Virus record (IMG/VR): IMGVR_UViG_3300049893_002289
Coordinates: 1-32,382 of that record
Reading direction: 5' to 3' (one strand)
Source of the DNA: a virus
DNA: 32,382 bases
How positions within the stretch are numbered: position 1 is the stretch's first letter; every line of letters starts with the position of its first letter. The notes under the pieces are model-generated. The model saw nothing but the letters and a program-made list of their open reading frames with translations. It did not search any database and was not told the origin of the DNA. Shown here one piece after another: positions 1-32,382 of the stretch. The translations under genes and the position numbers were made by a program.

Positions 1-289
1 GCCGGTGGGCGCGCGTGGCGTTGAACTTGTGTTTTGCGACGATGGCGGCGTTGAACTCCGGAATGTGGTCGCTTGGCGGGTTGCCGTGGCGCAACCCTTC
101 GAGTGCCTCGCTGAGTTCGGCGTGCATGAGCGCGATCAACTCGCCGTCATTGCGTCCGGCCGCAGTCCACCAGCCTTTTTCTTTCGCCAGCGAGTGAACC
201 TCGCCGGACATGAAGTTGACGAGGTGGGCAAATACGGCCTGCATTTTCGCGGTTGCGGTTTCGATTTCGTTTTGTTTTTCGGTTGTCAT
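1..289 (-). CDS. MazG-like nucleotide pyrophosphohydrolase, partial at edge, internally deleted
   Basis: The ATG at 289 overlaps the stop of the upstream zinc-ribbon gene (ATGA), and 96 codons are visible before the window ends. The N-terminal part reads like phage all-alpha NTP pyrophosphatases: EVHSLAKEKGWW, then RNDGELIALMHAELSEALE, then GNPPSDHIPEF. Such enzymes hydrolyse nucleoside triphosphates to monophosphates, using an ExxE motif and a later ExxD motif. The first motif is present (HAELSEALE, about residues 56-64). Straight after IPEF the sequence jumps to NAAIVAKHKFNATRAHR, which resembles the family C-terminus, so the helix with the second metal-binding motif (normally EELAD-like) is absent. 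The protein is probably inactive or altered. The family call is from remembered conservation and the deletion is inferred from it. Confidence 0.7.
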   Translation of the reverse strand, partial: MTTEKQNEIETATAKMQAVFAHLVNFMSGEVHSLAKEKGWWTAAGRNDGELIALMHAELSEALEGLRHGNPPSDHIPEFNAAIVAKHKFNATRAHR

Positions 290-489
290 GTTGTTTCGTT
301 GTTGATGTTGAAAAACTCCCCGCAGTCCTGGCAGAACCATTCCGACCAAGCCGGAATCCACCTGGCACTGCCGCCTGCCCTATGCGATTCAACCCGCACG
401 AGGCGATCTGACGAATCGCTGAGGGTTGCCGGCGCGTCACAGGTCGGGCATCGTGGAGTGTCGGCGTGTTCGGTTTTTGGTTTTGTCAT
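286..489 (-). CDS. Small zinc-ribbon protein
   Basis: A 67-residue protein with two CxxC knuckles, CPTC at about residues 14-17 and CQDC at about 53-56, spaced as in a zinc ribbon. Between them are several Ser, Arg and Trp residues, including a WIPAWSEWFC stretch. The stop overlaps the MazG-like start as ATGA, so the two are probably translationally coupled. No Shine-Dalgarno sequence precedes the ATG. Upstream lies the iteron-like block. Its style (short, Trp- and Cys-rich) matches the other small proteins at 1257-1538 and 31342-31922. A zinc-binding role is inferred from the cysteines; partner and function are unknown. Confidence 0.65.
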   Translation of the reverse strand: MTKPKTEHADTPRCPTCDAPATLSDSSDRLVRVESHRAGGSARWIPAWSEWFCQDCGEFFNINNETT

Positions 490-496
490 GGCAGGT

Positions 497-648
497 GGTT
501 CAAAACTATTTTGCCAAGAGGTTCAAAAAAATGAGTGGTTCAAAATAACCCTCTCCCTCCCCCGAAGGGGGAGGGGTATTTTGACCCACCTTTTTGAACC
601 AGTTCAAAATTGAATTTTGACCCAATTTTGAACCAATTTTGACCCACC
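497..648. repeat. Iteron-like cluster of about eight TTTTGA(A/C)CC motifs
   Basis: The 293-base gap between 490 and 782 has no convincing gene. Its left half is dense with one motif in both orientations: GGTTCAAAA at about 497, 520 and 537, and TTTTGACCC or TTTTGAACC at about 580, 592, 616, 626 and 637, plus a half copy AGTTCAAAAT at 601. A GC-rich hairpin sits in the middle. Repeated 9-11 bp sites near a primase-helicase gene suggest a replication origin or a multi-site operator; which one cannot be decided from sequence. The rest, 649-782, shows nothing clear except a possible cassette core (GTTAAGC at 772-778). Confidence 0.6.
555..575. other. Perfect GC-rich hairpin inside the iteron block
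   Basis: Arms CCCTCCCCC and GGGGGAGGG (9 bp, perfect) enclose a GAA loop. On the plus strand it is followed by GTATTTTG, so it could act as a weak terminator, but neither side has a proper U-run. It sits between inward- and outward-facing iteron motifs, so a structural role in an origin is equally possible. Confidence 0.55.
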
Positions 649-782
649 CTGTTTTTGGGTGTTAAAATGAGGTAAAAAGTGGTCGTCATTGGCAAAATTT
701 CAGTATCAGTTTGACGTCGTTTTTGGCCTGGCGGGCGCTGCGCAGATGTGATCATTGTCGGATGGTCTGTTGTTAAGCCACT

Positions 783-971
783 TCACTTGATGTAGCTAAC
801 GCGGATTTGTTTGATTGGTTCACTCAGCGTCATTCCCCATCCAGCCTCAGCCTTCCAGTCGGCCGCCTCATAGATTGGCGCCCACTTTCCACGAAACATG
901 ACTTCGATCACGGCCAGCGGCTTAACCACTTGCTGCTGCGAACCCGGCTTGGGCGTCTTGGATTTGCTCAT
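783..971 (-). CDS. Small hypothetical protein (cassette-like ORF)
   Basis: A 62-residue protein, mildly basic, with several aromatic residues (EVMFRGKWAPIYEAADWKAEAGWG) and no recognised domain. Its ATG lies inside the right core of the preceding attC-like hairpin (CTTATGA on the minus strand), as in the next ORF where the core is GTTATGC. The stop is followed by GGCTTAAC, which resembles a cassette end core (RYYYAAC). Unlike its neighbours, its start and end cores are not good complements. Function unknown. Confidence 0.5.
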   Translation of the reverse strand: MSKSKTPKPGSQQQVVKPLAVIEVMFRGKWAPIYEAADWKAEAGWGMTLSEPIKQIRVSYIK

Positions 972-1028
972 AAGGTTTTTGGTTTGCCTGCGCCCCCGTG
1001 TGCCGGGTCGCAGAGCGCGGCGTTATGC
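968..1028 (-). other. attC-like recombination-site hairpin
   Basis: On the minus strand the element starts with GCATAAC, whose TAA is the stop of the upstream ORF, and ends with CTTATGA, which holds the start codon of the next ORF. Inside are paired arms CTGCG/CGCAG and CCC/GGG with unpaired bases. It contains the GCCGGGTCGC arm also seen in the two larger elements at 1247-1338 and 2212-2303. The short length (61 bp) and core sites fit the small end of attC sites; the right core deviates from GTTRRRY. Confidence 0.5.
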
Positions 1029-1253
1029 CCAAACAATGCTGGTCACTTGTTTGAGGTTCACGCTCACTTCGGCGTTTTCCTGTTTCACATGCGCCCACAT
1101 TTCATCCCTGTCTCCGTGATATGTGGCTTGCAGGGTTATCGAAAGCACACCGTTTTTCCCGACACGGTAGCTTGTGTTTTCCGCGTTTCCTTCACCCGGA
1201 AGCCACAGCTCTTTGATTGCTTTGCCATTTTCTTGAGTCGTGATTTGCATAAC
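1022..1253 (-). mobile_element. Putative integron-type gene cassette
   Basis: On the minus strand the unit begins GTTATGC and ends GCATAAC, exact complements. In integron cassettes the first bases (TTRRRY) are complementary to the left core of the cassette's own attC at its other end, and that relation holds here. The ORF fills the unit almost completely: its ATG is in the start core and its TAA is in the end core. Confidence 0.5.
1023..1250 (-). CDS. Small hypothetical protein (cassette ORF)
   Basis: A 75-residue protein with alternating hydrophobic and polar residues in beta-strand style (NGVLSITLQATYHGDRDEMWAH, then AEVSVNLKQVTSIVWA). No family recognised. The start codon is within the core GTTATGC and the stop TAA within GCATAAC, so the reading frame and the putative cassette have the same borders. 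There is no Shine-Dalgarno sequence, since the preceding bases belong to the attC-like hairpin. Translation may depend on the upstream ORF running through. Confidence 0.55.
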   Translation of the reverse strand: MQITTQENGKAIKELWLPGEGNAENTSYRVGKNGVLSITLQATYHGDRDEMWAHVKQENAEVSVNLKQVTSIVWA

Positions 1254-1338
1254 CAGTCACTTCAGCGAACCCGGCTTTCGCATTTCAGTTGCAAGCGACC
1301 CGTCCGGTGAGCCGGGTCGCTGAGTTCCTGCGTTAGAT
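1247..1338 (-). other. attC-like recombination-site hairpin, large
   Basis: On the minus strand the element runs from ATCTAAC (fits RYYYAAC) to GTTATGC (close to GTTRRRY). On the plus strand the arms are CAGCGAACCCGGCT (1263-1276) and AGCCGGGTCGCTG (1310-1322), perfectly complementary except for one extra A in the left arm. A single unpaired base in a long imperfect stem is a hallmark of attC sites, where it sets strand choice. The same arms with the same extra A occur at 2212-2303. Confidence 0.6.
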
Positions 1339-1538
1339 GCCTGAGCGAGCGCAGGATTTTCGCCGCCTTTTCCGACGGGTCGCTTCCACCGCCCCGCCAC
1401 TTCGCTACGATTCGTCCCGGCGATTGCTCGCAGTTGTCGCCACGCCCCGCACTCGTAGCACCATTCAGCCCAGCCACCGCAGATTATCCAAGACTTACCG
1501 TGACGGCATCTAACATCTGCGTGCTCTCGTGTTTTCAT
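1257..1538 (-). CDS. Small Cys/Trp-rich zinc-finger-like protein (cassette ORF)
   Basis: A 93-residue ORF. The informative part is residues 8-60: DVRCRHGKSWIICGGW, AEWCYECGAWR, then KRPVGKGGENP. The cysteines (C-H pair, then CxxC) suggest a small zinc-binding fold. From about residue 69 (NAGTQRPGS onward) the frame translates the attC-like hairpin, so the last 25 residues are probably a read-through tail. The start used here is the ATG at 1538, upstream of the cassette core GTTAGATGCC. No in-frame start follows the core, so insertion may have fused the ORF to a new start. Confidence 0.55.
   Translation of the reverse strand: MKTREHADVRCRHGKSWIICGGWAEWCYECGAWRQLRAIAGTNRSEVAGRWKRPVGKGGENPALAQASNAGTQRPGSPDGSLATEMRKPGSLK
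1332..1514 (-). mobile_element. Putative integron-type gene cassette
   Basis: On the minus strand the unit begins GTTAGATGCC (1514-1505) and ends GGCATCTAAC (1341-1332), a perfect 10-bp complement, matching GTTRRRY and RYYYAAC. The hairpin at 1247-1338 follows directly. It encloses most of the Cys/Trp-rich ORF. Confidence 0.55.
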
Positions 1539-1568
1539 AAGCGTTTTGCGGATGCCACTCAGCCCGGA

Positions 1569-1586
1569 GGTTCATGCGTTCGGCCC
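1569..1586. repeat. 18-bp direct repeat, copy 1
   Basis: GGTTCATGCGTTCGGCCC on the plus strand, identical to 2638-2655. It lies just downstream of the stop of the ORF 1589-1861, as copy 2 overlaps the end of the primase-helicase. The minus-strand reading (GGGCCGAACGCATGAACC) could be a worn cassette junction. Confidence 0.6.
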
Positions 1587-1588
1587 AT

Positions 1589-1861
1589 TCATTTAGTTGC
1601 GTTGAATAGTTGGGTTTCGGCGCTGATTAGTGTTTCGCCAACGCCGTAAGTTTCGACATACCACACCGAGCCGTCAGTCTTTCGGGCAATAAACGCGTAT
1701 TTCTTGTTCGAGCGCCGGGCGACGCGCTTGGGTTTTCGTTCAGCTTTTGCCCGGAGCGCCTTCATGCGGGCGCTTCGTTCTGCGGCGGACAGGCCGCCCC
1801 ACCGTGATTCGGCGGAGCGGCGCTGCATCGCGCGCATGTAATCGCTGACAGCCTTATTCAC
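1589..1861 (-). CDS. Basic small protein, possibly nucleic-acid binding
   Basis: A 90-residue protein. I chose the GTG at 1861 because GGAGG lies 6 bases upstream and it overlaps the previous stop by only 8 bases; the longer frame to 1987 would run over most of the upstream gene. The first half is helical and very basic (SAAERSARMKALRAKAERKPKRVARRSNKK). The second half looks like a compact beta domain (YAFIARKTDGSVWYVETYG). It shares a promoter with the upstream gene 1854-2084. DNA or RNA binding is inferred from charge only. Confidence 0.6.
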   Translation of the reverse strand: MNKAVSDYMRAMQRRSAESRWGGLSAAERSARMKALRAKAERKPKRVARRSNKKYAFIARKTDGSVWYVETYGVGETLISAETQLFNATK

Positions 1862-2084
1862 TGGCGGCCTCCGCGCTGTATCCGCGACCGTTCGCGGCGG
1901 TGAGGGCTTCGATGACCTCTTGCGCTTCGGCGGCGGTGTAGCGGATGGCATCTTCGCGGCTGCCGCCCATGATCTCGGCCTTGCCATCGCGCTGCCAGTT
2001 GATGTCGGTGATGTAGTCGCCCCGGCCTTCGCTGAGGATGATGGTGTCCGCTTGGCTGTTGCTGTTATTGGTCGTATTTTTCAT
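1854..2084 (-). CDS. Small hypothetical protein, first gene of a regulated pair
   Basis: A 76-residue acidic protein: a polar N-terminus (MKNTTNNSNSQAD), then GRGDYITDINWQRDGKAEIMGG, then a helical part (YTAAEAQEVIEALTAANGRG). No family recognised. An A-rich stretch rather than a clear Shine-Dalgarno sequence precedes the ATG. It lies about 45 bases below a predicted promoter with a 17-bp palindrome, so transcription of this gene and 1589-1861 is probably repressible. Confidence 0.6.
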   Translation of the reverse strand: MKNTTNNSNSQADTIILSEGRGDYITDINWQRDGKAEIMGGSREDAIRYTAAEAQEVIEALTAANGRGYSAEAASE

Positions 2085-2134
2085 TTTTTCTTTCGCCGGC
2101 TTCGGGTTACTGGCCCGTCGCTCTTTACGCGACC

Positions 2135-2162
2135 AATCTACACGACGTAGCCGCTACGTCAA
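2135..2162 (-). promoter_or_regulatory. Predicted sigma70-type promoter with palindrome in spacer
   Basis: On the minus strand TTGACG (5 of 6) is followed after 16 bases by TAGATT (4 of 6), about 50 bases upstream of the ATG at 2084. The spacer and most of the -35 are covered by a perfect palindrome (see the operator entry). Confidence 0.5.
2144..2160. promoter_or_regulatory. Palindromic operator candidate
   Basis: GACGTAGC and GCTACGTC, a perfect 8-bp inverted repeat around one central base, placed between and over the promoter boxes. A dimeric repressor bound here would block polymerase. No gene beside it encodes an obvious repressor; the helix-turn-helix protein at 13127-13366 or a host factor are candidates. 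Confidence 0.55.
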
Positions 2163-2211
2163 TAGGTTTCTGCATTTATTTTCCGATGGTTTGTAAGTCG
2201 TTGACCGGACG

Positions 2212-2303
2212 CTCGAACCACGGGTTGGAGCGAACCCGGCCGTTGCGCTCTGGTTGCAATTCATGCGTCTTTTGGGCCGGGTCGCTCACCCCGACCGTTA
2301 GGA
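2212..2303 (-). other. attC-like recombination-site hairpin, large
   Basis: On the minus strand it runs from TCCTAAC to GTTCGAG. On the plus strand the arms are GAGCGAACCCGGCC (2228-2241) and GGCCGGGTCGCTC (2275-2287), complementary except for one extra A in the left arm, at the same place as in the element at 1247-1338. The loop is about 33 bases. The left core is exactly complementary to the start of the preceding cassette (GTTAGGAGAC); the right core is degenerate. Confidence 0.6.
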
Positions 2304-2492
2304 GACTTAGTATTCATGGCAGTTGTCGCTTATGAGCGTCCCGATACACTCGCGGATTGTATGCGCTCCGAGGCTGCACCCAGTTGCCGCAAATGTTTCG
2401 GCGGCGGATGCCAGCATTTGCATTGCCTCTTTCCGTTGTTCGTTTATTGCTTCGATTTCTTTTTCAGTTTTCATCGGTTGTTGTCTCCTAAC
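2297..2492 (-). mobile_element. Putative integron-type gene cassette
   Basis: On the minus strand the unit begins GTTAGGAGAC (2492-2483) and ends GTCTCCTAAC (2306-2297), a perfect 10-bp complement. It encloses a 55-codon frame (ATG at 2474, stop at 2307) and is followed by the hairpin at 2212-2303. The best example of cassette architecture in the window. Confidence 0.6.
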
Positions 2493-2570
2493 CATGCGCT
2501 GCACAGAACGCGGCTTCGCCGGTTCTGTTTGCGGCACATAGAAATGGTCGAGCAGCCACTTGTCTTTCAT
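2307..2570 (-). CDS. Small helical protein; two possible starts, the shorter within a cassette
   Basis: From the ATG at 2570 (GGAGA upstream) the frame gives 87 residues. Residues 15-32 (TEPAKPRSVQRMVRRQQP) translate a hairpin and a cassette core, so they are unlikely to be a conserved domain. A second ATG at 2474 with AGGAGA upstream gives 55 residues (MKTEKEIEAINEQRKEAMQMLASAAETF, given here only in part as MKTEKEIEAI), mostly one long helix ending with two cysteines. The likeliest history is a cassette ORF inserted in frame behind a short upstream ORF. The 2570 ATG overlaps the 25-codon ORF stop as ATGA. Function unknown. Confidence 0.5.
   Translation of the reverse strand: MKDKWLLDHFYVPQTEPAKPRSVQRMVRRQQPMKTEKEIEAINEQRKEAMQMLASAAETFAATGCSLGAHTIRECIGTLISDNCHEY
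2488..2541 (-). other. attC-like hairpin, partly worn
   Basis: On the minus strand CAGAACCGGC-GAA-GCCGCGTTCTG forms a stem with one unpaired C, followed by a right core GTTAGGA that opens the next cassette. The left core is not recognisable (CTATGTG). Orientation agrees with the other elements. Confidence 0.45.
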
Positions 2571-2644
2571 AGTCTTTCTCCAGCCGCGTCTGTGAGCTTC
2601 ACGTTAGCACGCCGATTCACGCTGCTGGTTGTTTGGTGGTTCAT
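2567..2644 (-). CDS. 25-residue mini-ORF linking two genes
   Basis: The ATG overlaps the primase-helicase stop (ATGA) and its own stop overlaps the next ATG (ATGA). The peptide begins MNHQTTSSVNRRAN and ends AAGERL. Its DNA includes AACGTGAAGCTCA, which recurs at the end of the zinc-finger ORF near 31676. It could be a coupling peptide or simply the translated remains of an attC-like site. Confidence 0.3.
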   Translation of the reverse strand: MNHQTTSSVNRRANVKLTDAAGERL

Positions 2645-2655
2645 GCGTTCGGCCC
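2638..2655. repeat. 18-bp direct repeat, copy 2
   Basis: GGTTCATGCGTTCGGCCC, identical to 1569-1586. It overlaps the last codons and stop of the primase-helicase gene (ending GPNA). It marks the border between the replication genes and the cassette region. Confidence 0.6.
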
Positions 2656-4758
2656 CTTTTTATAGGTCGAATCCTCCGACTTGGCAAGCTTCCCATTCGC
2701 AACCAGGAGCGGCAAAATGCGTTTGCAAGTGGCAAGAGACACGTCTTTTTTCTGTTTCGCAAGCCAAATCTCCAACCGTTTTGCAATCGCGTTTTTGCCT
2801 TCGTCGCCAGTGCAGGCGGACGTGAACTCATGTAAATTCATAGCGGCGATTTCCGCGGTTTCGTTTGGCCGGCCTGGCTTGCCGCTTTCTTTTTCCGGCT
2901 TTTCCGGCGGCGGAATCTGATTCCATTTGATTCCCTTTTTGGCGTGCTCAAGCCAGATTTCCGTTGTCCACGTGCCGTCAGGGTGGACGGCTCCAGCGCG
3001 GGTTCCGCGCTTCGCTAGCTTCAACTCAAACACGCCATTGCCGTGCGGTTTCAGGAACATGACGGCCCGCGCCCAATTGACCATCTCGCTTGAGCCAAGT
3101 CCAGCGTAAGCGTAGTCAACCGCCGTCCAGTTGGCGGTTTCCTTCGCGGACTTCGGCTTGCCCGTGTGGTGGACTCCGAAAAACACGGCGCCCGTTGATT
3201 CAAGAACCGGGTTCAATTTTTCGCGCAGGAAAATCGTCGCCTCAGTTTGCTTGTTCACGTCAATGCCCATGAAGCTTAAGGCGGGGTCAATGACGATTAT
3301 ATCCGGCCGCTCACGGTCAATGAGCCGCTGCAATCGTTCGATGAACTTGTCGCCGACGGCGCGCGTTTCCGTTTTGAAAATCAGATTCTCGCGCACTGCC
3401 TCCAAGTCATCCTCACGCCCAAACTCAGTCAACCCTTGGCCGGCAACGATGCCTTGCACGATTTCCGCAAGGTCATAATCGTCATTCTCCGCCTGGATGA
3501 TGAGCGTTTTCAATTTCCTTCCCGGCGGCGGGGCGATGCCCCAGCAAGATTTCCCGCAAGCCCACGCCACGGCGAATTCCGAAATGATGGAAGACTTGCC
3601 TATGCCTGACGGGCCGAGAAGCCAAAGAGATTTGCCACGGCAGATGTAACGCAACGATTCATTTTCACGCCAACCAATGATGCAGTTTGGGTCATTGCGC
3701 GTGTCCAATCCGCTGAGGTATTCCACCGTCAGACACTTGCCGAGTTCATCACTGGAAACTTCGGCGAGCCATTCCGTGTAAGAGCCGGCGCCGATGCGGA
3801 GTCCGAGCAATTCCTGGCGCGAACCAAAGCGGACACAATTCGGCAACCGCGAAAAGCGCGACGGGTTTTTGTTTTTGGCGTCGAACTTGAAACCGAACTC
3901 AGCAAGATAACCCTCAACGATGTTGCGCCGTTCGTCGTATTCGGCACGGGAAGCCGCATCCAGCTTTACCCACGCGTGAATTGATTTGCCGCCCGAATCA
4001 ATCAGCGCGGTGATCGGCAGCCTAGAATTTGAAAGGACGTGAAACTGCTCAACCTTTGAAATTTCGTCGGACTCAAACAGTGCATGCCGATACGATTGAA
4101 CGTCGGCGTCATGTCCGCGTCCTGGCTTGATGGGATTTACGCGGATGAAGATTCCGGTTCGCTTGGATGAACTAAAGATTCCGTTGGGATTTCCTTTGGC
4201 TGCATCCAGTTTGCGCAACCATTCCTCGCGGCTGTTAAAAGTCCCTTCACTCTCTGGAATCTCGCGGCCATCGTCATTCAGTTCTGCCGGGCAGATGCAG
4301 ACATTCTCGCCTTCGACAAAGGCGGCTCGGAGAAGTTCGCGGGCACTGTCGGCGATGGGCTTTGGCAGTTCGGCGGCATCGTGGGCCGGCGGAATTTTCG
4401 GCGGGGAAATTTTGGCGGCAGGCTTTGGCTTAGATGCATTCGGGTAGCCGCCGAGCTTTTCAGGAACGCCCGCGCCGAATCTGCGGTCTGAAATCTTCTC
4501 GCCGCGCAAATGGCCGCGCGGCTTTTCATGCTTGGCGTTCATCGCTGATTGCAGCTTGTGTTCCAGTTCGCGCTCGCTCCACGGCGGCGAACATCGAGCA
4601 TTATATTCCGCCAATAGGGCGCGGGCATCATGTTCGGGCAGGTCAAACCCCCACACGAGCGCGCACGCAACCTGAAACGTAGCGTCATGCCCGCCGCTGC
4701 CGGAAACGGCGGCGTCCATCTTCGCCACGTAGGCGCGGGCGCGGTCAAACAATGTCAT
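2641..4758 (-). CDS. Primase-helicase (primase-like domain fused to RepA-type ATPase)
   Basis: A 705-residue protein, the likely replication initiator/helicase. Residues 1-80 form a small helical domain (SPPWSERELEHKLQSA) like the helical domain beside phage primases. Residues about 200-330 look like an archaeo-eukaryotic-type primase fold (SGGKSIHAWVKLD, then NPSRFSRLPNCVR). Residues about 375-620 are a RecA-fold ATPase: Walker A GPSGIGKS at 382-389, Walker B IIVIDP with Asp491, then FFGVHHTGK as the sensor region. The C-terminal tail is linker plus a small helical domain. It acts on DNA in the cytoplasm, presumably opening the origin, for which the iteron block at 497-648 is the nearest candidate. 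The primase call is weaker than the ATPase call. Confidence 0.75.
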   Translation of the reverse strand: MTLFDRARAYVAKMDAAVSGSGGHDATFQVACALVWGFDLPEHDARALLAEYNARCSPPWSERELEHKLQSAMNAKHEKPRGHLRGEKISDRRFGAGVPEKLGGYPNASKPKPAAKISPPKIPPAHDAAELPKPIADSARELLRAAFVEGENVCICPAELNDDGREIPESEGTFNSREEWLRKLDAAKGNPNGIFSSSKRTGIFIRVNPIKPGRGHDADVQSYRHALFESDEISKVEQFHVLSNSRLPITALIDSGGKSIHAWVKLDAASRAEYDERRNIVEGYLAEFGFKFDAKNKNPSRFSRLPNCVRFGSRQELLGLRIGAGSYTEWLAEVSSDELGKCLTVEYLSGLDTRNDPNCIIGWRENESLRYICRGKSLWLLGPSGIGKSSIISEFAVAWACGKSCWGIAPPPGRKLKTLIIQAENDDYDLAEIVQGIVAGQGLTEFGREDDLEAVRENLIFKTETRAVGDKFIERLQRLIDRERPDIIVIDPALSFMGIDVNKQTEATIFLREKLNPVLESTGAVFFGVHHTGKPKSAKETANWTAVDYAYAGLGSSEMVNWARAVMFLKPHGNGVFELKLAKRGTRAGAVHPDGTWTTEIWLEHAKKGIKWNQIPPPEKPEKESGKPGRPNETAEIAAMNLHEFTSACTGDEGKNAIAKRLEIWLAKQKKDVSLATCKRILPLLVANGKLAKSEDSTYKKGPNA

Positions 4759-4761
4759 TTC

Positions 4762-5007
4762 TCAATTTCTCCCAGGGAAATCCACGGGCGGCAACTGGTC
4801 TGGATTCTCCGCCACGGCCTGCAATTTGTCCGCTGTGAATCGCATCAAAGCCGCCGCCGCCAGCGCGGCCGTCACAGTGATTTTTTCGTCAATGAAACAG
4901 ACAATCGGCTCATTATGATGCGAGTTCCAGCCGATGCAAAGCAAGGGCTGTTCGTGCGCCTCAACCGCCTTTTTCCATTGGTCGAAGATTTGATCGTTGG
5001 TTTTCAT
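4762..5007 (-). CDS. Small hypothetical protein in replication operon
   Basis: An 81-residue protein (MKTNDQIFDQWKKAVEAHEQ start, ending PPVDFPGRN) with an Ala-rich helix in the middle. It lies 3 bases before the primase-helicase start and directly after the nuclease-like gene, so it is co-transcribed. No family recognised. Confidence 0.6.
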   Translation of the reverse strand: MKTNDQIFDQWKKAVEAHEQPLLCIGWNSHHNEPIVCFIDEKITVTAALAAAALMRFTADKLQAVAENPDQLPPVDFPGRN

Positions 5008-5364
5008 TTAGATTTGCGATTCGTAGCATACGTGTTGTTTTTTGCGGTGAGGTTGATATTTCGTCGGGCCGATTTTCTGCCAGCCGTGAACAATGATTTT
5101 CCGGCTCTCTGACTTCCAGAGTTCGTGCGCTTGCAGGCTTTTGATTTTGGAAATGCGCGCCCACATATTAGAGCGCGTCGTTGACTGGACTGCAAGCGTT
5201 TCATTTCCGCGAATGGCGATGATGTCAATGAATCCGAAAAGGTCTTTGCGGATTCGCGCGAAAGGATTCCAGTGCTCGACGACCTCGGCGAGCCATCCGT
5301 CGTCACGCAGTTTTTTGAGCGAGCGTTGCGTTGGTGATTTTCCGGAAGGTTTCTTTCGCTTCAC
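5008..5364 (-). CDS. PD-(D/E)XK-like phage protein, possible nuclease
   Basis: A 118-residue basic protein. The start overlaps the methyltransferase-fragment stop (ATGA). It begins SPTQRSLKKLRDDGW and continues ARIRKDLFGFIDIIAI then ETLAVQSTT, which matches the D-x(n)-E/Q-x-K/T spacing of restriction-like nuclease cores, with Asp47 and Gln60. The usual Glu and Lys are replaced by Gln and Thr, so the active site may be variant. Such proteins are common in phage replication operons; substrate and activity are not known. Alternative: a non-catalytic DNA-binding member of the fold. Confidence 0.55.
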   Translation of the reverse strand: MKRKKPSGKSPTQRSLKKLRDDGWLAEVVEHWNPFARIRKDLFGFIDIIAIRGNETLAVQSTTRSNMWARISKIKSLQAHELWKSESRKIIVHGWQKIGPTKYQPHRKKQHVCYESQI

Positions 5365-5750
5365 AGAAGTTCTCCTTCCTCTTTATGGTTTTCGACTTGG
5401 GTGAGATTTTTCACGGCCTGCCGGTAATAGGATTCCTTCAATTCGATTCCGATTGCGCGACGGCCATTCAAGACGGCTCCGTAAGCTTCGGAGCCGACGC
5501 CCATGAAAGGAGTCAGCACGGTTTCGCCGGGATTGCTCCAAAGCACGCAAGCGCGCTCGATCACGTCGAGTTGCAATGGGTGGACGTGTTTTTCGTCGTC
5601 ATGATCCTTCGATTCCTTGAAGGCCAGCACGCGGTCAATTCGGATGTCATCCCAAAAGGCATCCGCGTAACGCCGCCAAATCCAATGTGAGAAACGATTC
5701 TTTTTTTGATCGCCCGTCATTCCCTTCAAATGTAGCAATTCGGCAGGCAT
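5361..5750 (-). pseudogene. C-terminal half of a DNA methyltransferase, truncated
   Basis: Contains the end of a beta-class N4/N6 DNA methyltransferase: HVHPLQLDVIERACVLWSNPG, then the SAM-binding motif LTPFMGVGSE, then GRRAIGIELKESYYRQAV. In this class the catalytic DPPY/SPPY motif comes before the SAM motif, and it is missing. The frame is open upstream without a clear gene start (reading AVYGEEQMPAELLHLKG) and meets the helicase fragment in another frame. In related phages as I recall them, helicase and methyltransferase halves form one long protein, so this looks like a deletion remnant that has also shifted frame. Methylation activity is unlikely. Confidence 0.6.
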
Positions 5751-6217
5751 TTGTTCCTCGCCATAAACCGCGTCACCTGCTTCTGCGTCGCTCCTGTCGC
5801 GTGCTTGATGATGCTGCTTTCATCGGCTGCGACGGCGCAGAAATCCTCCGCGTTAAAAAGGTGCAGTCGGTCGTAGTTCGTCACCGTGATTTCAGCGGCA
5901 ACCTTTCCATCGCCGGAACGGGCGGCGTCAATTCCGAATCGCTTTGCCTCTGCGACGGTTTGCGCGCCAACGGCGAGCGGCGTCAAAAGCAGGACTGGCT
6001 TCCGCCCTCGTTGAAAAACATTCTCCGCCCAAACAAGCTGCTGAACGGTTTTGCCGAGGCCGCAATCAGCAAACACCGCCGCGCGCCCTTTGCGAAGGGC
6101 CCATTCGACAAGCGACCGCTGAAACGGAAACAGGAAATCCGGCATGAAGGTCGGTTTAAATCCAAACTCGCCTCCAAGCTGCGATTTGCGCTCAATGAAT
6201 TGTTCGTAGTCAGTCAT
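5726..6217 (-). pseudogene. N-terminal part of an SF2 helicase, truncated
   Basis: A 163-residue ORF starting MTDYEQFIERKSQLGGEFGF. It has the Q-like region (MPDFLFPFQRSLVEWA), Walker A in ADCGLGKT (50-57), motif Ia (LLLTPLAV), TNYDRLH and motif II as ADESS (131-135). It then ends after VTRFMARN with a short non-homologous tail (KCLPNCYI). A working helicase needs the second RecA domain, which is absent; the next recognisable sequence is the C-terminal methyltransferase part in another frame. The ATG at 6217 is coupled to the 47-residue gene upstream (ATGA). An assembly error is an alternative to a true deletion. Confidence 0.65.
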
Positions 6218-6357
6218 TTTTCGTTTTTTGTCGCGCCTTGTTTTTTGATTGCCGCCGCGATCCTGGCGCGATTCGGCCAGCCGCGATTCCACGGGTGCGA
6301 CAGCGGGCGGTGACCTTCGCGATTGAGCGCGCGCTTTGTGACTGGAAAAAATTTCAC
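6214..6357 (-). CDS. 47-residue basic protein with GTG start
   Basis: The GTG overlaps the stop of the gene upstream (GTGA) and the TGA overlaps the helicase-fragment ATG (ATGA), so three genes are chained. The protein runs MKFFPVTKRALNREGHRPLS, then HPWNRGWPNRARIAAAIKKQ, ending GATKNEK: basic, with two Trp and a short helix. No family recognised. It explains what would otherwise be a 136-base gap. Nucleic-acid binding is only a guess. Confidence 0.55.
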   Translation of the reverse strand: MKFFPVTKRALNREGHRPLSHPWNRGWPNRARIAAAIKKQGATKNEK

Positions 6358-6515
6358 GAGAGGATTACGGACGCCTTCGCTGTCATTGTTTCGCGGCGGA
6401 CTTGTTCAATCTCGAAGTCAACATCCTCGCCGGTTTCAGGCAGGCTAATCCAGACGCGCACCGGTTCGTTGTCATTTTGTTGCTGCAATTTTTCGATGAG
6501 TTCGCGGACTGTCAT
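6354..6515 (-). CDS. 53-residue hypothetical protein
   Basis: The ATG at 6515 has AAAGGA about 9 bases upstream. The protein begins MTVRELIEKLQQQNDNEPVR and continues VWISLPETGEDVDFEIEQVR, resembling small phage proteins that start with a helix and end with a two-strand acidic hairpin. It is coupled downstream to the 47-residue gene and lies 12 bases after the repeat protein gene. Function unknown. Confidence 0.6.
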   Translation of the reverse strand: MTVRELIEKLQQQNDNEPVRVWISLPETGEDVDFEIEQVRRETMTAKASVILS

Positions 6516-6527
6516 TGTGTTTTCCTT

Positions 6528-7151
6528 TCACTTTCCGATTTTGCAGAACAGGTCAATGTAGGCGAAGTATTCCTTGGTCTGTGACTTTGTAAGTTTGTGT
6601 TCCTTGCAGAGTCTCGCCCGGTTTTTCTTCCACCAATCGAACGTCTCGCAGGTGCACCCGATATGAATGTGTCCGTGCTTGGCGTTAGTGCATGACCATA
6701 GAGTTCCGATGATGAACAGTGGAGATTCTCCCCACGTATCGCCATGCACCCACGCATTGCCATACACATGGGCATAGCCACCCACATGGGCAGTGCCACT
6801 CACATGGGCATTGCCATACACATGGGCATTGCCATACACATGGGCAGTGCCATGCACATGGGCATTGCCATACACATGGGCAGTGCCATACACATGGGCA
6901 GTGCCACCCACATAGGCAGTGCCATACACATGGGCATTGCCATACACATGGGCAGTGCCACCCACATGGGCAGTGCCATACACATGGGCAGTGCCAGACA
7001 CTGTTCCCCAGACGATTGCGCTGTCACCAATGAAGGCCGATTCATCCACTTTTGCGCTTATGTGCTTCCATCCCCCGCCATTACTGTGCTGCGACCAATC
7101 GGATTCACTCTCGCTGCCGCCAAGTTTTTTGTTGAGTTCGTCGAATGTCAT
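6528..7151 (-). CDS. Hexapeptide-repeat (left-handed beta-helix) phage protein
   Basis: A 207-residue protein with GAGGA before the ATG at 7151. Residues about 34-138 are some 17 tandem hexads of the form G-[TN]-A-H-V-[YGHS], which build a left-handed beta-helix as in hexapeptide transferases. Unlike those enzymes there is no loop or acyl-carrier site. The C-terminal domain (SPLFIIGTLWSC, then HIHIGCTCETFDWWKK, then KEYFAYIDLF) is shared by many phage proteins of this kind, as I recall them. The role is unknown; it sits among replication genes, not virion genes, so a fibre role is less likely. Confidence 0.75.
   Translation of the reverse strand: MTFDELNKKLGGSESESDWSQHSNGGGWKHISAKVDESAFIGDSAIVWGTVSGTAHVYGTAHVGGTAHVYGNAHVYGTAYVGGTAHVYGTAHVYGNAHVHGTAHVYGNAHVYGNAHVSGTAHVGGYAHVYGNAWVHGDTWGESPLFIIGTLWSCTNAKHGHIHIGCTCETFDWWKKNRARLCKEHKLTKSQTKEYFAYIDLFCKIGK
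6744..7001 (-). repeat. Tandem 18-bp repeats coding for paired hexads
   Basis: The DNA under the hexads repeats a unit close to GGCAGTGCCATACACATG (plus strand), with variants at few positions (CCATACACATGGGCATTG and CCACCCACATGGGCAGTG). Nearly identical DNA, not just protein, indicates recent slippage or recombination, so copy number is probably variable and always in frame. Confidence 0.8.
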
Positions 7152-7167
7152 TGTGTTTCCTCTGTGT

Positions 7168-8700
7168 TCAGTTTTTCGCCAGCCCGGCAATCGCCCGGCG
7201 GGCTTCGTTGAAAGTCATTTCGTGCGCCTGCGGAAATCCGCGGCGCGACAAATAGGAAACTTGTTTCGGCGTCGCCAGTCGCAAGGACTGGTTGCGAAAG
7301 TGAAGGTCAAGCAACTGCCGCGCGTGCCCGCGTCCGCGTACGGTTTCGATCTTGATCTTCGCTGCGCGCAGATACTTTTCCTGTTTCGGCGTCGGCGGTT
7401 CGCTCTCCCATTTCATCGTTGGCTCGAATTCAGCGACGGCAAAAGCATCGTTGGCGATTGCGAATTCATCGGCGGAAATGATGCGCGAAGATTTGCGCGA
7501 GTGTTCCTTCAATTCCTGCCTAAGCTTGGCTTCGCGTTGCGCCTGGACTTCGCTCGCCAGCCCTTCGAGTTCTAATTCATCCTGTTTCGCGCCAGATTTT
7601 TCGGCGGCAAGTTTTGTAATCTCCTCGGCCTCATCCTCAGACTTGGCGACGAGGTGCGCCGGCCGCGAGAGCTTGTGCTTTTCCGTCAGCCAAAGGAAAT
7701 CCAGAAGCAAAAGATTTTCCTTGAAATCGCAAACGCGCGTGCCACGCCCGACGCACTGAGAGTAAAGAGCGCGGCTGGATGTTGGCCGCAACATGGCGAC
7801 ACAATCCACGGGCGGGCAATCGTAACCCTCGGTCAGCAACATGGCATTGGATAGCAGGCTGAATTCGCCGCGCTCAAATCGCGCGAGCTTTTGCGCCCTG
7901 TCTGGCGAATCGCCGTCCGCGTGCTCTGCGTCAATTCCGGCATCGCGGCAGGCGGCAACAAATTTCTGCGATGTTGCGATGAGCGGAAGAAATGCGAGCG
8001 TGCGCCGGAATTCCGCGTGTGCTTTGATTTCCTTGGCGATGCTGGCGAGGTAAGGTTCCAGTGCGTGACCAAGCTGCGCGTCGTCAAAATCGCCGGCCGT
8101 AACCTTAACGCCGCGCAGGTCGATTTCCAGCGGCAGTGATTTGACGGCGATGGGCGAAAGGTAGCCGTCGCGGATCAAGTCAAACAGCCCGATTTCAAAC
8201 GCGACATTCTCGAAGTATTGACCGAGGTTCCGTTTATCGTTGCGGTCTGGAGTTGCCGTGACGCCGAGAACGTCCGCGTTGCCGTCGAAGTGCGCGAGAG
8301 TTTTCCGCCACGAATCAGACATGGCGTGGTGCGCTTCATCTGCGACCACGAGCGAAAAGAAATCCGACGGCCAACGATTCAACCTATCGCCCGTCATGGT
8401 CTGGACACTGCCGACAACGATGCGCGTTGATTCATCAACTCCGGCCCACTCCTCCGCTTTTTCGGTTTCCGCGCGGATTCCGGTTGCCGCGAAGATTTTT
8501 TCAACCGCCTGATATATCAATTCCGAACGATGCGCGAGAATCAGCGTGCGTTCGCCGCGTTCCGCCCGTCCTGCCGCCAGCTTGGCGAAGATGATCGTCT
8601 TGCCGGCGCCCGTCGGCAGGACGGCGAGTTGCTTGGTGAAATTCTCGAAACCGGATTCCACGGCGGCAACGCAATCGGATTGGTAGGGGCGGAGGTTCAC
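7168..8700 (-). CDS. SF2 DEAD/DEAH-type DNA helicase
   Basis: A 510-residue protein with a GTG start at 8700. Motifs are complete: LRPYQ at the N-terminus, Walker A PTGAGKT (29-35), LILAHRSELI, DEAH (121-124), GVTATPDR (146-153), and in domain 2 LLTEGYDCPPVD then QCVGRGTRV (motif VI). The last about 150 residues are a charged helical extension ending in FRNQSLRLATPKQVSYLSRRG, a short C-terminal module seen in phage UvsW/RAD25-like helicases. It probably unwinds or remodels recombination and replication intermediates together with the RecT-like and nuclease proteins upstream. Confidence 0.85.
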   Translation of the reverse strand: MNLRPYQSDCVAAVESGFENFTKQLAVLPTGAGKTIIFAKLAAGRAERGERTLILAHRSELIYQAVEKIFAATGIRAETEKAEEWAGVDESTRIVVGSVQTMTGDRLNRWPSDFFSLVVADEAHHAMSDSWRKTLAHFDGNADVLGVTATPDRNDKRNLGQYFENVAFEIGLFDLIRDGYLSPIAVKSLPLEIDLRGVKVTAGDFDDAQLGHALEPYLASIAKEIKAHAEFRRTLAFLPLIATSQKFVAACRDAGIDAEHADGDSPDRAQKLARFERGEFSLLSNAMLLTEGYDCPPVDCVAMLRPTSSRALYSQCVGRGTRVCDFKENLLLLDFLWLTEKHKLSRPAHLVAKSEDEAEEITKLAAEKSGAKQDELELEGLASEVQAQREAKLRQELKEHSRKSSRIISADEFAIANDAFAVAEFEPTMKWESEPPTPKQEKYLRAAKIKIETVRGRGHARQLLDLHFRNQSLRLATPKQVSYLSRRGFPQAHEMTFNEARRAIAGLAKN

Positions 8701-8702
8701 GG

Positions 8703-9242
8703 CTAAAACGGCTCCGTTCCTTCCGGCTTCTCGGCACGCACAGGGGCGAGCTTCGGGCGGTCAGTGTAATATACGAGCACAACGTTTTTCTTTCCCGTCG
8801 GTTTGCCTGGCGCGTCGGTTTTCTTCTGGTAAATTTCGGTGCCAACCTTGGCGTGGCACCGCAGCCCGATGGGGTCAATCCACGGCGAGTCAGCAGTTGC
8901 TCGCGTCTCGTTGAACTCGAAGCCCTTGCCGGGTTCAGGCGCGACGCCGCACGACTTCACAAAGGCCATCATCCGCCAGGCGCACTTGCTCTGGCTGCCC
9001 TTGTGTGAGTCGTCAATCATGCGGTCGAACAGCCGCGCGCCGATGCCGGGAATTCCTCCTTTCGGTTCCGACTCGTTTTTCAGGCTGCCGCCTTCAATTT
9101 CAAATTCGGCTTCGTAAAGGTCGCAGCCAGACGTTGCCGGCCCCTTGCTGAGTCCGATGTCAAAGCCGACGACGCGGAGGATGTAATCGCCGTCGGGAGC
9201 GAGTTCATAGGTTGGGGGTTTGATGTCTTGATATGTTGGCAT
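8703..9242 (-). CDS. DUF669-like phage protein, probable ssDNA-binding partner
   Basis: A 179-residue protein of the phage DUF669 type: GDYILRVVGFDIGLSKGPATSG at the start, then LYEAEFEIEG, a long middle with IGARLFDRMIDD, and KSCGVAPEPG. Members sit beside helicases and recombinases in phage genomes and are thought to bind single-stranded DNA. The A-rich leader lacks a Shine-Dalgarno sequence. The family call is by remembered pattern. Confidence 0.6.
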   Translation of the reverse strand: MPTYQDIKPPTYELAPDGDYILRVVGFDIGLSKGPATSGCDLYEAEFEIEGGSLKNESEPKGGIPGIGARLFDRMIDDSHKGSQSKCAWRMMAFVKSCGVAPEPGKGFEFNETRATADSPWIDPIGLRCHAKVGTEIYQKKTDAPGKPTGKKNVVLVYYTDRPKLAPVRAEKPEGTEPF

Positions 9243-9261
9243 GATGTTTTTGTTTTGGTTG

Positions 9262-9468
9262 TCAGTCTTTTTTCAAGTTTCGCCGCCAGATTTCAACGCC
9301 CGGTGATCCATCTTCGGCTTTGCCGTCCACGGCGATGAAATCAATTCCGCCGCGCTCAAGGTCGCGCACGATGTTCGCCAGAATCCACGCCTCGGCTGGA
9401 ATTCTGCAACCGTGGGTCAGTTGTTCGTAGCCAAGTTCTTTGGCCGACTGTTCGCTGATGATCTTCAT
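9262..9468 (-). CDS. Small hypothetical protein
   Basis: A 68-residue protein (starts MKIISEQSAKELGYEQL; core RIPAEAWILANIVRDLERGG; ends IDFIAVDGKAEDGSPGVEIW plus a basic tail). The ATG overlaps the nuclease stop. Alpha-beta character, no family recognised. Its place between nuclease and DUF669-like gene suggests a recombination accessory role. Confidence 0.6.
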   Translation of the reverse strand: MKIISEQSAKELGYEQLTHGCRIPAEAWILANIVRDLERGGIDFIAVDGKAEDGSPGVEIWRRNLKKD

Positions 9469-10592
9469 TTTGTTTTGTCCTTTACGAGCGAAAGCGTGGA
9501 GGGTTTGCGCTGAACTATCTCGCCCAACTTGGTTTCAACCTCGCGTTCCGCGGTCTTTTCCTTCATCGCGTGAAAAGCGGCGTAAGCCCCGGCCAGCGAT
9601 GAGAGTCTGATTTCGCAGGCGTCGAGAAATTCTTTCTGCGGCAGCCCGCACTTTTGGAACGCCTCGGTCACGCTGGCAATGATGCGGTTCCCTTTTCGCT
9701 CTTGCAGTTTGAATCCGGCAATCTCCTTGCCTTGCTTGGTCGCAAGTTGTTCCGCGCGAAACTCGGCAGCATCGCAAAAATCCTGCAATGACCTCGCCAC
9801 CATCAGCACCGCGCCCATGAGCTTGCCGTCTTCGATTTCAGAAGTGTGCGCCCCGCGTTCAAGCCATGCCTGGAATTGCTTGAAAGCCTCGCCATCAACG
9901 CCCTTGCGCGAGGAGGCGATTTGTTCCGCCGCATTGTTTTTGATTGGGCACGTCAAATCCTTATTGCGCTGGCACCACGAACAGTAATCAGATTCTCGGC
10001 ACGGGACGCTTTCATCGTTCGCCTCGCGTCGGATTTTTTCAACGATGGCGCGGGCGGTTTCCTCGGTGAACTCGTAGCGTTGCACTTTGCGCGACTCACC
10101 AAACATCACATGGCATCGGATTGTTTGGTCGCCGCCATAAATCGCGGAGATGTTTGTTTCCTGAAACCTTCCAAGCGCGTAGCCGGCCATTTGCGGTTCG
10201 TAATCGAACCATCGCCATTTGAAATCGAAAATTTCCGCACCGCAGGCGGCATCGCACGTGCCTCCATTCGGGAAATACGGCTCGAAATTTTCATCAAGCG
10301 GATTCAGGTTATGCTCAACCAGCAGCAAGAATTCATACATCGGCGAGTTCAGCTTGATATATGCCGCCGCCCACTGGACGGCATCGCGCGATTTCTCGTC
10401 CAGCTTGGCGAGCCTGCCGCCGTCTTGGAATTGTTCCTCCATTTCGACATCTGAAAATTTCCCGGCCAAAATCGCCGCCAGATATTCGTGCCGGATTGTT
10501 CCGTCATTGGCGAATTCGCCGGCATCCGCCGGAATGAACCTCGGCGACTTGGCGAGCATCGGCAGCAGGGATGGTCGGAGTGTCGGAATCAT
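9465..10592 (-). CDS. RecB/Cas4-like PD-(D/E)XK nuclease with Cys cluster
   Basis: A 375-residue protein. His36 (GTIRHEYL), Asp114 (GGTCDAA), then IFDFKW with Asp123 and Lys125, and YEPQMAGYALG form the RecB-type catalytic set. Four cysteines (198, 204, 207, 215 in VPCRESDYCSWCQRNKDLTC) resemble the iron-sulphur ligands of Cas4 and AddB, though all four lie together here. The C-terminal third is helical and charged. The gene follows the RecT-like gene with no real gap, the usual pairing of exonuclease and annealing protein (as RecE/RecT or exo/beta). It should resect double-strand ends to provide single strands for annealing. The DUF2800 family is my best name. Confidence 0.7.
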   Translation of the reverse strand: MIPTLRPSLLPMLAKSPRFIPADAGEFANDGTIRHEYLAAILAGKFSDVEMEEQFQDGGRLAKLDEKSRDAVQWAAAYIKLNSPMYEFLLLVEHNLNPLDENFEPYFPNGGTCDAACGAEIFDFKWRWFDYEPQMAGYALGRFQETNISAIYGGDQTIRCHVMFGESRKVQRYEFTEETARAIVEKIRREANDESVPCRESDYCSWCQRNKDLTCPIKNNAAEQIASSRKGVDGEAFKQFQAWLERGAHTSEIEDGKLMGAVLMVARSLQDFCDAAEFRAEQLATKQGKEIAGFKLQERKGNRIIASVTEAFQKCGLPQKEFLDACEIRLSSLAGAYAAFHAMKEKTAEREVETKLGEIVQRKPSTLSLVKDKTK

Positions 10593-10593
10593 T

Positions 10594-11721
10594 TTACTTC
10601 GCAGAGTTATCTTTCCACCATTGCAGCACGGCCTTGGCGAATCTGTCAGCGCCGCTAGCTTGTGTCGGGGTTGCGGGCGCGAGAATTTTCGCGGCGAGTT
10701 CCGGCGGAAGTTCGCGCAGCGGTTTGGTCAACGGAATGAAGCCCGACTTTTGGTGGGCATCCATCCATTTTCGAGACGCCACCATTGAGTCGCTGCCGTC
10801 GGGCATCACGAAGTCAAGCGCGTCGCACAGCGCCGATTCCGTTTCTTCGGAGATGCCGGAGGCGGGCGGGCCGGCGGACGCACCTTTGGGCTTTTGCGCT
10901 ACCTGCGCCGCGCCGCCGCCGGCAGTTTGCTCCGAAGAAATTTCCGCTGCGCCCGCCTTGGCTGGCGATGGGGATTCGCCGCCGTCCTTGGTGCTTGGTG
11001 TGGACGAAGTGTTTTGCTCGGCGGCGGGTGCAGCGGTGAAGATTGATTCCCCCGCCGCGCGACCTTGCATAGATGCCGGGGACGGGGCGGCAGTCTGTGC
11101 ATTAGCCGGGAACGACACCGTCGGCGCATCGGCGGGGGAAATTATTTCAGCCTGGACGATCTTCGGAGGAACGGATTCCATCTTGATTTCACGCGGCGCA
11201 ACTTCGGAAGTGTAGTCTTCAACGTCTCCGGCGAAGATGGACGGAGCCAGCATGGCGACGCCGTTTGAAATGCACCTTGCCCGCAACATATTTGCCGGAT
11301 TTTTCGCCCACACGGTATCGAATCCCTTTTGGGATTTCAATTTTGCGCCGCCGCGAATGGCGTCCGCGATGCTAAACCGCGTGCGCAGAACCGCGTCACC
11401 GAGAGTCAATTCGATTTCCGCAAACCTTTCGTTTTCGTCGGCAAATACGCCTTCGCCGGTGGAAATCCATTTGTGCTTTCCGCCCATCGCGTTGAATTCG
11501 GCGAGGGCGGCCAGTGCTTTCTTTCGCAGCTTTCCCTCAACAATATCGAACGTGCGGAGGATTTCCGTCGGCGTTTTGTTTTCCGAAAGACAGACGAGTG
11601 CGAGGAACTGACCTTGTTCAACGCGGTCGCACCCGGCGAATTGCGACCGTGCGATGACCTCGCCAAGTTGCTTCACCGCCGCGAGCGGGTCATTGAGTTT
11701 TGAGTAAAGTTCGATTTGCAT
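10594..11721 (-). CDS. RecT-like single-strand annealing protein
   Basis: A 375-residue protein with ATG at 11721. Residues 1-170 carry the annealing domain: GQFLALVCLSENKTPTEI, MGGKHKWIS, then GFDTVWAKNPANMLRARCIS and APSIFAGDVEDYTSE, matching the conserved end of RecT-family proteins. Residues about 190-300 are an Ala/Pro/Ser-rich linker, unusual for the family. A C-terminal domain (LPPELAAKILAPATP, AVLQWWKDNSAK) is not recognised. With the adjacent nuclease it forms a recombination pair. The length of the linker explains the many shadow frames here. Confidence 0.75.
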   Translation of the reverse strand: MQIELYSKLNDPLAAVKQLGEVIARSQFAGCDRVEQGQFLALVCLSENKTPTEILRTFDIVEGKLRKKALAALAEFNAMGGKHKWISTGEGVFADENERFAEIELTLGDAVLRTRFSIADAIRGGAKLKSQKGFDTVWAKNPANMLRARCISNGVAMLAPSIFAGDVEDYTSEVAPREIKMESVPPKIVQAEIISPADAPTVSFPANAQTAAPSPASMQGRAAGESIFTAAPAAEQNTSSTPSTKDGGESPSPAKAGAAEISSEQTAGGGAAQVAQKPKGASAGPPASGISEETESALCDALDFVMPDGSDSMVASRKWMDAHQKSGFIPLTKPLRELPPELAAKILAPATPTQASGADRFAKAVLQWWKDNSAK

Positions 11722-11725
11722 AAAA

Positions 11726-11866
11726 TCAGCGGCACAACTTGGCGTAACCGAGGCCGTCGCACCAAACGATGGTGCAATCGGTCGGCGCATAGGCGAGCAC
11801 GAAGGCACGCACGTTGCCGAGTTTTGGATACGTGATGACACCGAATTGGATGAGGTTTTTTTTCAT
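11726..11866 (-). CDS. 46-residue hypothetical protein
   Basis: Starts MKKNLIQFGVITYPKLGNVR and ends YAKLCR, with two central cysteines (DCTIVWC). It ends 4 bases before the RecT-like start. The leader is A-rich (ACAAAAAC) with no Shine-Dalgarno sequence. No family recognised. Confidence 0.5.
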   Translation of the reverse strand: MKKNLIQFGVITYPKLGNVRAFVLAYAPTDCTIVWCDGLGYAKLCR

Positions 11867-12009
11867 GTTTTTGTTGTGTTTGTTTCTTTCTTGAAATTCT
11901 GCGGCAGACTGGCGGATTAGCGCGGTCTTATGCGTTATGCCGGGCGCGCGTCACTCACATCCACCATCTGAACTGCGCTGCCGCTCGCAGTTTCCATATC
12001 CCGGCCAAG
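11867..12009. other. Non-coding gap with a possible cassette-core remnant
   Basis: The only frame is a 20-codon ORF at 11935-11997 (METASGSAVQMVDVSDARPA) that may be the end of a lost gene. Its stop lies in GGCATAACGC (minus strand, 11941-11932), the same 10 bases as the left core of the attC-like element at 968-1028, and CCGCGCT follows in both. No promoter was seen. Confidence 0.35.
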
Positions 12010-12141
12010 TCAATAAAAAATCAGGTGCACCAGCATCCCGCCGACAATGAAAAAGGACAACGCAAGCAATGCGAGGCTGAACCAAGTCCCGGCCTCGGCG
12101 CGGACGTGCTCGCGGGCGATGAGTTGCGAGAGTGTTTTCAT
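12010..12141 (-). CDS. 43-residue single-span membrane protein
   Basis: Starts MKTLSQLIAREHVRAEAGTW, then a hydrophobic stretch FSLALLALSFFIVGGMLVHL and a short end IFY. One transmembrane segment, N-terminus probably inside. The first residues resemble those of the lipoprotein upstream (MKTIKHIIAREL). Function unknown; a small holin or toxin-like role cannot be excluded. Confidence 0.5.
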   Translation of the reverse strand: MKTLSQLIAREHVRAEAGTWFSLALLALSFFIVGGMLVHLIFY

Positions 12142-12155
12142 AACGTCAGTTCGGC

Positions 12156-12449
12156 CTACTTACTCCCCGCGCTTGCTGCGGACATTCCCATTGCAGCCGC
12201 AGACATCGCGGCGGCAGAGTTGGCTGCATCCACAGCTCGCTTGGCATCGCCACCTGGCAGCATGTAATTTTCACGGAGCATCTGCCATTCTTCGATGGTG
12301 ACGTCGTGCCGATTGTTGAGCTTGCACCATGCTCCATAGAGAGCTTGGCGTTCTTGCTTTGATTCGCAACCTGTGAGGCCGAACAAGCACAGGCCGCCAA
12401 CAGCCGCAAGCATCAATTCGCGGGCGATGATGTGTTTGATGGTTTTCAT
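12156..12449 (-). CDS. Small lipoprotein
   Basis: A 97-residue protein with a signal peptide (MKTIKHIIARELMLAAVGGL) and lipobox LTGC, the lipidated Cys being residue 28. The mature part is short, with a CKLNNRHDVTIEEWQ stretch and an Ala/Met/Ser-rich tail. Expected at the cell membrane after processing by signal peptidase II. It may be a lysogenic conversion or superinfection factor, but nothing proves this. Confidence 0.65.
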   Translation of the reverse strand: MKTIKHIIARELMLAAVGGLCLFGLTGCESKQERQALYGAWCKLNNRHDVTIEEWQMLRENYMLPGGDAKRAVDAANSAAAMSAAAMGMSAASAGSK

Positions 12450-12450
12450 T

Positions 12451-12666
12451 TTAGAAATCCAGGTGATTCAAAATGATTTCCAAGCTGCGCGCGGTGGTTT
12501 CGGCGTCCGAAACCACGCTACTCATTCCGTGCCACGCCATAAGCCGCGCCGACTTCTCGGCACCAACGCAATCGTCGGGAGGACTAACCTCACTTTGCGC
12601 ATCGCGGATTTCTTGAACGAGCAACCGCGCCTTGTGCGCGGCGATTTTGAGTTTATCGGTTTGCAT
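12451..12666 (-). CDS. Small helical hypothetical protein
   Basis: A 71-residue protein, mostly helix (KIAAHKARLLVQEIRDAQSE, then DAETTARSLEIILNHLDF). It ends just before the lipoprotein start. No Shine-Dalgarno sequence. No family recognised. Confidence 0.5.
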   Translation of the reverse strand: MQTDKLKIAAHKARLLVQEIRDAQSEVSPPDDCVGAEKSARLMAWHGMSSVVSDAETTARSLEIILNHLDF

Positions 12667-12704
12667 GGTGTTATTTAATGTGCGCGTGATGCGCGGATTA
12701 AGCG

Positions 12705-12929
12705 TCAGAGTTGTTCAGTCCAAAAACCCGGAACAAGCTCACGCGCAATCATGTCAACGGTGTTTGGATAGCCATCAAACCTGACAACAACAACGTTTGG
12801 CGGCAGCACATCCACAATCGTTCCGCGCTTGTGTTTGATGACTGTCCCATCTTCGCGATAGGACGTTGGCGTGTATGCGCCTTGGATTGCCCAAACTTTG
12901 CGACCGACTTCGGCGTGTTCAATTTTCAT
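12705..12929 (-). CDS. Small beta-rich hypothetical protein
   Basis: A 74-residue protein with SH3-like alternation (VGRKVWAIQGAY, GTVIKHKRGTIVDVLPPNVV, VVRFDGYPNTVDMIARELVP). Such patterns occur in small phage proteins of unknown role. It is the first gene after the regulatory gap 12930-13126. The leader is A-rich without Shine-Dalgarno. Confidence 0.6.
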   Translation of the reverse strand: MKIEHAEVGRKVWAIQGAYTPTSYREDGTVIKHKRGTIVDVLPPNVVVVRFDGYPNTVDMIARELVPGFWTEQL

Positions 12930-12973
12930 GTTTTACTTTTGGTTTGTTGTTGTTGTTTTCTTCTGACGCCGAC

Positions 12974-13001
12974 AATTTACCAAAATGAATTTTGCGGGCA
13001 A
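12974..13001 (-). promoter_or_regulatory. Predicted promoter with palindrome between the boxes
   Basis: On the minus strand TTGCCC (4 of 6), 16 bases, TAAATT (4 of 6), with CAAAATTCATTTTG, a perfect 6-bp inverted repeat, filling the spacer (12981-12994). The start would lie near 12967, about 38 bases before the ATG at 12929. The rest of the gap (13002-13126) holds two small hairpins, GTAGCG/CGCTAC and CTAATG/CATTAG, and no gene. Confidence 0.4.
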
Positions 13002-13126
13002 CAAAAAACGGATTCATCTCCCATTTTCCGGCCGGTAGCGAAAACCGCTACACGAAGAAAAGCCAATGTTTGCAGGGCTTTCGTCCGCCTCTAATGCTCA
13101 ACATTAGCAAAACCGAAAAGTGAAAT

Positions 13127-13366
13127 TCAGTCCTTGAACCTGTAGAAATTGACGTGGTTGCGGAGCCGTTGGAGCGTGATTTTTTCAACCCGGCCAATGG
13201 CCATGCCGGCAAATAAAATGCGGCGGGTTTGAGTTTCCGAAATTTCCCAAGCCCTCGCGATTTCATCAATGGTTCTGAACCCCTCTGGCGCCGGTTCATC
13301 GGGACACCGCATCGCCGCTCGCAGTTCGGCAAGAATTTCGAGGTCTGACTTTGCTTTTTTCTTCAC
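13127..13366 (-). CDS. Small helix-turn-helix protein
   Basis: The GTG at 13366 is chosen because GGAG precedes it by 9 bases and it avoids overlap with the metallophosphoesterase; an upstream GTG at 13399 would add 11 residues. The 79-residue protein has a helix-turn-helix at about 31-52 (RTIDEIARAWEISETQTRRI) and a wing-like end (GRVEKITLQRLRNHVNFYRF). It probably binds DNA; the palindromes downstream at 12981-12994 and at 2144-2160 are candidate sites, without proof. Confidence 0.6.
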   Translation of the reverse strand: MKKKAKSDLEILAELRAAMRCPDEPAPEGFRTIDEIARAWEISETQTRRILFAGMAIGRVEKITLQRLRNHVNFYRFKD

Positions 13367-13380
13367 GCAAAAAATCTCCG

Positions 13381-14154
13381 CTAAACTGGAATCCTCCACG
13401 ACATTTCACCCTGCGGCCATTCCGACAACCAACACATCGTCCGCTCGCCGTCCGTCTCGCCGTGGACGACGCCATGACTCCAGCTCAACGTGTTCGGTCG
13501 TCCGCTGGCGTAGTCCAGAACCGGAATATCTGCCAGTGTTCCGACGCAAAATGCCGTCGGGCAATCTGAGCGGCGCCCCTTCGCGACTCCGGCCCGGTGC
13601 GCGTGCGCGATGACACAGCTTCCCCATCTCTCGGCGGAGTCGCGAAGGAAATTTTCACCGAACAGGTGTCCATGCCCGAACTTGTAGTTGCCGATGTGAT
13701 GCCAGCCGCGTTCGTGGACGGTGTAGGGGATAATCGGAATTTTCTCCGCCCCCTGCGCGCTGCGGATTTCGTCCAGCACCGCACGCGCCGCCGTCTGGAT
13801 GACGACGTTGTAATGTTGCGCGAGTTTGACCAGCCTGTGTTCGTGGTTTCCATCGCAACAGACCGTTGGCTTGAACAGTTTGAGAAACTTCCGGCCTTGC
13901 GCCAAATCCCCCTCGATTGGCGCGGCTTCGTCCGCGTCGCCGGAATTCGGCCGCGCTCCGGTGCGAAATGCTTTGGTGTCAAAAGCGTCGCCAAGGTGAA
14001 TTCTGATCTCCGGCTTCCATCGGTCAAGGTAACGGGCAACGAGGTTGAATGCCTGCGGGTTGATGTATTCGCCGTGCGTGCATCCAACGGCAACCAGCCG
14101 TCGCCATTTGCGCCCGATGTTTGGAGGAAAAAAATCAGCGGCTCGTTTTTGCAT
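13381..14154 (-). CDS. Calcineurin-like metallophosphoesterase
   Basis: A 257-residue protein with motifs of the superfamily in order: GCTHGE (24-29, normally GDxHG), GDAFD (55-59), GNHEH (102-106), GHGH (160-163) and AHAH (183-186). These bind two metal ions. In motif I the metal-binding Asp is replaced by Cys. The ATG at 14154 is used since the upstream part of the frame lies over other genes. Substrate unknown; phage members act on nucleic acids or nucleotides. It follows a lysis-like cassette, so it may equally be an accessory gene. Confidence 0.75.
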   Translation of the reverse strand: MQKRAADFFPPNIGRKWRRLVAVGCTHGEYINPQAFNLVARYLDRWKPEIRIHLGDAFDTKAFRTGARPNSGDADEAAPIEGDLAQGRKFLKLFKPTVCCDGNHEHRLVKLAQHYNVVIQTAARAVLDEIRSAQGAEKIPIIPYTVHERGWHHIGNYKFGHGHLFGENFLRDSAERWGSCVIAHAHRAGVAKGRRSDCPTAFCVGTLADIPVLDYASGRPNTLSWSHGVVHGETDGERTMCWLSEWPQGEMSWRIPV

Positions 14155-14308
14155 TTGGTTTTTGGCCGAACATTTCAAAAACCGGCTTGAAATCCTCCGG
14201 CAAATCCTGAGGCACGGACACGTTCGCCTGCTTTTCCATGACGGCCAGCGTCTCGGCGCACGCGCGGACCAGCTCGCGCACATCCTTCCAGTTGCCTTCT
14301 TTAGTCAT
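14135..14308 (-). CDS. 57-residue hypothetical protein
   Basis: Starts MTKEGNWKDVRELVRACAET, then LAVMEKQANVSVPQDLPEDF and a basic end. It overlaps both neighbours (8 bases upstream, 20 bases with the metallophosphoesterase). Amphipathic helix at the start; no family recognised. Confidence 0.55.
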   Translation of the reverse strand: MTKEGNWKDVRELVRACAETLAVMEKQANVSVPQDLPEDFKPVFEMFGQKPNAKTSR

Positions 14309-14597
14309 GTCCTGTTTGTTTTCTCGTCCTCGCGCCGTTGAACTTTTCCGCTGCTGATGCGGCGATGAAGGCGAAGGCTTTTTCAATCGGATAATCGGGC
14401 GTCGGCAGGTCAACGTCCGGCACGCTGACGATTATGCTGCGGCCATCGGCACAATGAATGATGAAGCTGCCGCCGATGCTGGCATTTTTTCTGCCGGTCA
14501 TATCTTCTGTGTCCTCGTCGTGCGAAATTTCAGGGGCAACCAACTGCGGGAACGATGTTCCCGATTCAATGAATTCAACGTCAATCTTCTGTATCAT
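14301..14597 (-). CDS. Small hypothetical protein
   Basis: A 98-residue acidic protein; the start overlaps the lipoprotein stop (ATGA). A beta-rich centre (IGGSFIIHCADGRSIIVSVP) is followed by a helix (PIEKAFAFIAASAAEKF). No family recognised. Confidence 0.55.
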   Translation of the reverse strand: MIQKIDVEFIESGTSFPQLVAPEISHDEDTEDMTGRKNASIGGSFIIHCADGRSIIVSVPDVDLPTPDYPIEKAFAFIAASAAEKFNGARTRKQTGHD

Positions 14598-14941
14598 TTT
14601 GCCGCCGCTTTGCCGGCGTCAATCAACGTCTGCATAAGGCTCCGAAGCTCTGACAACATGGCGGCCTGGCCCGCCGCCGTCGAGTCAATGACCTGCGGCG
14701 AGTTTGTGGAAACGATGCGGTCAATGCGAACAGCAATCGTTCCGTGCGCATCCTTCGTGATTTCCACGCCCTGCGCAGTTAGGTTTTTGGGAGCAGTCAG
14801 CGAAAATGCACCGGACGAAATTTGCGTGGCCGGCGGCATCACGCATCCGGTGAGCATGACGCTCAAAACAATGATTGCGATAAGGCACGCGATGAAGGTT
14901 GCGGCGTCCTTGTGTTCTGGAAAGTGTGGGTCTGGATTCAT
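14594..14941 (-). CDS. Putative lipoprotein, possible spanin-like lysis protein
   Basis: A 115-residue protein: a polar N-terminus of about 13 residues, a hydrophobic segment (AATFIACLIAIIVLSVML) and lipobox LTGC with Cys33, then a mature part with SGAFSLTAPKNLTAQGV and a C-terminal helix (AAMLSELRSLMQTLIDAGK). The position after holin-like and hydrolase genes suggests an outer-membrane lysis protein. The long acidic N-terminus is odd for a lipoprotein signal, so a plain membrane anchor is possible. Confidence 0.55.
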   Translation of the reverse strand: MNPDPHFPEHKDAATFIACLIAIIVLSVMLTGCVMPPATQISSGAFSLTAPKNLTAQGVEITKDAHGTIAVRIDRIVSTNSPQVIDSTAAGQAAMLSELRSLMQTLIDAGKAAAK

Positions 14942-14945
14942 GTTG

Positions 14946-15587
14946 TCAGATATTTAATCCGATTCGTTGCATTGTATTCTCGAAATTGGCTTCTGTAAAG
15001 AAATCAGTGTGCCCCTCAACTACGTTCGGAATATCAATCACGCGGGCGGCATATCTTTCGTCCACGTTCTGCGGGCCGACAAGTCCAAGGTCGCCATAAC
15101 CAAGTCCAAGCCATCCGAACAGACGGCGCGAAACGCGCCCAAGCATGAGCGCCTTGTCCTTCCGCGCGCGATAGACAAACACGCTTTTCACGAGTCCAAG
15201 GCCGAGCGCAATGTTGAGCCAGTTCGCCGCGAAGTCCGCCGCGTTGGCCGGCGCGCACAGGTGGATGCTTTTGATGTTGAGTTCAACGCGAGACTTGGAT
15301 TCCGTCAATAGATGCCGGATTGCCCGCGTGATGACCTCGCCGCCGTTGCTGTGCCCGATGATATGAAGCTCATGGTTCGCCCCGTATTTTTGCAGCAACT
15401 CCGCAAAATTGCGCGCGATGGAATTCAGCCGGAAACGGCGAGTCAATGCGCCGACGAAATACTCAAACTTCTCGGCGGCAACATCGTCGCGCGTCGTGTG
15501 AAGCCACGTCACGGCGCGGTCAGTCCAGCCATTCGCGTCACCTGGGTTCACCAGGATTCCATTGACGCAGATGGCGATTTTTTTCAT
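14946..15587 (-). CDS. Alpha/beta hydrolase, possible lysis esterase
   Basis: A 213-residue protein. The ATG at 15587 overlaps the holin-like stop (ATGA). It begins KKIAICVNGILVNPGDANGW and has the nucleophile elbow HIIGHSNGG with Ser80; His193 (NVVEGHTDFF) is the likely catalytic His, and Asp144 is one candidate acid. This is the lipase/esterase fold. Placed between holin-like and lipoprotein genes, it might attack membrane lipids at lysis, comparable in idea to mycobacteriophage LysB. No muramidase or amidase was found in the window. Confidence 0.7.
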   Translation of the reverse strand: MKKIAICVNGILVNPGDANGWTDRAVTWLHTTRDDVAAEKFEYFVGALTRRFRLNSIARNFAELLQKYGANHELHIIGHSNGGEVITRAIRHLLTESKSRVELNIKSIHLCAPANAADFAANWLNIALGLGLVKSVFVYRARKDKALMLGRVSRRLFGWLGLGYGDLGLVGPQNVDERYAARVIDIPNVVEGHTDFFTEANFENTMQRIGLNI

Positions 15588-15823
15588 GCCTTGCCGGTGA
15601 TGAATCCCCAAACAGACTTCGCGACTATGGCAATGGCTGCCGCCGCCCCTATGATATAGTAACGCCATTGCATCAGCGTTTGAATGGCAACCTCAGCATT
15701 GCTCAGTCGCGCCATGAGTTGCGTCCTGAATTCGCCGTCGCGCTGTTCCATGCTGTCAAGCCTCTCAAGAATGGTTGCCAGCTTGGCATCAACCGAGTTT
15801 GGGTTGAAGTTTTCAGTGCTCAT
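15584..15823 (-). CDS. XhlA-like holin/membrane protein
   Basis: A 79-residue protein with ATG at 15823. Residues 11-50 are a coiled coil (AKLATILERLDSMEQRDGEF) and 54-75 one transmembrane segment (YYIIGAAAAIAIVAKSVWGF) ending in a short basic tail. This is the XhlA/haemolysin layout, found beside phage lysins. It begins 11 bases after the fibre gene. It would sit in the inner membrane and permit release of the next gene's product. Confidence 0.6.
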   Translation of the reverse strand: MSTENFNPNSVDAKLATILERLDSMEQRDGEFRTQLMARLSNAEVAIQTLMQWRYYIIGAAAAIAIVAKSVWGFITGKA

Positions 15824-15833
15824 AAAACCCGCG

Positions 15834-17693
15834 CTAATCATTGTTCAACTCGCCCTTGATGGCTGTCGCGTTCGCCCGGTTCGTGACGTAAAAATGATTG
15901 TTGGAATTGATCCGGCCAGAGAGGGAAACAATGATGGAGCCGATCGCGCTGTTGGACGCGCTGTCCACGAGTCGCCATGCGCCGGAGTTGGAAACCCAAA
16001 GCTCGGCGTGTGCGGCTGACAGTGTGGCGTCCAGCTGGACGATTTGTTTATACTCGCCGCGCCGCGCATTGTTGGTCATCACGGTGTTAAGCGCAAGCGC
16101 GTTGGTCGTCAGGCCGTATGGGGATATGATGCCGCCCGGCGAACGAAATTGCAGGTTTGAATGGATGAGGATTGTTCCGAGCGTCGCCTGACTGCCCTGC
16201 CCGACGATGATATACGTGTCACTGCCCGCCGGGCCGTTGAGTGCGCCAGCACCGATGATGAACTCTTGGAATGAGCCAATGCCGTGATTCGTCGCCGCGC
16301 CGCCCGTCCGCCGCATCACGACGCGCCCGCTAGCGAGCGAAATTGCGCTATCCAAATCCGCCCCGTGTCCGATTGAGTTCGTTGCGGCGACTGGAACAAA
16401 TGTTGAACCGTTGCCGGCAATCAAAAACTGATTCGTGCTGCCCCGGCGGACAATCAATGCAGCGTTGGTTCCCTGACTCGGCATGGTGTCCACAATGACC
16501 GCCGGCGTGTTCGTGTTCACGCTGTTGCTCACGCTCACCGTGTAAAGGTTAGACCAGACGCCATACTGATTGGTCGAGTTGTCGAATGAGTTTGTGCCGC
16601 GCAATGTTGAGCCGGTGAACGTAGAAATGCCGCCATACGGTGTTGTATTGTCGCCAAGAAATCCTGCCGCGCTGGAATTATTCGGAAAAACACTTCCATT
16701 CGTGCGGATGATGATTCCGCCGCCGATGCCAATAATCCCGGTAATGTAGATGCTGTTTGAAAACCCGCCGGAGTTCAAAGAATTGATTCGCATCGCCTGC
16801 CCGTTATCAAGCGGGTTGTATAGGTCAATCGTTCCACCGCCTTTCACGTCAAGCGTAACGCCCTGCATATTGATATTTCCAGCCATTGTTCCACCCGCAA
16901 GCGGAAGATAATTCGCAAGTTGATTTGACGCTGCCAAAATCCGGTTGCTCGACTGCAATGAAATCGCCGCGTCGCCATTGGTAATCACCGTCACCAACGC
17001 ATTGCTCGCCGTGTTGACGGTGTTCGAGCCGTAGGCAACCGCGCCATTGCTTGATGCGATTGCGACGCTCAGAAGCGCATTGCTCGCGTTGCTGAGTTCC
17101 GTCAGCCGAACTGCATTGGTCAAAAGCAGCGGCGCATTGGAAATCACAAGCTGCCCGAAGTTCGTTGTGGAACTTCCGCCGCTGACGGTGACATTCAATG
17201 ACACTCGCCCGTTGTTCGTGGTCAACAGTGCGTTCGTGCCGGCCACGCTGACGAATCGCGCGTCTGCCGCCGTCTGCGAATAGGCCACCAGCCCGCCGTT
17301 TGTTGACAACGTTGAAATATAGTCAACGGCATTCAGGGCGCCTTGGTTTGTTGGAATCGTATTCGTCCAGACCGTTGCCGGTATGCTGCGCGAATCACCC
17401 TCCACCGTCGCGATGTAGGTGCCCGGTGAAAGGTTCGTGAAAATGATGACGCCAGAAACATCCGAGGTCGCCCGGCGCGGAACTCCTACCACGATTCGGC
17501 CATTGTCCACCAGCGGCGGCCATTTCGGCCAAAGCGAAAGGACTCGGTTCGTGTAGTCGCTGGAAATTATGTCCTGCAACGAGAAAGTGACGGTGTTGGT
17601 TGCCCCGAAGATTTTCCCAGACGCGGACAACAACGCAACCGCGAACATGAAATTGCAACCTAACCGTCGGAGATTTTTAGTAAAGTCGAACAT
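15834..17693 (-). CDS. Large tail fibre/adhesin with signal peptide
   Basis: A 619-residue protein with ATG at 17693, overlapping the previous gene by 17 bases. The N-terminus is signal-like: basic KNLRRLG, hydrophobic NFMFAVALLSASGKIFGA, then mature TNTVTFSLQ. The mature part is rich in Asn, Ser, Thr and Gly with many S-N-A repeats. PLAGGTMAGNINMQG (about 280-300) is a motif shared by tail fibres. Beyond it are long beta-rich stretches (IIGIGGGIIIRTNG). Probable receptor-binding or side fibre. The signal peptide is unusual for a protein assembled in the cytoplasm. Confidence 0.6.
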   Translation of the reverse strand: MFDFTKNLRRLGCNFMFAVALLSASGKIFGATNTVTFSLQDIISSDYTNRVLSLWPKWPPLVDNGRIVVGVPRRATSDVSGVIIFTNLSPGTYIATVEGDSRSIPATVWTNTIPTNQGALNAVDYISTLSTNGGLVAYSQTAADARFVSVAGTNALLTTNNGRVSLNVTVSGGSSTTNFGQLVISNAPLLLTNAVRLTELSNASNALLSVAIASSNGAVAYGSNTVNTASNALVTVITNGDAAISLQSSNRILAASNQLANYLPLAGGTMAGNINMQGVTLDVKGGGTIDLYNPLDNGQAMRINSLNSGGFSNSIYITGIIGIGGGIIIRTNGSVFPNNSSAAGFLGDNTTPYGGISTFTGSTLRGTNSFDNSTNQYGVWSNLYTVSVSNSVNTNTPAVIVDTMPSQGTNAALIVRRGSTNQFLIAGNGSTFVPVAATNSIGHGADLDSAISLASGRVVMRRTGGAATNHGIGSFQEFIIGAGALNGPAGSDTYIIVGQGSQATLGTILIHSNLQFRSPGGIISPYGLTTNALALNTVMTNNARRGEYKQIVQLDATLSAAHAELWVSNSGAWRLVDSASNSAIGSIIVSLSGRINSNNHFYVTNRANATAIKGELNND

Positions 17694-19341
17694 AGACAAT
17701 TTTCGTGCCGGTGGAAACCACGCTTCCGCGCGCCGCCGTTGCGTTGTGTGCATACAGGTCAATCCGGTTTGCGCCGCTGGCGGTATAGATTGACGTGATG
17801 TTGATTTGATTCTCGGCAACGCCGTTGACTGCCGCGGACACTTGCGAGTTTGCCACGTCCGCCGCCGCGTCATTGTCGCGCAACTTGGCAACAATCACGT
17901 CGCTGGCCGTCGCATTGCTGACAGTCAACTGCGCCGTCAGCAAATAGGTTCCGGCGGTTGGCAGCGTGATTTGCGGGTCGGTTCCGCCGAAGTCAACCGC
18001 CGCCGTGGAAGCCGTCAGCGAATAGGCCGCGCCGCTGCCGTTGGTTTCCGCACCGGCATTATGCAACCGGCGATTGCCGCCGCTGCCGCCGTCCGTTGCG
18101 CTGCCGCGATATTGCCATCCGCCAGACACGGAAACAATCCACGCGCCGTTTGTCGGGTCGGTGCCGCTTGTTGCGCCATTTGTAACATAGAGCGCATTTG
18201 TCAAACCGGAAGAAAGGGAAACTCTCGCCCCATTGTTAATGACAAGGTTGCCATTTATGAACGCCGGAGACGCAAAAGAAATGCTGCCGTAGTCATTTCC
18301 GATTCGCACTTGCAATGGCTCAGTTGTCACCGCGTCCGTTCCGAGCGCCACGCTTCCAGCGTGCAATGCCCTGGCGGTATATCCGAGAGCAATTGATTCA
18401 ATTCCAGAGGCAACGGCCCCGGCCCCAATCGCAACGTCTCCGCTGTTTGTTGCGGTTGCGTTCTGTCCAATCGCAATCCCGTAATTCGTAAGGTTTGTGG
18501 CAAGTCCTCCAATCGCAATCCCGCCAATGCCGCCAGCCGAGGCATTGCTTCCGATTTGAACCTGTGATGTATCATTTGCGAATGTTTGAAACCCGCCCGT
18601 GACCACAAGATTCGACAACGCCGCGCTGCCGCGACCTTGCAGATTTGTCACGTAGTTTGTGCCAATACTTGCCGTCCAAAATAGGTTGCTCGCATTGTTG
18701 GAAATCGCGCCGCCGATGTTGGTTGCGCCGATGATGTAGCCGTTTGACCAAACGGAGCCGACGGAATGAAACGTGTTCGAGCCGGTGAACGTGATTTGAC
18801 CACTCACGGACTGGGTGTGATTCGTTTTGCTGAGAAAATTCGTGAGCGCAACCGTCGTGCCTGCTAACTTCGCCGTGGCAAGGTTTTGGATGTTGGTCAA
18901 CAGGTCGTCCACGATGTTGCTCCGCGTGCTGGCAACCGGCTCATAACTCAACGGCCAACGCACCGTGTATGAGTTGGAAACCGTATTCGTGGAATACGAA
19001 AACGCCAGCCAGTTGGACGTTTGGGAAAAGCTCGCGCTCGCCCCGGTCGCAAATACAATGCGAACTTGATTAGTCGCCGGCATGGATGCCGTCCGTTGCG
19101 ACGTGAATTTGTTGGTCACGACGTGCCGGTATATGTTGGTGGCAATCGCGCCAATGCTGGAATTGCTCGCAATCGTAGTGGCTCCAAAAGCGTTCGTGAT
19201 GGTGCGCGAATCGCCGCCAAGCGTGATTTGCCAGCCGTTCGTTGACGGATAGTTCGTGACCGTGATCGTCGCGGTAATGATGGTGTCCGCCGCGAAAACC
19301 GGCAGGCAGGACAAAAACAGGATGGCGAAAAGTTTCTTCAT
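17677..19341 (-). CDS. Tail fibre with signal peptide, YadA-like repeats and C1q-like end
   Basis: A 554-residue protein. It starts MKKLFAILFLSCLPVFA, a classic Sec signal with likely cut after FA-17/18. The mature region begins with TIITATITVTNYPSTNGW. Residues about 262-345 are YadA-head-like repeats (GIAIGGLATN, GIAIGQNATA, DVAIGAGAVA, SIALGYTARA, SVALGTDAV), each about 14 residues, which build a trimeric beta-roll. The last about 110 residues (GTYLLTAQLTVSNATAS to KIVYVRLY) look like a C1q/TNF-type jelly-roll tip. Likely host-receptor binding. It follows the 199-residue protein by one base. Confidence 0.7.
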   Translation of the reverse strand: MKKLFAILFLSCLPVFAADTIITATITVTNYPSTNGWQITLGGDSRTITNAFGATTIASNSSIGAIATNIYRHVVTNKFTSQRTASMPATNQVRIVFATGASASFSQTSNWLAFSYSTNTVSNSYTVRWPLSYEPVASTRSNIVDDLLTNIQNLATAKLAGTTVALTNFLSKTNHTQSVSGQITFTGSNTFHSVGSVWSNGYIIGATNIGGAISNNASNLFWTASIGTNYVTNLQGRGSAALSNLVVTGGFQTFANDTSQVQIGSNASAGGIGGIAIGGLATNLTNYGIAIGQNATATNSGDVAIGAGAVASGIESIALGYTARALHAGSVALGTDAVTTEPLQVRIGNDYGSISFASPAFINGNLVINNGARVSLSSGLTNALYVTNGATSGTDPTNGAWIVSVSGGWQYRGSATDGGSGGNRRLHNAGAETNGSGAAYSLTASTAAVDFGGTDPQITLPTAGTYLLTAQLTVSNATASDVIVAKLRDNDAAADVANSQVSAAVNGVAENQINITSIYTASGANRIDLYAHNATAARGSVVSTGTKIVYVRLY

Positions 19342-19342
19342 C

Positions 19343-19942
19343 TTAAATTTGAATCACTCGGTCAATCGGGTTTCCGGTGTCGTCAACGCCAAGCTCGCGT
19401 CCCCATGAGCCGTTCGCGGACTTCAAAACCACGGTCTGCCCGGCGTCGGCATCGAGTTTAAGAAATCGCTGGTCGGCCTCTGTCTTGTTGTAAAAATCCT
19501 CGGCGGGCGTCGGCAGCGTCGCGCCACTGGTGATATTTGCTTTCGAGGTTTCGAGCAACTGCTGGACAACCTCGCGGTCATTCACCTTGAAGGCGATATA
19601 TACCGGAGTTCCAGCGGCAACCAGGGATTGAAAGGCTGCCGTGGCAAAGTTGACCGTGCCGCTCTGAAAGTCGCCGTCAGTGGTGAAGCTCGTGGTCAGG
19701 ACGGCCGGCGTGGTGCCGCGAACTCCGGCGGCAATGGCGATTGTCGGCCCCGGCACAATGGCAAACGTGGGCTTGAAGCCGCCGCTTGTCCGTCGCAATA
19801 CGCAAACGCGGACGGTGAAGGAATCGTAATCGGTGACGGCCGGGAACTTGAACGGCTGGAAGTCCACGTTGCTGCCGCCGCCGAAATAGCGCATCAGCTT
19901 TCCGTCGGTTACGTTAATGAAGCAGTCAACAGTTGCGGACAT
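19343..19942 (-). CDS. Tail-associated protein, fibre-attachment candidate
   Basis: A 199-residue protein: beta-rich first part (VDCFINVTDGKLMRYFGGG), and near the end EDFYNKTEADQRFLKLDADAG, a linker typical of fibre N-terminal regions (the NKTEADxRF motif). It probably joins the fibre to the tail tip. The leader is A-rich (CAAAAAAG). Exact family not recognised. Confidence 0.55.
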   Translation of the reverse strand: MSATVDCFINVTDGKLMRYFGGGSNVDFQPFKFPAVTDYDSFTVRVCVLRRTSGGFKPTFAIVPGPTIAIAAGVRGTTPAVLTTSFTTDGDFQSGTVNFATAAFQSLVAAGTPVYIAFKVNDREVVQQLLETSKANITSGATLPTPAEDFYNKTEADQRFLKLDADAGQTVVLKSANGSWGRELGVDDTGNPIDRVIQI

Positions 19943-19984
19943 CTTTTTTGAAGGTATGGGCTTACGTCTGGAATTTCAAGCCTA

Positions 19985-21478
19985 TTATTGAAGCGAAAAT
20001 AGGCCGTCAATATGGTAATCCCGCGAATCCCAAATTCCGAGGTCGGTTTCAATGACAAGGTGAAATCGCCCACCAGTGAACACGCTTTCCCGCGTCATGG
20101 TGAGAGTCGCGGCGTATTGGTCGAAATAGTCAACCGAAGTGTCGGCCGGCGTGTCTTGGGACAGGCATATATCAAGGATGATTTCCTCGCTGTCAGATAC
20201 GCGGATGATTTTGATTTCCTGATAAGTATTGCGCTGCGGATTTATCAAATCATACCACGGAAGCCAAAGCCCGCGAATCGTGACGCCTTTGCCGGCCGTA
20301 GGCGTTCCCGCAACGCCATACCAGGGCACGGCGTTCCATGCCCACGGCAAATCTTCAAAGAACCTTATTTGCCGCCAATTGCAAAGCCAATCGCCGTCCA
20401 CGCGCGAGAGGTTTGATTCCCGAAAGTCCGTGAATGTATCGAATCCTGCCGGCGGAATAATGCACCCTCCGCCGTCATTTGCCGACAACGGAATCAGCTT
20501 GGTTGTCGGCGCGTTGGTTCCATCATAGCTCCCGCGATAAAGCGTGCGCGGGATGGAAGAAATCATCGCCGGCCCGTGATCCGGTTCGCCGGGTTGCAGT
20601 TCGGTCGGTCCACCTGGAATCTCCCAAAGCGTGAATCCGCCAAGCGGGATTGACCAATAGGCGGTTGCGTCATAAACGTCCACTGATTCACCGCGCGCCG
20701 TGATTTCCGTGCGCGCCTCGTATTTGTAGGATTCCAAAATATCAACGCGCGTGCCAGCAATCGCAGTGAACACGTTGCCTTCTGTCAGGTCGTATTCTTC
20801 GAGCTTTCCGTCTGGCAACGCGGCGAACACCGGGCCGAGGTTGGCAACGGCCACGTTCACGCGGTCGTCAACATTGAGCGCAGTCCACGGATTTTTCAGC
20901 GACCAAGCCACACTGAACTCAATCCACGAAACATCGGCTTCCGGCGGGAAAGGTTCACCGTCTTCATCTAGAATCGTGAACCGATAAACGGTAATTCCGT
21001 TTGTCGCGTCAATAATCTGCTGCGATGAAACTGCGATTTGCGTGCCCGAATAAAAAACCTCGAATGTTCCTGGCGTATGCCCGGTCGTGCTGCCGCTCCA
21101 TGAATCCACCGTGCCGCTGCCGTTGATTGTGATTGTTTCCAGCGTCGGCATTGGAACACCGCCGGGTTCATTTGACCAATCCCTGTCCGTCCCCGTGTGG
21201 CTGGCAACTTCCGAAATGGAACCAATTCCCCATTCCAACCAGCGCGTCCGCAGCCTGTCAAACGCGCCGATTTGGTTCGGCCAGTTCGGCCCCAGCGGAG
21301 GGTAGCCGTAATGATAAGTCCTGAATTGCGCGCCTTTCAAATTGCGCGGGTTTGTCAGGTTCAGGTCGTCCGGTTGTTCCTCGTTTATTTCCAGTGCGCC
21401 CACGTTCGGCGCCGTCCGCTCCGTCGCCGTCGCGTTCAGGTGCAGGTCTGGACGATTGATGCCGGAAGGATATGGCAT
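19985..21478 (-). CDS. Large tail-tip/baseplate-like protein, unrecognised
   Basis: A 497-residue acidic, beta-rich protein with GAGGA before the ATG. It is rich in Trp, Gly and Asp (GYPPLGPNWPNQIGAFDRL, WLEWGIGSISEVASHTG, PWAWNAVPWYGVAGTP). No family recognised. Position between tape measure and fibres points to a tail-tip or host-contact structural role. No signal peptide. The 42 bases after it hold only a leader. Confidence 0.5.
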   Translation of the reverse strand: MPYPSGINRPDLHLNATATERTAPNVGALEINEEQPDDLNLTNPRNLKGAQFRTYHYGYPPLGPNWPNQIGAFDRLRTRWLEWGIGSISEVASHTGTDRDWSNEPGGVPMPTLETITINGSGTVDSWSGSTTGHTPGTFEVFYSGTQIAVSSQQIIDATNGITVYRFTILDEDGEPFPPEADVSWIEFSVAWSLKNPWTALNVDDRVNVAVANLGPVFAALPDGKLEEYDLTEGNVFTAIAGTRVDILESYKYEARTEITARGESVDVYDATAYWSIPLGGFTLWEIPGGPTELQPGEPDHGPAMISSIPRTLYRGSYDGTNAPTTKLIPLSANDGGGCIIPPAGFDTFTDFRESNLSRVDGDWLCNWRQIRFFEDLPWAWNAVPWYGVAGTPTAGKGVTIRGLWLPWYDLINPQRNTYQEIKIIRVSDSEEIILDICLSQDTPADTSVDYFDQYAATLTMTRESVFTGGRFHLVIETDLGIWDSRDYHIDGLFSLQ

Positions 21479-21481
21479 CGG

Positions 21482-21745
21482 TCATTCCTCAATCGGCGTC
21501 GGAGGTTTGCTGTCAATTTCAACATCCTTCACAACGCCATTCACGCGCACGCGCCACGTGAGATATTCGCTTCCGCTTGTCCCACCGGCTGATTCCTTCG
21601 CGCGATACCTCCACCCATCGCCGGTTTTTTCCAACCTAAAGTCGGGCGATTCCAGCGGGCGCAGTGTCCTCAGAAAAAGCACGAGGCGATTCAGCCATTG
21701 ATATATTGGCTTCGTGCCTGTCGGTGGTTGCGGAAGGTTTATCAT
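21482..21745 (-). CDS. Small tail-region protein
   Basis: An 87-residue protein starting MINLPQPPTGTKPIYQWLNR; the ATG at 21745 is one base after the upstream stop. The end is beta-like (EYLTWRVRVNGVVKDVEIDS). It ends 4 bases before the large tail-tip gene. Structural role inferred from place only. Confidence 0.55.
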   Translation of the reverse strand: MINLPQPPTGTKPIYQWLNRLVLFLRTLRPLESPDFRLEKTGDGWRYRAKESAGGTSGSEYLTWRVRVNGVVKDVEIDSKPPTPIEE

Positions 21746-21746
21746 G

Positions 21747-22526
21747 TCACTTCGAGAAATACATGGTGCTAGACCAGTTTTCAAGAATCCATTCTTGCGT
21801 GATGTCAAAACGGTCAAGTCCGCGCGGCGAAACGTCAATGGGTTGCTTGAGCCAGCCTGTCAAATATCCCGGCTCAGGCGATTCTAACGCCGCATCGGCC
21901 GCGGAGATAAGTGCGGCGATTAACGGCGGCTGGCCGACGGCAAGAAGCTGGCTGGTTGTCCATATCTTCAAGATGTCGCCAGAGGCAAACGAGGCGTCAT
22001 TGTAGCCGCTGCCAGCCGTGCGCGTCCATTTCACGGAAGTCTGGCCGGTCCGGAAATAGTCGCTTCCTTTGACAATCAATTTCAGAATGCTTTCGGCCTC
22101 GGGTTGCTCGCCCTGCGCCAATGCCTCCTCCATCGCATCATCGTAATCGCCAGGAACCTTGGAGTTTGCATATTTGCGGATTGCCCGTTGAGTGGAATCC
22201 TCAAGTGCTCGGAAAATATCTACCTCAAATATGCTACGGTCTGCGTGGTTCGCCGGCATTGTCCATTGGTCAACGTAGTCATCGTTCGGATCGCCTGCGT
22301 TGGAGTCAGGCTGGGAAAGCTCAATCAGGAACGGCGGTCCCTGTTCGTTGTAGTCGACTACGGTGCTGCCGCCGGTATATGAGCCAAAGAAAGCGTCCGC
22401 CGCATCCTTGGTCTGCGCGGAATATACTTCCGAAATTGAATAGCCGATACCTGGAGTGAACCGGCGGCGGGTGCCAATCTTGACAACCAAATCGGAAATT
22501 GTGCGGCCCTTTACAATGTTGCTCAT
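21747..22526 (-). CDS. Tail protein downstream of tape measure, unrecognised
   Basis: A 259-residue protein with strong GGAGG before the ATG, overlapping the tape-measure stop by 4 bases. Mixed alpha-beta (IGTRRRFTPGIGYSISEVYS; DAMEEALAQGEQPEAESILK; SSTMYFSK at the end). In lambda order this is the gpM/gpL place, but I see no clear match. A minor tail or tip protein is the best inference. Confidence 0.5.
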   Translation of the reverse strand: MSNIVKGRTISDLVVKIGTRRRFTPGIGYSISEVYSAQTKDAADAFFGSYTGGSTVVDYNEQGPPFLIELSQPDSNAGDPNDDYVDQWTMPANHADRSIFEVDIFRALEDSTQRAIRKYANSKVPGDYDDAMEEALAQGEQPEAESILKLIVKGSDYFRTGQTSVKWTRTAGSGYNDASFASGDILKIWTTSQLLAVGQPPLIAALISAADAALESPEPGYLTGWLKQPIDVSPRGLDRFDITQEWILENWSSTMYFSK

Positions 22527-23755
22527 AATCCGCCTCCATTCTCGCCCGTGTTTTTCGCAGTCTGTTCAGACGCGCGGGCGATTTGCTTTTGCGCGTTCAA
22601 CTGTTCGCGCAGGATTGAAATGGTTTCGTTGGACGATGAAACTTGCGCGCCGATGCGTTGAAGGTCGGTCAGATTTCCTTCCAGATTATCGCGCGACGTT
22701 TTGAGTTCGGCTTGTTTGTCGGGCTGGATGGAAAGCAGTTCGCCGCGCTTGCGTTCTGCACGCAATCTCAATTCTGCCGCCGAAATCCTGCCGGCCGCCG
22801 TGTTCTCCGCTTCGGCGGCTTCAAGTTCAAGTGCGCTGATTTCTTTCAGCAGCATCGCCCGCTTTTCCTCGGCCGTCATGGTTTCGAGCCGGTTGCGCAA
22901 CACTTGATCGGCAATCTGCAATTCCACGGCCCGCAGCCGGTTCACTTCGGCCTGTGTTTCGGCGATTTTGGCCGGGCTGAATTCCTCGCCGCCAGACGGC
23001 TGCGATTGTTCTCCGCCGCGATTCATGAAATCCGGCAATCCGAATCGCCCGCTGATTGAACCAAGCAACGATTTCCCGATGAAGTTTGACGGGAGAAAAG
23101 ACGTGACGCGTTTCAGGTCAAGAGCGAAAACTTTTGCCTGCCGATAGACCGATGATAAATCGTCTGAGAGCGCCGATAATTCTGCAACGTCTGACTCGGA
23201 GAATTGACGCTCGCCGGGAATATTTCCTGCGCCGATTGCGGTTATGACGCCGCGCATTTTGGGGCCTGCCTTGATTCCGCCAAGTTGCGCCAGGATTGCG
23301 CCTTGTGATTCGGAATTGAACTTCGCAATCCCAGCGCCGACGGCGCGAATCAGGTCGCCAGCGTTTTTGAGTTGCATCAACTGCGCGTTGTCAATTCCAA
23401 GCGCCGAAAACGTCTCTTGAAATTCCTTCTTGCCGTCCAGTGCTTCGCGCCTGGCGAGCGCGAGTTTTTCGATGAAAGACTGTAGCTGCGTGAATTCAAT
23501 TCCGCCTTTACCAGCAACGGCTTGGAAGTCCTGAATCTCTTTTATCGTCAGCCCGGTTTGCTCGCGTAAATCGCCGATTTGATCGGCGGCTTGAACTACG
23601 CCCTTCGCAAACGCAATGACCGCGCCAGTCCCAAATGCACCCGCAATCTCGCCTTTAAGGTTGCGGACGAATTGATTTGCCGTGCCTTCCGCCTGCTTGA
23701 TTCCAAGCCGGAAACCTGTCGTGTCGAGACCAAGCCTGGCCAGGATGCTAAACAT
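22523..23755 (-). CDS. Tail tape measure protein (short)
   Basis: A 410-residue protein with AAAGG before the ATG at 23755. It starts MFSILARLGLDTTGFRLGIK, the usual opening of tape measures, and then is mostly helix with a hydrophobic patch (GEIAGAFGTGAVIAFAKGVV). From about residue 280 it is a long coiled coil (ELEAAEAENTAAGRISAAEL; LRLRAERKRGELLSIQ). Tape-measure length sets tail length, at roughly 1.5 angstrom per residue in other phages, so this predicts a tail near 60 nm, short for a siphophage. It follows the chaperone with an 8-base overlap. Confidence 0.75.
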   Translation of the reverse strand: MFSILARLGLDTTGFRLGIKQAEGTANQFVRNLKGEIAGAFGTGAVIAFAKGVVQAADQIGDLREQTGLTIKEIQDFQAVAGKGGIEFTQLQSFIEKLALARREALDGKKEFQETFSALGIDNAQLMQLKNAGDLIRAVGAGIAKFNSESQGAILAQLGGIKAGPKMRGVITAIGAGNIPGERQFSESDVAELSALSDDLSSVYRQAKVFALDLKRVTSFLPSNFIGKSLLGSISGRFGLPDFMNRGGEQSQPSGGEEFSPAKIAETQAEVNRLRAVELQIADQVLRNRLETMTAEEKRAMLLKEISALELEAAEAENTAAGRISAAELRLRAERKRGELLSIQPDKQAELKTSRDNLEGNLTDLQRIGAQVSSSNETISILREQLNAQKQIARASEQTAKNTGENGGGL

Positions 23756-24374
23756 TCGCACCCGCCTTTCTCGCCGCCGCAATCCACTTGTCAATTTCGA
23801 TTTGTGGCGTCAGTTGTATTTCGGCAATCTCTCGCGCAAGTTCGGCGTCCACAAGCTTGCAGTGACCCTCAAGCGCGGCGTGGATCGAGTATTCCCATAC
23901 AGCCTGACCCCACGGGATATTGACAACCTCAGCAGCAGAATATCCAAGGCGCGACTGCAAATAGACTTTAACCAACGCGCTAAACGGGCAGCGCATCGGC
24001 TCGTTTTTATTTTCCTTCACGCTGACATTCGGCGTGCGGCTGCCGTGTGAAATATACTCCGCGAAATGCGCCGCCGATTTGCCGAGGTCGTGCCCGCCGA
24101 ATTTGACAGCCAGCCACACCTTGAATCCCCACCATTTCAGCATCAGAAAACTTAATGGCGAGTTCAGGAATCGTAATGCGCCCGCGTAGTCGTGCGAGCA
24201 GATGGCGATGGCAAAGATGAGTTCAGGAAAGGTGACTGGCGCGCCGGTGACGAAGGCGGAATTCTCGCGCTCCAAAATAAGCCGATGCCCCAAAGAAAAT
24301 GGGCGCAGCTTTTTGCCTAGCGCGGTGACTGGTTCGGGCACCGCCGCCAGATGGTAGGCGGTGTCAGTGCTCAT
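23748..24374 (-). CDS. Probable tail assembly chaperone
   Basis: A 208-residue protein between tail tube and tape measure, the place of lambda gpG. Features: FSLGHRLILERENSAF near the start, Trp-rich MLKWWGFKVWLAVKFGG, and PFSALVKVYLQSRLGYSAAE. No slippery heptamer was seen at its end, so a gpGT-type fusion is not supported. Function inferred from order. Confidence 0.5.
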   Translation of the reverse strand: MSTDTAYHLAAVPEPVTALGKKLRPFSLGHRLILERENSAFVTGAPVTFPELIFAIAICSHDYAGALRFLNSPLSFLMLKWWGFKVWLAVKFGGHDLGKSAAHFAEYISHGSRTPNVSVKENKNEPMRCPFSALVKVYLQSRLGYSAAEVVNIPWGQAVWEYSIHAALEGHCKLVDAELAREIAEIQLTPQIEIDKWIAAARKAGANV

Positions 24375-24376
24375 GT

Positions 24377-24802
24377 TTACGAGGCGGCGATGGTGGAGAG
24401 TGTGGCCGCACCATAGCGGCGGATGTTCATCGTCAGCGTGCCAACGCCGTCAACGGTGCGATTTTTGGAGCCGTCAATGAACATGAACACGGCGGAGTTG
24501 ATCTCGCCGTCAACGGTGTCCGTAATCGTCACGTCCGCGCCGCGGGCCGGGAGGATGAAGTTCGCAACCGCCGCCGCGATGGTGCTGCCAGTCGGCACGA
24601 CTTCAACCGTAAGATTCTCGATGTCATTCGCCAGAACAACAGCGGCAACCGCAGCATTGTCGTCTTTTACTTCGACAACATCGCCGTTGAGTTCGTAGGA
24701 GATGGATTGGATTTTGCCAGCGGCATAGAGTCCGGTCGCGGACATGGACAACCCGGCGGTTGACCATACAACGCCTGTTCCTTTTACGATTTCAGCGGCC
24801 AT
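24377..24802 (-). CDS. Major tail tube protein candidate
   Basis: A 141-residue beta-rich protein (VVWSTAGLSMSATGLYAAG; SYELNGDVVEVKDDNAAV; LTVEVVPTGSTIAAAVANFI; NRTVDGVGTLTMNIRRYG). Place after the U-like gene matches lambda gpV, the tube subunit needed in many copies. It has its own strong predicted promoter and an A-rich leader without Shine-Dalgarno. Conservation with known tube proteins is not visible by eye. Confidence 0.6.
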   Translation of the reverse strand: MAAEIVKGTGVVWSTAGLSMSATGLYAAGKIQSISYELNGDVVEVKDDNAAVAAVVLANDIENLTVEVVPTGSTIAAAVANFILPARGADVTITDTVDGEINSAVFMFIDGSKNRTVDGVGTLTMNIRRYGAATLSTIAAS

Positions 24803-24828
24803 ATTTTGTTTCGGTTAAACTTTAGTGA

Positions 24829-24857
24829 ATCATATTGCCGACATTAGAGAATGTCAA
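24829..24857 (-). promoter_or_regulatory. Strong predicted sigma70 promoter for the tail tube gene
   Basis: On the minus strand a consensus TTGACA, exactly 17 bases, then TATGAT (5 of 6). The start would be near 24822, giving a leader of about 20 bases before the ATG at 24802. GACATT-CTCT-AATGTC, a 6-bp inverted repeat, overlaps the -35 and spacer, so regulation is likely. Best promoter in the window. Confidence 0.7.
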
Positions 24858-24866
24858 CGCGGCTTT

Positions 24867-25346
24867 TCAAAGGTCGTTCGCAGCAAATATGCCGTCAATC
24901 ACAAGGTCGGTCTGCCATGATTCGGCGTCCTGAATTGTATTGGTTTCGGAAAAGGAAATGACGCCGATACAATAAAACTGCGTCACGGCTGCGGACAATT
25001 GCGCAGCGAGGTCGGAAACAAAGATGCCATTGCGAATCGCCGTCACGCGGGCAATGTGCGACTCGCGCGCGGCCACGCTTGCGCCGTCGGTGTCGTTCGC
25101 ATTGGTGCGCACGCGGGCGAGTAACTGCCCGCGAAGGTTGCCGGTGTTCTGCATCGTCTCTGGTTCCTGCCATTGTCCATCGGCGAGGCAGACGACCGCC
25201 GGCAAAGTCAACGTGTCGCCATCAACTCCGGTGAATACATGACTGGACGACGCGCCGCCAAGCGTCGTCACGTCCTGCAATGTCAGCGCGTCAATCAGTG
25301 TTTTCAGTGCTTCTTCGGCTTTGGTTTGGGTGGAATTGTCTGGCAT
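24867..25346 (-). CDS. Tail terminator-like protein (gpU position)
   Basis: A 159-residue protein starting MPDNSTQTKAEEALKTLIDA, with ATG one base after the upstream stop. Middle part QLLARVRTNANDTDGASVAA, end GVISFSETNTIQDAESWQTD. Lambda order (Z, U, V) and size suggest the protein that stops tail-tube growth and joins the head. Identification is by order, not motif. Confidence 0.5.
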   Translation of the reverse strand: MPDNSTQTKAEEALKTLIDALTLQDVTTLGGASSSHVFTGVDGDTLTLPAVVCLADGQWQEPETMQNTGNLRGQLLARVRTNANDTDGASVAARESHIARVTAIRNGIFVSDLAAQLSAAVTQFYCIGVISFSETNTIQDAESWQTDLVIDGIFAANDL

Positions 25347-25347
25347 A

Positions 25348-26013
25348 TTATCGAATAGTTGCGCCAGCCGAAACAAATCCTTCCTTTAATGACCTTTCAA
25401 GGTGCGACTTCAATTCGGCGTGCTCTTTGGCGATTGCCTTTGCTAATCCATCGCGAAGCATTTGCTGTCCGCGCGGAGTTGGTGTCACGTTGTTTTCAAT
25501 TTCAACAAAAGGGTTGAAGGTTTCTTTTGCGGGCCTTGCGGTCCCCTTTGGTTTGCCCCATTGCTTCGCCGTTGCGCGAACCTTTTGGCGCGCATATTTA
25601 TCGAGCTTGCGCATGGCTGGAATCCAGCCCGACGCAAGGAAAGTGATGGAACGCAACCGAGCCGCAATCATCTTTTTTGCAGACTCTACAAGGCTGGCGT
25701 GACTGTCTATTTTCTGCCCGGCTGCAACCAACCGGCTGGCGACTATGGCAACCGCCTTGTCGCTTGGCGAATAAATGGGCCTGCCCTTTTTAAGTGTGCC
25801 GGTTTTTTTCGATTTTATGACGCGGTATCCGGTGACGCCAAGTGCTTCAATTTCCGCGCGCATCGCGCGCTTGGTATAATCCATTGCACGTTTTGCCAGC
25901 ATATAGCCACGCGAATTCAACGACTCAGCGGCGCCTCGGCTTGAAATTGCAACGGCACGATTCAAATCCTTCTGAAATTCCGCCCAATTTACAATTTCAA
26001 GCGTCGGCTTCAT
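25348..26013 (-). CDS. Minor tail protein Z-like
   Basis: A 221-residue, strongly basic protein (starts MKPTLEIVNWAEFQKDLNRA; YMLAKRAMDYTKRAMRAEIE; ends KSHLERSLKEGF). Helical start with a basic centre and a place between FII-like and U-like genes match lambda gpZ, a tail completion protein. Alternatively a general head-tail adaptor. Confidence 0.5.
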   Translation of the reverse strand: MKPTLEIVNWAEFQKDLNRAVAISSRGAAESLNSRGYMLAKRAMDYTKRAMRAEIEALGVTGYRVIKSKKTGTLKKGRPIYSPSDKAVAIVASRLVAAGQKIDSHASLVESAKKMIAARLRSITFLASGWIPAMRKLDKYARQKVRATAKQWGKPKGTARPAKETFNPFVEIENNVTPTPRGQQMLRDGLAKAIAKEHAELKSHLERSLKEGFVSAGATIR

Positions 26014-26017
26014 GCGA

Positions 26018-26332
26018 CTAGCGATTCACGGTCATGCAATCCAGCGTGAGAATCTTGCCGGTGTAATTCTTCCGCACGTTCACAATGCGCCGCGTCACGC
26101 CGTCATAAGTCAACGTTTGCCCGGCCGTTGGCAGCGTGGAAAACAGGTCAACGCGCGTCTGGATGCTCAAATCAAATTCCTCGATGAATCCGCCGCCATC
26201 AGCCATCAGCGGCTTGCGGTCAACTTTATCCGTGACGATGCACGCATAATCAGCGCCGCCGAAGGTAAATGTATTTCCGGCGTCGGCAAGTATCGCGGCC
26301 ATGTCCGCGCTGTGTCTTTCGGCAAGTGTCAT
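26018..26332 (-). CDS. Head-tail joining protein (FII-like)
   Basis: A 104-residue protein (starts MTLAERHSADMAAILADAGN; TFTFGGADYACIVTDKVDR; ends TGKILTLDCMTVNR): a helix followed by a beta barrel, as in lambda FII/stopper proteins. The ATG at 26332 lies within the T-run of the terminator before it, with no Shine-Dalgarno sequence; the ATG at 26302 (MAAIL) is an alternative. Start therefore uncertain. Confidence 0.55.
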   Translation of the reverse strand: MTLAERHSADMAAILADAGNTFTFGGADYACIVTDKVDRKPLMADGGGFIEEFDLSIQTRVDLFSTLPTAGQTLTYDGVTRRIVNVRKNYTGKILTLDCMTVNR

Positions 26333-26334
26333 AT

Positions 26335-26376
26335 ATCAAAAACAAAAACCCGGCCAACCTGTTACGGCTGGCCGGG
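26335..26376 (-). terminator. Intrinsic terminator at end of head operon
   Basis: On the minus strand CCCGGCCA and TGGCCGGG (8-bp perfect arms, 12-base loop with further CC/GG pairing) followed by TTTTTGTTTTTG. It lies after the exported head-region gene and immediately before the head-tail joining gene, so it should separate abundant head transcripts from tail transcripts, with some read-through needed. Confidence 0.75.
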
Positions 26377-26404
26377 AAACACAAGGAACCGAGGCGAAGA
26401 ATGT

Positions 26405-26863
26405 TTAGCGGCCAATCTGCTTGACCGTGTATCCAATCGTCATGTTGGTGATCTGGTGGCCGGCCGGCGTATTGGTGTTCTCAACCGCCGTGAGCTTCAA
26501 ATACGGCACGCCGGTGACGGCGATGTTGGTGGCGACCTGAACCGTGGAAAGACCATTGCAAGCCAGCGTGATGTTGCCAACCCAATTCGAGTCGTCCTTG
26601 GTGCCGCTGGCGTCAGCCGCACGAATGAAGCGCAGAATCGCGTTGCTCGCCGTCGCGGCGGTCATGTTGTTGAAGCTCCAAAACAACTGCACGTTGTCCT
26701 GGTGTCGGCAGTCCACGTAGAAACCGGAGCCGCCGTTGAGGTTCGTGCTGCCGGCGTTGGTGACGGTGCCGCCGGTCAGGACGGTGACGAATTGCGCTTT
26801 GGCGTCAATGCTCGCGGTGAGCGTGACGGCGGCGAAGGCGATGAGTGCGATGATGTTTTTCAT
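26405..26863 (-). CDS. Exported protein in the head module (signal peptide)
   Basis: A 152-residue protein starting MKNIIALIAFAAVTLTASID, then AKA cleavage site, mature end beginning QFVTVLTGG. The mature part is beta-rich and Asn/Thr-rich (GTVTNAGSTNLNGGSGFY; VQLFWSFNNMTAATASNAIL; TPAGHQITNMTIGYTVKQ). It follows the capsid gene and one small gene, where decoration proteins usually are, but a Sec signal would send it out of the cytoplasm. No Shine-Dalgarno sequence. Function unknown. Confidence 0.65.
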   Translation of the reverse strand: MKNIIALIAFAAVTLTASIDAKAQFVTVLTGGTVTNAGSTNLNGGSGFYVDCRHQDNVQLFWSFNNMTAATASNAILRFIRAADASGTKDDSNWVGNITLACNGLSTVQVATNIAVTGVPYLKLTAVENTNTPAGHQITNMTIGYTVKQIGR

Positions 26864-26877
26864 TTTCAGATTGGTTC

Positions 26878-27111
26878 TTAGTTTTGGGACTTCTTTTTCT
26901 TTTCCACCGGGGCGACATCGGTGCGGGCAACCGCGATCATTTCGCGGCCCTTGTCCGATGTCCACCGCTCCACGCGCACGAGGCCGGCGGGAATCGCCCC
27001 GGCCTTGTAGTCAACACACGCGAGCAACTGGTCTTTGATTGAAACCTCCGCGCCGTGCAAGACGCGGGAGTTCCCGGCGGAGTCGAAGCCGATGGTGATT
27101 GCTTGGCGCAT
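26878..27111 (-). CDS. Small protein after major capsid
   Basis: A 77-residue protein (starts MRQAITIGFDSAGNSRVLHG; centre AIPAGLVRVERWTSDKGREM; basic end KKKKSQN). It begins 4 bases after the capsid stop. Beta-rich core. It could be a head completion or decoration protein; nothing specific is recognised. Confidence 0.55.
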   Translation of the reverse strand: MRQAITIGFDSAGNSRVLHGAEVSIKDQLLACVDYKAGAIPAGLVRVERWTSDKGREMIAVARTDVAPVEKKKKSQN

Positions 27112-27115
27112 ATTA

Positions 27116-27958
27116 TTACGCAGACTTGACGATGGTGCCGACGGTGGTATCGCCGGCCGCGCTGCCGAACATCACGTCGAAGCTTGCATTGAGGTTGCGG
27201 GTCGCGGGGTCAAACCATTGGAAGGCCTGAACCGTCAGCCCGATGCCGGGCAGGGTGATGGGCGTTTCCTTAACGCCCGCATCACTCGCGCCGGGGCCGA
27301 CGATGGTCGAGCCAGCCGCAATCGCGATGGAGTCCATGCCGAACGCGAAACCCTTCACGTTGCTGCCCGCGCCAGTCCATCGGGTGTTCTCGTAGAAGTT
27401 GCCCCAGCCGGTGACACTCACGCCGCGGTTTTGCGTGTCATTCTGAATCGCGAACCGCGCGTAGTAGTCCGAGTCAAGGATGATGCTCTTGACGTTCGCG
27501 GTTTTGATCGAGTTGTAAAGGGTGCGGATGTCGTCAATGTCAAACGAGGCCGATGCCGCCGTGACGGGCGTGTTCGTGAAATTCGCGACAGTGACCGGCG
27601 CGAGGAAGATGTCTACGAGCTTGTCGCAGAACTTGCCAACGTTCACGTCAATGATCTGCGCGAGGCGCATGCCGTTTTGAAGGTCGGTATGCGAAACGTG
27701 AAACGGCTGGTGATAGTGCGCGAGCGTCACCTGCACGTTAGTCACAGTGGAGTTGCCGCCGCCGAACGTGGTCGGGTTCGTCTGCGTGGTCGCGCCGGAA
27801 GTGGCGAGCGGAACCTGCACGACGGCCAGCGGCTTCATCGGGTCAACGCCGAAGTTGCGCGACACGGCGGAGAACGGCGCGAGGCGGTTCTGAGCGGTGG
27901 AAATGAATCCGTCGCTCAGCATCTGAGTGACAAGGGAGGATGAATAGGTGTTGGCCAT
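27116..27958 (-). CDS. Major capsid protein (HK97-fold)
   Basis: A 280-residue protein (starts MANTYSSSLVTQMLSDGFIS; then LAPFSAVSRNFGVDPMKPLA; QVPLATSGATTQTNP; later KSIILDSDYYARFAIQND; ends GDTTVGTIVKSA). Length, alpha-beta layout and place after protease and scaffold fit HK97-type capsid subunits. The N-terminal delta domain is short, agreeing with a separate scaffold gene. No Shine-Dalgarno precedes the ATG (A-rich CAGCAAAT), notable for the most abundant virion protein. Confidence 0.7.
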   Translation of the reverse strand: MANTYSSSLVTQMLSDGFISTAQNRLAPFSAVSRNFGVDPMKPLAVVQVPLATSGATTQTNPTTFGGGNSTVTNVQVTLAHYHQPFHVSHTDLQNGMRLAQIIDVNVGKFCDKLVDIFLAPVTVANFTNTPVTAASASFDIDDIRTLYNSIKTANVKSIILDSDYYARFAIQNDTQNRGVSVTGWGNFYENTRWTGAGSNVKGFAFGMDSIAIAAGSTIVGPGASDAGVKETPITLPGIGLTVQAFQWFDPATRNLNASFDVMFGSAAGDTTVGTIVKSA

Positions 27959-27966
27959 ATTTGCTG

Positions 27967-28416
27967 TTAGTTGAGATTGTTCAGACGGGCAAGCGCGTCA
28001 TAGTTTTCGACAAGCATCTTGTAGCGGTCTTTGCCGGGGTTCGCGGCCTTGACCTTTTCCAAGAGGGAGTTTTGCGCCGCGGCGGCAGCGGTCGCAACGG
28101 GCGGTTGGCCGACTGATTGCAGGATTTCCGCTGCGCGCGTCGAGGCGGTGACGGTGACGCTCGCCTTGGTTTTCTCGTGCGCCTCCTTCTCGGCGGCAAG
28201 CTGCTTCTCCAGTTCGGCAAACTTGACGTTCGCCTCGCAAAGCGATTTCTCGGCGGCTTCCGCGCGCTCGAATTGCTTGGCCGATTCAGCGGCAAGCGTG
28301 GTGTTTTTTCCGGTGAGGTCAGCGAGTTGCGCCGTGAGCTTTTCAATCTCGCCAGCCTTCGCGGCAAGCTGCGATTCGAGTTCCGCAACCTTTTTTGAAT
28401 TGTCGAACAGTGCCAT
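27967..28416 (-). CDS. Coiled-coil scaffold-like head assembly protein
   Basis: A 149-residue protein with AAGGA 7 bases before the ATG at 28416; a TTG two codons upstream is not needed. Residues 5-85 are one continuous coiled coil (VAELESQLAAKAGEIEKLTA; ALCEANVKF-type heptads), then an Ala-rich linker and a short helical end (NPGKDRYKMLVENYDALARL). Position between protease and capsid is that of a scaffold. Alternatively a head decoration protein, less likely with this coiled coil. Confidence 0.65.
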   Translation of the reverse strand: MALFDNSKKVAELESQLAAKAGEIEKLTAQLADLTGKNTTLAAESAKQFERAEAAEKSLCEANVKFAELEKQLAAEKEAHEKTKASVTVTASTRAAEILQSVGQPPVATAAAAAQNSLLEKVKAANPGKDRYKMLVENYDALARLNNLN

Positions 28417-28424
28417 TTGCAATC

Positions 28425-28453
28425 CTTATCAACTATATTCTGAAATATGTCAA
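28425..28453 (-). promoter_or_regulatory. Possible promoter before the scaffold gene
   Basis: On the minus strand perfect TTGACA, 17 bases, GATAAG (4 of 6), with ATATT-TCAG-AATAT in the spacer. It would start transcription at or just before the ATG, removing the Shine-Dalgarno sequence, so it may be coincidental. Confidence 0.3.
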
Positions 28454-29325
28454 AGTATTTTTTCCAGGGCCGACAGTATTTCATCCGGCGTGGCGATGCC
28501 GTCCAGCAATCCGGACGGCGCATCGCACGCCAGCCACGTCTCGCCGGTCGCGGTGGTTTCCAGTGTCATGCCTGGGCGTCCGCGCGCGATGGCTTCTTTG
28601 AATAACCCAAAATACATCTGCACTTCTTTTTCCAGTCGCGCGCGAATCTCGCCCTCACTGAGTCCACTCATTGCCTTGTCGCGCGATGAGGCGACGGTAA
28701 TCGTGTCAATTCCGGCGTTTCGCTCGGCGCGCTCGTCGCGCGGCATCCTGGCGATGACGCCGATGCTGCCCACGATGCTGCCGCGGGTTGCATATATCTC
28801 ATTGCACTGAGATGAAATGAGGTAGGCAAGCGATGCGCCGACGCCTTCAATGCAGGCAATCATCGGCTTGCTTTTCATCGCGTGCATTTTGTCGGAAAGC
28901 TCAAAGCCACCAAGCACGCTACCGCCAGGAGAATCAATCAACAGTTGCACGGCCTTGATATCTTCATCCTCCATCGCGGCCTCGATGGAGTTGCCGATTT
29001 TCTCGCAGCTTGTCGCGAAGCTCGAAAGGTTCGACATCATGCCCGCGCGCGGAAGGATTGGGCCGGCAACGGCAATTTGCGCAACGCCGCCTCGGTTGGC
29101 ATAAAACGGTTCACCGGCGGCGTTGCTTGGTTCGCCGACATATTTGACCGCGCCGAGGTATTGCGGATGAAATTCCGGCGAGAGTTTCGCGGCCTGGCGC
29201 GCATCAACAATGGTTTCCCCGGCGACATGGCGCGCGAAAATATCGGCGATGAAATCAAGGGCGCGGTCTTCAATCATCCACGGTGTTCCGTGGACAATGT
29301 TGGAAATATGTTTCAGGCTTTTCAT
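28450..29325 (-). CDS. S49/SppA-type prohead protease
   Basis: A 291-residue protein whose ATG overlaps the portal stop (ATGA). It has the ClpP/crotonase fold of the S49 family: LLIDSPGGSVLGG (129-140), the nucleophile in EGVGASLAYLISS with Ser165, then GSIVGSIGVIARM, and Lys217 (SSRDKAMSG) as candidate general base. This is the lambda gpC type, which cleaves scaffold and portal or capsid ends during maturation. The scaffold in lambda is the C-terminus of gpC; here it is a separate gene next door. Confidence 0.8.
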   Translation of the reverse strand: MKSLKHISNIVHGTPWMIEDRALDFIADIFARHVAGETIVDARQAAKLSPEFHPQYLGAVKYVGEPSNAAGEPFYANRGGVAQIAVAGPILPRAGMMSNLSSFATSCEKIGNSIEAAMEDEDIKAVQLLIDSPGGSVLGGFELSDKMHAMKSKPMIACIEGVGASLAYLISSQCNEIYATRGSIVGSIGVIARMPRDERAERNAGIDTITVASSRDKAMSGLSEGEIRARLEKEVQMYFGLFKEAIARGRPGMTLETTATGETWLACDAPSGLLDGIATPDEILSALEKIL

Positions 29326-30782
29326 TTGCTTTTGCCTTTTGGCTTTTCTTCCTGCTCGCCGGTTTCAGGAGTTTCGGGCATCGGGTTTTTCATCGGTCGC
29401 ACGCGGTTGATGTCAACGCCGGCCGTGTTGCACAAGTCCTGCAAATATTTTTCCTCGCGCACGCGCTGTTCCATGCTCTCCTGCCAGTCGTCGCCAGAGC
29501 GGCCGAACCATTCGGAGAATGTCATTCCGCCTTCTTCGAGTGCCTGCAAATCCGCTTTCGTGTCGCGCCCGTTGTCAACGGTGATGTCGCGCGGGCGCTG
29601 GTGCTCGAATCGAAACCAGTCGGCGGGCAGCGGTGGAATCATGCCGAGCTTGGCGAGCTTGGCGATTGCATAGGCGTGCTTTCGCATCGCGATTTTCTCC
29701 GCGATTTCCTGCAACCCTTCAATCGCCCGCTTTGCCTGCGCGACGCGAAGCCGGATGTTGGCGCCGCCAAGTGCCTCTGGATTGTAGAACTCAATCGGCC
29801 AGCCCAACGCTTCAAAAGCGCCGCGCAGAATCTCGAATGAGAAATCCATCGAGTTGACGCTTGGCCGGTTGTCGTTTGGAATTTCGATCTTGTTGTTTTC
29901 TCCAACACGAACATAGCGGATTGTTCCGCCGTCAAGCCGCTCAATCGCCGGGGCGCCATTCGCCGCCTCGCTCGTGCCGCCGAAAATCGGCGAGGTCGAA
30001 TTCGGCGGCGTGTCCGTGTGGTCAACCATCACGATGCTTGACACTGACTTGATGGCGACCTTGGTGAAGTCGCGGATGTCAAACAGGTCGGCCACGTCCA
30101 GGATGACGGGCGCAAGCCACGGAATGCCGCGCGTCTGGTCGCTGAATTTCGGGCGGAATGTCAGGCAAAAGTTTTTCGCCGGAAGTTCAACGTAGGAATC
30201 CGCACTCGGCTCGTTGAACACGCGATAGGCAATGGGTCGCCCGTAGTTGTCAACACGAACGCCATTTATAACCCATGTTTCCTCCGGCTTGGATGGATGC
30301 CAGCCGACGCGATGCGCGGGAATGGATTGGAATTGCGGATAACCCTCGCCGTTGTCCACCAAAAGGAAGCTTGCGTCGCCGTCACGAATTACGGAAACCA
30401 AATCATTCACAAGCGAAGTGCGGAAGTCGTATGGATGCCCGCGCACTTCGGAGATTTTGTCCCACTCATAAAGCGCAGACTCCATCGCTTCTCCCCATTT
30501 CTTGTCTGCGCCGCGATACTGGACATTAAACCCGCAGCCCACGGCATAGCTTGCCATCTGATGGATTGCGCCGCCAATAGGGCCGAAGTTTTCGCAGAGA
30601 TAACGCGAAGCGGAAAGTAATTCGCGGTGCCCCCAGTCGCCTATATTGTCGCGCGTGTCGCCGTCGCTGCGTGGAATATGCCGGCGCTGGCGGCGCGCCT
30701 GATAGTTCGTCGCCTCGTAAAAGGATTGCGTGCCGCCGAACATCCGGCGGCGTTCTGTGATTTTGTATGGAGCTTGCGGCAT
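29322..30782 (-). CDS. Portal protein (lambda gpB-like)
   Basis: A 486-residue protein. The ATG at 30782 overlaps the stop of the connector gene (TGATG); the longer frame would run through that gene. The start MPQAPYKITERRRMFGGTQS then YEATNYQARRQRR and LLSASRYLCENFGPIGGAIH, VGCGFNVQYR match lambda-like portals. Later GLQEIAEKIAMRKHAYAIAK and EQRVREEKYLQDLCNTAGVD form the stem and crown region. It makes the dodecameric ring through which DNA enters the head. Confidence 0.8.
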   Translation of the reverse strand: MPQAPYKITERRRMFGGTQSFYEATNYQARRQRRHIPRSDGDTRDNIGDWGHRELLSASRYLCENFGPIGGAIHQMASYAVGCGFNVQYRGADKKWGEAMESALYEWDKISEVRGHPYDFRTSLVNDLVSVIRDGDASFLLVDNGEGYPQFQSIPAHRVGWHPSKPEETWVINGVRVDNYGRPIAYRVFNEPSADSYVELPAKNFCLTFRPKFSDQTRGIPWLAPVILDVADLFDIRDFTKVAIKSVSSIVMVDHTDTPPNSTSPIFGGTSEAANGAPAIERLDGGTIRYVRVGENNKIEIPNDNRPSVNSMDFSFEILRGAFEALGWPIEFYNPEALGGANIRLRVAQAKRAIEGLQEIAEKIAMRKHAYAIAKLAKLGMIPPLPADWFRFEHQRPRDITVDNGRDTKADLQALEEGGMTFSEWFGRSGDDWQESMEQRVREEKYLQDLCNTAGVDINRVRPMKNPMPETPETGEQEEKPKGKSK

Positions 30783-31042
30783 CAGTAGCGAGGTTGGTTG
30801 AAGTCCACGGAGGCGCGTGTGACGTTCGCGCCGCCGTAGGCGCTTGGGTTGAGTTCGCGCAATGCCCACTGACACCAGGCGCAGACGTGCGATGGAGGCG
30901 AGTCAATCAGGCGGGAAACGGAGGAGCCGGAAGATGACCAAGCGGAAATGTTGCCGCCGTTAGAAAGCGCGGCTTTCGCGGCGGCAAACAATTCGAGAAC
31001 CTCCGGCTCAGTCCAGCCGGTTACGTCGCGCATGAGTGCCAT
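30782..31042 (-). CDS. gpW-like head-tail connector
   Basis: An 86-residue protein (starts MALMRDVTGWTEPEVLELFA; then AKAALSNGGNISAWSSSGSS; VSRLIDSPP), helix then a two-strand hairpin, as in lambda gpW, which lies between terminase and portal. The last third is longer than in gpW and holds two cysteines (HVCAWCQW). Its identity rests on place and size. The start is uncertain between ATG at 31042 and 31033. Confidence 0.5.
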   Translation of the reverse strand: MALMRDVTGWTEPEVLELFAAAKAALSNGGNISAWSSSGSSVSRLIDSPPSHVCAWCQWALRELNPSAYGGANVTRASVDFNQPRY

Positions 31043-31050
31043 GCGCGGAA

Positions 31051-31078
31051 CTTATACCTATATCGCTGAAATAGGCAA
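31051..31078 (-). promoter_or_regulatory. Possible promoter before the head operon
   Basis: On the minus strand TTGCCT (4 of 6), 16 bases, TATAAG (5 of 6), with CCTAT and ATAGG as an inverted repeat between them. The start point would be almost at the ATG, giving a leaderless message or use of the ATG at 31033. The rest of the gap 31043-31115 shows nothing more. Confidence 0.4.
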
Positions 31079-31115
31079 GGGGTGGATTAGGATAACCCCA
31101 ACTTGGTTGGTTGAA

Positions 31116-31352
31116 TCAACTGTTAGCCATTATGAATTCACGCAGCTCGGCTTCAGTGCAGCGCAGCTCGCTTCCGATCTTTCCTAGTGGGCATTTGTCT
31201 GCACATGAGCAGGCACACCGATTCACTCCGCTGGAGCGCATTGAGCCATCTGGTTTGCATCCGCTTAGTCGCTGTTTAGCTATGGCTAACAAGTCGGTGC
31301 AGCCAATGCCGGTTGGCGCTGGCGGTGTTATTGGGGTCTCTTTATACGGCAT
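31116..31352 (-). CDS. Small Cys-rich protein, cassette-like region
   Basis: A 78-residue protein with AAAGG about 8 bases before the ATG. It begins MPYKETPITPPAPTGIGC and carries a cysteine cluster (NRCACSCADKCPLGK; ELRCTEAELREF), probably metal-binding. Codons 16-24 and the end lie across inverted cores GTTAGCCAT and ATGGCTAAC, so it may be a cassette ORF fused to an upstream start. It overlaps the preceding gene by 11 bases. Function unknown. Confidence 0.55.
   Translation of the reverse strand: MPYKETPITPPAPTGIGCTDLLAIAKQRLSGCKPDGSMRSSGVNRCACSCADKCPLGKIGSELRCTEAELREFIMANS
31122..31290 (-). mobile_element. Possible gene cassette
   Basis: On the minus strand the unit begins GTTAGCCAT (31290-31282) and ends ATGGCTAAC (31130-31122), a perfect 9-bp complement in the same orientation as the left-end cassettes. 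The hairpins on either side are weak (AATAACA to TTGTTAGCC upstream), so support is lower. Confidence 0.35.
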
Positions 31353-31662
31353 GGCTGACCTTTCCGTTCTGCGGACATTGCCGCCACAGTCCGGGCATCA
31401 TGCGCTGGGTCGTCTCAGTGCATTCCCAGTAGTTCTCTACCCATCCGTCATGTTCCGCCGGTTGGCCGGTCGCTTGCTCCCAGTCATCATCGGTTGCCAC
31501 TTCGCTGCCGTCATCGCAAAGTAGTAGTTTCACCGGAGTCTGAGTGCCGCCTTCCATCCACTCCCACCATCCGCCACAGTGAGGCCGGGCGCGACGCCAC
31601 CGCCGAACCATACGCTGCAAGGAGCGGACAGAGCGCGTCTGTCGTGAAGTCGTGGCCGTCAT
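31342..31662 (-). CDS. Small Trp/Cys-rich protein
   Basis: A 106-residue protein; the ATG at 31662 overlaps the zinc-finger stop (ATGA) and has AAGGA upstream. It has a basic start (RQTRSVRSLQRMVRRWRRAR), then HCGGWWEWMEGGTQTPVKLL, an acidic centre and ENYWECTETTQRMMPGLWRQ with Cys. Few paired cysteines remain, so metal binding is uncertain. It lies between terminase and connector with other small genes. Function unknown. Confidence 0.5.
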   Translation of the reverse strand: MTATTSRQTRSVRSLQRMVRRWRRARPHCGGWWEWMEGGTQTPVKLLLCDDGSEVATDDDWEQATGQPAEHDGWVENYWECTETTQRMMPGLWRQCPQNGKVSHAV

Positions 31663-31695
31663 TGCTGGCCGTCCTTGAGCTTCACGTTCTGGCGC
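31643..31695 (-). other. attC-like element, worn
   Basis: On the minus strand it starts GCGCCAGAAC (31695-31686) and has arms CGTGAAG (31686-31680) and CTTCACG (31649-31643). Thirteen bases (AACGTGAAGCTCA) are shared with 2593-2605. No proper right core follows. Confidence 0.35.
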
Positions 31696-31922
31696 TTTGC
31701 CTTTAGACAGACTTTGCATGTCGCGAGGCGGCGGTTGGTGGTTGATTTGATGGAATCGGGCTGCTCCCAGTTTGACCACGGATGACCATTCCATCCATCT
31801 CGCCCACACGCGGTAATTCCCCAATTGGCCCGAAGGTGACGCGCCACAACCGCGGGCCGCAGACGAACCGCAGGTTCGCTGCGGCCCGATGCCCGCTTGT
31901 TAATCTGGACGTTCTTTTTCAT
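31659..31922 (-). CDS. Small zinc-finger protein, part of a cassette-like unit
   Basis: An 87-residue ORF. The conserved part is ITACGRDGWNG, then STTNRRLATCKVCLKAK, a pattern of small phage zinc-ribbon proteins (ACG then TCxxCL). Residues 7-24 (INKRASGRSEPAVRLRP) translate a perfect hairpin and are probably not conserved. A GTG at 31847 within the core GTTGTGG is an alternative start, giving 62 residues. Terminase lies upstream. Role unknown. Confidence 0.6.
   Translation of the reverse strand: MKKNVQINKRASGRSEPAVRLRPAVVARHLRANWGITACGRDGWNGHPWSNWEQPDSIKSTTNRRLATCKVCLKAKRQNVKLKDGQQ
31686..31850 (-). mobile_element. Putative gene cassette with zinc-finger ORF
   Basis: On the minus strand the unit starts GTTGTGGCGC and ends GCGCCAGAAC, complementary at 9 of 10 bases. 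As in the cassette at 1022-1253, a start codon (GTG) lies within the start core. A strong hairpin precedes it. Confidence 0.4.
31844..31905 (-). other. attC-like hairpin with one unpaired A
   Basis: Arms CGGGCCGCAG-A-CGAACC (31853-31869) and GGTTCG-CTGCGGCCCG (31873-31888) pair completely except for the single A at 31863. Flanking cores on the minus strand are GATTAAC and GTTGTGG. The stem lies inside an ORF, as with the left-end elements. Confidence 0.5.
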
Positions 31923-31963
31923 TCGCGCAGGTCGCTGGGCTTGGTATCGTTTGGCGTCTTCAT
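31919..31963 (-). CDS. 14-residue mini-ORF between terminase and zinc-finger gene
   Basis: Encodes MKTPNDTKPSDLRE; the TGA overlaps the next ATG (ATGA). Probably a leader for coupling or a leftover end, not a stable protein. Confidence 0.25.
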   Translation of the reverse strand: MKTPNDTKPSDLRE

Positions 31964-31967
31964 GTTG

Positions 31968-32382
31968 TCAGACTCCTACCAGACAACCCGCCATGCTGGC
32001 AAACACAATCTGTTCACATTCGCAATCGCGGTAATGGTCTTTGCGGCTCACCTGCACCCACTGCGGCGACGGTTTGCCGTTTTGATCGTGCGTCTGGAAA
32101 ACAAACGCGGCGAGATGCTGCCGGTAAATCAGTTCCTCCGGCTGTTCGCTTTCCTCTTGCGGCGCCGTCCACGGCCTCCCCTTGCCGGCCCGCAGCCGTT
32201 CCAAAATATCAAACACGATTCGGTTTGACCAACGGAAGGCGCGACAATAGAGCTTTCCGCTTTGGTAAAGAATCCGCGCTTGCTCGCTAAGTCCGCCCGC
32301 CCATTCGTCAACCTTGTGGCCATGCTTACCGATGCCGAGGTCCGGCAGATATTCGTTGCCCCATAGCCGGGAAATTTTCTTG
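31968..32382 (-). CDS. Terminase large subunit, C-terminal part (GpA-like), partial at edge
   Basis: 138 codons are open to the window edge. The end reads HGHKVDEWAGGLSEQARILY, then YCRAFRWSNRIVFDILERLR, QHLAAFVFQTHDQNG and KDHYRDCECEQIVFASMAGC. The RDCE-Q-V pattern near the stop resembles the end of the GpA-type nuclease domain (usually HYxDCExMQLV), where an Asp binds metal. The enzyme cuts and pumps DNA into the head. Its place before the portal agrees. The N-terminal ATPase is outside the window, so identification rests on the C-terminus only. Confidence 0.6.
   Translation of the reverse strand, partial: KKISRLWGNEYLPDLGIGKHGHKVDEWAGGLSEQARILYQSGKLYCRAFRWSNRIVFDILERLRAGKGRPWTAPQEESEQPEELIYRQHLAAFVFQTHDQNGKPSPQWVQVSRKDHYRDCECEQIVFASMAGCLVGV

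Follow-up and report, generated by a model that had tools for sequence, protein, structure and literature searches.

Phage genes of the contig

The window studied here is a 32,382-nucleotide stretch of viral DNA (IMG/VR record IMGVR_UViG_3300049893_002289). Matches to phage portal, tape measure, primase and helicase proteins, and a gene order like that of its IMG/VR relatives, identify the contig as phage. On the minus strand at the left end are a gene for a MazG-like pyrophosphatase that is cut by the contig end (2..361; PHROG 3301, E 9e-15) and a phage primase/helicase gene (2641..4758; PHROG 2597, E 2e-46), which adjoins a left-hand attC array. Towards the right end, also on the minus strand, are the portal protein gene (29322..30875; PHROG 21, E 4e-35) and the C-terminal part of a probable terminase gene, likewise cut by the contig end (31968..32381). 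A direct family match for the latter product was sought and none was found. Its assignment comes from a syntenic ORF of the relative L002, to which it is 34% identical over 88 amino acids; in full length, the L002 ORF encodes a terminase large subunit (PHROG 15, E 3e-74). Circular closure was rejected because the contig breaks off within the probable terminase gene on the right and within the MazG-like gene on the left.

An Rfam scan and a tRNA search of the window gave no matches. The portal query found no relatives in viral contigs, and a search of a phage collection with the array DNA returned no matches. The primase relatives L002-L004 carry no attC sites, indicating that the array is an accessory rather than a core feature of these phages.

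Seven attC sites on one strand

The contig contains seven attC sites, all on the plus strand, four at the left and three near the right end. The original prediction described elements at 1247-1338 and 2212-2303 whose arms pair except for one extra A and end in RYYYAAC/GTTRRRY-type cores, and both are exactly as described. They correspond to attC 2 (1247..1338; R'' GCATAAC, R' GTTAGAT, G^TT at 1332; 80.9 bits with covariance model R1, as for all scores below) and attC 3 (2212..2303; R'' CTCGAAC, R' GTTAGGA, G^TT at 2297; 84.8 bits), the latter with a minus-strand ATGA in its loop. Two further predicted elements are also real attC sites, but their bounds had to be redrawn. The third, placed at 968-1028, is in full attC 1 (920..1028; R'' GCTTAAC, R' GTTATGC, G^TT at 1022; 72 bits), with the 5' arm CTGCGAACCCGGC at 936-948. 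The fourth is not a small hairpin at 2488-2541; the site is attC 4 (2486..2609; R'' TCCTAAC, R' GTTAGCA, G^TT at 2603; 56.9 bits), in which the arm CACAGAACGCGG pairs with CCGCGTCTGTG and the loop again holds a minus-strand ATGA. At the right end, attC 5 (31284..31372; 34.6 bits) lies between the probable terminase end and the portal gene, followed by attC 6 (31602..31692; 38.2 bits) and attC 7 (31843..31955; 21.4 bits, the weakest of the seven), which is directly downstream of the probable terminase end. Both attC 6 and attC 7 have a minus-strand ATGA in the loop.

All the elements of attC anatomy are present: RYYYAAC/GTTRRRY-type ends, a hairpin, unpaired bases on one arm and a central loop. 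Model R1, built from 36 sites that include the left four of the window, scores these four at 85, 81, 72 and 57 bits on the plus strand versus at most 18 bits on the minus strand. The model also finds the three right-end sites, which were absent from its training set, at 38, 35 and 21 bits, and the rest of the window stays at or below 12 bits except for weak reverse-strand matches on the attC sites themselves. A mechanical scan for cores and arms with one extra base recovers 920-1028 and 1247-1338; in 30 dinucleotide shuffles, 11-pair hairpins of this kind came up about 0.07 times per window and longer ones not at all. Single-strand DNA folding of the minus strand gives the expected unpaired bases on the expected arm; on its own, the folding energy of some sites improves only modestly on that of shuffled sequences (z -1.3 to -3.6). 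Of 24 arm pairs, 12 have changed on both sides with pairing retained, a number reached by 0 of 500 shuffles.

Four of the sites fall within 1.7 kb and the other three within 0.7 kb; with no integrase nearby in this incomplete contig, the window has the make-up of a CALIN (at least two close attC sites without a neighbouring integrase). The prediction of cassettes in a phage genome without a visible integrase is borne out, the contig having phage genes and no integron integrase match, subject to two corrections: the contig is incomplete, so that the missing part of the phage genome could hold an integrase, and the prediction overlooked that the genes run against their attC sites.

The same attC family beside integron integrases

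The window's attC family adjoins integron integrases in genomes of Verrucomicrobiota and Planctomycetota, and the host of this tailed phage is probably a Verrucomicrobiota-like bacterium. An integron integrase above the curated cut-off is encoded in 18 of the 39 bacterial genomes with this attC family, in several of which the arrays are about 1-2 kb or less from it. The family also occurs on some 30 contigs of IMG/VR. Four of them (G040, G048, G050 and G058) have an integron integrase adjoining the array and thus the intI gene of a complete integron, which the window does not have. All four integrases fall inside the IntI clade, and that of G058 matches the solved IntI4 structure 2a3v (E 5e-54). 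Phage genes are found on three of these records: terminase and major head protein (G058), terminase (G050), and portal and terminase (G048).

Comparison of related viral sites points to strand exchange at G^TT. Among 127 in-register viral attC pairs, the most common alignment end is the last T of G^TT (40 pairs), and none of the five pairs that share at least 30 nt upstream extends 15 nt beyond G^TT. In the window, attC 3 is 95-96% identical to a site in L132 over about 125 nt, ending at GTT, and attC 2 has near-copies in L127 and L138, one of which ends at G^TT. Identity between phages thus stops most often where integron recombination predicts. Together with the anatomy, the co-varying arms and the family arrays beside integrases, this confirms the identification of the hairpins as attC sites.

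Cassette genes run against their attC sites

In integron theory, recombination at attC fixes the orientation of the cassettes, such that their genes point away from the integrase and Pc drives their transcription. The cassette ORFs of the window are all on the minus strand, against attC. In the left array, a 62-aa ORF (783..971; codon score +18.5 bits) starts in the loop of attC 1, at the ATG of an ATGA. A 75-aa ORF (1023..1250; +24.7 bits) has its ATG in R'' of attC 2, and the first three cassette bases after G^TT make up its TAA stop. The best codon score of the array (+44 bits) belongs to a 76-aa ORF (1854..2084). An 87-aa ORF (2307..2570) starts from the ATGA in attC 4 and has a weak score (+11 bits); a second ATG follows R'' at 2474, and the antisense of R'', GTTAGGAG, resembles a ribosome-binding site. 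In the right array, another 87-aa ORF (31659..31922; weak score of 5 bits) begins at the attC 7 ATGA and ends with the TGA within the attC 6 ATGA, and is thereby chained to an ORF of about 106 aa (31342..31662) that extends from the attC 6 ATGA to a stop in attC 5, in the frame of a 160-aa ORF (31342-31824). The cassette proteins of the window match no Pfam or PHROG family, and the two that were tested have no relatives in viral contigs.

The orientation was assessed across the attC family, with L143 omitted from the loop, strand, chaining and phase counts because it resembles a bacterial fragment. Given that ORF length is uninformative about the coding strand in GC-rich arrays, codon scores, trained only outside the arrays, and homology were used instead. 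By codon scores, 73 of 76 viral cassettes have genes antisense to attC and 2 sense, whereas the 68 bacterial cassettes of the same family have 48 sense and 6 antisense. A length-matched homology search assigned antisense ORFs of the viral arrays to 12 Pfam and 44 PHROG families and sense ORFs to none. In the canonical cassette the gene runs along attC and attC lies outside the frame; the phage cassettes are not of this form, and their genes start in their own attC in 44 of 68 cases and stop inside the neighbouring attC in 42 of 68.

One reading phase across cassette junctions

Phage cassette genes often begin at an ATG within their own attC loop, and many end at a TGA overlapping the next ATG. 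This antisense stop/start overlap (ATGA) occurs in 63 of 97 viral loops versus 19 of 96 bacterial ones. Of 76 viral cassettes, 31 have an ORF that runs from its own loop through the cassette body into the neighbour, and none of 68 bacterial cassettes has one; removing 1 or 2 nt from the body lowers the viral number to 7 or 5. All 31 full-length crossing ORFs use one junction phase. For long viral frames that cross junctions, the three phases are represented by 55, 3 and 5 cases (55 of 63 in one phase). Bacterial junctions have the same bias, weakly (9, 2 and 1). The convention is not followed at all junctions, and only two cassettes of the window have a junction-crossing ORF. Permuting neighbours revealed no specific pairing of cassettes (16 observed vs 15.2 expected), indicating instead that the cassettes are interchangeable.

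Probable phage-adapted cassettes

We conclude that the window very likely carries a genuine integron cassette cluster in a tailed phage, in a form of cassette adapted to phages. It also seems likely, with somewhat less confidence, that some phages keep a cassette pool of their own, distinct in design from that of bacteria, in which genes are reversed, attC is translated, stop and start codons sit at the hairpin tip and one junction phase is used, so that shuffled arrays form coupled operons. The integron integrase would still cut and join each cassette at G^TT, and might be supplied by the host, by a co-infecting phage or by the missing part of the window genome. The gene is turned round relative to attC and so reads along the surrounding phage operon, and in phages with an integrase gene of their own the cassette genes point towards it. 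The attC hairpin would itself become coding: in its loop lie the start of the gene of its own cassette and, often, the stop of the neighbouring one (ATGA). The junction frame is standardised, which would allow any cassettes placed side by side to terminate and restart correctly. The sequences show the attC anatomy, the G^TT junction, the gene orientation, the frame convention and arrays beside integrases in related phages and bacteria; expression of the cassettes, their excision and insertion in the window phage, termination-reinitiation and a benefit to the phage are inferred from them.

A competing explanation is that the antisense genes are real and their reversal neutral: arrays would insert into phage operons either way, only cassettes readable from the operon would survive, and the frame would be a by-product of conserved attC sites. 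The genes flanking phage arrays are themselves mostly antisense to attC (160, vs 34 sense), so selection for operon direction would be enough to explain the orientation, and Virus Rctr41k and TJE1 meet the same problem with sense arrays. However, attC leaves the three frames about equally open (70, 76 and 87 of 95), yet one phase dominates the viral junctions by 55 to 8, and the bias is weak at the bacterial ones. We consider this explanation unlikely, though it is the best of the alternatives. It is much less probable that the array is an ordinary phage CALIN, consisting of bacterial cassettes captured by chance and decaying, with antisense ORFs as GC-rich artefacts. Such CALINs exist, as in TJE1 with attC and genes in the usual sense order (PMC9892861), and the viral arrays have as many long ORFs (at least 75 aa) on one strand as on the other (104 vs 104). 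Homology and junction phase already contradict this account: protein-family matches and coding-like codon use occur in antisense ORFs only, decay would not be expected to produce a frame convention, and the test applied to the viral arrays shows the bacterial ones of this attC family to be sense. Least credible is an attC-resembling phage or host repeat (REP-like, terminator or regulatory hairpin), for although the RNA folds are stable and several sites have near-identical arms, as repeats do, the arms co-vary, identity breaks at G^TT, R1 also detects the published TJE1 attC sites (22.5 bits at 1016-1075), and the family forms same-strand arrays beside IntI genes, unlike the dispersed host palindromes without a recombinase tie that define REP elements, the outcome named beforehand as counting against attC.

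If phage-adapted cassettes of this kind are real, arrays of exchangeable genes can be organised in a second manner, in which nearly all genes face the other way, the recombination site itself supplies start and stop codons and the junctions have a common phase. This would explain how genes can be reshuffled by phages within a compact operon. Among the cargo of such phage arrays are DNA methyltransferases, a restriction-alleviation-like protein and PAPS-reductase-like proteins, which points to evasion of host defences as one use.

Comparison with known systems

In ATGA-coupled phage gene modules, the start/stop overlap gives translational coupling. Unlike in such modules generally, the overlap described here sits in a recombination hairpin and the frame is standardised over exchangeable units. 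The chromosomal integrons of Verrucomicrobiota, Planctomycetota and other groups share the attC family, the arms and mostly the loop length, with arrays beside IntI, but differ in that their genes are predominantly sense to attC and the antisense loop ATGA is far rarer. Virus Rctr41k (KX853513) is likewise a phage contig with an attC array, together with an IntI-like gene; there, however, attC sites, genes and integrase all have the same direction, so that the cassettes are sense and the integrase is turned instead.

Phage CALINs were already known from the virulent phages TJE1, PH101 and P12002L, and five of six phage attC sites tested recombined with IntI1/attI1 (Qi et al. 2023, PMC9892861). 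Like the window, they are phage attC clusters without an integrase, and their cargo includes DNA methyltransferases. The cassettes of TJE1 and PH101 were reported in the usual orientation (PMC9892861), and those of TJE1 are sense in our own analysis as well. In contrast, genes of the window type oppose attC, begin within its loop and use a common junction frame, a reversed, phase-locked form of which we found no earlier reports.

attC sites of the window and their family

The original prediction was that the hairpins at 968-2541, two to four in number, are attC sites, on account of their common arms, a single unpaired A and ends like those of integrons. These elements are present in the sequence, although the first and last had been drawn too short and extend over 920-1028 and 2486-2609 (the others are at 1247-1338 and 2212-2303). 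The extra A is every time on the 5' arm of the plus strand. That arm also has a second unpaired base, a short bulge in 2212-2303, which is the arrangement of known attC sites. In a mechanical scan, shuffled controls indicate that chance would not be expected to yield such hairpins with attC cores.

We built a covariance model from 36 sites, in which 12 of 24 pairs are kept through two-sided changes, exceeding all 500 shuffles. The model recovers the four sites and identifies three new ones (31284-31372, 31602-31692 and 31843-31955), all on the plus strand. Judged from sequence, the observation and its attC reading are right.

An exact search of public collections for GCGAACCCGGC-N-GCCGGGTCGC gave at least 117 stretches of bacterial contigs and 36 stretches of viral contigs. 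Many matches have a loop close to 35 nt long and the common outline gCCTAACCATGCGCTGCA, arms, TGAGCTTGGGTCGTTAGGC. Chance matches in unrelated GC-rich DNA, for example of actinobacteria, are without attC ends. The true family occurs mostly in Verrucomicrobiota and Planctomycetota MAGs, with further members in cyanobacteria, Nitrospira and Acidobacteriota; in the bacterial loci the model recognises arrays of as many as ten sites, all on one strand. An integron integrase above the curated cut-off is encoded by 18 of 39 genomes with the family, and the array starts within about 1-2 kb of it in several of these.

The ends of sequence identity most often fall at G^TT, the integron cut-and-join point in the R' end of attC. 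When attCs of different viral contigs are aligned in register, identity stops at the last T of G^TT in 40 of 127 pairs, the commonest end; five pairs share at least 30 nt upstream of it and none of the five extends 15 nt beyond. Window positions 2175-2299 are 96% identical to another contig (L132), and the match stops at 2299, which is the final T of its GTT. Separately, in contigs of the cyanobacteria Leptolyngbya and Nodosilinea (L012 2939-3033 and L087 5860-5954), a stretch of cassette with attC matches at 93% identity over no fewer than 499 nt, and the match stops 3 nt beyond the G of G^TT, a likeness that points to a recent cassette exchange.

Phage context and integrases

The window is listed as an IMG/VR virus, and its genes include matches to portal, tape measure, primase and helicase. 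Three viral records with a primase relative (44-46% identical) retain much of the gene order, including terminase and portal in one of them (L002). No attC was found in these three records, which argues that the arrays are accessory insertions. The proposed absence of an integrase holds for the window, where no integron integrase was found; however, the contig is incomplete, ending inside a probable terminase gene and a MazG-like gene, and the integrase may thus be missing from it.

Thirty viral records, including the window, carry the attC family, and an integron integrase adjoins the array in four (G040, G058, G050 and G048); further viral contigs also yielded integrases. The G040 and G058 integrases are identical. 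Phage genes are matched in G058 (terminase and major head protein), G050 (terminase) and G048 (portal and terminase). The solved IntI4 structure 2a3v aligns along the length of the G058 integrase, which in a tree clusters with IntI, separate from Xer. The G050 integrase (40413-41480) groups, with 100/100 support, with that of L175, an 8-kb Verrucomicrobiota MAG contig that may itself be viral.

Direction of cassette genes

Codon models trained solely on genes outside the arrays place 73 of 76 viral cassettes antisense to their own attC and 2 sense; the same test on bacterial cassettes gives 48 of 68 sense and 6 antisense. The trend is the same with models trained on pooled ORFs, and with the bacterial model applied to viruses (55 antisense, 9 sense). 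Homology independently agrees: 74 antisense ORFs of viral arrays matched 12 Pfam and 44 PHROG families (including MT-A70 and C5 methyltransferases, PAPS_reduct, DUF1643, DUF7448 and Lar), and 70 sense ORFs of similar length from viral arrays matched no Pfam or PHROG family. Phage genes within 6 kb of the arrays are antisense to attC in 160 cases and sense in 34. In G058, G050 and G048, the cassette genes point towards the integrase gene, itself part of a phage operon. The DnaB hit in L142 probably represents a phage gene located between the attC clusters; this DnaB-like helicase (2960-5476) has a LAGLIDADG domain and terminase-like profile matches mid-protein, possibly an intein.

Start codons, stop codons and reading frame

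On the antisense strand, a stop/start overlap such as ATGA (overlapping ATG and TGA) is present in 63 of 97 viral attC loops versus 19 of 96 bacterial ones. An ORF runs from an ATG in its own attC through the full body into the next attC in 31 of 76 viral cassettes and in none of 68 bacterial cassettes; the viral count falls to 7 and 5 when the body is made 1 or 2 nt shorter. The junction phase is identical in all 31. Long frames (open for at least 240 nt) that cross the 95 viral junctions favour this phase, with 55 cases against 3 and 5 for the other two, although attC alone is open to a similar extent in each phase (70, 76 and 87); the corresponding counts for bacterial junctions are 9, 2 and 1. 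The TGA of the loop ATGA is in the common junction frame in 48 of 61 cases. Chains stopping at the neighbour's ATGA number 16 versus 15.2 with neighbours randomly swapped, and this small change implies that cassettes are interchangeable. In a subgroup of phage attC loops (L198 11702-11806, 8494-8598 and similar), ATGAGCGC pairs with GCGCTCAT, which places the start codon within the stem.

In the window, the ORF at 1023-1250 spans a whole cassette, with its ATG in R'', the opposite end, of the attC at 1247-1338 and a TAA formed by the first three bases past G^TT. The ORF at 783-971 starts inside the attC at 920-1028; that at 31659-31922 runs from the ATGA of the attC at 31843-31955 to that of the attC at 31602-31692, where the frame of 31342-31662 opens. 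Codon use supports coding well in 783-971, 1023-1250 and 1854-2084, and weakly in the other window cassette ORFs. Short repeats, TTTTGAACCA and TGGTTCAAAA, occur in both orientations upstream of the left array (494-653). A 31-nt direct repeat (1566-1596 and 2635-2665, 84%) includes TTCATGCGTTCGGCCC, and its core, GTTCGGC, resembles an R' site; the C-terminus of the primase is encoded by one copy.

Integron integrases excise and insert cassettes as single-stranded hairpins, and the phage cassettes would be moved in this way. We propose that an array within a phage operon is transcribed against attC, so that only reversed genes would be expressed. We infer that ribosomes translating through attC would open the hairpin, that the loop ATGA would pass them on to the next gene, and that the fixed junction phase would let this handover work for any cassette order.

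Comparison with known phage integrons

Integrons and CALINs (attC clusters without an integron integrase) have been described in phages, and phage attC sites were shown to recombine with IntI1 (Qi et al. 2023, PMC9892861). The same study states that TJE1 and PH101 cassettes have the usual direction. Cassettes that are reversed or phase-locked were not reported in the open-access literature that we searched. Virus Rctr41k (KX853513), a GenBank phage contig that Qi et al. (PMC9892861) do not list in their table of complete integrons, has within positions 1-12000 of KX853513.1 an IntI-like gene (4680-5678, annotated xerD) followed by attC-like sites (6641-10101) and sense cassettes including a methyltransferase. 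What we describe is probably a phage form of cassette in which the genes are reversed and the frame is standardised. It differs from TJE1, whose genes we checked to be sense, and from Rctr41k, where the integrase and the sense cassettes are all co-directional.
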